Shown in pieces: positions 1 through 64,000 of a DNA stretch of 64,000 bases (positions within the stretch are counted from its first letter, which is position 1; each line of letters begins with the position of its first letter). The position numbers were made by a program, and so were the translations under genes. Where the stretch lies: NCBI GenBank assembly GCA_033032865.1, contig JAWHQI010000040.1, forward strand, positions 14,029,501 to 14,093,500. The letters are read 5' to 3'. The notes beneath the pieces are model-generated. The model was not told where the DNA came from. It saw nothing but the letters and a program-made list of their open reading frames with translations, and ran no database searches. Source of the stretch: Dactylorhiza incarnata (Eukaryota; Streptophyta; Magnoliopsida; Asparagales; Orchidaceae).

Positions 1-721
1 ACAAGCGCCGCAAGAAAGAAAGAGAAAAAGAAGGAGCAGTCATCTTCATCGACAGCTAAGAAGCCAATCCTCATCTGGCTAAGAAAAGATTTGATGAAGA
101 ACTGTGCGCTCAAGATCTGATTCAGAATAATCTTCTTCAATCATAAGGAGCCAATCTTCAACAGGCTAAAGGTGCCGATCTTCATTCGGCAGAAGAAACA
201 TTTTATTATTGTATTTTCTTGTAAGGCTTGCAGGCCAAATTGTCTAGCTTGAGGGCTGGAGAGCTGTGAGGCTTGAGGTATAGCACTTGCGGGTGCGACT
301 TGTCGAGCTAGAGGGCTCGGGTGCAGTAGGGGCTTGTGGGCCTAGGCTGTAGGCACAGGACTTGCGGGTCTGTGTTGTGTTAGGCTTGAGGGCCTGAGTG
401 TCGAGCTTGCGGGCTCGGGGGCAGTAAGGGCTTGAGGGCTTAGGCTATTGGGACTTGCGGGTCCGTGTTGTATGGCTTGAGGGCCTGAAGATTTTGGCGG
501 AGTTTGCTGAGCCTAGCACACTGCTGGGTAGGCGTAGAGGGAAAGAGGACTACTCAAGACACCCCATCTTGAGGAACCTCTATAGATCATGTGTCCTCTG
601 GCGTGACTTATTTGTATGTTAATTTTGTGCATTGCTTGAATCTTGATAACTCACACTAATAGATCAAAAAGTACCAAGATCACCTAACACCCCCCTCTAG
701 GTGAACATTCCATCCCCAACA
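1..721 (+). repeat. 5' LTR (R-U5 part) of the Copia element
   Basis: It aligns to 7,602-8,319 with few differences and ends in CCCCAACA directly before the primer-binding site. U3 and the start of R lie outside the window. Bases 225-480 carry the same CTTGNGGG-rich tract as the 3' LTR. Confidence 0.93.
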
Positions 722-723
722 AG

Positions 724-741
724 TGGTATCAAAGCGAGGTT
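724..741 (+). promoter_or_regulatory. Primer-binding site, initiator tRNA-Met type
   Basis: The sequence TGGTATCAAAGCGAGGTT starts two bases after the LTR end. It matches the common plant Copia site TGGTATCAGAGC with one change, so the primer is probably initiator tRNA-Met. Confidence 0.88.
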
Positions 742-789
742 GATCAAAAGGAGACTTAATAGTCCGATCTAGATCAGGAACGACTCACC

Positions 790-2958
790 ATGGCCGGTGG
801 AGATCCGAATCGCGAAATGAGAGCCATGAAGCTTCCCATCTGCACAAAAGAGAATTTCCCCATTTGGAAGGAAAGAGTAAGACTCTTTATGGGGGCAGCT
901 GACCCAAGAATCTACCTTACAATCAAGCAGGGTCCCTTCATCCCTACCACTGCCTCCACTATTGATCCAACCAGGCAGGTGATAAAGAAATATGAAGACA
1001 TGACCAGGGACGAGCTGGCCTTAGTAGGTCTAGACAAGAGGGCACAAAACGTCATCGTAAGTGCCATAGATGACTCAACCCTCCAAAATCTATTTCACTG
1101 CAAAACAGCCAAGGAGATGTGGGACTCCTTGATCGTATACATGGAGGGTACTGAAGAGGTAAGGGATGAAAGGAAATCTCTCCTCAACCAGGAATATGAA
1201 GCCTTCAAACAAGGCAAGAATGAAACAATCTACAACTGCTATGAGAGATTTTTCAAGATCGTGAATGGACTGAGAAACTATGACAGAGAGGTCACTAAAT
1301 CTGATCTAAATGACAAATTTCTCAGATCCCTCACAAAGGAATGAGATATCAAGATATGTGCCATCAGAGAGATGGGCCAACTGGGCAACATGGAGCCCAA
1401 GAACCTATACAGAAAGCTGTTGTCTCATGAACTTCAGCTTAATACAAGGAAGGCTGAAGAAGAAGAAAGCTCAAAGGTGAGCTCAAGAGAAATATCGGTG
1501 GCTCTAAAGGCTGAGAGCACCAGAAGATTCAAGGGCAAGACCTCTGCTTCTCAGAATAGAACTGAGAATAATAAGGAATCAGAAGCCAGCTCCTCTAACT
1601 CTGATGATTCTGATAGAGAGGTGGCCCTCCTCTCAAAACAATTCAAAAAGCTGCTACACAGAAGGAGGAGGGACAACAACAGAAGCTCCTCCTCAAGCTC
1701 CAGAAGATCTGACTACCGGGACAGATCTGGGGCTCCCAGGGAGGACAGGTATAAATCCAACTCCAGTAGATATGATTTAAATAATATTGTTTGCTATTCT
1801 TGCAGCAAAATAGGTCACATGGCTGTAGACTGCCCCTCCAAGAAAAAGGATTCAAGGAACCACGAAGAGAGAAGAAGCTCTAGGAGCAAGAGAACCTCTG
1901 AAAAGGGGTTCGTGGTAAAGAAGAACAAAACGTTGAGTGACTCTGACTCAAGCTCCTCTGGGATTGAGGCTGAAGCACTTATTGGACGGATGGCCATCAA
2001 TGAAGGAAACCAGGATGACAACTCTCCTGGAAAGGTAAAACACAGAACTTCTCTATCTGCCTCTGATTCTGGATCAGTGGCAGATTCTTTGCATGATGAT
2101 GAGGAGGTGTCTGCTGCCAACAGCACAACCTCAAGATCTCAGTATGAAGTTGAATCTTAACTAATAAGGCAATATAAAGGTGTATGTAAAGCCTTCGAAA
2201 GCAGTAAGAAACTCCTCAAGGTGCAAACCAAGGAGTTAGGATCCTTGAAGCCTGTCCAATCCAAGCTCCAGAAGACAGCTGAGAAGCTAACTTCTATGAG
2301 CAAAGAAGTGGACAAGCTTAAGGAAGCCATAAGGCTTAAGAATGCTGAGTTAGGGAAGAAAAATAATGCCATTAGGGACCTTGAGGAAATGTTGTTGGCC
2401 GAGAAGAAACTTGCTTCCAGCTTCTCAATGCCCAAAACTATCCTGCAAGCAACTGACACCTTCTCTGGACAGTTCAGAGCTGGTATCAGTTTCAATCAGG
2501 AGCCAGTCATGGGCAAATATCCTGAAGCTAGACCCTCTTACAAGAAGGTGATGTTAGCAAGTCCTTCAGCCCACAGACCTGCAGCAACAACAAACAAGAG
2601 AATGGGAGAGGTTGTTCCTACAAAGCCTGCTCCAAAGAAGGTGAACCAAAGAGTGGTGAAGCCAATTCCTCCCCTGACTCACACACATGAGGTTCACCCT
2701 AGATTTGTTAGACAAGAAGCCTTCTCTCCTGCTCACCAGCACTGTCATCCTACTCAGATGATGAAGAAGAAGAGAAGATATAACAGATATGAGTGTTGGT
2801 GTTGCGGGAAAGTTGGCCACTTTGCATTGGACTGTTCGTTCAACCCAACAGGGCTCAATGCAAGGAGAGTGCAGAACCCTCCGAGGTTTGCGATTCCATT
2901 CTATCACCCTAACAGAAACCAAGGACCCAATACCTATTGGGTACCTGAGGGGATGTGA
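790..2958 (+). pseudogene. Copia gag, interrupted by stops
   Basis: The ATG at 790 opens a Gag whose N-terminal part (FPIWKERVRLFM, then EMWDSL) resembles the UBN2/gag domain of plant Copia elements. The same frame continues past stops at 1,342 (TGA) and 2,158 (TAA). A serine/arginine-rich stretch precedes a CCHC knuckle, CYSCSKIGHMAVDC (about 1,791-1,832). A heptad-like coiled coil lies at about 2,250-2,420, and a second knuckle, CWCCGKVGHFALDC, at about 2,793-2,834. A stop at 2,956 separates it from the protease. Two knuckles with a coiled coil between them are more elaborate than the usual single-knuckle Copia Gag. The pieces share one frame, so the breaks are point mutations rather than indels. 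Confidence 0.88.
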
Positions 2959-2964
2959 TTTGTT

Positions 2965-3399
2965 TTGCAGGTAGATCACAATGCCAACCAATCTCCAATT
3001 TGGTATTTGGACAGTTGCTGCTCCAGGCATATGACTGGAGTCAAAAAGTATTTGAAAGAATTCATCCCTGTGGAGAATGGACCGACTGTTATCTTTGGAG
3101 GTTCAGAAAAGGGAGTGACTAGGGGGTACGGCAACATAACTAATGGGTTAGTTACCATCACAAAGGTAGCTTATGTGGAGGGGTTGAGACACAACCTCAT
3201 AAGCATAAGTCAGCATTGTGATCTAGGCTTCATGATTACTTTCCACAAGGACAAGTGTCTAATTAAGAAGTCCTCAGATTATGAGACTACCTTAACTGGC
3301 ACTCGGAGTGAGAACATTTATTGTTTAAATTTCCTTAATATAAATTCTTCCATGCCCATGTGTCTTGTAGCTGATGGCAAAGAGGCTCTATGTGTATAA
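2965..3399 (+). pseudogene. Copia protease region
   Basis: In the same frame as gag, the segment WYLDSCCSRHMTG (about 3,002-3,040) is the aspartic protease active site. The family normally has D-S-G-C-S here. This copy has Cys for the Gly after Asp-Ser, a change likely to damage the site. A stop at 3,397 ends the stretch just before the Trp-His start of the integrase zinc-binding region. There is no ATG of its own, because the protein would be cut from the polyprotein. Confidence 0.85.
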
Positions 3400-4436
3400 T
3401 GGCACAAGAGACTTGCACACATCAATTACAAGACAATAGGCAAGCTTTTCTCACAAAACCTGTTCAGAAATGGACCTGACATTTAGTGCATCAAAGATGG
3501 TCCTTGTCAAGCCTGCCAACTTGGAAAGCAGACTAGGACTAGCTTTAAAAGCATCTCTAACAAAGAGTCCACAAGGTGCTTATTCTTACTGCACATGGAT
3601 TTATTTGTTCCCATGTCAATTCATAGCTTAGGAGGGAAGGCATACACCCTTGTAGTTGTTGATGACTACTCAAGGTTCACTTGGGTATTCTTCCTCAAAA
3701 AGAAATCAGATACCCTCGATATCTTGAAGAATTTTGTCAGGCAGATCCAGAATGAGATGAGCTGTACTGTGGTCAAATTCAGAAGTGACCATGGGACAGA
3801 ATTTCAGTCAAGGGCCATGACAGAATTCTGCCAAGACCTAGGTTTCTCCTAAGAATTCTCCTCCCCCAGAACTCCTCAACAGAATGGGGTTGTTGAAAGG
3901 AAGAACAGAACCTTGATAGAGGCTAGCAGGACAATGCTAAGTGACTCCTCATTACCAGAATACTTCTGGGCAGAGGATGTTAACACTGCTTGTCATGTGA
4001 TAAACAGGGCCTCTATCATCAAAAACCACAAGAAAACTCCCTATGAGCTAATGAAGGGCAGAAAACCAACTCTATCCTACTTTAGGATCTTTGATAGCAA
4101 ATGCTATGTCCTTAAAAATGGGAAATCCAAACTAACTAAGTTTGCTGAGAAAAGCTGTGAAGGTATATTTTTGTTGGATACAGCTCCTACAACTGGGCAT
4201 ACAGAGTATACAACCTCAATACCCAAACAGTGGAAGAATCGGTTCATGTTGAATTTGATGAGACTAGCCTTATCCATAAGTGGTGGTCTAGTTCCCCATT
4301 GAATGCAGGTACAGTGGAAAGATTAGAGAAGCTATCCATTGAAGACAATGCCGACACCTCATTCAACAATAAGAATCAGCCAGTGATGGTTGAAATAGAG
4401 GTAGAACCTGCAGAAGATACAAAAACGGCAGAATAA
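3400..4436 (+). pseudogene. Copia integrase, broken
   Basis: The HHCC region begins at WHKRLAH (3,400) and ends at CQAC (about 3,511), with an in-frame TAG near 3,484. The catalytic core follows: HMDLF (about 3,592), RSDHGTEF (about 3,781) and NGVVERKNR (about 3,886), giving the D, D and E of the triad. A TAA at 3,850 falls within the core. DLFVPM carries Val where the family has Gly. After about 4,170 the frame is disturbed: a stop lies at 4,300, and an open stretch at 4,230-4,436 is in another frame, which suggests a small indel. The sequence up to 4,545 is the integrase-RT linker. Confidence 0.86.
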
Positions 4437-4545
4437 TTGCGGCCTGCAGAAGTAGCTCATGTAGAAATACCCAGAACACTTCCAATTGCCTTAAAGACAA
4501 GTAAGAGATCATCCCAAAGAGCAGATAATAGGAAATGTCAACCAA

Positions 4546-6135
4546 GTGGTGCTGACAAGGAGTAGAGCTGCAAATCAAGCATTGTACCTGAGTTTTCTCT
4601 CTCAAATTGAACCCAAGAAATTTGAGGAAGCAAATCAGGATCCATTTTGGATTGCTGCAATGCAGGAGGAACTGAAACAATTTAAAAGATGCAAAGTATG
4701 GAAATTGGTTCCTAGACCCCAAGGGCACAACATCATAGGAACCAAATGGGTCTACAGGAATAAGTTGGATGAAAATGGAATCATCACCAAGAATAAAGAA
4801 AGACTAGTGGCAAAAGGCTACAGACAAGAGGAGGGGATAGATTTTGATCAGACATTCGCTCCAGTAGCCAGACTGGAAGCAATAAGACTATTCCTCGCCT
4901 ATGCAGCATACAAAGGTTTCAAAGTCTACCAAATGGATGTGAAGTCAGCCTTCCTAAATGGTGACCTCAAAGAGGAAGTATATGTAGAGCAGCCTTCAGG
5001 TTTTGTTGACTCTACTTATCCTGATTATGTTTACTTTCTTAGAAAAGCACTTTATGGTTTAAAGCAGGCACCTAGGGCCTGGTATGAGACCTTGTCAAGC
5101 TTTCTAATTGAGAACAAGTTCTCAAGGGTAAAGATTGATAAGACATTGTTCCTAAGGGAAGTGAAGGGAAAGATCTTGCTAGTACAGATCTATGTAGATG
5201 ACATCATCTTAGGCTCTACAGATAACAATCTCTGCAAAAAGTTTGCCAACTTGATGCAGGGAAAGTTTGAGATGAGCAGTATGGGTGAGCTCAAATACTT
5301 TCTAGGTCTCCAAGTGAAACATTATGAAGATGGGATTTTCATCTCTCAGACCAAATTCATTAGGGAGCTAGTCAAGAAGTTTGGATTGGAGAGTGCTTCT
5401 TCAATGAAAACTCCAATGGGAACCAACGTGTCTCTGTACAACGATGAGAAGGGCATACCCTTTGATGAAACCAAGTACAGATGCATGATTGGATCCTTGC
5501 TCTATCTTACTGCAAGTAGGTCTGACATAATGTTTGCTCCATGTGTCTTTGCTTGATATCAGGTGAATCCTAAGGAATCTCACTATGTCTCTGTCAAGAG
5601 AATCTTAAGATACCTAAAGGGTACATCAAATCTTGGCCTATGGTACCCTAGGAACAATGAGTGTGAATTGACTTGTTATTCAGAAGCAGATTATGCAAGG
5701 TGCAAGGAAGATAGAAAGAGTACCTTAGGGACATGCCAATTCCTTGGTGGAAGACTCATTTCGTGGAGCAGTAAGAACCAGACCAGTGTGGCAATCTCGA
5801 TAGCAGAATCATAGTATATCTCTGTTGGGAGCTGCGGGGCCCAACTGCTATGGATTCAACATCAACTTGAAGACTACAATCTAAAGATGACAAAAACAAC
5901 CCTATTTTGTGACTCTTCAAGTGCTATCTCAATTGCTAAGAAACCTGTATCTCACAGCAGGACTAAGCACATTGAGATCTGGTATCACTTCATCAGGGAG
6001 CATGTGGAAAATAAAGATATCACCCTTGAATTTGTCCCAACAAACAAACAAGTGGCTGATATATTTACAAAGCCCCTAGATGAAGCTAAGTTTAACTTCT
6101 TCAAATTCCAATTGGGAATGTTAAACTTAGAGTAA
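4546..6135 (+). pseudogene. Copia reverse transcriptase and RNase H, broken
   Basis: An open stretch at 4,546-5,556 holds the Copia [51 protein letters not shown] and the active site YVDDIILGS (about 5,191-5,217). A TGA at 5,554 interrupts it where the family normally has Arg, which fits CGA changed to TGA. RNase H follows in the same frame at 5,563-5,814 (VKRILRYLKGT) and, after a TAG at 5,812, at 5,887-6,135 (LFCDSSSAISIAKKP, then ADIFTKPL). It ends just before the polypurine tracts. The domain order integrase-RT-RNase H is what defines Copia. Confidence 0.92.
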
Positions 6136-6218
6136 CCCTCAACTTTACTATTTACTAATGCCTTTCTCGATGAGTGGTCAAAAATCTCACAGGACCTTGA
6201 AGAATCATGCCTGAGCAA

Positions 6219-6490
6219 GGGGGAGCTTGTGCTACTCCTTGGTTAGAAAGGCAGAAGGAAAGAAGTCAAAAAGGGGGAGAAATGGAGCTCTAGTGGTGCT
6301 CAAGAAGACCTTAAAGGCAGGGGGAGCAAGGAAGAGGCATCAAATCATGGGGTGCTACAAGCTTGATGTACTCCAAGAGTTCTGCAAAAGATAAGTTAAA
6401 TCTTCAAAAAGTTCCATCTAAGATTATGATATTTAATGTCAAGTGAAAGTAGGCTTGAATTGAGATTCTGACTTCTTTAAATAGGGGGAG
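6219..6490 (+). promoter_or_regulatory. Series of polypurine tracts before the 3' LTR
   Basis: GGGGGAG occurs at 6,219-6,225, 6,273-6,279, 6,320-6,326 and 6,484-6,490. The last abuts the LTR and is the functional polypurine tract by position. Repeated tracts upstream of the 3' LTR are a reported Sirevirus trait. Confidence 0.8.
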
Positions 6491-6705
6491 ATTGTTGGGA
6501 ATCTTGTCCACATGATTCCTGATTTGAAGAAGTCATCATGTCAAGAGTACTTCACTTTGTATTTGATCGTACATCTAGTGCATAATCTTAGGAAAATATA
6601 AGTACATATTGTAGAGAAGAACAGGCGATATCGTCGACAATGCGTGCTTGTCGTCGCAATAACTGGCAGAGCAGCAGCCGCTGAGAAGCAAAGTATTCGT
6701 CGACC

Positions 6706-6860
6706 GCTGAGACATGACGAGTTCGTTGAACGCTGAGACTTAGCGAGATCGTTAAACGAAGAATGCAGATCGTCAAACGCTGAGACATGGCGAGATCGGC
6801 GAACGAAGAATGCCGATTGTCGAACGCTGAGACGTTGCGAGATCGTCGAACGAAGAATGG
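6706..6860 (+). repeat. 48-bp tandem repeat in Copia U3
   Basis: The motif GCTGAGAC recurs at 6,732, 6,779 and 6,827 (spacing 47-48 bp), with a shorter unit at 6,706. Each unit carries GCGAGATCG and a variant of TCGTCGAACGAAGAATG. The position upstream of the TATA box fits enhancer-type U3 repeats. Confidence 0.75.
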
Positions 6861-7525
6861 CGATCGTCGAACAAAGGATGGCAAGTTCGTAAATCGCAGA
6901 AAGCTGTTCATCAAACGCAGAGAAGACTCATAGATATCGAAGGAAGGAATGTCGTCGAGACGATGCTGTCTCGTTGACATCAACAAAGTGGCCATACTGT
7001 CAAGAAGAACATATATCGTCATATAAAAGCCTTGTCGTTGATAAAGCTAAGTATGACTGATGGCGTTGGACATCGTCATGAAGAAGGCATGTTGTCGAGT
7101 AAACAACATGATTACAATGACATATTGCAAGAAAGAGGATCTCAACGACACAGTCAGAAATGACATATCATCGTATATGAAGAATCACCAGGATGTCTCG
7201 TATTGTCGTGATACCAGCATCAGAAGCAGAAGAAAGAAGACATGAAGGTCTACCAGAGTTCATGGCATCGACAAAGACCTGTCGTCGAGATATTATCCAT
7301 GTCATCATAATAATGGAAATATCATCGAGACAGATTCAAATCGTGCGGACGTACTATCGACAGTTAATGCCGCCGCCTGATTGTCCAATCAGCATGTGCA
7401 CTTAATGAATCGAGGTATTAGAACGTACTCCAAAAGAAATAAATATATTAGCGCATGCTAAAAAGGAATGGAGGTATGACACATAAAGAAACTTTTTAGA
7501 AGACCGTTGGGAGACCTCGCAGCCT

Positions 7526-7533
7526 TATAAAAA
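7526..7533 (+). promoter_or_regulatory. TATA box of the Copia LTR
   Basis: TATAAAAA in a GC-flanked context. Transcription would begin about 30 bp downstream, close to the point where the 5' LTR copy in this window begins. Confidence 0.65.
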
Positions 7534-8319
7534 GGGATACCTGAGGTTGCCCTAATAGGTGAATCATAAGGAAAGATCTTGCGCACATAGCGAATCGAAA
7601 AACAGAAGCGCCGCAAGAAAGAAAGAGAAAAAGAAGGAGCAGTCACCTTCATCAACTGCTAAGAAGCCAATCCTCATCTGGCTAAGAAAAGATTTGAAGA
7701 AGAACCATGCGCTCAAGATTTGATTCAGAACAATCTTCTTCAATCTTAAGGAGCCGATCTTCAACAGGCTAAAGGTGCTGATCTTCATCCGGCAGAAGAA
7801 ACATTTTATTATTGTATTTTCTTGTAAGGCTTGCAGGACAAATTATCTAGCTTGAGGGCTGGAGAGCTGTGAGGCTTGAGGGCCACGGCAGTGCACTTGC
7901 GGGTTCGACTTGTCGAGGTGCAGTAGGGGCTTGCTGGCCTAGGCTGTAGGAACAGGACTTGCGGGTCTGTGTTGTGTTGGGCTTGAGGGCCTGAGTGTCG
8001 AGCTTGCGGGCTCGGGGGCAGTAAGGGCTTGAGGGCTTAGGTTGTTAGGACTTGCGGGTCCGTGTTGTAAGGCTTGAGGGCGTGAAGATTTTGGCGGAGT
8101 TTGCTGAGCCTAGCACACTGTTGGATAGGTGTAGAGGGAAAGATGACTACTCAAGACACCCTGTCTTGAGGAACCTCTATAGATCTTGTGTCGTCTAGTG
8201 TGACTTATTTGTGTGTTAATTTTATGCATTGCTTGAATCTTGATAACTCACACTAATAGATCAAAAAGTACCAAGATCACCTAACACCCCCCCTCTAGGT
8301 GAACGTTCCATCCCCAACA

Positions 8320-9881
8320 ATATGTTATTCATGCATATCTTATTACCGCACTTATCTATAAACATAAATGGTCTTAAGTTCAGTAATTTCTCATACAGGT
8401 ATTTGTTAATATCAAAAGGGGGACTTTATTGGAGTCTATGTTCCGCATCTCTTGGTAAGGGAATAACAAATACCGTGTTGTATTTGATCTTGTTTTTTGT
8501 GTGTTTATAGTGCGCAGGTTGTACAGGAACTATAACTACACATCCCTATGAGCTGTATACTGAATGGAGATGACTATCTAGAAAGAGAGCTAACGCCCAG
8601 CGTTAGTTGTTAATGCCCCGCGTTAACTTCCATCGAGAAGGAATCCGTCGAGAAGATTTGTCGTCGAGAACGAGTCCGTCGAGAAGCCAAAGACAACGCT
8701 AGCGTTGACTCTTAATGCACGCATTGAGTCCACGAATCTGCCACGATCCCGACAGTTGCATTATCTTAGCCACGATAGTGCACGTTCAGTAATGCTGGCG
8801 TTAACTGTTAACGCCAGACATTATCTCCCGTGCCTATTTAAAGAGCAGTCCCTCTCATTATTTTATAGATGATTCCAGAATTTTGATACTTTTGAGAGAG
8901 GCTCGTATACAGCAATTAAGAGATCTCCCTTGGGCTAACATGAAGATCTAAAGAAGATTTTGAAGGAGAAGGTCTACAACGCATATTCCATGCGAAGGAC
9001 GATCGATTCTAGAATAGCAACGTCTACATCACCTTCGTCTTCACCTTCAGAATTTCTTGGGGAGTTTCTCATACTTTATTCTTATATTGTAATCTTTTAC
9101 TTTTTCCTTTTGTATTTTTGTGGAGAAATCGTTCGGGGAGAATGTCGGATTCTGGGAAGGATTATGTGGGTAAATTCGCCGCGGTTGCTGGAGACTAGGT
9201 CCTTGTGCGGCTTATGTGTAATTCGTCGCATTGTGCGTGGCGACTAGGTCAAAGTTAGATCTAGGGGGTGGCTAGAGGCCTCATCTGGAGTTAGATAGTC
9301 TATAGCCAACTGGTCCTTTGGAGAAGGACCGGTGAATCACCAAAAAGTGTTTTTACATATTCTCGCCTTGATTTCTAGCGTTATAGAAATCAAACATTTG
9401 TGTATACAATTTATTATGAAATAAAATCATGTCTTTTAATGTTCTATTCAATTGATTTTATTTCCTCTTCAAGAAATTTATATTTCATTAAAGTATTAAA
9501 ATTAACATTTGTGTAATTATCTTTGAACTATAATAATCATTTTCATTATCTCTGATTTTCTGGAATTGTATTTCATCTAAGATTTCATAAGTATAATTAC
9601 TGCGGCAATCTTTTTGTGCTAAGGAATATTTTTTGGAGAGCTAATGCCAAGCCTTAACACTTAACGCCAGGCGTTAGTAATAGTTAACAAAAAGTTTTGT
9701 TTCTCTTGTTTAAAAATGAATCTTCAATACAATCTTTTCTGAGATATCAAAATATATTTTCTTATAAAATATTCCTAAACTTTGGTCACAAAGTTTGATA
9801 AATTTAATTAAGATTTAAAATTCCATAAAACCCTTATTCACCCCCCCCCCCCCCCCTCTAAGGGCACCGTAAGATCCAACA
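8320..9881 (+). repeat. 3' part of a second Copia-like LTR, host of the first element
   Basis: It has a TATA box (TATTTAAAG, 8,835-8,843), a C-rich tract (16 C at 9,841-9,856) and the end AAGATCCAACA at 9,881. These resemble the C-tract and CCAACA end of the first element's LTR but are otherwise different. Its start must lie left of the first element, which is inserted in it. No primer-binding site follows, so it is a 3' LTR or a solo LTR. No coding sequence is visible. Confidence 0.6.
8590..8817. repeat. GGCGTTA palindromes upstream of a TATA box
   Basis: An inverted pair CTAACGC / GCGTTAG lies at 8,590-8,606. An 11-bp perfect pair, CTGGCGTTAAC and GTTAACGCCAG, lies at 8,795-8,817 with one base between. 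A further pair, TAACGCC / GGCGTTA, lies at 9,662-9,676. The 8,795 copy is 18 bp upstream of the TATA box. Confidence 0.7.
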
Positions 9882-12800
9882 TTCACCTTATATAGGACTA
9901 ACAATTTACGTTAATTATTGGACTTCCGAAGGTTTACCCGGTGAAGGGCTCGCAGCGGTACTAGGAGATACGATGGGATGACACCCAAATCTCTTTTTAT
10001 CAATATATTTATTTTTATGTGGTTCTAATTTCTTCCAGTGGTCTGTTGTGGACTAAAGGAGGTGCTGCGAGGTGAAGGTTTACGGTTTTGTTAAACGCAC
10101 ACCAACTGTGCTTATTTCCTTTCAAGTTAAGAGGGTTACAAATCCATTTCCACCAAGCCAAGTATTCTAACCTTTCAACCAGAGGTCCAATTATGATCTT
10201 ATGAGTGAAATTACAGAAGTTGTTTAAATCTCTATTGATAGATCATAAATATTTTATTAATTCCTAAACGTGACTAACAATAATAAATTCTAAACCTAAG
10301 TAGAATGTGCTGCAGAAATTATACAAATTTTTGTAGACTTTCCTATGGTCATCCCACTGTCATCTATAAATTTCAGCTCATTTGGATGAGAGAATAGAAA
10401 TATATAGTGGATCACATATTTTACTATATGCACACCACAAATCTTACAAGGTACCCCACGTGATACTCAAAATATCCACTAAGCCAATTGTCCTAAAGTT
10501 TTTACCAGAGGTTTGACATGATCTAATTATAATGTCATAAAATTTTGGGCATTTGTCAATGAGATTACACCAAAATTATTTCATTAACACGCGTATATGG
10601 CAATATTTATAATAAATTCTAAATCTAGGTGAGGTGTGCTCCAAATATTTTGGAGACATTCCTAAGGTTATCCCACGATCATGTATAAGTTTTCATCTCA
10701 TTTGAATAAGAGAACATAAACATCCAAGCTACACATCTTCCTATTTGCACACTACATACTCCATAAGATTGGTTCAAGTGTGGTTCCACAAGTTCTGCCT
10801 TCCCATATGACCCTAAATTTCTACCAAAGGTCTAATATAAGCAAAATATAGACACTACCAAAATTTGACTGATTATTGAAGTGATCTAATCACAACATTC
10901 CACTAACACATGTGCACATCATGTTATTGGCACCCCATAAGACAAACCCAAGTGTGGTTCATCAAGTCCCACTCAACCAAATGACCCAAAATTTCTATAT
11001 GAGGTCCAATGTAGGCAAATTAAGACAATACCAAAATCTGACTGATATTTGAAGTGATTTAAACACAAAATTAAATTAATACATGTGCACATCAATTTCA
11101 TTTAATTCAAAACTTGTGAAAAATGTGCTCCAAAAATTCTACAAATTTTTGGATCCCTTCCTAAGGTTTTCATATAGTCATGTATCAATTTAATTCATTT
11201 GGTTGAAAAACTAGAGGGGAATCGCTAAATAAAGTTTCTGCTATTGGCACCTCAAGCATGAATTACCATTTCCTAAGTTAAATCAAAATGGGTGCCAAAT
11301 CTCACACATCCTTAATACAAATGACCTAATATTTTTAATGGATTTCATTCCTAACATAATTATGCCACTTTAAATATTTTGAGGATTTAGTTCAGCGAAA
11401 AATATATATTAATTCCATTATTACCCTTGTGTGACAATAATTTCATATAATTCAAAACTTGTGAAAAATGTGAACGAGAAATTCTACAATTTCTTTGAGC
11501 CCTTACTAAGGTTATCATATAGTCATGTATGAAATTTCAATTCATTTGGTTTAGAAAACAATGGGAATCACTAAATAAAGTTTCTTTTATTGGCGCACCA
11601 AGAATGTATTACCATTTCCCTAGTCAAATCAAATTGGGTGACAAATCTCACACATATATTAACCCATATGTCCCAAATTTTCTACCAGAGATCCAAAATG
11701 GTCTAAATATGATACTACTAAAAATTGGACATTTTTCAAAGTGATATAGCACAATTAATTTCATTAAATTCTCATGTGAATTATTTCTAAATATTCATAA
11801 ATACTATAGAAAAATGGTCACCAAAAATTCCCAAGCTTTCAGAGTTGGTGTATTTAGCTATCAATCATGCATGTTCAAAGTTTCATAGACATGCAAGCCA
11901 TATTCTATAATTAATACACAAAATACAATTTTTGTAACATATACGAGACAACTCACTAGAAATTGATTTTGGGAGCTATAGGTCACCCCAGAAAATGTGC
12001 CACCCTAATTAGAAAGGTCGAGATCTGGCTAGACCATTCCTAAAAAGTGGCTAGAACATGGTTGTATATATGTGAAAGATTTAATTTAAGTCATGATTTA
12101 ATTGATGAGTTGCCGATAGCTAATTCTGCACGAATCTGGAAGAAGAACCAACAAAGACTGGTGGTCTTCTTTCTCAAGCGGATGGCTAGGAGGCCCAGAA
12201 CTTCAAACCTTAAATGCTCCCACTATAGAGCAACATTTTGCATGAAATTCACATTAGCTTTGTATTGAGAAGAAGTAGAACTTGGAACAAATTACAAAGA
12301 GAATTGTGGCCGAAATCCAAAATTCTATCATGGGCATTTCGAGCCTAAATCTCCATGAAATCCCGAAATCAATAGCTCAGTTGATGCTCGGTTTTCTTCT
12401 CCTAAGGATCTAAGAGGCTAATACAAGGGGAGTAGAGCGGAAGCTCAACTTATTGGGCCTATTGAGTGGGTATTCTTCCATGATGGCATGGTGGTGACAT
12501 GAATGCTCAGCCCTCTAGGAAATCCTTAATACTCCACCATTTCTCTCAATTTCAAGCTTGATTCCACTACATAGGAGGTAAAAAAACAATCTATGAGCTC
12601 GGTTTAGGGTTTAAAAGACTGAAAGGGAGAACTCCATAAATCAGGGGCAAAACTAGCTTTCTGCATAACTTCCCATTGCTCTAAGTGGCCTCTTCCTGCC
12701 TCCCAGCAGCTTTGAATTAATGGGGGATCAATTCTCCAGGGAAATAGTACATTATCATCCACTATGTGGCTCTCTCTTAGCCTCCACATGTTCTTCATGC

Positions 12801-14617
12801 ATGTTGAGTTATTTGACTTTGTCGACCATTATAGATAATGTGGTATGCTGAGGTGGACCTCGTAATCTCAGAATTAAATTAGTTAAGTGGTTAAAGCATG
12901 AGGGATGGAAAAATTAAGCTTTGAAATTCATATAAGCACATATTTGACCATGGTTGACTTTGATGTTGACCATGGTCAAAATGGTGATATGGCATGCTCC
13001 ATATGAGTGTTATGAATACCAAGACTCCTCATTGTGAACTATCAGTTGGGATCAATTGAGTAAGGTTGACCTAATGTTAGCTAAGGTAAAAATTGGTGAT
13101 GTGGCATGCACATTCATGGTGTTCATGACCTCATTGACTGCTCATAGTGTTCAACAAGTCTTAGTTAGGTCAATTTGGTCAATGGAAGTCCATTTTGGCC
13201 TAATTAGGCAATGTTGACCTAATTAGAGCTAATTTGACCTAAGCCTTTATTGTGGGTTAATTAAGCCAATTAGGGTACTAGTGACTCACCCTTGGTAACC
13301 TTGGGGTTCCTAGGACTACTACCCGGTCCAAGTTATCACAGAGTGACTCATGTCACCCAAGGGGGTCTAGTTCAAAATGGGATGTTATATGCAGAAGCTC
13401 TCAATTTCATTATATACACTAGTGGGATTGGAATGCACTACATCATCATGTCAAGCCTTGTCTCACTAACGTCATGGCCGTCATATGTGGTGTATTATTA
13501 CTCCTGCTGCTCATGCTCCTAAAATGATGTATTGCAATGACCGTTAGTCAAAAAGACTAAGCAGTTTCGGCATCCACTCCCCCGATGACTCCTTGGAACC
13601 GAGCAGGAGGATGGAAACATAGGCTACAATATAAACATCAGTGTATATACAAGCAGGTGACAAGGCATAGTATCATTTTATACTAGCAATTGTTATTCTA
13701 TGAGTAATCATCATAAGCAATTCTACAACTATATCAATAATTGTAGTATAAGTAAGAGCAGTATAAAAGAGCAATGTAAAAGAACAAGAAACTTTGTATA
13801 AATGTAACTTAACATCTAAAGATGCACATACAAATTTATAAGTTAAGGATCTTATCTAATAGTAGTAATTCATCATATAAAGGAGCCCATATTAATTTAT
13901 GTCATGAGGATCTACATAAGTGGTGCGATGCAATGCAATGCAATGCTATGTATGATGAATGTTGACCCAACCATGGTTTACTCACAGACATCTCTATGTC
14001 TATATAGACCTTTAGTTCCCACTTTGATGGTAGCTAACCTCTCAGGAACCTCTTGTCCGGGTCAAACAGAGGCAGTGGAGCGGGCATCTCCACAACTACA
14101 TGGGTATGCACACTATAAGACCTAGGCCTTATGTATGCCTCAATGCGTGAGCATGCGGAGCCTCTGCGTACTCTTGCTCAAATATAACCAGACGAGACCT
14201 CCAAGTCAAAGGGATGGTTTATTGGAAAAACGTCGCCGAGACACTATCTGAGCTGGCCCACTAGACCTCAACCAACTAGCCAAGTTTACATTCCTTCGTC
14301 GGTGTGTAACCAGACAGGTATCGTAGACCCACCATAAGTAATCCTATCATTAGGATCCATAAGCATATGTATTAGTAAAAACCCTCACATCATATATATA
14401 ACTGAGCTATCAGCTCCCAGGGATTATCAACCAAGTCCTCACTCTTTTCATCCATCTTAATAAGAAACAATTGTATAACTTTCGAGTTGATAACACCTTA
14501 TAGCCTAGGATCCAACTCTAGTGCATGAGAGTATAATATATGGTAAATTAATCGTGATCGTACAGATTACATACGGTACTAACCAAATATTTAGTGTTTA
14601 TTATCTGGTTGATAGGT
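9882..14617. repeat. Long degenerate repeat unit A, non-coding
   Basis: AT-rich sequence with no credible reading frame. Its start (TTATATAGGACTAACAATTT onward) matches 14,618 and, more weakly, 20,668. Its body matches unit B over several kilobases, including the segment ending GGTACTAGTG (about 13,276 here, 19,014 in B) and the GACCGTTAGTCAAAA segment (about 13,539 here, 19,458 in B). An internal duplication of about 345 bp is seen at about 11,090 and 11,440. It is probably old LTR-retrotransposon sequence. I could not assign a family or a strand. Confidence 0.55.
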
Positions 14618-15479
14618 TTAACTTATATAGGTCTAACAATTTACGTTGATTCTTGGACTTCTCGTGGTCTTCCATGTGGAGGGCTCGCAGCAGTGCTAGG
14701 AGATACGATGGGGTGACATCCAAAATCCTCTTTTCTCAAGTTATATAATCTTATGAGGTTTCAAAATTTCTTCCATTGCTCTGTTGTGGACAAAAGGAGG
14801 TGTTGCGAGGTGAATGTCTATGGTTTTATTAAACGCACCCCATGTGTGTTTGTTTCCTTTCAAGTTAAGGGGGTTTTAAATCCATTTCCACTAAACTAAG
14901 TATCATAACCTTTCAATTAGAGGTTCAATTGTTATCTAAGAGTGAAATTACAGAAGTTGGTAAAATCACCATGGATAGATCATAATTATTTTGATAATTC
15001 ATAAACATGACTATAACTATAATAAATTCTAAACCTACATAGAATGTGCCCCAGAAATTCTACAGATTTTGGTGACTTTCCTATGCTCATCCCACTGCCA
15101 TGTATACATTTTCACCTCGTTTGGATTAGAGAATAGAAATATATACTAGATCACAACTTTTATTGTATGTACACCACAAACTACACAAGATTGGTTCATG
15201 TGTGGTTCCACAAGTTCTATCTTTTCATTTGACACTAGATTTATACTAGAGGTCTAATATTAGCAAATTAAGACACTACCAAAATTTGACTAATTTTTGA
15301 AGATACCTAATCACAAAGTTCCTTTAACACATGTGAACATCATGCTATTAGCACACCACAAGACAAACCCAAGTGTGGTTCAACAAGTCCTACTCAACCA
15401 AATGACCCCAAATATCTACTAGAGGTCTAATGCAGGATTATTAAGACACTACCAAAATTTGACTGATATTTGAAGTGAT

Positions 15480-15754
15480 TTAATGACAAAATTCCATTAA
15501 TACATGTGCACATTAATTTCATTTAATTCAAAACTTATGAAAAATGTGCTCCAAAAATTCTACAAATTTATGGAGCCCTTTCTAGGGTTGTCCAACAGTC
15601 ATGGCACCCCAAGCATGTAGTACCATTTCCTAAGTCAAATCAAACTGGGTGCCAAATCTCACACATCCTTAATCGAGATGCTGTAATATTTTTACTGGAT
15701 GTCATTCCTACCAAGGTTATGACACTATAAATATTTGAGGTTTAATTCAATCAA

Positions 15755-15798
<44 letters not shown>

Positions 15799-16230
15799 TC
15801 TACTAGTACCCTTATGTGACAATAATTTTATTTAATTCAAAACTTATGAAAAATGTGCTCCAAAATATCTTCAAATTTTTGTTGCCATTCTTAAGGTTGT
15901 CCTACAGTAATTTATAAAATTTCAATTCATTTGGTTGAAAAACCAGAGAGGAATCACTAAATAAAATTTTTACCATTTCCTAAGTCAAAACAAATTGGGC
16001 ACCAACTCGCACACTTCCTTAATCCAAATTCCTTAATATTTTTATTGGATGGCATTCCTAACATGGTTATGCCACTGTAAATATTTGAGGGTTTACATCA
16101 ACCAAAAATATATAATAATTCCATTAATACCCTTATGTGACAATAATTTCATTTAATTCAAAAGTTATTAAAGATGTGCTCCAAACATTCTACAAATATT
16201 AGGATCCCTCGTAATGTTGCCCTACATTCA
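15480..16230. repeat. Tandem repeat of about 310-320 bp in unit B
   Basis: The marker ATGTGCTCCAAA preceded by AATTCAAAACTTATG-like sequence recurs near 15,540, 15,849 and 16,170. A (AT)17 microsatellite lies between the first two copies. Confidence 0.65.
15761..15794. repeat. (AT)17 microsatellite
   Basis: Uninterrupted alternating A and T over 34 bp within the AT-rich unit B. Confidence 0.95.
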
Positions 16231-16879
16231 TGTATCAAATTGCAATTCATATGGTTGAGAAACAAGAGGGGAATCACAAAATAAATTTTATGTTATTGCC
16301 ACCCCAAGAAAGTATTACCATTTCCTAAATCAAATAAAATTGGGTGCCGAATCACACATATCCTTAATCCAAATGCCCTAATATTTTCACTGGATGTCAT
16401 TCCCAATGTGGCTATGCCACTATAATTACTTGACGGTTTAATTCATACAAAAATATATATTAATTCCATTAATACCCTTATGTGACAATAATTTCATTTG
16501 CATGAGTATACAGAGAATTATACATGTTCTACACTTTTGCTAAGTGCACGCCAAACTTGCATGACCACTTCTAGGTCAAGTCATATTGGGTGCCAAATCT
16601 CACACATTTATTAACCCAAATGTCCCAAATTTTCTACTAGAGATCTAACATGGTCTAAATATGATACTACAAAAATTTGGACATTTTCAAAATGATATAG
16701 CACAATTAATTTCATTAAATTCTCGTGTGTATTATTTCTAAGTAATCACAAATACTATAGAAAAATGGTCACCAAAAATTGCCAAGCTTTTAGAGGTGGT
16801 GTATTTAGCTATCAATCATGCATGTTCAAAGTTTCATAGACATGCAAGCCATATTCTAGAATAAGTTCACAAAATACAA

Positions 16880-17900
16880 TTTTTGTAACATATACGAGGC
16901 AGGTCACTAGAAATTGATTTGGGGAGCTATAGGTCACCCCAGAAAATGTGCCAACCTAATTGGAAAGGTCTTTCCAAGCGCTACAACTTTCATGTTGATC
17001 CCAAGGTCGAGATTTGGCTAGATCATGCCTAAAAAGTTGCTAGAACATGGTTGTATATATGTGAAAGATTTAATTTAAGTCATGATTTAATTCATGGGCT
17101 ACAGATAGTTGATTCTGCATGAATCTGGAAGAAGATCAACGATGATTGGTTGTCTTCTTCCTCTAGCCGATGGATCGGATGCCCAGAACATCATCCCTCT
17201 ACACAACACCATTTTGCATGAAATCAATCCCATTATCTTTGTTTTGAGAAGAAGTGGAACTTGTGACAAATTTCAAAGAGAATAGTTGCCAAAATCAAAA
17301 GTTCTAGCTTGGGCATTTCGAACCTAAATCTCCATGAAATCCTGAAATCAAGAGCTCAATTGAGGCTCGATTTTCATCTCCTAAGGCTTGAGTGTTGTAT
17401 ATGAGAAAGGTCACTAGAAATTGATTTGGTGGAGCTATAGGCCACCCCAAGAAATGTGCCACCCAAATTTAGAAAGGTCATTCCAACATCTACAACTTTT
17501 ATGTTGAGCCCAAGATCCAGATTTGTCTATATTAAGCCTAAAATGTGGCTTGAACAAGGATGTATACATGTAAAAGATTTAATTTAAGCCATGATTTAAT
17601 TCCTGGGCTGCTAATAGCTGATTCTGCATGAATTTGGAAGCAGATCCAACGAAGACTTGTTCCCTTCTTTCTCTAGCCTATCGCTATGTTGCCCAGAACT
17701 TCAATCCTTAAATGCTCCCTCTATGGAGCATCATTTTGAATGAAATCTACCTCATTAGCTTTGTTTTGAGAAGAAGAAGAAGAACTTGGGACAAATTTTG
17801 AAGAGAATGGTTGCAGAAATCCAGATTGCTAACATGGGCATTTTGAGCTTAGATCTCCATGAAATTTCAAAATCTAGAGCTCAAATGAGGCTTGATTTTC
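16880..17900. repeat. Tandem duplication of about 490 bp in unit B
   Basis: The stretch beginning GGTCACTAGAAATTGATTTG (near 16,910) is repeated near 17,405, together with the following CATGATTTAATTC and ATCTCCATGAAAT blocks. Unit A carries this segment only once (about 11,950-12,400), so the duplication happened within B. Confidence 0.7.
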
Positions 17901-19014
17901 ATCTCCTAAGTATCTAAGGGGCTAGCATTATGGGAGCAAAGCAGAAACACACCTTATTTTGGCTTTTGTACATGTGTTTCTCTGTCATCTTGGTGAATTC
18001 TCCCATGGTGGGCTATGCACAAATCCCTCCTCTTCAGCTCTCTCTCTTTAGGAAAATGATGGGCTCTCCTCTTTAAGGTGTGAGAAGGGTGATGGAAGGG
18101 AGAAATCAGAAGAGGGAGATGAATTGGGGAGATCCCATATGAGGGGTTCGGCCATGGCATTGGATGCTTCTCCTTTGCTCCAAGTGTCCTCCTCTTGCTG
18201 CTAGCCGGTTGGAATCAATGGGGGGAAGCTCCTTTTCAGGCTTTGGGAACATGAAAATGGTCCAAGTGTCTTCCATCAAAGCTTCCTCTTGCATCAACTT
18301 GTAAATTTTTGGGGAAAATGACCAGATTGCCCTAACATGTGAGTTGTATGCCCAAATTAAGTGGGAATTCATGGTCATTGCTGTTTAACTACTGAAGGGG
18401 CCTATTAGAGTGGGTTAAGCCCATTAGAATTGAGGTTGGCTTAGAAATTCATTTTGGGGCTTATATGACCAAAGTTCACTTTTGAGTTGACTTTGGTCAA
18501 ATTAATGATGTTTCATGCCCCACTTGATGGTAATGAGCTCCCTGTCACCCCCATGAAGTATATTAGATCATATTGGGATCAACTTGACCATATGAAGACT
18601 AATTGGATTCAATTGGGGCTAAAAATTTTAAATTGATCTGTGGTTGACTGGTCAAAATTAAGGATTTGGGTGGCCCATTCATGTTGATCATGACAAAATT
18701 GGATTCTTTATATGTTTATGAAGTTTGGGTGAGGTCATTTTGACCAGTTGATGTTCATTTAGGGCAAATAAGGCAAGGTTGACCTAATTATGAGTAATAT
18801 GACCTTGAGTTGACTTTGGTCAAAATTTTTGGTTTGGGTGGCCCATTCATGTTGACCATGACCCCATTGACTCCTTAAGATGATTATGAAGTTAGGGTGA
18901 GGTCAACTTGAACATTTGATGTTCAATCGAGGCTAATTAGCCAATGTTCACCTAATTTGGGCTAATTTGATATAAGCCTTTGTTGTTGATTAATTAAGCC
19001 AATTATGGTACTAG

Positions 19015-19047
19015 TGTAAGACCCTTTTTTTGTTCCCGGGTCTTACA
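19015..19047. repeat. TG..CA short palindrome
   Basis: TGTAAGACCC and GGGTCTTACA form a perfect 10-bp inverted repeat around 13 bases. These are typical Ty3/gypsy LTR termini. They may mark a junction of two LTR ends or a collapsed LTR. Unit A lacks them at the same place. Confidence 0.6.
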
Positions 19048-20330
19048 GCCCAGAACCGCCATCTTGCTGTGACACCAACTTACGGGATTGGTCGCCACCA
19101 CAACACGCCGATTCTGCCGGCTAATCATCATCATCATCCAGGACAACCATAATTCTTAGTAAAAGAAGCGTTAGAAGAAACATGTCCACAAATCATATTA
19201 AAATATTAATTACATGATTACAATGTCCACAATGAGAAAGAACTAAATTAAAAGGGGCTTATTCCCAGCACATCAAAATCCTCACTACAGGTTCACTCAT
19301 GCCCTTGCAAAAGTCTCAAAAATATTTACATCCATATCTACTGTGGCTACTGCTGGTATGAGCTGCTCCATCTTGTCACGCTCTCTTGTCCTGTTCTCCT
19401 GAATGGGGGTCCTGCTACTCCGGTATATTGATTCCTAAAATGATGTGGTCCACCGACCGTTAGTCAAAAGACTAAGTCAAATTCCCCATCCCCTCTCCCG
19501 GTGACTCCTAGGCACCGGGTGGAAGGAAGAAGCGGAGGACAACAAGGAGTAAAAGAAAACCAAGCTGGAGACATGGGTCTAACAATCAAGTATATATATA
19601 TATATACATCAAGCACCTTTTCTCTAGACATTTTCAGGAGTAAATATAAGTACAAGAGTATGGCATCCATGTCTATAGTATATAAAAGGATGCAACATCA
19701 TGTAAAAAAGCAGCTATGAAATGTAAACCAGAGCAGGTAAAGAAATAACTAAAGCAAGTAAAGAACCCATTAGAGCAGCTATGGAAGTAACCTTAACTTA
19801 TGTGTATACGCACACAAATACATAGGCTAAGGGATCTAGCAAGAAGTAACCCCATTGTATAAAAGAGCCCATACTAATTTAAATGATGAGGTCTGGTTGT
19901 GCAATGATGTTATGCTATTCTATGATGTGCAATGCATTGATGCGACTCATGCACACGACTCTGTACGTACAGACCTTTTATAAGTTCCCTATGCTCGAAT
20001 GTGTCAACTCAGGTACCCGGTTGAGGCAAACAGGGCAGTGACGGGCTTGTCCACTTCCAGGCTTATGTCACACATCTCCCAGCCTAGACCTTACGTATGC
20101 CCATAAGAACACACATGGTATCTGCATACTATCTGGTAAGCACCACCTCAATCCCGCTTTTCGAGTCTCCGCTCAAGTACACCCCGTTGAGACAACATGG
20201 GAAGTTGATTGGGTCCTCCACTCCTAGGCCAGTATGACACCTCTCAGCCTAGACCTTATGTACGCCCCTAAGAACACACAAGGTATCCGCGTACTACTTG
20301 ATACAATAATGCCTCTAAGTGAAACACCGA

Positions 20331-20585
20331 GCCAACCGCTCGCTGGAGTAACCCATCCTTCTAATTTACAAAGCCTACTGCTCGCAGGACTTACCCATCT
20401 TTCTAATATACGGAGCCTACTGCTCGCCGGACCTACCTGTCATTTTAATATACTGAGGCTACTGCTCACAGGACTTACCCATCCTTCTAATATACCGAGC
20501 CTACTGCTTGTAGGACTTACCTGTCCTTCTAATATACCAAGACTATTGCTCGAAGGACTTACCTGTCCTTACTTGAGCAATACTA
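20331..20585. repeat. 42-bp minisatellite, about six units
   Basis: The block GCCTACTGCTCG recurs at 20,373, 20,415, 20,457, 20,499 and 20,541, exactly 42 bp apart. Because 42 is a multiple of 3, one frame stays open and spells a 14-residue repeat, but nothing else supports coding. Confidence 0.9.
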
Positions 20586-21299
20586 ATCCATCCAAAATTT
20601 GGGACGTGGATTATTCTATCAAGTTCTCCTATTTAAACTACTCTCATCCACCATTTAGTTATATTTAGAAGTTTAGGGTGAATCCTGGACTTCCTGAGGG
20701 TTACCCAATGAAGGGCTCACAGTGGTACTAGGGGATGCGATGGTGGCTGAAGCCCAAATCCCCTTTCCAGGATATTTACTCTTATTGGTGGCTACCCTTT
20801 TCACCAACCCATTACCTTTCTAGTTGCTCTAAAATCCAATGGTGGATTGCATTAGACAGGACAAATGAGCGTCGATGTTCAAATGAACATCGAGCCCTAC
20901 CTTTCTTAGTGGCCGCTTATTTTGTGTGTCGTCACATAATACCTACGTAAGGACCCAATATATACATCACTTATACTTGCCAACGATTCAATCATCTTAT
21001 CATGTCGTTGTAAACCCTGAATTGATGGTTTTACTAAATGCACCCCAATCCCCTTTCTTCCAATAAAGGCCACTAATGTTGAATCCTTTAAGCAATTTAT
21101 GGATTCATATTGACCAAGGAGTTAATAAATTCATGGATGATGGTCTGGAGTGGTCTAATTCACATAAATCGGTTTTTACTATTCGCAGACCGGTAAGCCT
21201 TAAAGTGAATCACATGCCCTACATGTTGGTCTATATTAATAATAACTAAGTAAGGGGTCATTTTAAATCCAGAGATTTGTATTGATTACAAAGTTATAT

Positions 21300-22260
21300 A
21301 TGCAAATTTCTATGATATTTCAGCAATAATAAATCATTAATTAGTTTCTTAAGTGATGAGTCCAAATACTACTTTGTGAAGGAAGTATGAAGTTTACTCA
21401 GTGAATAATTCTAATAAAATTTGCATGGCTTCATACTGATATAAAAAGACCTTTTACAAAATTTCATAATATTTCAACATCAATTATTCAGGGAATTAAT
21501 TTCTCATGTTATAGGTTCAAATTCTGCTTTGTGAAGGAAGTATTTCATTCACTCAATGATTAATTCTAACAAAATTCTCAGAGCTTCCTACTGATGTGAA
21601 AAGTCAATATATAAAATTTTATAACCATCCAACAACTATATTTCATGGTATGAATTTCTCAAATTATAAAGTCAAATTCTACTTTGTGAAGGAAGTATGT
21701 CATATACACAATGGTTAATTCTATTAAAATTCGCAGAGCTTCCTACTGATATGAAAAGTCTATATACAAAATTCTACAACCATCCAGCAAATATCATTCA
21801 TGGTATGAATTTCTCAAGTTATAACACAAATTGTACTTTGTGAAGGAAGTATGTCATATAATCAATGATAAATTCTAACATAATTTCCAGAGCTTCCTAC
21901 GGATATGAAAAGTCTATATACAAAATTCTATAACCATCAAGCAACTATAATTCATGGTATGAATTTCTCAAGTTATATAATCAAATTGTACTTTGTGAAG
22001 GAAGTATGTCATATACTCAATGATAAATTCTAACAAAATTTTCAGAGCTTCCTACTGATATAAATAGACCTTGTACAAAGTTTCATAACAATCCAGCATC
22101 AGTAATTCAGGGAATTAGTTTCTCAAGTTATAAGTCCAAATGCTACTTTGTGAATGAAGTATGTTGTTTACTCAATGATTAGTTCTAAAAAAATTCCCGT
22201 AGCTTCACACAGATATAAAAATTCTATGTACAAAATTTCACAACATTTCAGTAAGCTTTG
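21300..22260. repeat. 155-bp tandem array, six units
   Basis: CTTTGTGAA(G/T)GAAGTATG recurs at about 21,372, 21,527, 21,682, 21,836, 21,991 and 22,146, a spacing of 154-155 bp throughout. Each unit also carries CAGAGCTTCCTACTGATAT-like and CAAAATTCTATAACCATC-like blocks. The even spacing despite sequence drift suggests amplification by unequal exchange. Confidence 0.9.
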
Positions 22261-22539
22261 ACCCTATAATTACTCATTTAGGGTCTATGTGACCAAATCA
22301 TGTGAAGTCAACTTTCCTAGGGAAACTAACCCAAAGGTTGATGATTTCTAGTATAGAGTATTGTCCTATGATCCCAAGGACAGGTTTTATATTTCATGAA
22401 GGTTGACCAAGGGTAGACCCCTTAATTCTCATGTAATTCTTATGCTACAAGGTTATGTTATTTGCACACCAAATTTTCCTTACACTTGCATGTGAAAAAG
22501 ACTAACAAGTAGAGGTCCAAATGACCTAAAATTTTAACC

Positions 22540-24260
22540 ATGGACTATTAAATGCATAACCAACCTCCCAAAGGAGATTTGGAGTGATTTGAGTCCAAAT
22601 CACCCATATTGTACACCATATATGATCAATTAAATTTCAACAAAAACTTTAGAAAAATGTGCCCCAAAAATTCTATTTTTTGGGCACATAGTAGATCTAG
22701 GGTGCATACCCACATGGTTAAATTTTCAGACTCATATCATTTAATATATAAAAGTTATTCATAATTTAAGGTATGTCCATTACTAGGACCAGCCTTACTA
22801 CATCTGTCCAACATAGAGTTGTAGGGATCCAAATAATGTGACCTCATTTTCCACTAATAGTAGAAACAAAGTCCTACAAAAGTTATCTCTGCCTACTTTT
22901 CATTTTAAGGCCTCCAAGGGCCTCAAAAATTGTGTAGAAAATGTCTATTTCGCTAGGGCAAAAACAATATTTAGGCTGACATATATGAAGATTTTTCTAT
23001 GGCTCATTGAAACATGGATCTACTCATAAGAAAGGATCCAATTGAGCCAAAAATTTCACCAGTGACAAATATACTCATAACAAACCTCCCAAAGGAGATT
23101 TGGAATGATTTGAGTCAAAATAACCTATAACATGCACCATTCATGATTTATTTAATTTCTACAAAAACTTTGGGAAAATGTGGACCAAATATTCTAATTT
23201 TTTGTTAGGTGATGTATTATAGCAGCATAAAGGTGTGGCTAAAATTTTAGAGACTAAAACCAAGTCAAAAGAGCTAGAGTCACATAATACCCATTTGGGC
23301 TATATCCACACCACACCTTAACCATAACAAGGCATGCAAGTGGGTTAGCCCAACACGCAGTGGCCCAAATGACCTTAAACTCTTACCATGGACAATATTT
23401 GGTCTGGTCTACCATCCAGAGAAAATTTGAGTGAATTTGGAAATATATAACCCTAGATTTAAGCCATTCAAGGAAAACGAAATGTTGAATAAAACCTTAG
23501 AAAAATTATTTCCATAAATCCCCAATTTTTGGAAGGGAGTACTTAGGGCATGACTCATCCATGCACCAAATTTCAAGTCATTTAGAGTTATTTATCTCTC
23601 TAAATTAATTTCTAAAGATCTAGGGCTTCATATGTACATGTCTCACAAGAATGGGTGCCTAGGGCTACAGTGCTCCAAATAACCTCAAACAAATTTCTAA
23701 TTTTAGTTAAGGTCATAAATTACACTTTTTATTCAGGGGGTATTTTCTAGTGAAGTACCAATTAAGGTGAAAAGTCATCTGAAAGTGACTGTCACATTTA
23801 GGGCAGAATTTTTAATAACATTCATAAGGACACATTTATTTGAATATATAGATGGACATTCCCAAACACGCATTGATCAAAATGAAGTGAAATTTTTACC
23901 AGAGGCCTAAGTTATAATATTAAAGCTCCCACCAAAATATGGTGTAATTTCAGGGACTTTGGACCTTGTAAATATCTTCAACATGGGAAATGAATTGTTT
24001 TCAAAAACTTTAGGCAAAGTGTACCCAAAAAACCCAATTTTTGTACAGTGAATAAACTAGGGCATGACTCATGCATGCCCTAATTTTTGGTCTATTTGGA
24101 CAAACCAAATGATGTGGGCACCCAAAATGGTGTCTAGGGCTCAATGTGAACACCCTACACAAAAATGGGTGTACATGGAGCTACAGTGCTCCAAATGACC
24201 TCAAACAAATTTCTAATTTTAGTTAAGGTCATAAACTATACTTTTTATTCAGGGGCATAT
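22540..24260. repeat. Direct duplications about 500-530 bp apart in unit C
   Basis: CCTCCCAAAGGAGATTTGGA occurs near 22,566 and 23,085. CAAACAAATTTCTAATTTTA with its flanks occurs near 23,690 and 24,202. These are pairs of direct repeats within unit C. Confidence 0.7.
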
Positions 24261-24688
24261 TTTCTGAATCCAAGCTATAATTTTTCTATAATTAATTTCA
24301 AGTTCAGTCAAATTTTGATTATTTCAAAATTTTAATTAATCCAGGAATTAAAGAATTGGCATGCGGCTATCCACTAGCACGTGATCGGATGGCTCCCCGT
24401 CATCATCCTAGATGGATCAAAGGTCGCGATTCGTTCTCTCAGGGCCATCTTTTGCCCCGATTTCCGGTGACCTCTGATCATTCCCAGCGAAACCCTCAAG
24501 CCACCACCTCCGACCGAGGTAGGGCTATCCACTAGCGGTGAGAACATGTTCGGGGTGGTAGGAATAGGGCCCTTTCATTTTTTGTCCAAGAATAAGGAAA
24601 ATGGGAATGGCATGTGCCATTCCCTACATTGATTTTGAAAAGGAAGAGGAGTGATGCTAGTAGCACAGGCGGAAATAAGGAATACAGG

Positions 24689-27075
24689 TGATGAGTAGTA
24701 AAATATATGTATTTTTAGTATAGTTATTAGTATAGTTTTAATTAATATTGTAAATTTTTTAAGTAAATTAATAAATAATTTGCTTATTTTATTATTTTGG
24801 TTACTAACTTAGCTTTATTTTAGTTTTTACAGATTTTGGCAATTTTTTGTCAAGTCACGCCCCTGAGTCACACCCGTGACCCAAGGGCGTGTAATTTTAA
24901 AAATGCCAACTTCTCAGACTTCTAAGCGTTCGACGAATGGTGAACTCTCCTAGCATTCGACGAACGGTGAACTCTCCCAGCATTCGACGAACGGTGAACT
25001 CTCTCTGCATTCGACGAAAAGCGAGCTGCGTTCGACGAACGCTCTATGCACTGCTTTCGATGAAAAGTGCACTGCGTTCGACGAACCCTCTCTATCCAGG
25101 CATTCGAAGAATCCAGCGCACACGCCAGCCATCACCCCTGAGTTAAAGAAGATATGTGCCGCCCATAGTCACGCCCATGACCCTTCAAGACACGCCAGTC
25201 TGGAGCCATGTTTGACAGCTGAACCTTCCAGAAGACTGCGGATGCGATCCCTAAAGCACGCGTAAATGTCATGCCCAAGGTCACGCCCGTGACCAAAAGA
25301 CACGCACATGACCCTAGGGCATGTAAAAATAATATTTTGCCTATTAATAGGAGGGCTCGACTGAAGGAAATTCCATCCAAATTTTGAGTGCTTGTTAGTG
25401 TTTTCTGAGTTCTTTTGAGTGATTGTGAGTTTTTCTTTATGCAATTCCGTTTAAGTTCGTTTGTAATTTTCGCTTTTCTAGTCTAGTTGTAATGCTTATT
25501 TTAGAAATAAAATGTTGTTCTTCTCATTTGGATCATTTTCATTTTCAATTTATGCAAGTGTGTGTGTGTGTGTATGAGTATAACTTTATTGCTTTCATAA
25601 CTTAGGTTTATTGTTTTCATAATTTAGGTAAAAAGCTTTTATAAAATAGTTTATCGTTTTAACGCTTTATTTATCGCTTTCGTTTAAACGCTTTCTCTCG
25701 ATTCAGTCATTTTATTACAAGTAGACTGCGTGCGTATATGAGATAGTGTTTTTCTTTTTTGTAACTTAGCTTTATTTCAGTCCTTATATAACTATTTATA
25801 CCACCCCCATCTTGAATAAGAGGCTAATTTCCTTTAGCACTTGTTTAAGACGGTTGGGACGGATATTATTTCTGCACTTTTATATATCTTTTATTTCTAT
25901 ACCACCCCCGTCCCGGATGAGAGGCTAAGTTTCTTTAGCGCTTGATTAAGATGGTTGGGACGGATACTATTACTGCTTTTATATAAGTCTTTTTATTTCC
26001 CTTATTTCACGCTTATATCCGCTAAGATTATTAAACATGTATTTTCTTAATTATGCCATCCCCATTCCGATGAGTGGCTAATTTCCTTTAGCGCATGATG
26101 TCGAAGAGCATTTGGACCCAAAAATAGTTTTATAAAAATTAAAACATCTCTTTCTAAAATAATTAACGCTTAAGGTTTACCCAAGAATAACGTTGAGTGG
26201 AGCCACATAATCGATGTGCAGTTTTCATTTCCGTCTCCGTACACTAGTTAGCCGAGAGTCTCGTGCGTACGGACTGATCGCTCACGGGTAAAGAGACGTG
26301 CGCTCTACCCTTGAGAGAGGATGTGGTAAGTCTCCGAAATTGGAAGTAAAAACCCAATAGCGGGGTTCACAACATAAAGCGAGTATTAAGAAGATTCGAT
26401 TATAGAACGAGAGTTCGGTCGAATATTCATAATCTCAGGTGGGCGTACCCTCGAGAGGGGAGCGTTCATAATTATAGAACCTCCACGACCAAGACGTTTT
26501 AATGTTTTGAAAAGTCATCACTTTTACTTCTAAAAAAAGACTATTTTCGTCTCAATGTAATTCGACATCGGGCGCTATTTATTATCATCGTTTAGAACTC
26601 TAGTCATACGCTTATTATCATTCGCTTTTAAAAACCCACACTAAAAACTTATTCTGATAAAATAATAGTTCATTCCTCAAAGTAGTGTAATCAACACGAT
26701 CCGCGGAAATATACGACCTCGATATTTTCTAAAGCAAAATATCCTGTATTACTCACGATAAGGTATACTTGCCTTTATCATATGATTAATTTGGATTAGA
26801 AATTTAAACAAACACTTTTCAAATATCATATTTGCAAAACTCTCCTTTGCTATTTTAAAAATCAATAGAATTCGGCATTGTAGTCGAGGCGTAATAATCA
26901 ATACTCAAAAAGAAGAAAAAGACCGTTACTTCTATCCTTCGATAGGATAACGGTTAATTTCTCAAAGTAGGAGTAATTGCGAGAATCTTCGAAAACATCC
27001 GTCTAATTCTAATCTCGTCATATAAAGGTTGCGCAAACCAAATTAAAAAGAAGAAAAATCTGAACTAAATCATCA
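24689..27075 (+). repeat. LTR A of an Athila-like element (5' LTR, 2,387 bp)
   Basis: It begins TGATGA and ends TCATCA, a 6-bp terminal inverted repeat, and is followed at 27,082 by a TGGCGTCGTTGCC primer-binding site, so it is a 5' LTR. A TATA-like CTATTAATAG lies at 25,341. A repeat of about 105 bp (CGGTTGGGACGGATA-like) covers about 25,800-26,100. The whole LTR is matched in reverse by 27,317-29,767. Its coding region is lost apart from the first gag codons. Confidence 0.85.
24929..25036. repeat. 27-bp minisatellite in LTR A
   Basis: TTCGACGAA starts units at 24,929, 24,956, 24,983 and 25,010, followed by GGTGAACTCTC. Further TTCGACGAA copies with other spacings continue to about 25,105. 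LTR B has a different repeat at the matching place. Confidence 0.85.
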
Positions 27076-27081
27076 AGTTTT

Positions 27082-27099
27082 TGGCGTCGTTGCCAGGGA
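27082..27099 (+). promoter_or_regulatory. Primer-binding site, Athila type
   Basis: TGGCGTCGTTGCCAGGGA differs by two bases from TGGCGCCGTTGCCGGGGA, the site usual in Athila and related plant Ty3/gypsy elements. It lies six bases after LTR A. Confidence 0.82.
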
Positions 27100-27239
27100 A
27101 TTAGTGTTGTTATTTTGAAAAAAGGAATTACTATTACTTTTATCATATATATTAAATATATAATATAAAAAAAAATATAAATAAAAACAGAAAAACATAG
27201 AAAAAAAACAAAAAAATATATCATTTTAATTATTAGTAT

Positions 27240-27316
27240 ATGACCCGAGGAAACTCCTCGGACGATTCTAATATCCCTTTTGACACCAAAATTGAGCGCA
27301 CCCTTCGTGAGCACCT
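27240..27316 (+). pseudogene. First codons of an Athila-like gag, cut by an insertion
   Basis: The ATG at 27,240 opens MTRGNSSDDS, then PFDTKIERTLREHL. The pattern 'IERT(L/F)R' near the N-terminus is common at the start of Gag in Athila and other plant Ty3/gypsy elements. After about 26 codons the frame runs into the reversed LTR B at 27,317, so the rest of gag is missing on this side. It is too short for domain assignment, and the call rests on this motif plus its position after LTR A and the primer-binding site. Confidence 0.6.
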
Positions 27317-29767
27317 TGATGATTTTGTTTGGACTTCTTCTTTTTGTTTTATAAAGAAAAGATAACCTTTATATTAAGAGTTTAGAATTGGCGGATGTTT
27401 TCTAAGAGTCTCGCAAGTACTCCTACTTTGAGAAATTAACGGTTATCCTATCGAAGGATAGAAGTAACGGTCTTTTTCTTCTTTCGGAATATTGACAATT
27501 ACGCCTCGGCTACAACGCCGAATTCTATTGAATTGAAAGGTAGAAAAGGAGAGTTTTGCACTAAATGAGTTTGGAAAGCTGTGTTTGAATTTTTAGTCGA
27601 AATTAATCATTTGATAAAGGCAAGTATACCTTATCGCAAGTAATACAGGATATTTTTAGAAAATATCGGGATCGTATATTTCCGCGGGTCGTGTTGATTA
27701 TGCTACTTCGAGGAACGAACTATTATTTTATCGGAATAATATTTTTAGTTGATTTTACTAGAGTTCTAAATGATAAAATGCGAAAGATGATAATAAGCGA
27801 TTAACTAGAGTTCTAAGCGATGAGAAATATAGCGCGCGACGTCGAATTACCTTGAGACGAAAATAGATTTTTTCGTAGGATTAAAAGTGATGACTTTTCA
27901 AAATATTAAAATGACTTGGCCGTGGAGGTTCCATAATTATGAACGCTCCTCTCTCGAGGGTACGCCCACCTGAGATTATGAATATTCGACCGAACTCTCG
28001 TTCTACAATCGAATCTTCTTAATACTCGGTTTATGTTGTGAACCCCGCTATTGGGTTTTTATTTCCAATTTGGGAGACTTACCTTGTCCTCTCTCGAGGG
28101 TAGAGCGCACTTCTCTTTACCCGTAAGTGATCAGTCCGTACGCACGAGCCTCTCGGCTAACTAGGTACGAAAACGGAAATGAAAACCACACATCGATTAT
28201 GTGGCTCCACTCAACGTGATTCTCGGGTAAACCTTAAGCACGTTAATTATTTTAGAAAGAGATGTTTTAATTTTATAGAAAAACTATTTTTGTGTCCCAA
28301 TGCTCTTCGACATCGTGCACTAAAGGAAATTAGCCACTCTTCGGAATGGAGACGGCATTATCGGTTGAAAAAAACATGTTTAATAATTAAAGCGGATATA
28401 AGCGGATAAAAAGGAAATGAAAAGACTTATATAAAAACAGTAATAGTATCCGTCCCAACCACCTTAAACAAGAGCTAAAAAGTTCTTAGCCTCTTATTCA
28501 AGAAGGGGGTGGTATAGAAATGAAAAGACTTATAAAGGTGCAGAAATAATATCCGTCCCAACCGACTTAAATAAGTGCTAAAGTAAATTAGCCTCTTATT
28601 CAAGATGGGGGTGGTATATAGCAGTTATATGAAGACTGAAATAAAACTAAGTTACAAAAAAGAAAAATACTATCTCATACAGGCACACACTCTAAAGAAA
28701 ACTGAAAGGAAAGCGTTTAAAATGAAAGCGATAAAATAAGGCGAAAAAGAAAACGATAAAACTATTTATGAAATCTTGTAAATCTAAGCTATGAAAACAG
28801 TAAACCTAGATTATGAAAGCAATAAACCTAACTATAAAAGCAATAAAACTAAATTATGAAAGCAATAAAGCTAAACTCATACACGCACACACGCTAACAT
28901 TAATAAAAAGAAGATGATCCAAATGAGAAAAACATCATTTTATTTCTGAAATCAGCATTACAACTAGACTAGGAAGACGAAAAAAACTACAAACGAACTT
29001 AAACTGAAATGCATAAGAGAAGCTCACAATCACTCAAAAGAACTCACAATACAATAAGAACCACTCAAAATTTGGATGAAAAATACTTCAGCCGAGCCCC
29101 TCTATTTATAGGGAAAATTTGAGTTTTACACGCCCTAGGTCACGGGCGTGACTTGAATGTCACGGCCGTGACTTAGGGCGTGACATTTGCTCGGCTGTAT
29201 TCGCCGCCTTCTGGAAGGTCTGGCCGTCAAACATGGCTGCACACGGGCGTGATTTGGTATGTCACGGGCGTGACTTGGTGAGTCACGGGCGTGACTATGG
29301 GTGGCTGATGTCGGTAGCATGGGCGCGGCTTCGAGACGTGACGCGCTGGCGGCTCACGGGCGTGACTCTGCTGGGACACGGGCGTGACTTGTAGAGTCAC
29401 GGGCGTGACTTGGTCAACTGGAATGAGCTGGAAAGGAATTCGTCGGGCGCAGAGCTTTAAATTTACATGCCCTAGGTCACGGGCGTGACCGAGGGCGTGA
29501 CTTGAGCGATTTGTCGGGATTTGATCTGAATTGAGCCGTCCCGTTGATATTTGATCTTTAAAATTACACGCCCTTGGTTACGGGCGTGACCGAGGGCGTG
29601 ACCTATGAAAATTTTGCAAAAAATTGCAAAAACAAAAATAAAACTAAGTTAGAAACCGGAAATAATAAAGAAGCAATTTATTCATTAATTTACATAGAAA
29701 TTTCACAATATTAATTAAAACTATACTAATAATTATACTAAAAATACATATATTTTATTACTTATCA
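27317..29767 (-). repeat. LTR B of the same family, inverted (3' LTR, 2,451 bp)
   Basis: Read on the minus strand it starts TGATAAGT, right after a polypurine-like tract, and ends TCATCA. It matches LTR A through most of its length in reverse. A minus-strand TATA (TATAAATAG, 29,110-29,102) lies at the expected place. Being preceded by a polypurine tract and followed by foreign gag sequence makes it the 3' LTR of an element that inserted into the gag of the LTR A element. Confidence 0.85.
29139..29590. repeat. Cluster of GTCACGGGCGTGAC palindromes in LTR B
   Basis: GTCACG-NN-CGTGAC or one-base variants occur at 29,139, 29,159, 29,261, 29,282, 29,353, 29,396, 29,476 and 29,577, plus partial copies. 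The centre is usually GG. LTR A has only a few related GTCACGCCC sites. Confidence 0.85.
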
Positions 29768-29831
29768 AATACCCCCATACTTAAGCTTTTGCTATTCCAG
29801 AGCAAAAGTAAGAGAGATCTAAACGGGATTA
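29768..29831 (-). mobile_element. Polypurine tract and last 64 bp of the LTR B element interior
   Basis: On the minus strand the sequence reads CTTAAGTATGGGGGTATT directly before LTR B. This is the G-rich tract expected before a 3' LTR of this type. The interior ends at about 29,832, where Tat-1 sequence begins. Confidence 0.75.
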
Positions 29832-29969
29832 ACACGTGTAGTGGTAGCTTGCCAATTCCGTTGCGGTGGTCTTCAGAATTTTGGATCCCGGCCGATATCT
29901 GACATACCCCTGCATCAAGGGAGGTCTAGGTGTTTGTCAGCTCTACCATGCCCCGAAAGGGATATAGTT

Positions 29970-30379
29970 ATAGCTTTGATGATCTTTCTGAGGAAAGCAA
30001 TGTTCGCCGCCGAGGCCCACCTGCCCAACTGATCATCATAGCCTGTGACCATCGAATACTCTTAGGTACTCTTGAAACGGTGCCTAGTTGGGCCCACAAC
30101 TGAGTTGATCTCTCTGAGGAAAGAAATGTTCGCCGCCGAGGCCCACCTGCCCAATTGATCAACTCGGCTTGTAAACCTAGGCAAGAGAGCAGATGAGTCG
30201 CTTACAGCTCTTATGACCACTTGAGGAAAGCAATGTTCGCCGCCGAGGCCCACCTGCCCACTTGGTCATCTGAGTCTGTACATGCTTTTTCTTTTTTCTC
30301 TCTACAGCTCTTATGACCACTTGAGGAAAGCAATGTTCGCCGCCGAGGCCCACCTGCCCACTTGGTCATCTGAGCCTGT
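29970..30379 (+). ncRNA. Four-hairpin array of Tat-1
   Basis: Four hairpins of 76-77 nt lie at 29,970-30,046, 30,096-30,172, 30,204-30,279 and 30,304-30,379. Each has a 4-bp outer stem (ACAG/CTGT, ACAA/TTGT or ATAG/CTGT), one bulged base on the 3' side, a short middle helix, a small internal loop in three of the four, an inner stem (GATGATC/GATCATC, GAGTTGATC/GATCAACTC or ATGACCA/TGGTCAT), and a shared loop with AATGTTCGCCGCCGAGGCCC. Calling it a structured RNA is inference from pairing and covariation. Confidence 0.6.
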
Positions 30380-30540
30380 AGATTATCCTTTTTCCCTACA
30401 GGAAGGCATTCACCTCTTGTGGTTTCTTGTATAAAACCATTCGAGGAAGATATTATTAAAACAGGTGCAGGTGTTCGTCTACCCAAATAAAGGGTTGTGA
30501 TATTAAGACCGGGCGGTCTGAACTTTCAAACCGAACGGTC

Positions 30541-31115
30541 TGATTGTATATAGGCTGGATATTTCTGGACAATAGCATGGTTGCCCGGGTTGTATTCTAA
30601 CCGGGCGGCCCTATCCATCTTTTATAGGTTGGAAATTTCTGGACAATTACATGGTTGCGCGGGTTGTATTCTAACCGGCCGGCCCTATCCATCTTTTATA
30701 GGTTGGATATTTCTGGTCAATTACATGGTTGCCCGGGTTGTATTCTAACCAGGCGGCCTTATCCATCTTTTATAGGTTGGATATTTTTGGACAATTACAT
30801 GGTTGCCCGGGTTTTATTTCAACCGGGCGGGTTTGTCCATCCTTTATAAGTTGGATATTTCTGGAGCTAATTATATGATTGCCTGGATTGTGTTCTGACC
30901 GGTCGGGTTTATCTATCTCTCCATTCTATTAAATTGGATATTTCTGGATCTGAATATATTGCCCGGGTTGTATTCTAACCGGGCGGGTACTATCTATCTT
31001 TTATAATTAATTAAGTTGGATATTTCTAGATCTAAATATATGATTGCCCGGATTATGCTCTAACCGATCGGGTTGAGCTATTTCTTAGCAAAAGTTGTCT
31101 CTAGATGCAATGGAT
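30541..31115 (+). repeat. Minisatellite of about 74 bp with an AACCGGGCGG core (Tat-1)
   Basis: TTGCCCGGGTTGTATTCTAA-like blocks recur at 30,581, 30,655, 30,729, 30,803, 30,879, 30,959 and 31,044. Spacing is 74 bp in the first units and drifts to 85 bp. Each unit carries one ACCGNNCGG-type palindrome. Bases 31,116-31,539 hold further diverged units and no gene. Confidence 0.88.
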
Positions 31116-31539
31116 TACTCGCCAGGATTGAATTCAAAACGGGCAAAGTTATTATTCATTATTTATATCAGCAAGGATAAGATATCTCTGAATGATAAGA
31201 AGCCGGCCGGTCTGAATTACAGTCGCATGAGTCTATCTGTTATGGTTTATACTATTAGAAATCGAATATCCTGAGACCTAAATGAGTAATCGCACGGGTT
31301 GAATATAGACCGTCGAAGATCATCAATCATCACTTATACTCGGACCAGGATAGTCGCGCGGCTAGATCATAAAGAGCAAAGGGTAAAAAAAAGAGAAGAG
31401 ACAAGATATCAACCACAAGTAAGTAATAATAGAAGGACAATTAGACAGGTAACATTTCTATTCATTCTTCAAAATATTGACCGCCCGGCTAACAAAAAAA
31501 GACCGGCGATTATACAAAAATAAAATTAAAACAAAGGCA

Positions 31540-33209
31540 CTAGTCTGCCGACTTCTTCTTCTTCTTGACAGGGGAACTTGAGTCCGCATCATCAATGTCA
31601 ACATCAGGCGAATAGCCTTCGCTTGACGAGGAAGAACCTGATGAACTGCTGTCACTGGACCGCCCGGTCTTGCTTGCAGAGCCGGTTGTTCCAGAGGACA
31701 AGCTGTCCTCATCATCGTCATCATCATCGCCAGCATCGTCATCCGCGTTGGCCTCCTCAGCAGCTCCACCACTTCCATCACCTCCTTGATGAAGTACAAT
31801 CTCCCTGCCCGCATCGGCTTCAGCCTCCTCGCCCACCTTGGCTTTTCCTTTCTGCCTTTGGCTGATCTCATCAAGATGGACCTTCAAAGCAGGGAAGAGG
31901 TCCGGAGAAAGTAGTGCCCCCGAATCCTTCGCACAGACCGCCCCGGTCTTCCATAAGACCCAAAGCTTTGTTGATCCCTTGGGCCACATGAGGCAACACC
32001 TCATCTTGGAAGGCCGGGTTGGTCATCTCATATTGTTTCTACAAAAAAGGAAAAATGAATTAGGTCGCTCGGGCTGAACAAAAGAAACCGCGTCATTTGA
32101 GAAACTCACCGCCACGACTTCTTGAAGCCCCGCATTCTCTTCTCGAATCCGCGCATTCTCCGCGGCCTGCTCCTCGTACTTCTTTTCTAGGTGTTTCTGA
32201 ACAGAAACCAGCCGCCTGTACGACAAGGCCATGAAGTGATTGGCCGTAAACCCCCAGGCACCGGCTTGTGCCGCTAGCCGGGGTAGCTCTTCTTCAGGAG
32301 TTTTCTTCAGCTTCTTTAAAGTCTTTCGACCATACAAAGTGGCCCCGGCGGCTAGGGCATGGAGGTTAATCTTTTCACTCCCCCATGAAGGAAGTGCAGT
32401 GGATACCCGGATGCGGCTTCCATCCCTATGCCAGAGGACAGTCGGGTTGCCCTGCAGTCCGCGCGGTCATATACAGGCGGTCTAGAGGAACTTACTATGC
32501 TCGGGGAGGATGTCCTCTAATTCTGAGAACAGGGGGATGTAATGATTGATGTCCAACCGCTCGTTCTCAAGGAACGTGAGGTGTCCATCTCAATTTTTCC
32601 AACCTGCGGGATTTGGAAAACCTCTTCCCCCCGAACTTGCGGGTTGGTTTGCAACAGTCCGAAGTTGCCTTCGAGCATTACAAACCGCTCCGACCAGTCT
32701 GAGACCTTGTTCGCCAAGTTGACGATCTTCAATCCGTGGCAGCCAAAGTAGAGGTGCCCCCTGAAAGTTGAAGTCCCCGCGTCGGAGACAGCCCGCACTG
32801 AGAAGAATTTCCTGAATAGGTCAAGGGAAAACCTGGTTCGCTCGAACCACAGGTATGAAATAAAACTGTATATGGAGGCGATGGAGTTCGGTGGAAGCTG
32901 GCCGGGTACAACCCCGTAATGGTCAAAAATGGCTATGACTTCAAGTGGCAGCGGAAATTTGAAGCCATATTCAAAGTGGTCGACCGGAACGGCTATCTGG
33001 TGCGGATTGGAAGAGTTAATCCGCTCGTCGCGCAAAGGAAGCTGTGCGAGCAGATTACTCCCTGCCATGTGTTTTGCAATAAATTCATCCAGTTCGTTCT
33101 GGGTGAGACGACACTCTGGGTGGTCCACCGAATGAAAGGCCAAGGCCTCGTCTGCTCGGACGACTTTAACCTTAACAGGCCGCTGCGACTTGTTCTTAGA
33201 TCGCGCCAT
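31540..33209 (-). pseudogene. Antisense gene Y of Tat-1, broken
   Basis: The ATG at 33,209 opens MARSKNKSQRPVKVK, followed by a region like the plant 'putative gypsy type transposon' domain (FPLPLEVIAIFDHYGVVPGQ, then PPNSIASIYSFISYLWFERT). The orientation is opposite to the element's pol. A one-base loss near 32,583 shifts the frame compared with Tat-3. About 195 bp, from inside intron 1 to early exon 2, are deleted near 32,470, so that intron has lost its acceptor. Intron 2 (32,109-32,039) is intact. Exon 3 (32,038-31,540) has a serine/acidic tail ending in a lysine cluster. Compared with Tat-2 and Tat-3 it is clearly a damaged copy. Confidence 0.8.
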
Positions 33210-33576
33210 TTGGAAATCGTAAAAATGACTTCGAGGAGTCCCTACTTATAGATTTTTACGATCTGCAAATAGTAAAATTATATCACGGCTATACATTCTA
33301 ACCGCGCGGTCAACAGCCTGTATGGTCAGATTTACCAGAAAAACAAAAGAAGCAAAGGCATTCAAGAAAACAGGAGCAAGCATACATCACAGATCGTGCG
33401 ACCTGTAATCAGTTCGGATAAAACACAGAAGATCTAAACAGAACGCAAAATACTGCGGTTAAACAAGAACCCGCACGGGTTATTCAAATAAAAGATATAA
33501 AATAGAAAGGAGCATTGTCTAACAGAGGCCGAATCAACAAGCCTCATTCATAATACAAATTGTTCTAAAAAGCCGT
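33210..33576. other. Spacer between X and Y of Tat-1
   Basis: No gene is seen. It contains a GACCGNNCGGTC-type site (AACCGCGCGGTC, 33,300-33,311) about 90 bp upstream of the Y start, at the same place as in Tat-3 (50,064). It should hold the Y promoter, but I see no clear TATA box. Confidence 0.4.
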
Positions 33577-35727
33577 TCACGGCTGGCGGTGTTCTGGGGA
33601 GACATCCTCTCTATGAAGTCGCGCGACCTGGTCGCTGGTGGTGTTCAGAAGGGAGTAAATCTGGCTGGTATGATAATGGATGTGGTTGATTGTGCTATGA
33701 AGCCGCCCATCATCCCTTTCAACCCGTGTAGTGGCAATCATGCGGGGGGTTGCGGTGGCCTCATCAATCATTTGATCAGCCGCCTGAACCGGGGGAGGAT
33801 TTGAGCCCGCCCCAACAGTCGGGCTGCTAACAACCTGCATCCCATCATTCATACTTCGCCGGCCCGCAGCGACTTCCCTGGTTAACCGCAGGAATTTATC
33901 CTGGTAATATCTCGAGTCATCCTCGAACTTAGCAGACACTATCTTCTCCTTCTCGAGCTGAGCGGTCAGAGTAGCGACTTGCGCCACCTTGGCTCTCTTC
34001 TCGTCCTCCACTGCAGCTCGCGTGTCCTCCACCGCAGCTCGCGCGGCCTCAAGCTGAATCTCCAGGCCATTCTCCCTTTCTGTCCTGGACTTCCTGTCGA
34101 TCTCCATCTGCGCCTTCAGCGCCTCTTCAGCCTTCTTCCTTGCCATTCGCTCGGCCTCCAGAGCGGTCCGAGTGGCGGCCTCCCGGTCTTCCACCTCCTT
34201 CAAGCGGACCCTCAGGTTTGCTAAGTCCTCCTCGAGATGATCAAACAATGGCGGTCCTTCTTACGAAGCCGCTGCATATTGCAACACCGGGGGAACTAAT
34301 GGAGGCAGGCTGGACACAAGGTCGCCCGGCTTCACAATTTGATCCTCGCTATCTGCAAGAAGCCGCGCGGTTATTAAAGGCAAGAGCATGCAGCGCTATA
34401 TGTTTACGAAAATGGACACAAATATAAGATCAATGCCTGGGCACACAGGCCGCTTAGACTGTTCCGGGTCCATCCTCCGTCGTTGCTCACGCCAGAGTCA
34501 CTCCTTACTCTGCCTTGCGGAAGCGGACCAGGCCGCTAAGGGGAAAAAGCTCGGCGGCGGGTTCAGTAATTTATTGCGACGAGGCCGCGGAATGAAGAAG
34601 CGGACAGCTTTATAATCCGTGGGGCGCTTACCTGGCGCAAAAGGATCAGGCCGCAGCGGCTTGTTTAAAGCTCGTTCCGCCCCCTCCTTCTTCACCATCA
34701 TTATCTCCTCCCCGGTCATCGCTGGGGGAACCTCCTCCCGCGCTTTCAGCACCTCCCCGAGTTCCTTCGCTTTCTCTTCGACCTCCAAGGCGGCCCAGGC
34801 AGAAGCTTCTCGCTCTTCGGCCTCCTCCTGAGCGGTCTCCTCAGGCCGGGCTGTGTTATCTATAGTAGGGGCAGTTCGCTTTGAAGCCATCGGGCTGTCA
34901 AGAAGCTTGTCTCGCCTCACCAGCTCATCCATATCCTGAAAGATCCCATTAAATGATAAACTACTCGCCGAGTCCGGAAGCAGGTCGCCCGGTTTCGCAT
35001 CAGGGGTAACCGGCGAGTCACTTACCTTAGTGGATGGAGGAGTCACTAGGCCAGGCTCCTCTTTTAGTGGCGGATTGGTCTGAAGGCGGGATTCGGCCGG
35101 TTTCTTAAAAGCCACCCTTTCCTTGGAGGCAAGCCTCTTAACCTTCTTGGTTATTCGGTCGGTCACTGACCCGGTATTCTTTCTCTTCTTCTCTTTCTTA
35201 CCCGGGGCTGGGCTAACTTCTTTGGGGGGGCTGGGATAGTCGTCCACGGATAGAGGGGTAATCAGGTCGCCCGGCCTCGGAGAATTAACCGCCTCCTCCC
35301 CCAAATCTTTGACTAATAAATGAGGATTCCCGGATGGGGTGATTTCCATGCCAAACGAGTCGGTCTCGCCGACCTTCTTTGAAGGGCTGCCGGAGTCCAC
35401 TTTTCCAGAAGGGGCGGCCTCCCCTTTGTTCAGCGGGCTGACGGCCTGTTGGCCTAGGTTTCTGGGAGGAATCAGTGAGTCGCTAGGGGAAGGCCCCGAA
35501 TTGTCCGCTGCGGGCTCCGTAGGAGTCTTGAGGATTGTTGAGTCCACGACGGACTTGGAATTATCTGTCGCGGCTTTCTCAGCCCGCTCCCTCCTTTTGC
35601 GGTCCTTCCGGTTCCGCTTTTCCTTTTCCATCTTCGACTTCTCCGTTGATTCGTGCCTTTTGCCTTCCTCCTTCCTTTGATCTCCGGCAGGATCCACGCG
35701 GTCTAACACGGTGTCTAGGAAGTCCAT
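33577..35727 (-). pseudogene. Antisense gene X of Tat-1, one nonsense codon
   Basis: The ATG at 35,727 opens MDFLDTVLDRVDPAGD, followed by a lysine/arginine-rich stretch and a long polar region. A donor at 34,631 (CCAG/GTAAGCG) and an acceptor at 34,353 give a 279-bp intron with matching phase. Exon 1 is 1,096 nt, the same as in Tat-3. Without splicing, a TGA at 34,498 ends the frame. Exon 2 encodes a long coiled coil (EDREAATRTALEAERMARKK) and ends in RLHREDVSPEHRQP. Exon 2 has one TAA at 34,263-34,261 where Tat-3 has a sense codon. The function is unknown. The basic N-terminus and coiled coil suggest an oligomeric nucleic-acid-binding protein (inference only). Confidence 0.72.
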
Positions 35728-35915
35728 TGTTGAAGAATTACCGGTCTTAAAAATTCTAACCGCAAATGGCGAGTAATATCCCGTGATTTCAGAAAAAACT
35801 CTGCAGAATGAATTCTCTGTCTCTCTTATAGAATTCAGGACAGGTCGGATGCTGTCTCCCGGCTAAAGCTAATATTTTCGAAATTCCCTTGAGATTTGAA
35901 AATATGCGGGGATTA

Positions 35916-36749
35916 TGTTTACCCGGAAAACCGCTTCTTGGGTTGGATAATTTTCGGACCGGGCGAACTGCTAGGTCAGGCCGCTGGGTTCCATGATCAG
36001 TGGCTCTCAGTTCAAGATAAACCAGGCCATGTCGTCTGATCTCATTTCGGACCGCCCCCAAGATTGGAGATTGTCAAAAAGCCAAGGCAAGAAGGCTATC
36101 CAGGATCTCAATTAGGAGACCGCCCTGGTTGCGCCATAGAGACTCAAGGTTCAAGCCCGGAAAACAAGCCGCGGTCTCAGATCGGAGACCACCCGGGTTG
36201 CATCGTGAAGATCAGCCAAAGTCACGTCCGGAAGGCAGACCGCGGCCTCAAGCCGGAGGCCGCTCGATCTGCATCATTGACTTGGTCACGGTATCTTCAG
36301 CCTCAGGTCAGACGGGTCGGAAGGGCAAGCCGCCAAGCCGCGCGGCTTCTTTCTTTTTCTTCTTTGTGCATCCCGTCACCGCCTGCCCGTTTCTCCTGTA
36401 CCCGGGCAGGTGGTTATTCTATACCTGCCCATTCGGGCAGGCCCCCAAGCCTATAAATAGGGGGAGGCACTGTTCACAAGACACACGAACTCGAATCCAA
36501 AAGCTCGCTTGTTTGAGCTGCGGCCTCGAGTTTTCGGTCTTGCGACTAGTCTGGCCGGCCGGCTTCTACTTTCCTGCACTCGTAACCGCTTCTTTTTAAT
36601 CAAAGGAAAGCCCGTCGCAGGAGTGGCATTTGCCGCGGCGGGCGAAGTCTGGCCTCGACCGCAACCAGCGGTCTGAATTCTCTAACCAAATAGTAACTAA
36701 TATTCCGCAACCTTCAATTTCCTTCGAACGCGCACTTTTGAATCGAACA
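35916..36749 (+). repeat. 3' LTR of Tat-1 (834 bp)
   Basis: It starts TGTTTACCCGG after ATGCGGGGATTA and ends GAATCGAACA. TATAAATA lies at 36,452-36,459, with CCTGCCC/GGGCAGG hairpins just upstream. It is homologous, in reverse, to the LTRs at 46,695 and 59,533. Open stretches over it are not genes. Confidence 0.92.
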
Positions 36750-36855
36750 CTGGAAGCTTCTATTCTCGCATAACTTCGACGCTATCACGGGTCACTACCC
36801 GCCCCTCGCCGTTAAGACTTTCCGGCTAAACAGTCCGATCAAGATTGTAGACCTT

Positions 36856-38863
36856 ATGGCGCAGTTCGAAGATCATCAGAAGTCCGGTAAAGACCGCGGG
36901 GAAGATCGCCCGATGGATAAGAAGAGAAAGAAAAAGAGGAAACAACCTGACAATACAGTGACTATTGCCTCCCCGGGTAAGCCAACCGACCTGCCTCCTA
37001 CGTTGATAGTCGATTTGTCGACTAGAAATGAAGCAGGTTGCTCGAACCTACCCCCAGTTAATCCTCCTGCTGTTTCTGATAAGGGAACCAACCTGCCCCC
37101 TCCCCTGGACAAGGCGGACTCGGAAGCCGCCGTTCCGAAGGGCGATGGAGACGATTCCTTTAAAGTGGAGGTCACCCCTTCTGACGTGTTCCACCTGAAG
37201 ATAAGAGATGAAGGAGGAAAAGCAGTTGACTCCCCCAAGCCGAGCGACCAACAGGTCCTGATAGTGAACATTGAAGACAGCCCGGTTTCCCCGAAACAAG
37301 CCGGCCTGAAGCCATCCAAGAAGAGGAAAAAAGATGACTCCACGGCGGACAAGGTTCTGAAAAAGGTGAAGAGCCTAAAGGCCAAAAACAAAGCGGACTC
37401 CAGGAAGCCGGGAGCGGGCCATCTTCAAGGCAAGTCGCACAAGACAGAGGTTTTGGAGGGCATAGTTACTCCTTCACCCAAGCCGGACGAACAAATCCAA
37501 ACCGATGCGCACATCATCTCTGTAAGTGATATCATCAGGGACCTGGATTCCCTTCAGAAACAAGATCACCTATTGAGATCTTCTTCCGATCTGCAGGCCG
37601 CTGACCCGCCTAGAGAGAAAGAAACCGCCCTGGCTGAGGATGCGACTAGCATTAAGGAGACAGTCCTTCCTGAGATTGCGACTAGAACCGAGAAAGCCGC
37701 ACCGGCCCCTGAAGATTCCGTGATGGTCGGGCTTCGGCTTATGCAGGTGAAGGCGGAGAAAGTAACGGATCAGCTCTCCAGACCGCCACCGCCGCCACCC
37801 AATCTTCTGTTGAAGGTAAAGGGGTCGCGGATTACCGCCCTGTTCATTTTTTCAAGACGAGGTCTCGAAACAAGTCGCGCAATTTGTTGTTGATCCGGTC
37901 ACCAAGCTTCTTTCCCTCCGCCGCTCAATTTTCTGCTGCCAAGCGGAGGCAAAGCGAGAGATCGTGGAGAGAACAACGCCGGAAGTTTGATTCCGAGCAA
38001 GCGAAGCGATCTATCCGCACGAATTCTACCCGAACTGCTACGGCTTGTAAGCGAGGAGGATTTGGAGAGAGCGGTCTTCTTTTGGCAATCCTCCCATTAT
38101 ATGGAACTATACTCGGCCGACCTTTCTGACTGTCTTTTTTATTGCAGATGATCGCGACTCCATCCCAAAACTGGGCGAACTGGTGACCTATCTTCCCCCT
38201 CTTGATCCGCCCTTGCCGCATTCCTCGCTTCCAGATACCAGGATGGAGGACGAGATGTCCCGACTTCAAAGGAACTTCGAAACACTTACAAGGCAGTTGA
38301 AGGCTCTTGAGGAGCGGGAGAAGGCTGCCCAAGATGAAAAAGTTGTGCTGTAGGCTGAGATGGAGGCCGAGAGGAAAGAGAATCGAACCGTGCTAGAGGC
38401 CGAGCGGAGAGAGCGCAGGGAGAAGGAAAAGGCGCAGCAAGACCAGGTGGCTGCCCTGACCGCCCGGGTTGATCAAGGAAAGAAAGAAGTCCGCAAGCTT
38501 GAAGAGGATTGCGCCTACTATAGAGATAAGTACCTTCAATTGACAAGGGAGGCCGGCGGAAGCCGGCGTCCTATTAATGCAGCTGATGAAGGTCGGCGTT
38601 GGTCATGCCGCCCGGATGCTGGGACGAGCTCGTCTCTTCCAGTAGCCGGGACGATCCACCCAGTTGCTAGTGTATATCAACCCGTAGCGGCCTTACCTAC
38701 TGGCGTGATCCCAGCGGCGCGAGTAGAGAGGGATGTCGCGCGACTTCATAGCATGATCAACCACCTCAATCACAACATTAATCAAATGCAAGGGACTATC
38801 CTTTAGATCGGCGACCATGTCGCGCGACTTCACAGGGAAGATGCACCGAGCGACACCCGCTAG
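36856..38863 (+). pseudogene. Antisense gene X of Tat-2, broken
   Basis: The ATG at 36,856 opens MAQFEDHQKSGKDRGED and a lysine-rich stretch, aligning loosely with X of Tat-1 and Tat-3. The frame ends at 37,893. A GGTAAA donor-like site is at 37,816 and an acceptor (TTTTTTATTGCAG) ends at 38,147, but the phases do not match, so a frameshift is likely near the end of exon 1. Exon 2 encodes the coiled coil and has TAG stops at 38,351 and 38,804 before the normal end at 38,861. The conserved motif RLHRED is still visible beyond the last premature stop. Confidence 0.7.
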
Positions 38864-39237
38864 TGATAAGCAGTTTTAAGACAATTATCTGTAATAATAT
38901 TTTTATTCGGTCCTTTGGACAACTTAACTATTTGAGCTTGATTTTATGCCATTCAGTCTGTCTTTCAGACCGCTCGATCTGAGTATTTGAATTTACTTTA
39001 TATTCTTCTGTCGTATGTTGGTTGATAGCTGCGAATTACTTTATAAGTCGAGCGACTTGTTTCTGCTGCTTTTTTAATTCGCCTGCTTAAATTGTACTTG
39101 TGATCCAATGATTGTCTTATGTAGAAATGTACCCGCGCGGGTTGATTAGTCTAGCCGCGATTTGACCTTTGCTAAATGCAGATCACCCGTTCTTATAAGT
39201 AGCGCCTTTCTGAAGACCTTCTTACCAAGATTTCAAG
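38864..39237. other. Spacer between X and Y of Tat-2
   Basis: AT-rich, non-coding. It corresponds to 49,792-50,166 of Tat-3. No clear promoter motif is seen. Confidence 0.4.
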
Positions 39238-41056
39238 ATGGGAGCAAAGCGCCAGCCGAAGCGACCTACGAAGACCTCTGCTACCAGCTCTGAAGCTGCT
39301 CTAGCATTTCATTCGGCAGACCTCGAGGAGTGTCGTCTAACCAAAGCTGAATTGGATGAATTTGTCGCGAAGCACATGGTTGACAGTCCGCTGCTCCCGC
39401 GACTTCCGCTCTGCGACGAGCGCATGAACTCTTCCAGACCAAACCAAATCGCAATCCCAATCGATCATTTCGATTGTGGCTTCAAGTTCCCCATATCAAT
39501 CGAGCTCGCCACAGTCTCTGACCACTATGCAGTTGTCCCCGGCCAAATCTCCCCTAACTCGATGGACGGGATTTGCAGCTTCATCTCTTACCTGCGGTCT
39601 GAGAGAGTCTGCTTCTCTATGGACCTCTTTAGAAGAATGTTCTCAGTGCGGGCTATCCCGGATTCTGAGTCAAACATTTTCAAGGGCCACCTCTACTTCG
39701 GCTGTCGGGGATTGAAAATGGTCAATCTTGCGAACAAGGTCACGGCGTGGCCGGAGAGATATTTGATCTTCGAAGGCCGACTTGGCCTACTGAACCCGAA
39801 CCCTCAGGTGCGGCCGGAGGAGGCCTTCCAACAAATTGCTATGAGCAAAGTCGAGGAGGAGACCTGCCAACTTCTCGAGAATGAGCGGCTTAATGTTCGT
39901 CACTACATTCCGCTGCTCGCCGAACTGGAGAATATTCGGCTTGAGGACAGTAAGATCTTCCTCAAGCCGCCTCTGGTTTTTAATGTTGACCGTTCGAGTT
40001 GTTGTTCTAATCCTTTTATTTATCTTTTGTAGCTGAGGCCGTTGTTCCCAAAAACAAACCGGTTAGCCCGGCCGGCTTGATCCTTACTCAGGGCGAGAGG
40101 AGAAAAAGGCAGGTCAGAAACAAGCCGCCACAATCCGATGGGGAGGATTCGACCTCCTCGGGCGACTTATCTTCCCTTCGTTCCTTCAGCAAGGTGAAGG
40201 ATTTAAAAGGCCGCCCGGTCTTGAATTGGCATCCGGATGGTGATAGCGTCCAGGTCTCTGCCGCGCTCCCCCACTGGGTAAATGAGAAGTCGGGCCGACA
40301 TGCTGAGGCCTCCAGCATTGCCATGTTTGGCCGACGAAACTTCAGGCGATTGAGGAAGATCCCTGAGGAGGAGCTCGCTCGGGAGGCCGCGCGGGTTGGT
40401 GCTGAGAGCCTCATCACCAATGTCTTCATGGGGATGACCTTCAAAAGATTGATCAGAGCGAATGATCATCTAGAGAAGGAAATTGCCGAGTTGAAGAAGG
40501 AAAACGCGCGGCTAAAAGAGGCCGAGTTGGTAAGTTATCACCTGGCCAAACACCCTTTTGAATTTTCCAGATCGCACGGTCTCTTACCTTACTCTTTTTG
40601 CAGGCAAAGTATGATGTGACCGATCCGGTCTATCAAGAGGAACTTTTTCCTCATGTCACCGAGGGAATCGATTACGCTTTTAACCGCCTGCGAGAGCTCG
40701 GAGGGCTCGCGCTCGGTTTTGAACATTTTACTTTTTCCGATGCCTACCCGACTTTGCAAAAGAAACTGGAGAAGATTAGGCGGAAGGCCAAAGGAAAGAA
40801 CAAAGTCGATGGGTCCAGCTCAGAGGAGAGTGATGACGAAGATGATGAAGCCGAAGAGCCCGCTGCGGCTAAAGAGGGAGAGAGCGGCTCGGACTCTGAA
40901 TCCAGCGATTCTGAAGGAGAGGCCGAGCGCAGGTCGGGCGAGCTGGGCAGCTCGTCCTCATCGGGAAGCGAGGGCTATTCTCCCGACGTTTTGATTGGAG
41001 GCAGCGAACATTCGAGCGCTCCTGCATCTAAGAAGCTCAAGTCGGATGATAAATAA
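39238..41056 (+). CDS. Antisense gene Y of Tat-2, three exons, intact
   Basis: Exons 39,238-39,949, 40,033-40,529 and 40,604-41,056 join to 553 codons without a stop. Introns are 83 and 74 bp with GT-AG ends (GTAAG donors, TTTGTAG and TTTTTGCAG acceptors), at the same positions and phases as in Tat-3. The first exon opens MGAKRQPKRPTKTS and carries the 'putative gypsy type transposon' region (FPISIELATVSDHYAVVPGQ). The second exon has a heptad-like helix near its end, and the third a serine/acidic tail with KKLKSDDK at the C-terminus, a possible nuclear signal. It is on the strand opposite to gag-pol. Its role is unknown. It is open although gag-pol of the same element is badly damaged. Confidence 0.75.
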
Positions 41057-42333
41057 TTGTATTTTGCTTTTATTTTGGATGGCCTACGGTTTGATTTTAT
41101 TAACCAGTCGGTTAGAAACAATGTAAGAATATTTTGATAATGAAATGGAAAGTTTTTTACCTGTCTAACTGTCTACTTTCTGCGACTTACTTGTGATTGT
41201 TTGCAATCTCTTTTTGCTTTGGGTAATTGACTCTTCTAGCTGAGTCGTGCGACTTAATATTAACTCAACCGGTCAGGACACTGATCTTCATAGAATTCTG
41301 GTTAAGTAACCATTAGTAAAAACTTGTTCGCATAACTTGTTTCTTCAATCCGGACCAAGTGGAGTTGATTCATCCAGAAAAAGTGTTAACTATAATGTTA
41401 TGTCACATAGTCGATGCGGTTTGGATATATAATCGAGCGGACAGAAATCCAAGTTCTGTATTATGGGTGCCTTGTAATAACCAGGAAACCGAACATAACC
41501 AAGCTGCGCGATTATTACCAGACTCTGCACACTTGCTTTTCAGAATAAAGAATGCCAAGTCATAAGAACAATCAACAGACCGAGCGGCCAGCACTTTAAC
41601 TCGAGCGACTTACAACTAAGATTGCTGCAAGTCCCATCCCCGTGATCTAGCTAATAACCGATCAGGAAATTGACATAACTAAGCCGTGCGACTATAACCT
41701 GGCTTTGCATAATTGCCTTGCAAGATACAAGTCATAAGAAAAACAGTCGGTAGGTCGTGCGATTAATATTTAACCCGAACGATTTATGTGACTCAGCTTT
41801 ACATAATATTAGCTGATAATCCGCGCGGGCTACATACAATTTGAGCGGTCAGTAGCTTGATACCTGCAATGAGAATCATAATTGCTTGATTGAAAAGAGC
41901 CTGTTATTAACCGAACGGATCGAATTGAAACCCATAGAGATGATAGATTCACAATTCGAATGATGAGGTCGACCGGTCATGATTATGTTTGATCCCTCGA
42001 TATTTGCCTTGTGACATTTTAATGATATCCTGTTTATTTCAAACCGTCTCGTCTGAAAACTAGACCGCCTGACATCTTTAGAACCTGCTTATTTTAAACC
42101 GCCCGGTTTAATAACCAGACAGCCCGATAATCTTGGTACCTGCTTATTTCAAACCGCCTGGTTTAATAACCAGACAGCCCGATAATCTTGGTACCTGCTT
42201 ATTTCAAACCGTCCGGTTTTAAGTATCAAGTCGACCGGTTTGTGATGTACAAAAGAATCCTGCTTTTTCTCCAAATGGTCTAGAATGACCATATAGGATG
42301 AGATAATTTCCTGTAATGTAATAAAAGATGGTT
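41057..42333. other. Non-coding region after Y of Tat-2, with 55-bp repeats
   Basis: Nothing coding is seen. At 42,029-42,240 a 55-bp unit (CCTGCTTATTTCAAACCG, then CCGGTTTAATAACCAGACAG) is repeated about four times, each unit with an AACCGNNNGGTT-like palindrome. It occupies the place of the 74-bp array in Tat-1 and the 70-bp array in Tat-3. Confidence 0.75.
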
Positions 42334-42752
42334 ACAGACTCAGATGACCAAGTGGGCAGGTGGGCCTAGGCGGCGAACATTGCTTTCCCCAAGTGGTCAT
42401 AAGAGCTGTAGAAATAAAGAAAAAGACAAGTACAGACCCAGATGACCAAGTGGGCAGGTGGGCCTAGGCGGCGAACATTGCTTTCCTCAAGTGGTCATAA
42501 GGGCTGTAAGCGACTCAACTGCTCTCTTGCCTAGGGTTACAAGCCGAGTTGATCAATTGGCCAGGTGGGCCTAGGCGGCGAACATTGCTTTCTTCAGAGA
42601 GATCAACTCAGTTGTGGGTCCCGCTTAGGCATCGCTTGAGAGTACCTAGGAGTATTCGATGGTCACAAACTAAGATGATCAGTTGGGCAGGTGTGGCTAT
42701 GCCGCGGGGGCTATACTGACATTGCTTTCCTCAGAAAGATCATCAAAGCTGT
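42334..42752 (-). ncRNA. Four-hairpin array of Tat-2
   Basis: Hairpins lie at 42,334-42,409, 42,432-42,507, 42,539-42,615 and 42,665-42,752. The second has CCC/GGG in the middle helix where its sisters have CTC/GAG, a paired change. The first three loops all read CCTAGGCGGC (plus strand), where Tat-1 and Tat-3 loops read CCTCGGCGGC. The fourth loop is damaged and about 12 bases longer. Confidence 0.6.
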
Positions 42753-43097
42753 AACTATATCCCTTTCGGGGCATGATAGAGCCGACATTCACCTAGACCT
42801 CCCTTGATGCAGGGGTGTGTCGGATATCAGCCGGGATCCAAGGTTCTGAAGACCTCCGCACGGGAATTGGCAAGCTACCACTACACGTGTGCGAAAACTC
42901 CCCGCTACACATGATCTTCGTGGTTTTACGCTAATGAATACAATCCGAGGGGGTTCGAGCAGAACTTGGCGATGTCTCCGCGGTTCAGTGAGGTTGATAT
43001 ATAAGAAAGTGTATAAAGAAACATCAGACATGGAAAAGTGTCGGTATGGGCTTCTTACTAAAATATCCAAAAAATGCAGGAAAGTAGAGAGGACATT
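42753..43097 (-). other. Region between pol stop and hairpins of Tat-2
   Basis: No gene. It is well conserved with 53,508-53,861 of Tat-3 (for example AAGCTACCACTACA and ATCCGAGGGGGTTCGAGCAG) and would be the 3' untranslated part of the pol transcript. Confidence 0.6.
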
Positions 43098-46000
43098 TTA
43101 AGGATAAAATCGTTTGAGATCGTCACCGCTCCAGGTGCGTGAGATGTCTTCTCCTTCACTTGTCTGGAGGCGGTAAGCCCCACTTTTTAGTACTTCCTTG
43201 ATGATGAAAGGTCCAGCCCAATAGGGATTCAGCTTCCCGGCGTTGCCCGTTCTGGCTGCTGCATCAACTTTCTTTAGCACAACGTCCCCGACTGCAAAAT
43301 GCTTTACTCTAAGTATTTCGCCATTCACCTTTTAACTTCTTCCTGTCTGATGGTTGCCTCGTCCTAAAGTTCTTCGATCAGATCCAGACTATACTTGATA
43401 GCCTTGTCATTTTCATCTATCCACGCTTCTCCTCCCTCCTTTGCATATACAACTCTTGGAGTGACCACCTCAAATTCTACGGGAACAACATCTTCCGAGC
43501 CATGGGATAATTTGAATGGTGTCTCCCCCGTAGTTGAAGATTGAGTGGTACGAAGAGTCCAAAGGATGGAAGGAAGTTGGTCTGCCCAATTTCCTCTTTG
43601 ATTCAAGACCCTCTTCATCAGAAGTTTCTGGATCTGCCGATTTGCTGCTTCTACCTGGCCATTCGTCCTTGGGTGATGTACCGAGGCAAACCGAAGATCA
43701 ATTCCCACCTGATCACAAAAGTTTATCATCTCCGGATCTTTAAATTGTGGACCATTGTCAGTGATGATTGCTAATGGAATTCCATGCCGGCAGACTATCT
43801 CTCCCCAAATGAAGTTTTTGATAATTTGAGATGTAGTTCTTGCTAATGCCTTTGCCTCAATCCATTTGCTGAAGTAGTCAATCATCACGACGATAAAGCG
43901 GCGCTGACCACTGGCTATGGGGAAGGGTCCGATAAGATCCATCCCCCATACTGCGAAGGGCCATGGCGCAGTTATTGATCTGAGCGACTGAGCAGGCAAA
44001 TGCTGAAGAGGAGCGAACTTTTGACACTGAACACATCGCTTGGCGAATGCTTCAGCATCCTTTCTCATGGTTGGCCAGAAATATCCCTGCCTTATGATTC
44101 TCTTCTTCAGAGTCTTTGCTCCTGAATGGCTACCACACTCCCCGGAATGAACATCCTGAAGTATGGTTGGGACTTCATCCTCGGAAACACATCGTGCTGA
44201 GGGAGAGATCAAAATCTTTCTGTAGAGAACTCCTGCTATCAGATAATAGTATGCCGCTTTCCTTTTGAATCTTCTCCTATCTTTGTTGGAATGATGGAAC
44301 TCCCCTTTTGACAAAAATAGCTCGTTAGGGTCCTTCCACGAAGGATTATGATCAATTTGCAAGAGTTCCGCTTCATCTGTTGCCGGTTGAAAAAGTTTAG
44401 AGGTCACTCCCCCGGATGGAAGACCGAACTTCGACAACTCATCTACTTCCTCATTTTGCGTCCTTGGAATATGCTCAATAATGAATGACTTGAATCTTCC
44501 GATTTCCTTTTTGGCTAACAGTAGATATTTCCTCAGAATCGGCTCCCTTGTCTCATAATTCCCCAAGACCTGAGAGGACATTACCAATGAATCGGTTCTA
44601 ACATGTGCATGTTCTATGCCCAGCTCTTTTGCAAGCCTCAGCACAGCCAAAAGTGCTTCATACTCTACCTCATTATTTGTAACTGGAAAGAAGAATTTGA
44701 TAGCTTGTTCCAGCCTGATGCCATTTGGACTGATTAAAACTACCCCGACTCCCACGAAGTTTTTTCCAGAAGCCCCATCCACATAGATGACCCAAGCCAA
44801 AGGAGATTGCACCACCTGTTCAGAACTAGGTTCTGCTGTATCCACCAAGAAGTCTGTCAAGAATTGTGCTTTGATTGCTGTTCGGGGGATGTATGATATT
44901 TCAAATTCGCTTAGTTCGATAGCCCATTTAGCCAACCTCCCTGAATGATCTGGCTTTTCAAGAACATTTCTTAAAGGATGATCTGTAATCACTTGGACAG
45001 GATGAGCCTGGAAATAAGGACGAAGCCTTCGTGAAGACATAACCAAGGCCAAGGCTAGCTTCTCCAAGATTGAATATTTGGTTTCTGCATTTTTAAGAAT
45101 GTGGCTAACATAATATATCGGGAACTGCCTCTTCTTTTTCTTCCCAAACGAGGACAGAACTCACCGCATCTGGGCCGACTCCCAAATATAAGAATAATAT
45201 TTCCCCCTCACGGGGACTTTGGAGTAGCGGAGTTGAAGTCAACTGTACTTTTAGCTGCTCGAAAGCCTTGTTGCACTCCTCGCTCCATTCAAACTTTGAT
45301 CCTCCCCGTAGTATTTTAAATAATGGGGCACTTTTATCCCTGGATTTGGAGATAAACCTGCTCAATCCTGCCAATCTTCCTCCAAGTTGCTGAACTTCCT
45401 TTGTATTTCGAGGAGGAGTCATATCAAGGATGACCTTCACCTTATCTGGATTCGGTGCAAGGCCATCGGGAGTTAAGAGATGCCCGAGAAATTTTCCTTT
45501 GTTTGCCCCAAACACACATTTCAATGGGTTTAATTTTAACTTGAACCTCCGCAGAGTAGAGAACGTCTCTACGAGGTCTTTCAAGTGTGGTGAAAATGTT
45601 TTACTTTTTAGAAGGAGATCGTCAACGTAAACTTCGATATTCCTGCCTTTTTGATGCTTAAAGACGGTATCCATCATTCTTTGATATGTTGCGCCCGTAT
45701 TTTTAAGACCGAAGGGCATTACGAGATAGCAGTAATACCCAGCGTTTGTGATAAATGAGGTATGCGGGATGTCAGGTTTGTGCATTTTAATTTGATGATA
45801 CCCAGAGAAAGCATCGAGAAAACTCATGAAACCATACCCAACCGCGGAATCAACTAAGACATCTATCCGAGGCAGAGGGTAGCTATTTTTGGGGTATGCT
45901 TTATTAAGTTTGGTGAAGTCCACGCACATGCGCCACTTCCCACCAGATTTCTTAACCATTACAACATTCGACATCCACGTGGGATATTGAATTTCAGAAA

Positions 46001-46694
46001 TAAAACCCGCTTTCAGGAGTTTGGAAACCTCCTCTCTGATGGGCAATGCCAGATTGGTCGCCACTTCTCTCTTCTTTTGTTGGACGGGCTTGAACTCAGG
46101 AGATGTGTTCAGATGATGACACGCCACGTCCGGATCTACTCCTGGCATATCCTCCGCTGACCAGGCAAAGATATCCAGGTTCTCCAAAAGGCAGGAGATT
46201 AGCTCCACTTTCTCCTCCTCCAGCAACTCAGCATTGATAACCAGCATCTTTTCTTCCCCTTTAGCAATAGGAACCTCTTGGGTCGCCTGGGCAGGTTCCA
46301 GGTGAGCCCCTTCTCAATCTTTTTCTTCCTCAGCAGCCCTTGAGGATTCAGCAATCTCCAGAACTTCAGCCATGGCCTCGGGAAGTGAAACGTTGGTGAC
46401 CATGTTGACAGTTCAGACGTAGTACTCCCGAGCCACCTTTGGGTTGCTTCTAACCAGATACTGCCTTCCTTCGGCAGCGAACTTAAGAGCAAGGTGAAAG
46501 GTGGACGCTACTGCCCTGTATTCATTAAGAATCGGCCTCCCGAAGATGGCGCAGTAGTTGTTCGGGGCATCCACCACCAAGAAATTGATTAGTTTTATCA
46601 CTCCTCCAAGAGAGACCAGGAGCTTTACTGAACCCTCTACTTCTTTCTTCTCCCCAGAAAAACCATAGAGAGGCCTGTCGGTGGAAAGCAAAGG
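43098..46694 (-). pseudogene. Tat-2 pol (protease end, RT, two RNases H, integrase), broken
   Basis: The minus strand reads the end of the protease (SYC-like NNYCAIFGRPIL), RT (MSNVVMVKKSGGKWRMC, then YVDDLLLKSK), RNase H, an archaeal-type RNase H (IYVDGASGKNFVG), and integrase (CVQCQ, GMDLIGPF, TDNGPQF, NGQVEAANR). Lesions are stops near 46,411 and 46,313, a frameshift near 45,110, and a stop plus frameshift near 43,330-43,364. At 46,694 the gene is cut by Tat-3. Its N-terminal continuation lies at 60,373 and above. It is homologous throughout to the Tat-3 pol. Confidence 0.92.
46690..46694. repeat. Target-site duplication AAAGG, left copy (Tat-3)
   Basis: AAAGG directly before the Tat-3 LTR is repeated at 60,368-60,372 directly after the other LTR. 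Five bases is the usual length for Ty3/gypsy integrases. Confidence 0.95.
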
Positions 46695-47529
46695 TGTTCG
46701 ATTCAAAAGTGCGCCTCCGAAGGAAAACGAGGGTTGCGGACTATCAGTTACTATTTAGTTAGAGAATTCAGACCGCTAGCAGCGGTCGAGGCCGGACTTC
46801 GCCCGTCGCGGCAAATGCCACTCCTGCGACGGGCTTTCCTTTGATTGAAAAGAAGCGGTTACAAATGTGAAAGAACAGAAGCCGGCCGGTCAACAGTTCG
46901 CGAGACCTGAAACTCGAGACCGGAGCTCAGACAAGCGAGCTCTTGGATTCGAGTGTGCCTGTCTTGGGAACAGTGCCGCCCCCTATTTATAGGCTTGGGG
47001 GCCTGCCCGAATGGGCAGGGATAGAATAACCTCCTGCCCGGGTACAGGAGAAACGGGCAGGCGGTGACGGGATGCACAAAGAAGAAAAAGAAAGAGGCCG
47101 CGCGATCTGACGGCCTGCCTTCCCGACCTGTCTTGCTTGCGGCTGAGGACACCGGGACCAAGTCAATAATGCAGACCGCGCGGTTTGGAGATTGAGGTCG
47201 CGGTCTGCCTTCTGGTCATGACTTAGCCGATCTTCAAGAGGTAACTTGGATAGCCTTCGATCTGGAGCCCCGGCCTGTTCTTCGGGGCTGGAACTTCGAG
47301 TTTCTATGGGACAACCCGCGCGGCCTTCTTGCTGAGACCGCGGATGAACTTCTTGCCTTGGCTCTTTGACGATCTTATCTCTTTGGGGGCGATCCGAAAA
47401 TGACACCAGGCCGCCCGGCCTGGCCCTTCTTGAACTGAGAACCGCCGACCCCGGGACCCAGCGGCTTGGCCCAGGAGTCCGAGCGGTCTGATAATGGTTC
47501 AAACCGAGAAGCGGTTTTCCGGGCAAACA
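46695..47529 (-). repeat. 3' LTR of Tat-3 (835 bp)
   Basis: On the minus strand it starts TGTTTGCCCGG, preceded by ATGCGGGGATTA as the polypurine-like tract, and ends GAATCGAACA. The TATA box (TATAAATA on the minus strand) is at 46,991-46,984, with CCTGCCC/GGGCAGG hairpins beside it. It is identical to 59,533-60,367. Confidence 0.97.
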
Positions 47530-47716
47530 TAATCCCCGCATATTTTCAAATCACAGAGGATTTCGAAAATATTAGCTTTGACCGGGAGACCGCATCCGAC
47601 TTGCCTTGAATTCTATAAGAGAGCCAGAGAATTCATTCTGCGTTGCTTTTTCTGAAATCACGGGATATTACTCGCCAGTTGCGGTCAGAATTTTTAAGAC
47701 CGGCAATTCTTCAGTA

Positions 47717-49791
47717 ATGGACTTCCTGGACGCCGTGCTAGACCGCGTGGATCCCAGCGGAGACCAGAGGAGGGCGGAAGACAAGAGGCGCGAACCGTTG
47801 GAGAAGCCGGACAAGGAGAAAGAGAAGCAAGACCGGAAAGATCGGAAGAAGAGGAAGCGGGCTGAGAAGGCCGCAGCGGCTAGCCTCAAGCCAGTCGTAG
47901 ATTTGTCAACTCCCAAAACCTCTGCAGAGCCCGTGGTGAACAGCTTGGGGCCTTCCCCTGATGTCTCGCCGATCCCTCCCAGCGACCTCAACCAACAGAC
48001 CGCCAGCTTGCCGAGCAAAGAGGTGGACGCCACTTCTGAGAAAGTTGTTTCAGACAGCCCTTCGAAGAAGGTCGGCGAAACCGCCTCGTTTGGAGTGGAA
48101 ATCACCCCATCCGGGAACCCTCACCTGCTTGTCAGGGATCTAGAGGAAGGGGCGGTTAGTTCCCCCAGGACGGGCGAACTGAGTACTCCTCTGTCCGTGG
48201 ATGATTATCCCAGCCCCCTGAAAGAAGTTCACCCAGCTCCGGGTAAGAGAGAAAAAAAGAGGAAGCAGACCGTGTCCGTGACCGAGCGGATAACAAAGAA
48301 GGTCAAGAGGCTAGCCGCTAAGGAAAGGGCGGCCCTTAAGAAACCGACCGAATCCCTCCTTCAGACCAACTCGCGTCTAAAGGAGGAATTGGGCCTCACG
48401 ACTCCTCCACCAAAAAAGTTGAATGACCCATCGGCTACCCCTGATACGAGGCCGGGCGAACTGATTCCGGACACGGCGAGTAGTTTATCCTTTAATGGGA
48501 TTTTCAGAGACATGGATGAGCTGGTGAAGCGGGACCAGCTCCTTGACAGCCCGCCGGCCCGAGAACAAACCGCCCGAACTGCTGATAACTCAGGCCGCCC
48601 CGCCGAGACCGATCAGACCGAGGCCGAAGAGCGAGAAGTCGCTGCCCGGACCGCCTTGGAGGTTGAGCGGAAAGCGATGGAGCTTGGGGAGGTGCTGAAG
48701 GCGCAGGAGAAGGTTCCCCCGGCAATGACCGGGGAGGAGATAGTGGTGGCGAAGAAGGAAAAGGCGGACCGGGCTTTAAACAAGCCGCCGCGGTCTGATC
48801 TCTTCGCACCAGGTACGAGCCCCGCGGATCGTAAATCCGTCCGTTTCTTCATTCCACGGCCTCTTCGAAATAAGTTATTGACCCCGCCGACGAGCTTTTT
48901 CCCTATGGCGGCCTGGTCTTCTTCCGCTAGGCAGAGTAAGGAGAAATTCTTGCATGAACTACAACGGCGGTTAGACCCAAAACAGCCTAAGCGGCCTGCG
49001 CGCCTAGGCACTGATCTTTTATTTATGTCCATTGCTGTATATATTCAACCCTGCATGCTTTTATTTTTTATGACCGCGCGGCCTTTTGCAGATAGCAGCG
49101 ATCAGACTGTGAAGCCGGGCGACCTCGTGGCCAGCCTACCTCCATTGGTTCCCCTGGCATCGATCCGCGCAACAACTTCGCAGGAAGGGTCTCAACTTTT
49201 CGAACATCTCGAAGGGGATCTGGCCACCCTGCGAGCCCGTTTGAAAGAGATCGAAGACCGGGAGGCCGCTACTCGGACCACTCTGGAGGCTGAGCGAGTT
49301 GCGAGGATGAAGGCTGAAGAGGCGCTGAAGGCTCAGCTGGAGGCCGCGCAGGTAGCAGTGGAGGCCGAGAAGAGGGCCAAGGTGGCACAAGTCGCTGCTC
49401 TGACCGCCCAGCTGGAGAAAGAGAAGAGAGCGTCCGCGAAATCTGAGGGCGACTCGAAGTATTACCAGGAAAAGTTCCTGCGATTAACCAGAGAGGTCGC
49501 TGCGAGCCGGCGAAATATGAATGATGCGATGGTGGTTATTGGCCGCCCGACTGTTGGGGCGGGCTCGAATCCTCCCCCGGTTCGGGCGGTGATCCAATGG
49601 TTGATGAGGCCGCTGCGGTCCCCCGTATGATTGCCGCCTCGCGGGTTGAAAGGGATGCCGGGCGGCTTCATAGTACAATCAACCACCTCCATTATCATAC
49701 CAGCCAAATTTATTCTCTCCTGAACACCACAAGTGACCAGGTCGCACGACTTCATAGAGAGGATGCCTCCCCAGAGCGCCGTCAGCCGTGA
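47717..49791 (+). pseudogene. Antisense gene X of Tat-3, frameshift near its end
   Basis: The ATG at 47,717 opens MDFLDAVLDRVDPSGD, then a strongly basic stretch (residues about 30-60, KDRKKRKRAEKAAA) and a long polar region. A donor at 48,813 (CCAG/GTACGAG) and an acceptor ending at 49,091 (CCTTTTGCAG) give a 279-bp intron with fitting phase. In this copy the intron is also open in frame, and part of it (SFFPMAAWSSSARQSKE) is conserved in Tat-1, so retention is possible. The 3' exon encodes a coiled coil (EDREAATRTTLEAERVARMK). One base is missing near 49,589 compared with Tat-1, so the last 65 codons (ending HREDASPERRQP) are out of frame. The start lies 187 bp from the 3' LTR. No function is known to me. 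Confidence 0.72.
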
Positions 49792-50166
49792 CCAATATTT
49801 GTATATAACTTGTATTATGAATGTGGCTTGTTGATCTGGACAATGTTCTTCTCTATTCTTGTCTTTTATTCGAACAATTCGCGCGGTCTCTTATGTTAAC
49901 CGCTGTACTTTATGCCTTGTTTAAATCTTATGTTTCATTCGAACTGTTTTCCGGTCGGGCGAACTGTGATGTATGCTTACTTCTTCTTTTTTTTTTTTTT
50001 TTTTTTTTTCTGGATGCCTTTGCCTCTTTCATATTTCTGGTGAATCTAACCATATAGGCCATTGACCGCGCGGTCAGAATGTATAACCGTGTCATGATTT
50101 TACTATTCACAGATCATAGAAATCTATAAGTATAGAATTTGCCGAAGTCATTCTCACGATTTCCAG
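49792..50166. other. Spacer between X and Y of Tat-3
   Basis: No gene. It contains a run of 23 T (49,987-50,009) and the palindrome GACCGCGCGGTC at 50,064-50,075, about 90 bp before the Y start. It is the likely place of the Y promoter. Confidence 0.45.
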
Positions 50167-52033
50167 ATGGCGCGATCCAAGAACAAGTCGCAGCGACCTG
50201 TAAAAGTTAAGGCCGTCCGAGCTGACGCGGCCTTGGCATTCCATTCGGCGGACCATCCGGAATGCCGCCTTACTCAGAACGAACTAGATGATTTCATTGC
50301 TAGACACATGGTAGGGAGCAATCTGCTCGCGCGGCTTCCTTTGCGCGACGAGCGGATTAACTCTTCCAGTCCGCACCAGATCGCCATCCCAGTTGACCAC
50401 TTCGAATATGGCTTCAAGTTTCCACTGCCGCTTGAAGTCATAGCCATTTTCGACCACTACGGGGTTGTGCCCGGTCAGCTTCCGCCGAACTCGATCGCTT
50501 CAATATACAGCTTCATCTCCTATCTGCGGTTCGAGCGAACTAGATTCTCCATCGACTTGTTCAGGAAGTTCTTCTCGGTGCGGGCAGTATCCGACTCGGG
50601 GACTTCGACTTACAGAGGGCACCTCTACTTCAGCTGCCTCGGGCTGAAGGTTGTTAACCTGGCGAACAAAGTTTCCGACTGGTCGGAGCGGTTTGTAATG
50701 CTTGAAGGTAACTTCGGGTTGTTACAAACCAACCCGCAAGTCCGGGGGGAAGAAGTTTTCCAGATCCCCCAGGTCGGCAAGATCGAGGCGGACACCTTCG
50801 CGTTCCTTGAGAAGGAGCGGCTTGATATCAACCACTACATCCCGCTTTTCTCGGAGCTTGAGAACATCCTCCCCGAACATAGTAAGTTCTTCTAGACCGC
50901 CTTCATATGACCGCGCGGCCTTCTTTACTTATACTTTTAATTTTATTTTGCAGCCGCCCATATTGTTCCAGCGAACAAGCCGGTCACGCCGGCCGGCCCA
51001 GTTTTAACCCAGAGGGAGAAGAGGCAGCGGCGAAAGAGGTCGCCATCCTCGGAGGAAGAGGGCCCGACCTCTTCTGACGACTACGAAATTCTTCGTTCAA
51101 GTGGGAACCCGCCCGACCTGCAGGGCAACCCGACCGTCCTTTGGCACAGGGATGGAAGTCGGATCCGGGTATCCACCGCTCTCCCTCCCTGGGGGAGCGA
51201 AAAAATTGAACGCCATGCCCTAGCCGCCGGGGCCGCCTTGTATGGTCGAAAGACCTTAAGGAAACTGATGAGAACCCCAGAAGAAGAGCTCCCCCGGCTA
51301 GCGGCTCAAGCCGGCGCCTTGGGATTTTCGGCCAACCACTTCATGGCCCTGGCGTATAAGCGGCTAGTTTCTGCTCAGAAACATCTGGAGAGGAAATACG
51401 AGGAACAGGCCGCGGAGAACACGCGGCTTCAAGAAGAGAACGCGCGGCTTCAAGAAGTCGTGGCGGTGAGTTTTTCAAAAGACAATGCGGTCCCTTTTGT
51501 TCAGCCCGAGCGGCCTGATTCATTTTTCCTTTTTCTTGCAGAAGCAATATGAGATGACCAACCCGTCCTTCCAGGACGAGGTGCTGCCCCATGTGGCCCA
51601 AGGGATCAACAAGGCCTTGGGTCTCATGGGAGACCGGGGCGGTCTGTCCGAAGGATTCGGCGGAACCACCTTCTCCGACCTCTTCCCCGCCTTGGAGGTG
51701 CAGCTCGACGAAATCAACCGCAGGAAGAAGGGAAAATCCAAGGTGGGCGAGGAGGCCGAAGCGGACGCGGGCATGGAGATTGCGCTCCATCAAGGAGGCG
51801 ATGGAAGTGATGAAGCCGCTGAAGAGGTCGACGCGGATGGAGATGCCGATGACTTCGATGATGAGGATAGTTTGTCCTCTGGATCTACCGGCTCTGCAAG
51901 CAAGACCGGGCGATCTAGCGACAGTAGTTCGTCCGGCTCCTCTTCGCTAAGTGAAGGTTATTCGCCGGAGGTCGACATCGATGGCGTAGACCCCATTTCT
52001 CCTGTCAAGAAGAAGAAGAAATCGGCAGACTAG
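50167..52033 (+). CDS. Antisense gene Y of Tat-3, three exons, intact
   Basis: Exons 50,167-50,881, 50,954-51,465 and 51,542-52,033 join to 572 codons with no stop. The introns (72 and 76 bp) have GTAAGT and GTGAGT donors and TTTTGCAG and TTCTTGCAG acceptors, and interrupt the same codons as in Tat-2. The protein starts MARSKNKSQRPVKVKAV. Residues about 55-225 resemble the plant 'putative gypsy type transposon' domain (Pfam PF04195): FPLPLEVIAIFDHYGVVPGQ, then PPNSIASIYSFISYLRFERT. A coiled coil ends exon 2 (EEQAAENTRLQEENARLQE). The tail is serine/acidic and ends KKKKKSAD, a possible nuclear signal. It reads against pol and ends 1.8 kb from the pol stop, so the two are convergent. Extra ORFs past pol, some antisense, are known in Tat elements. 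The biochemical role is unknown. Confidence 0.8.
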
Positions 52034-53100
52034 TGCCCTCGTTTTTTAACTTTTAATTTTTGTAACCGCCGGTCTCTTTTTGTTGGCCGGGCGGTCAATA
52101 TTTTGTAAACATGTTTTGAGAAATGAAATAGAAGTTTTTACCTGTCTGATTGTCCTTCTATCATTACTTACTTGTGATTCTTTGTCTCTTTTCTTTACTT
52201 TCTATGATCTAACCGTGCGGACATCTTGGCCTGAGCACAAGTGATGGTTGATTGTCTTCGACGATCCTTTGTTCAACCCGCGCGGTTATATATTTGGATC
52301 TCAGGACATTCGATCTCTAATAACAGATAGATTCATGCGACCATAATTCGGACCGCGCGGCTTCTTTAGATATTAAATACTTGCTGATCGGTTAGAACAC
52401 AATCCGAGCGACCACGTATTCAGATCCAGGGATATCCAATTCTGATTATTCATTCAGTGATAGATAATGCCCGGCCGGTTTAAAATTCAACCCGAATTAC
52501 ATAGCCAGATCCAGAAAATACTAGCTTGATAGAACGAAGAGATAGATAGATCCAATCCGATCAAAAATGTAACCCGAGCGATCATATAGTTAGCTTTAAA
52601 AAATATCCAATTTTATAACGGATGGATGAACCCGCCCGGTTCGAATGCGACCCGGGCAATCAGATAATCAGTTCTGGAATTTTGATAATAAACGGTCGGA
52701 TCCGCCCGGTTAGAGTGCAACCCGGGCAATCAGATAATCAGTTCAGAAACACTTTCCTTAATAGACGACGGGCATACCCGCCCGGTTTGAATATAACCCT
52801 GGTGATAACATGATCAATTTCAAAAGATGACTTAACTTATGTTCAGCCAGACCGCTCGGTCTGAAATACTCAGACCGCATGGTCTTAATACCACAACCCC
52901 TTATTGGGGTAGACGAACACCTGCACCTGTTCAACCAGACCGATCGGCCTGAAAAACTCAGACCGTCCGGTCTTAATATCACAACCCCTTTATTGGGGTA
53001 GACGAACACCTGCACCTGTTCTAACAATATTCTCCTTGAGTGGTCCATATAAAAAATCATCAGAAGTGAATGCCTCCCTGTAGGGAAGAAGAATAATCCT
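52034..53100. repeat. Palindrome-bearing minisatellite and leader-like repeats of Tat-3
   Basis: About 52,440-52,800 carries units of about 70-76 bp (CCGCCCGGTT at 52,632, 52,702 and 52,778; CCCGGGCAATCAGATAATCA at 52,651 and 52,721). About 52,840-53,030 holds two copies of a longer block with GACCGNNCGGTC sites (52,850-52,861; 52,961-52,972) and CCCC-T-rich-GGGG, which on the pol strand puts AATAA or AATAAA in a loop closed by CCCC/GGGG. No gene is seen. Confidence 0.8.
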
Positions 53101-53507
53101 ACAGGCTCAAATGACCAAGTGGGCAGGTGGGCCTCGGCGGCGAACATTGCTTTCCTCAAGTGGTCATAAGAGCTGTAGGGAAAAAGAAAAAATATGTACA
53201 GACTCAGATGACCAAGTGGGCAGGTGGGCCTCGGCGGCGAACATTGCTTTCCTCAAGTGGTCATAAGAGCTGTAAACGACTCATCCGCTCTCTTGCCTAG
53301 GGTTACAAGCCGAGTTGATCAATTGGGCAGGTGGGCCTCGGCGGCGAACATTGCTTTCCTTAGAGAGATCAACTCAGTTGTGGGCCCATCTAGGTACCGT
53401 TTCGAGAGTACCTAAGAGTATTCGATGGTCACAGACTATGATGATCAGTTGGGCAGATGGGCCTCGGCGGCGAACATTGCTTTCCTCAGAAAGATCATCA
53501 AAGCTGT
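53101..53507 (-). ncRNA. Four-hairpin array of Tat-3
   Basis: Hairpins lie at 53,101-53,176, 53,198-53,273, 53,305-53,381 and 53,431-53,507, matching those of Tat-1 and Tat-2 in order. On the plus strand each loop includes GGGCCTCGGCGGCGAACATT. Two hairpins share the ATGACCA/TGGTCAT inner stem; one has GAGTTGATC/GATCAACTC and one GATGATC/GATCATC. They lie in the gap between the convergent ends of pol and Y. The RNA role is inferred. Confidence 0.6.
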
Positions 53508-53861
53508 AACTATATCCCTTCGGGGCATGATAGAGCTGACAATCACCTAGACCTCCCTTGATGCAGGGGTGTGTCAGATATCGGCCGGGATCCAAAGTTC
53601 TGAAGACCACCGCAGCGGAATTGGCAAGCTACCACTACATGTGTGCGAAAACTCCCCGCATCACATGGTCTTGGTGGGTTTTACGCTACGACTACAATCC
53701 GAGGGGGTTCGAGCAGAATTTGGCGATATCTCGGAGGTTCGGGGAGTGAGATATGTGTGTTTATATTTATGATGCAGAGAACCATCAGACAAGAAGAAAA
53801 TGTCAGTATAGGGCTTTTCATTCAATACCAAAAAGAGATGTAAAGAATAAAAGAAATAGTT
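53508..53861 (-). other. Region between pol stop and hairpins of Tat-3
   Basis: No gene. It is conserved with Tat-2 and, where present, Tat-1, which suggests a functional 3' part of the genomic RNA. Confidence 0.55.
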
Positions 53862-56800
53862 TCAAGGATAGAATCGTTTGAGATCGTCACCGCTCCACGT
53901 GCGTGGGATGTCTTCTCCTTCGCTGGTTTGGAGACGGTAGGCCCCATTCTTAGATACTTCTTTGATGATGAAAGGTCCTGCCCAATTAGGATCCAGCTTT
54001 CCAACATTACCAGACCTTGCTGCGGCATCCACCTTTTTTAACACCAAATCCCCGACTACAAACTGCTTCACTCTGACATTCTTATCAAAATATTTTGCCA
54101 TTCTCCTTTTAACTTCTTCCTGCCTGATTGTTGCTTCATCCTGAAGTTCCTCGATTAGATCAAGATTATGCATGAGGGCCTCACCATTTTCATCTATCCA
54201 GGATTCTCCTCCTTCTTTGGCGTAAATAACCCTTGGAGTGACCACCTCGAATTCCACAGGGACAACAGCTTCCGAGCCATGAGATAATTTAAAAGGTGTC
54301 TCCCCGGTAGCCGAGGACGGAGTAGTACGAAGGGTCCACAGGATGGAAGGAAGTTGGTCCGCCCAATTCCCTTTCTGGTTTAAGACTCTTTTCATCAAAA
54401 GCTGCCGAATTTGCCTGTTTGCCGCCTCCACTTGACCATTGGTCCTTGGATGGTGTACTGAGGCAAACCGAAGATCAATTCCTACCTGATCACAGAAGCT
54501 TATCATCTCCGGATTGTTGAATTGTGGGCCATTATCGGTGACGATTGCCAACGGAATTCCATGTCGGCAGATAATTTCTCCCCAGACGAAGTTTCTGACA
54601 ATTTGGGTGGTAGTTCTTGCTAATGCTTTTGCTTCGATCCACTTACTGAAATAATCGATCATTACCAGGATAAAGCGACGTTGTCCGCTGGCCATTGGGA
54701 AAGGCCCCATAAGATCCATTCCCCATACTGCAAAAGGCCATGGCGCAGTTATTGACCTGAGTGACTGAGCAGGCAAATGTTGAAGAGGAGCGAACTTTTG
54801 GCACTGGACACATCGCTTGGCGAAGGCTTCAGCATCCTTTCTCATGGTTGGCCAGAAGTATCCTTGCCGCAGGATCCTTTTTTCTAAGGTTTTCGCCCCT
54901 GAATGGCTACCACACTCCCCAGAATGAATTTCCTGAAGTATGACCGGGATCTCCTCTTCTGAAACGCACCGTGCCGAGGGAGAAATCAAAGTTTTTCGGT
55001 ACAAGACTCCTGCTATCAAGTAGTAGTAAGCCGCCTTTCTTCTGAACCTATTTTTGTCCTTGATTGATGGATGATATTCTTCTTTCGTCAGAAACAATTC
55101 GTAGGGGTCTTTCCAGGAAGGATGTTGATCGATCTGCATGAGCTCTTCTTCCTCTGTCTCCTCTGTTGCCGGATGAAAAAGTTCTGAGGTTACTCCCCCT
55201 GATGGAAGACCAAATTTTGACAATTCGTCTGCCTCTTCATTCTGCGTTCTCGGAATGTGCTCGATGATGAAGGATTTGAATCTCCCGATTTCTTTCTTAG
55301 CTAGGAATAGGTATTTTCTCAACATCGGTTCTCTTGTCTCGTAGTTCCCCAGAACCTGCGAGGCCATTACAAGAGAATCAGTTTTCACATGAACATGTTC
55401 TATCCCAAGCTCCTTTGCGAGTCTCAGGCCGGCCAAGAGTGCTTCGTATTCGGCCTGGTTATTTGTAACTGAAAAGAAGAATCTAACAGCTTGTTCCAGC
55501 CTGATGCCGTTTGGACTGATCAAAACCACTCCGGCTCCCACGGAGTTCTTACCAGAAGCCCCATCCACATAAATGATCCAAGCCAAAGGAGATTGCACTA
55601 CCTGCTCTGGATTAGACTCCATTGTGTCTACCAAGAAATCTGCCAATACTTGTGCCTTTATTGCCGTTCTGGGAGTGTACAATATTTCGAACTCGCTTAG
55701 CTCGATTGCCCATTTGGCCAACCTTCCTGAATGTTCCGGCTTCTCCAAGATATTCCTCAGTGGATGATCTGAAACCACCTGAATAGGATGAGCTTGAAAA
55801 TAGGGGCGGAGCCTTCGTGATGACATGACTAAAGCCAAGGCTAATTTCTCCAGGATTGAATATCTAGTTTCTGCATCTTTAAGGATATGGCTGACATAGT
55901 ATATCGGAAACTGTTTCTTTTTCTCTTCCCGAACCAGGACAGAGCTTATCGCATCAGGGCCCACCCCCAAGTACAAGAATAGTGTTTCTCCTTCGCGAGG
56001 GCTTTGAAGAAGGGGGGTTGAAGTTAATTGCTTTTTCAATTGTTCGAAAGCATTATTGCATTCCTCGTTCCATTCAAACTTAGATCCTCCCCTAAGTGTT
56101 TTGAAGAACGGAGCGCTTTTATCTCCCGATTTGGAAATGAATCGGCTCAATCCTGCCAACCTTCCACCAAGTTGCTGTACCTCTTTCGGATTACGAGGAG
56201 GGGTCATGTCTAGGATGGCCTTTACTTTATCTGGGTTCGGTGCGAGACCATCAGGAGTGAGAAGATGTCCAAGAAATTTCCCCTTGTTCGCCCCGAACAC
56301 GCATTTCGAGGGGTTTAATTTTAATTTGAACCTCCGTAGAGTAGCGAACGTCTCTACGAGGTCTTCCAGATGGATTAAAAAAGTTTTACTTTTTAGAAGG
56401 AGATCATCAACATATACTTCCAGATTTCTCCCTTTTTGTTTTTCAAAAACTGTGTCCATCATCCTCTGATATGTTGCCCCCGCATTTTTGAGGCCGAAAG
56501 GCATGACGAGATAACAATAACATCCATCATTGGTAATGAAGGATGTATGCGGGATATCAGGCTTATGCATCTTAATCTGGTGATAACCAGAAAATGCATC
56601 TAAAAAACTCATAAAACTATATCCCACCGCGGAATCTACCAAAACATCTATCCGAGGCAAGGGATAACAATCCTTGGGGCATGCTTTATTGAGTTTAGTG
56701 AAATCAACACACATACGCCACTTCCCCCCAGACTTTTTCACCATCACTACATTCGACATCCAGGTGGGGTACTGGATTTCAGAAATGAAATTGGCCTTAA

Positions 56801-57506
56801 GAAGCTTTGCAACTTCTTCTTTGATAGGCACCGCCAGCTTAGTTGCTACCTCCCTCTTCTTCTGTTGGATTGGCTTGAACTCCGGAGAAACGTTGAGGTG
56901 ATGGCACGCGACATCTGGATCTATTCCAGGCATGTCTTCTGCCGACCAAGCGAAGATGTCCAAGTTATTCAGCAGGCAGGAGGTTAACTGGAGCTTTTCC
57001 TCTTCCGATAGCTCGGCGTTGATGATCAGCTTCTTCCCTTCCCCTTCAACAATGGGGATCTCTTGGGTCTCCTGGGCAGGTTCCAGGTAGGTCCCTTTCC
57101 GTTCCGCGCTCTCCTCAGCTTCTTCAGGGAGTTCGGACACCTCTTGGATGTCATTCTGGGCCTTGTGAAGTGGTGCCTCGGTGATCACATTAACTGTCTT
57201 CACATAACATTCGCGTGCCACCTTTGGATCGCTCCGGATCCGGTACTGACGCCCCTCAGCAGCGAATTTCAAGGCCAAATGGAAAGTAGATACCACCGCT
57301 CTGTAAGCATTCAGGATCGGCCTTCCGAAAATTGCGCAGTAGCTACTTGGGGCTTCCACCACTACGAAGTTCACCAACTTCGTTATACCCCCTAGCGATA
57401 CCAGAAGCTTCACGCACCCTTCCACTTCCTTCTTTTCTCCTGAGAAGCCATAGAGGGGGCCTTCCGTAGAGAGTAAGGCCTTTCCAGTCTTGAGGGCCTC
57501 AAACGT
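53862..57506 (-). CDS. Tat-3 pol: protease end, RT, RNase H, archaeal-type RNase H, integrase
   Basis: One open frame on the minus strand, continuing in frame from gag after a single TAA at 57,507-57,509. Counting from 57,425 as residue 1, RT covers about 219-345 with YVDD at 338-341. RNase H covers about 482-600, but its usual first Asp motif is replaced by LYLGVGP, so it looks inactive. A second, archaeal-type RNase H covers about 615-740 with Asp621 (IYVDGAS), the Glu of AEYEAL, Asp683 and Asp733. Integrase has HHCC (His834, His841, Cys872, Cys875) and the triad Asp904, Asp964, Glu1000 with 35 residues between the last two. The C-terminus ends GDDLKRFYP. The dual RNase H is the mark of the Tat clade. 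There is no separate ATG, so it would be made as part of a Gag-Pol polyprotein. Confidence 0.94.
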   Translation of the reverse strand, partial: TFEALKTGKALLSTEGPLYGFSGEKKEVEGCVKLLVSLGGITKLVNFVVVEAPSSYCAIFGRPILNAYRAVVSTFHLALKFAAEGRQYRIRSDPKVARECYVKTVNVITEAPLHKAQNDIQEVSELPEEAEESAERKGTYLEPAQETQEIPIVEGEGKKLIINAELSEEEKLQLTSCLLNNLDIFAWSAEDMPGIDPDVACHHLNVSPEFKPIQQKKREVATKLAVPIKEEVAKLLKANFISEIQYPTWMSNVVMVKKSGGKWRMCVDFTKLNKACPKDCYPLPRIDVLVDSAVGYSFMSFLDAFSGYHQIKMHKPDIPHTSFITNDGCYCYLVMPFGLKNAGATYQRMMDTVFEKQKGRNLEVYVDDLLLKSKTFLIHLEDLVETFATLRRFKLKLNPSKCVFGANKGKFLGHLLTPDGLAPNPDKVKAILDMTPPRNPKEVQQLGGRLAGLSRFISKSGDKSAPFFKTLRGGSKFEWNEECNNAFEQLKKQLTSTPLLQSPREGETLFLYLGVGPDAISSVLVREEKKKQFPIYYVSHILKDAETRYSILEKLALALVMSSRRLRPYFQAHPIQVVSDHPLRNILEKPEHSGRLAKWAIELSEFEILYTPRTAIKAQVLADFLVDTMESNPEQVVQSPLAWIIYVDGASGKNSVGAGVVLISPNGIRLEQAVRFFFSVTNNQAEYEALLAGLRLAKELGIEHVHVKTDSLVMASQVLGNYETREPMLRKYLFLAKKEIGRFKSFIIEHIPRTQNEEADELSKFGLPSGGVTSELFHPATEETEEEELMQIDQHPSWKDPYELFLTKEEYHPSIKDKNRFRRKAAYYYLIAGVLYRKTLISPSARCVSEEEIPVILQEIHSGECGSHSGAKTLEKRILRQGYFWPTMRKDAEAFAKRCVQCQKFAPLQHLPAQSLRSITAPWPFAVWGMDLMGPFPMASGQRRFILVMIDYFSKWIEAKALARTTTQIVRNFVWGEIICRHGIPLAIVTDNGPQFNNPEMISFCDQVGIDLRFASVHHPRTNGQVEAANRQIRQLLMKRVLNQKGNWADQLPSILWTLRTTPSSATGETPFKLSHGSEAVVPVEFEVVTPRVIYAKEGGESWIDENGEALMHNLDLIEELQDEATIRQEEVKRRMAKYFDKNVRVKQFVVGDLVLKKVDAAARSGNVGKLDPNWAGPFIIKEVSKNGAYRLQTSEGEDIPRTWSGDDLKRFYP

Positions 57507-59481
57507 TTAGCGAAAGATGAGATTGACCGAGCTGCCTGTATCGATCAAAATTTTGTGCACTGCGTAATTCTCAATAACCGCCTTTATCACCACCGCGTCA
57601 TCGAACGGATTTGCATTTGGGGAGAGATCTTCCTGGCCAAACGTAACAACCGTCCTTTCCGGGGCAGAAGTGGAGGTAACTGCCACTTCTTGCTTTGTAA
57701 TTCTCCCGATGCTAGATTTTCGGGAGGATTCTATCCCTGCCCCACCATGGATGCAATAGATGTTGCCGAGAGAGCCAACATCATTCACCTCTATGCATTC
57801 GGCTGCGGGATGTATATCCCCATAACCACCGGCCTCCTCTACATCAGCACACTCCCATGTTACTTCGACTGCCTCCTTCTTCTTCTCAGCTCGCGGTTCA
57901 ACCGGAGTTTCTTGCCGAATCAACCCCCGAAGCTTTCCCTCTTTCAGGAGTTTTTCTATCAACCACCGGAGGGCCCGGCAATCCTCAGTCTGATGCCCCT
58001 CTTCTTTATGATATTCACAATAAAGGTTTGGGTTCCGATTGCGAACTTCTGATTTCAAAGGAGGGGGCCTTTTAAAGTCAGGCCTCTTCTGAAGAATCTG
58101 CACGACCTCATTCATGGTGACGTTGAGTGGGGTGAACGAATCTTGTGATTCATCATATCGGATGGATGGGATAGGTGGAGATGGTTGTGCGATGTATTGT
58201 GGCAGATATACGGGCATGATTTGCGGAACTCCCATGGGTTGAGTGGGTGCGATGGCCAACGGCGGCTTCTGATCTTGAAACCGTTGATGGCCAATGAATG
58301 GTTGCTTGGGCTTAAGATTCCTTCCCCTTTGAGCCCGAGGCTCGAAATCAGGCCGAGATGAGTGATTATAACGTTGCTGATGGGTTGATGCAGAATTGAA
58401 CTGATCGTTGTCGCTGAGCAACTTGGCAACGTAACCCGGATTAGTCTTTTCCCCCCTGATGAATTTGTTTGCCAGACTAATCATTTCTTGATATGTCTTT
58501 GGTTCCCTGATTTGGGCTTCAAACTTCAGTGGCCCCTCCCTAAGGCCATGCATTAGTGCGACCCTATATAACTCCGGATCGACGTTTTGTACCTCCATTA
58601 TTTCCCTTTGGAAACGATCGACGAAACGGGCCCACGTTTCGTTTTCTTGCTGTCGTATCTCGAATAGGGCTGCCGGACCATTCTTCCTCTTCTTAGAGGT
58701 AGAGAATCGAAGCAGAAATTCTCTACGCAACTCCGCAAAACATCTGATAGATCGAGGATGCAATCCATAGAACCATTCTCTGGCCTGCCCATCAAAGGAT
58801 GTCACCAGGAGCTTGCACTTTGTTGCATCAGTGATGGTCCTCAGAGCAACAGCCGATTCAAATGCCTGGAGGTGTATTGCTGGATCGGATTCCCCACTAT
58901 ATGCCGACATACGTGGTTCTCGAAAGTTGTTTGGGGCCGGCTCTCCTCGGATTTCGTCGGTGAAGGGAGAACTCTCCTCGGCATCCTCGTACAGAGGGAA
59001 AGCAGGGTTATAAGGGATCTCGGCTGCGGTCATTGGCGGACAGGCCGCATGATAGGAGCGGGCAGGTGCTCCAGCCGGATATGATTGGAAGGCGGCGACC
59101 TCAGGCGGATAGGGAAAATGAGCGGCCTGAGAGGTCGCCCCTTGAAAGTCAAGGACCCGAGCTGGCATACATCGCGCGGCCTCTTGGTAGAGATTCGGCC
59201 GGTCCGCGGAACCTTCTTGTGGTGGTCGGGAATGAGCGACTTGCGCGAACGGATATGGAGGTGGAGGAGGTAAAACAGGAGTGGACCGCCTGGGGAGCCG
59301 CGGCCTGCTGAGGGGCTAACCGCTCGGTTAGTAGTGTTAGGGCCTGAGTGATCGCGTCCAGATGCTGATCAGTCGCCTGCCGAGCCTGGTCGGCCTCTCT
59401 CTTTGTCTGCTCCAGAGCTTCCCACAAAGAGTCTTCACTGTGGTCGGATCGGTCTCTTGGAGGGAGCTGGCGGTCTGACAT
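57507..59481 (-). pseudogene. Tat-3 gag and start of protease, frameshift and stop
   Basis: The ATG at 59,481 opens MSDRQLPPRDRSDHSED, 51 nt after the LTR. A one-base frameshift between about 59,250 and 59,300, just before a proline-rich stretch, breaks the frame compared with Tat-2. The retrotransposon Gag domain follows (CKLLVTSFDGQAREWFYGLH, then FVDRFQREI and EMISLANKFIRGEK). A zinc-finger-like CEYHKEEGHQTEDC is of the Tat type. The protease active site, LIDTGSSVN, lies near 57,530. A TAA follows at 57,507, where Tat-2 has a Pro codon, so protease and pol are cut off from gag. With identical LTRs, these lesions were present at insertion or are very recent. Confidence 0.88.
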
Positions 59482-59507
59482 TCTGAACCAAGGATTTCGC
59501 TGACAGT

Positions 59508-59532
59508 CTGCGATCTGAAGGTCGCGTGTTTC
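59508..59532 (-). promoter_or_regulatory. Presumed primer-binding region of Tat-3, not TGG-type
   Basis: After the LTR end the minus strand reads GAAACACGCGACCTTCAGAT. The same bases follow the Tat-2 LTR at 62,445. The TGG that pairs with the CCA end of a tRNA is absent, so the primer is not clear. Confidence 0.45.
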
Positions 59533-60367
59533 TGTTCGATTCAAAAGTGCGCCTCCGAAGGAAAACGAGGGTTGCGGACTATCAGTTACTATTTAGTTAG
59601 AGAATTCAGACCGCTAGCAGCGGTCGAGGCCGGACTTCGCCCGTCGCGGCAAATGCCACTCCTGCGACGGGCTTTCCTTTGATTGAAAAGAAGCGGTTAC
59701 AAATGTGAAAGAACAGAAGCCGGCCGGTCAACAGTTCGCGAGACCTGAAACTCGAGACCGGAGCTCAGACAAGCGAGCTCTTGGATTCGAGTGTGCCTGT
59801 CTTGGGAACAGTGCCGCCCCCTATTTATAGGCTTGGGGGCCTGCCCGAATGGGCAGGGATAGAATAACCTCCTGCCCGGGTACAGGAGAAACGGGCAGGC
59901 GGTGACGGGATGCACAAAGAAGAAAAAGAAAGAGGCCGCGCGATCTGACGGCCTGCCTTCCCGACCTGTCTTGCTTGCGGCTGAGGACACCGGGACCAAG
60001 TCAATAATGCAGACCGCGCGGTTTGGAGATTGAGGTCGCGGTCTGCCTTCTGGTCATGACTTAGCCGATCTTCAAGAGGTAACTTGGATAGCCTTCGATC
60101 TGGAGCCCCGGCCTGTTCTTCGGGGCTGGAACTTCGAGTTTCTATGGGACAACCCGCGCGGCCTTCTTGCTGAGACCGCGGATGAACTTCTTGCCTTGGC
60201 TCTTTGACGATCTTATCTCTTTGGGGGCGATCCGAAAATGACACCAGGCCGCCCGGCCTGGCCCTTCTTGAACTGAGAACCGCCGACCCCGGGACCCAGC
60301 GGCTTGGCCCAGGAGTCCGAGCGGTCTGATAATGGTTCAAACCGAGAAGCGGTTTTCCGGGCAAACA
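59533..60367 (-). repeat. 5' LTR of Tat-3 (835 bp)
   Basis: Identical to 46,695-47,529. The minus-strand TATAAATA lies at 59,829-59,822, which predicts transcription start near 59,797. Upstream of it lie a hairpin, CCTGCCC-GAAT-GGGCAGG (59,840-59,857), and a second pair of the same arms (59,871-59,877 with 59,893-59,899). Confidence 0.97.
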
Positions 60368-60372
60368 AAAGG
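60368..60372. repeat. Target-site duplication AAAGG, right copy (Tat-3)
   Basis: Matches 46,690-46,694 on the other side of Tat-3. Confidence 0.95.
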
Positions 60373-62396
60373 CTTTCTGGTTTTCAGGGCTTCGAAGGTT
60401 GGGCGGAAAAGGAGATTGACAGAGCTGCCTGTGTCAATCAAGATCTTGTGAACAGTATAATTCTCGATGACGGCTTTGATGACTACCGCATCGTCGAAAG
60501 GATTGGCATTGGGGGGCAGGTCATCCTGACCAATGGTGCCAATAGTGCTTTCGGGGGGAGAACTTGTAGTGGCTGCTACTTCCTGCTTCAGAACTCTCGC
60601 GATGCTGGATTTGCGAGATGACTCCGCTCCAGCCCCTCCATGGATACAATAGATGTCCCCCAAGGGGCCCACATCATTGACTTCGATGCATTCGGCGGAA
60701 GGATGGATGTCTCCATAGTAGCCGGCGTCTTTGACGTCGGCGCATTCCCAGGTTACTTGCACTGTTTCTTTCTCTTTTTTCTTCTCAGCAGTCGGCCCAG
60801 TAGTCGGCTCTTTCCAAACTAGGCCCCGGAGCTTCCCTTCTCCCAGGAGCCTCTCTATTAGCAAGCGAAGGGCCCGACAGTCTTCGGTTAGATGTCCTCC
60901 CTCTTTATGGTATTCACAGTAAAGGTTCGGATTTCGATTGCGAATATCCGACTTCAGAGGAGCAGGCCTTTTGAAATCTGGCCTTTTCTGCAAAATCTGG
61001 ACTACTTCGTCCATGGTGACATTTAAGGGAGTGAATGACTTTCGCGAGTCATCATATTGAGTGGATGGAATGACTGGAGATGGTTGCGCGGTATACTGTG
61101 GCAAGTATACCAGCATGATTTGCGGAAGAGGAACGGATGGAGCGGGAGCGATGGCCAACGACGGTTTCTGATCCTGAAACCGTTGATGGCCAATAAAGGG
61201 CTATTTGTTTTTGTAGTTTCTTCCCCTCTGGGAACGGGGTTCAAAGTGGGACTGATTTGATGGTGGATGGTGAAAGGACGGATTGGACTGCTCCTTGACG
61301 CTTACCAGCTTTGCGACATAGCCTGGATTGCTCTTTTCGCCTCTAATGAACATATTTGCCAAACTTATCATTTCCTGATAAGTCCTGGGCTCCCTTATAT
61401 TTGCTTCAAATTTTAGGGGGCCCTCCCTCAAGCCATGGATGAGGGAAACACTATACAGTTCTGGATCCACATTCTGGACTTCCATGATCTCCTTCTGGAA
61501 GCGGTCGACGAAACGGGCCCATGTTTCGTCTTCCCGCTGCTTTATATCGAAAAGGGCCGTCGGGCCACTATTCCTCTTCCTTGAGGTGGAGAATCTCAGC
61601 AAAAGCTCCCTTCGCAGCTCAGCAAAACAACTAATCGATATGGGATGCATCCCATAAAACCACTCCCTTGCTTGTCCTTCAAAGGAGGTCACAAGGAGTT
61701 TGCACTTAGTCGCATCAGTTAAGGTCCTAAGAGCGATGGCTGACTAAAAGGCTTGTAGATGAACAGTGGGATCAGTCTATCCACTAAAAGCTGGCAGACG
61801 AGGCTCTCTGAAATTATTAAGGGCTGGCTCCCCCCGGACTTCGTCCACGAAGGGAGAAGTTTCTTCAACATCTTCATATAGAGGAGCGGGATAATAAGCC
61901 GCCGGAGCTGCGGCTACTCGCGGACAAGCCGCCTGGTAAGAGGACCGGGCAGCAGCTTCTGGAGGGAAGGAGTGATGGACAGCAACTTCAGGCGGGTAGG
62001 AGAAACGGGCTGCGCCCTCTTGCGGGTAAGAAAGGCGGGCAGCATGAGAAGCCGCCCCCTGGAAATCAAGGACTCGAGCCGGCATGCTGTGCGCGGCTTC
62101 CTGTAGAAGTTTTGCCTGGCCGCAAAACCTTCTTGCTGGGGTTGGAGATTGGTGGCTTGTGGTAGCGGGTAAGGTGGAGGCGGAGGAGGAACCGGAGTTA
62201 CCGCCTGATTAACCGCGACTTGCTGTGGAACTAACCACTCGATTAATAGGGCCAAAGTCTGACTGATTGCGTCTAACCGCTGATCAGTCGCCCTCTGAGC
62301 CCGCTCGGCTTCTCTTCTGGATTGCTCCAAGGCTTCCCACAAAGATTCCTCACTGTGATCGGAGCGGACTCCAAGGGGGAACTGACGGTCTGACAT
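60373..62396 (-). pseudogene. Tat-2 gag and protease start, broken and cut by Tat-3
   Basis: The ATG at 62,396 opens MSDRQFPLGVRSDHSEE. A proline-rich stretch follows, then a one-base loss near 62,100 that shifts the frame. In-frame stops lie at 61,777, near 61,747 and at 61,201. The Gag domain (CKLLVTSFEGQAREWFYGMH-like), the CEYHKEGGHLTEDC finger and the protease site LIDTGSSVN are all visible. The frame runs into Tat-3 at 60,372, about 18 residues after the protease motif, and resumes at 46,694. Open frames that cross 60,372 into the Tat-3 LTR are chance extensions. Confidence 0.9.
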
Positions 62397-62445
62397 CGTA
62401 GCAAGGATTTCACCGACAATCCGCGATCTGAAGGTCGCGTGTTTC

Positions 62446-63221
62446 TGTTGAGTCTAAAATCGCACCTCCGAAGGAAATCGGAGGCTGCAGGATGCCGGTT
62501 ACTTTTTAGGTGGAGAAAATGAGACCGCTAGCAGCGGTCAAGGCCAGACTTCGCCCGTCACGGCGAATGTCACTCCTGTGATGGGCTTTCCTTTGATTAA
62601 GAAGAAGCGGTTACACTGGATTACAAGTGCAGGAAAGCAGAAGACGGCCGGTCAGACAGTCCGCAAGATGGGAACCTCAAGACCGCAGCTCAAACATGCG
62701 ATCTCCTGGATTCGAGTGTGCGTGCCTTGGGAACGGTGCCGCCCCTTATTTATAGGCTTGGGGGCCTGCCCGAACGGGCAGGGATAAAATAACCGCCTGC
62801 CCGGGTACAGGAGAAACGGGCAGGCGGTGATGGGATACAAAAAGGGAAAGAGAGGGAAGCCGCGCGGCTTGGTGGTTTGCGCTTCCGACCTATCTGACCA
62901 GAGTCTAAAGATGCTGCGATCAAGGTGACGATGCCATCCGAGAGGTCTCTGTCTTGAGACCGCGGCTTGCCCTTTGGACTCGAACCTTGGCTGGTCTTCA
63001 TGGCATAACCCGGGCGGTCTCCGACTTGAGACCGCGGCTTGCCTTTTGGACTTGGGCTTTGATGACCTTCAATATCTGAAGGCGATCTGAATCATGTCAG
63101 ACCGCTCGGTCTAAGCTGGTTTGTGCTGATGGACCTCATTAAACCTGAACCAGACGACTTATATCCGCAGACCGCCCGGTCTGGGAGTGGTGTTATTCGG
63201 AAGCGGTCTTCTGGGTAAACA
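62446..63221 (-). repeat. 5' LTR of Tat-2 (776 bp)
   Basis: On the minus strand it starts TGTTTACCCAG and ends GACTCAACA, and is homologous to the Tat-3 LTR but shorter and clearly diverged. The minus-strand TATAAATA lies at 62,754-62,747, with the CCTGCCC/GGGCAGG arms upstream. It is followed by the same GAAACACGCGACC leader as Tat-3. Confidence 0.9.
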
Positions 63222-64000
63222 AGATGGAATGGTTTAAAATTGTGGTCCATTGGATGTATATCTCCATGCATGTTTCGAAAAGGTGTTGTGGGTAAAAGTC
63301 AGACAACCGGATCAAAAGTTATGGCTGTTTGAAATTCAGGTGTCATTTGGAGCTAAATTTCGCATTACCGCTGCAACCCGCTATATATCGACAACTAAAT
63401 GAACTAGAATGACTAAAACTTGTGCATCAATGAATGTATGGCTCCTAGCTCATTCCAAAAAGGTGTTGTGGGGTAAAATCTTACCACCGGATCAAAAGTT
63501 ATTGCTGTTTAATGGTTGAGGGTCATTTGGAGATAAATCTCTCACTTTCACTACAACCCGCATAAAAAAATCTTTCATTTTGAAATTTTTGTGTCATTTG
63601 GAGCAAAATCTCGCAGTACCAGTACAACCCACTGTATTTCGACCTCTAAACTAGCTTGAATGGGTTAAAATTTTCTCAATTGGATTTAGGGCTCCGATCT
63701 CATTCTGAAAAGGTATTGTGGGCAAAAAACGAACAACCGGATTAAAAGTTATGGATGTTTGAAGTTTAGGTCTCATTTCGAGCTAAATGCCTTATGACAA
63801 ACCCATTGTACATTGACCACTGAGCGAATTGGGATGGTTAAAATTGGTTCTCCATTAGATGAAGCACTCCAAGCTTATTCCAAAAAGGTGTTGTGCGCAA
63901 AAATCGGACAACCAGATCAAAAGTTATGGTTGTTACAGTTTATGTGTCAATTGAAGCTAAATCACTCATTACCACTGCAACCCGTTGTATATTGACCACT
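63222..64000. repeat. Tandem repeat of about 178 bp, continuing past the window
   Basis: AGGTGTTGTG or AGGTATTGTG with CCGGATCAAAAGTTATGG-like sequence recurs at 63,281, 63,461, 63,711 and 63,886. Spacings are 180, 250 and 175 bp; the long interval contains an extra partial copy of about 70 bp (63,560-63,630). No gene. This is the sequence into which Tat-2 inserted. Confidence 0.85.

Follow-up and report, generated by a model that had tools for sequence, protein, structure and literature searches.

A conserved, repeated hairpin array downstream of pol in Retand-like retrotransposons of an orchid genome: a candidate cis-acting RNA element

Carrier elements and the hairpin array

The window (the entire 64,000-nucleotide stretch analysed here, from a plant genome of 3.27 Gb) contains three LTR retrotransposons, Tat-1, Tat-2, and Tat-3, of which Tat-3 (46695-60367) is nested in Tat-2 near the gag–pol boundary of the latter (Table 1). 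The sense strand relative to gag-pol is the minus strand for Tat-2 and Tat-3 and the plus strand for Tat-1, the last assigned by alignment to Tat-3. Judging by its identical 835-bp LTRs and AAAGG target duplication, Tat-3 is a young element. Its pol contains Pfam domains in the order RVT_1, RT_RNaseH, RVT_3, Integrase_H2C2, and rve; a second RNase H marks the Tat clade of LTR retrotransposons. Each of the three elements has one TRP28 ORF scoring above the Pfam cut-off. PMC11963269 gives an antisense TRP28 ORF between pol and the 3′ LTR as a feature of Retand elements, together with ranges of 2,933–6,566 bp for the pol–3′ LTR region, 315–1,194 bp for the LTR, and 7,380–12,869 bp for the internal region. 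The corresponding lengths in Tat-3 (∼6.33 kb, 835 bp, and ∼12.0 kb) all fall inside these ranges. From the domain order, the antisense TRP28, and the region lengths, the Tat elements look like members of the Retand lineage of the Tat clade. A further antisense open frame of 682 amino acids near the Tat-3 3′ LTR (47582-49630, plus strand) has no Pfam match at E ≤ 10, and self-comparison of the window reveals tandem repeats at 21268-22251 and 63216-64000 with offsets of ∼155 bp and ∼180 bp.

Table 1. Positions of the features of Tat-1, Tat-2, and Tat-3 in the window.
Element	Feature	Position	Strand	Remarks
Tat-3	3′ LTR	46695..47529	-	identical to 5′ LTR over 835 bp
Tat-3	antisense ORF, Transposase_28 (TRP28, PF04195)	50098..50895	+	E 2.2e-8, above curated cut-off
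Tat-3	hairpin 1	53097..53178	-	R1 47.2 bits; stem read
Tat-3	hairpin 2	53194..53275	-	R1 43.9 bits; stem read
Tat-3	hairpin 3	53301..53383	-	R1 37.5 bits; stem read
Tat-3	possible 3′ arm (TCGAATACTC) of junction-closing helix	53416..53425	-	RNAalifold
Tat-3	hairpin 4 (first after pol, position 'a')	53427..53509	-	R1 52.5 bits; stem read
Tat-3	domain U (upstream structured domain)	53510..53593	-	closing helix AUCCC/GGGAU
Tat-3	possible 5′ arm (CGGGGAGTTTTCG) of junction-closing helix	53646..53658	-	RNAalifold
Tat-3	pol (RT, RNase H, second RVT_3 RNase H, integrase)	53862..57506	-	Pfam
Tat-3	gag ORF	57507..59315	-	Pfam Retrotrans_gag
Tat-3	5′ LTR	59533..60367	-	5-bp flanking duplication AAAGG
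Tat-2	hairpin 1	42330..42411	-	R1 46.5 bits
Tat-2	hairpin 2, with CCC/GGG	42428..42509	-	R1 44.1 bits; stem read
Tat-2	hairpin 3	42535..42617	-	R1 26.4 bits
Tat-2	hairpin 4, long apex form	42661..42754	-	R1 91.6 bits
Tat-2	domain U	42755..42839	-	
Tat-1	domain U	29883..29967	+	single-sequence fold differs in inner part
Tat-1	hairpin 4	29968..30050	+	R1 54.4 bits
Tat-1	hairpin 3	30094..30176	+	R1 36.3 bits
Tat-1	hairpin 2	30202..30283	+	R1 43.9 bits
Tat-1	hairpin 1	30302..30383	+	R1 48.3 bits

Past the end of pol, and before the antisense TRP28 ORF is reached, lies an array of four hairpins of ∼80 nt, in identical order in all three elements (12 hairpins in total); the same location is seen at two loci elsewhere in the genome (L110 and L113). 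An initial annotation, made from the letters of the window, had proposed four hairpins per element at these places. A covariance model (R1) built from 24 hairpin copies elsewhere in the genome, none of them from the window, recovers all 12 in a cmsearch of the 64-kb window, each on the sense strand of its element, with no other place at E ≤ 1. The 27-nt loop core has 11 matches in the window and none in 100 shuffles. What the annotation had read from the stems is likewise borne out: there are three types of inner stem (AUGACC/GGUCAU, UUGAUC/GAUCAA, and AUGAUC/GAUCAU), the outer stem is ACAG/CUGU or ACAA/UUGU (with wobbles in hairpin 4 of Tat-1 and Tat-2), one extra nucleotide bulges at the same place on every 3′ arm, and CCC/GGG replaces CUC/GAG in Tat-2 hairpin 2. 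Seven whole copies of the Tat-2 subfamily elsewhere (L030, L050, L061, L069, L072, L073, and L079) carry the same CCC/GGG in hairpin 2, which is therefore a change of the subfamily. A coding repeat was considered and rejected, because the unit spacing in Tat-3 (97, 107, and 126 nt) places the core in different frames.

Several other features accompany the array. The three short loops of Tat-2 (42330-42617) share an apical G-to-T change that is also present in most subfamily copies seen; it is a concerted change of the core only, and the stems stay position-specific. In the sense direction, a pyrimidine-rich tract ending in TACAG precedes the 5′ arm of hairpin 1 (30284-30306 and 53178-53197) and resembles a 3′ splice site running into the hairpin, and a second such tract follows hairpin 1 at 53078-53096. 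Just 3′ of Tat-3 hairpin 1, an 88-nt unit rich in short palindromes (AGACCGNNCGGTCT) occurs about twice (52840-53021), with folding z-scores of approximately −2 to −6 on both strands. Other repeats with similar ACCG..CGGT-like palindromes are found near there in Tat-1 (30549-31085, offset 74 nt) and Tat-2 (∼42094-42215).

Distribution among element families

A pattern of the core with a variable apex has 21,970 matches in the genome and none for the reversed control. Six groups that share the fold can be told apart by their core and stems: A (Tat-1 and Tat-3), B (Tat-2, in which hairpin 4 has a long apex), C (two hairpins), D (L049), E (L075, three hairpins), and F (L077). Arrays thus range from two to four copies, and 61 long-apex units occur among the matches listed. 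Further variants are represented by L117–L120, including one (L118) whose outer stem has a different sequence and is still paired over most of its length. In tblastn comparisons with Tat-3, most pol and integrase pieces from groups C, D, and F show 64–75% identity (some shorter ones 46–59%), and the pol of group E is represented by two short pieces of 52–61% identity. The TRP28 proteins of groups C and F are 35–39% identical to that of Tat-3. Despite this divergence of integrase and TRP28, the hairpin core is largely invariant across the groups. Beyond the plant, a pol query yielded no confirmed place and prokaryote genome contigs gave no matches; 21 viral contigs matched a 20-position pattern, with 30 nt at 87% as the longest similarity to the array.

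No TRP28 was found in two of the four hairpin-bearing loci that were fetched at length (L111 and L112), and three TRP28 loci (L114–L116, 2 kb each, among 150 TRP28 places listed) have no R1 match. One of these, L115, represents a related family (integrase 69% identical) and lacks an R1 hairpin in the 1.5 kb fetched after pol; the hairpin element is therefore not universal. Two of the three loci include the end of pol, and both carry three other hairpin-like units after it. Units of this kind, with AAGTAGGA..TCCTACTT-type stems and a GGACGGTGTGTCCC core, are located at 1034-1198 in L114, 542-974 in L115, and 1274-1436 in L116. A related core pattern has 156 genome matches (none for the reversed control), some of them in arrays of 94–95 nt. 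Across seven units RNAalifold finds three pairs changed on both sides, but its covariation term does not favour the fold, and we therefore treat this second family as a lead only.

Hairpins of ∼80 nt in very many genomic copies could be precursors or targets of small RNAs with which the host or the element silences. We regard this as scarcely probable, given that it is the inner helix and apex, and not an outer arm, that stay constant, that the stems are short and interrupted, and that Rfam offers no match at its cut-off.

The fold and selection on base pairing

In the sense fold, an outer stem UUACA/UGUAA containing the single bulge is followed by three pairs, a 2 × 2 gap, a 7-pair stem, and then the stretch that the initial annotation had termed a constant loop. 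The core of this stretch is indeed largely constant, but it is not an open loop: it forms an irregular stem with its own short helices (AGGG/CCCU, AG/CU, UGU/ACA, GGU/ACC, and GCC/GGC) around internal loops. The GGU/ACC helix is absent from group A and from the short-apex copies of group B. Tat-2 hairpin 4 is the exception to the constancy, with an apex 11 nt longer, a form found in groups C–F. Helix 1 is paired in only 67% of the cells of the 24-row alignment described below, and one copy (L058_b), folded on its own, fails to adopt the structure. In 100-nt windows of Tat-3, folding-energy z-scores are modest: the best of those covering the hairpins score approximately −2 to −3, and others are close to 0. 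The short-apex core has no complementary stretch of at least 9 nt in Tat-3 outside the hairpins.

The array does lie at 53,101–53,507, as first annotated, but the covarying structure extends beyond these limits to ∼53,593 and possibly to 53,658. Directly upstream of the hairpins is a domain of ∼84 nt (domain U), in which several pairs have changed on both sides (RNAalifold on 23 non-redundant of 59 copies); its closing helix is AUCCC/GGGAU, or GUCCU/AGGAC in groups C–F. All six groups conserve the ∼200 nt preceding hairpin 4, to the extent that the sequence pieces cover them. RNAalifold also predicts a helix that would perhaps close hairpin 4 and domain U into one junction; the 5′ arm is nearly invariant, and pairing across this helix is therefore weakly supported.

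Identity between Tat-2 and Tat-3 in 100-column bins sets the block off from its surroundings. Within pol, 30 of 36 bins are 0.75–0.87 identical (full range 0.59–0.90). The two bins directly past the pol stop (∼53,876 to 53,677) fall to 0.69 and separate pol from the conserved block, which is thus not contiguous with it. The bins over domain U and the hairpins (∼53,676 to 53,090) are at 0.90, 0.97, 0.78, 0.93, 0.92, and 0.87, and the eight bins past hairpin 1 are at 0.38–0.62. This non-coding block is therefore at least as conserved as pol, and it ends with the array.

In order to evaluate pairing, we used three alignments: A3 (24 rows), A4 (99 distinct of 136 matches, from 44 loci), and A5 (78 distinct of 85, from the window and 28 loci), of which A4 and A5 were fitted to the covariance model and lean towards its fold. 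Pairing is found in 86.3% of 707 cells in A3 (25–50% in slid controls), with 10 pairs changed on both sides, and in 84.5% of cells in A4, with 18 such pairs. The initial annotation had asked whether the stems pair better than shuffled sequence, and they do: 84.7% of A5 cells are paired, compared with 79.2 ± 0.3% after column shuffling, a control blind to relatedness, and 25–55% in slid controls. Its claim that the paired changes reflect selection for a fold is supported by a tree-aware null on A4 (1000 simulations that keep the tree and the number of changes in each column). The observed pairing of 0.845 compares with 0.504 ± 0.043 and was reached in none of the simulations; six two-sided pair-keeping changes compare with 1.6 (reached in 4 of 1000), and 66 one-sided pair-keeping changes with 36 (reached in none). 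A fold derived from groups A and B also holds in groups C–F, where 54 of 63 pairs are paired (null mean 45.5; 0 of 10,000 as high) with seven two-sided changes (reached in 40 of 10,000). The converse test is weak: the fold derived from C–F pairs 63 of 76 positions in A and B (681 of 10,000 as high), with five two-sided changes (reached in 469 of 10,000). The covariation anticipated in a deeper alignment is present as two-sided changes at 19 of 30 A5 pairs but not as significance in an R-scape-like G-test with a phylogenetic null, in which 27 of the 30 pairs were scored on A4 and no pair of the structure reached E ≤ 1. Our reading of this negative is a lack of power, as there are few deep splits.

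These results bear on an explanation without selection, in which the arrays are recent tandem duplications whose arms owe their complementarity to template-switch mutations arising in replication or reverse transcription. The negative R-scape-like test agrees with it, and so does the fast-changing nature of tandem repeats for which Tat 3′ untranslated regions are known (PMC7004042 and PMC11963269). We nevertheless consider it very unlikely: the position-specific stems are common to elements that differ by ∼20% in DNA, most two-sided changes affect single, scattered pairs and pass through wobble intermediates, unlike copied blocks, and no tree-aware simulation attained the observed pairing. We consider the structure well supported by these sequence comparisons; its function we infer.

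Strand, proposed role, and relation to known systems

Evidence as to which strand folds is mixed. The 12 hairpins of the window contain five G-U and no A-C cells, but this bias did not hold in the larger set: all A4 cells together comprise 140 G-U and 173 A-C, and changes from Watson–Crick pairs led to G-U 42 times and to A-C 34 times (16 vs 17 on branches with at least two tips). Pairs that switch between U-A and C-G or between A-U and G-C, scored with folds derived on the sense strand, have 79 intermediate cells that are wobbles in sense and 37 that are wobbles in antisense, with 8 of 12 pairs favouring sense and 4 of 12 antisense. In the switching pairs of domain U the counts are 10 and 0. 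On account of the wobble intermediates and the place near pol, the sense RNA is favoured, though not proven.

The fold might instead serve the antisense RNA, as the 3′ untranslated region or end of the TRP28 transcript, or act between the converging units, for example, in 3′-end formation. In the window and at L110 and L113 the array sits where such a role would place it, with pol on one side and the antisense TRP28 ORF on the other, the antisense fold is about as stable as the sense one (RNAalifold energies of −38.4 and −40.2), and the overall G-U and A-C counts do not favour sense. We consider this reading unlikely, since the conserved block starts ∼0.2 kb past the pol stop, hairpin 1 is ∼1.06 kb from the last open antisense frame (which ends at 52,033) with a poorly conserved stretch between them, the intermediates of switching pairs are more often sense wobbles, and half of the four long hairpin-bearing loci have no detected TRP28.

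RNA helices typically show asymmetric bulges, internal loops, and wobble intermediates, features from which a palindromic DNA site would gain little. The hairpins possess all of these features, the bulge being conserved, and their arms are not perfect palindromes. It is quite improbable, against this, that the hairpins act as DNA, whether as inverted repeats for a DNA-binding protein or as strand-transfer hot spots in reverse transcription, even with about a third of the informative intermediates (37 of 116 cells) not being sense wobbles and with TRP28 predicted to bind DNA (PMC11963269).

The hairpins probably serve the element as an RNA signal that governs what becomes of its own RNA. More specifically, we give slightly better than an even chance to the array being a repeated, structured, cis-acting element of the full-length sense Retand transcript, located in its 3′ untranslated part, that is bound by protein and steers the unspliced genomic RNA. 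This proposal draws on what the groups within this one genome show: the position, the two- to fourfold repetition, the conserved core, and pairing that persists when both partners change. All hairpins would display one irregular inner helix (GGGAAAGCAAUG ... CACCUGCCC), carried by an outer stem whose pairing would count for more than its sequence. This inner helix would be bound by a host- or element-encoded protein, several hairpin copies could raise the avidity, and the bound RNA would be steered as unspliced genomic RNA, most likely into nuclear export or packaging, which we consider about equally likely. A constant irregular inner helix on exchangeable outer stems, in two to four copies within a 3′ non-coding region, is as might be expected of an RNA element that binds protein, and elements of this sort serve retroelements in export or packaging. 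Conserved, structured, and present in several copies beside antisense TRP28, the array is a testable candidate for a step in the life cycle of very abundant plant elements.

The initial annotation knew of no described element of this form, and this holds for Rfam and for the literature searched, in which few subscription papers were covered. Rfam 15 has no match in the window at the gathering cut-off, and a known RNA family or ribozyme was rejected on this basis; between 52950 and 53650 the only match at E ≤ 5 is sR42, at 13.2 bits against a cut-off of 38. The parts of PMC11963269 consulted make no mention of hairpins or RNA structure, and the words 'hairpin' and 'secondary structure' are absent from PMC7004042.

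Known retroelements provide several points of comparison. In the Cer1 element, an element-encoded protein (CERV) is needed for export of its own RNA (PMC10309623). The Retand element resembles Cer1 and the Rev/RRE system insofar as it encodes an extra protein, TRP28, near a structured RNA; it would differ from them in that two of the four longer hairpin-bearing stretches showed no TRP28. A Rev/RRE-like pair, in which antisense TRP28 binds the constant hairpin core and controls the fate of the genomic RNA, and in which Retand families (such as that of L114–L116) evolved their own arrays at the same spot, is a conjecture to which we assign a small chance. The transport elements of animal retroelements, namely, the MPMV CTE (PMC3856414) and the IAP RTE and MusD MTE (PMC12786077), are structured cis elements for the export of unspliced or full-length RNA. 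The array may be likened to them as a structured cis element of retroelement RNA, here a fold in a non-coding stretch recognised from sequence, but no Rfam family at cut-off is present in the window. The DR elements of RSV and avian retroviruses are repeated elements of ∼115 nt that putatively help to transport unspliced RNA (PMC3856414), and the possible likeness is that of repeated retroelement RNA elements with such a putative role. DRs flank src in an animal retrovirus, whereas the plant array consists of two to four hairpins with a constant core and variable stems.

The nearest comparison by location is with the 3′ untranslated tandem repeats of Tat/Ogre/Retand elements, which lie downstream of pol, as does the hairpin array, and have units of up to ∼100 bp (PMC11963269; PMC7004042). 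These repeats are published as variable and family-specific, whereas the array keeps both its core and its fold from group to group and is followed at once by poorly conserved sequence. A 3′ region that is generally portrayed as hypervariable repeats is thus, in part, under structural constraint.
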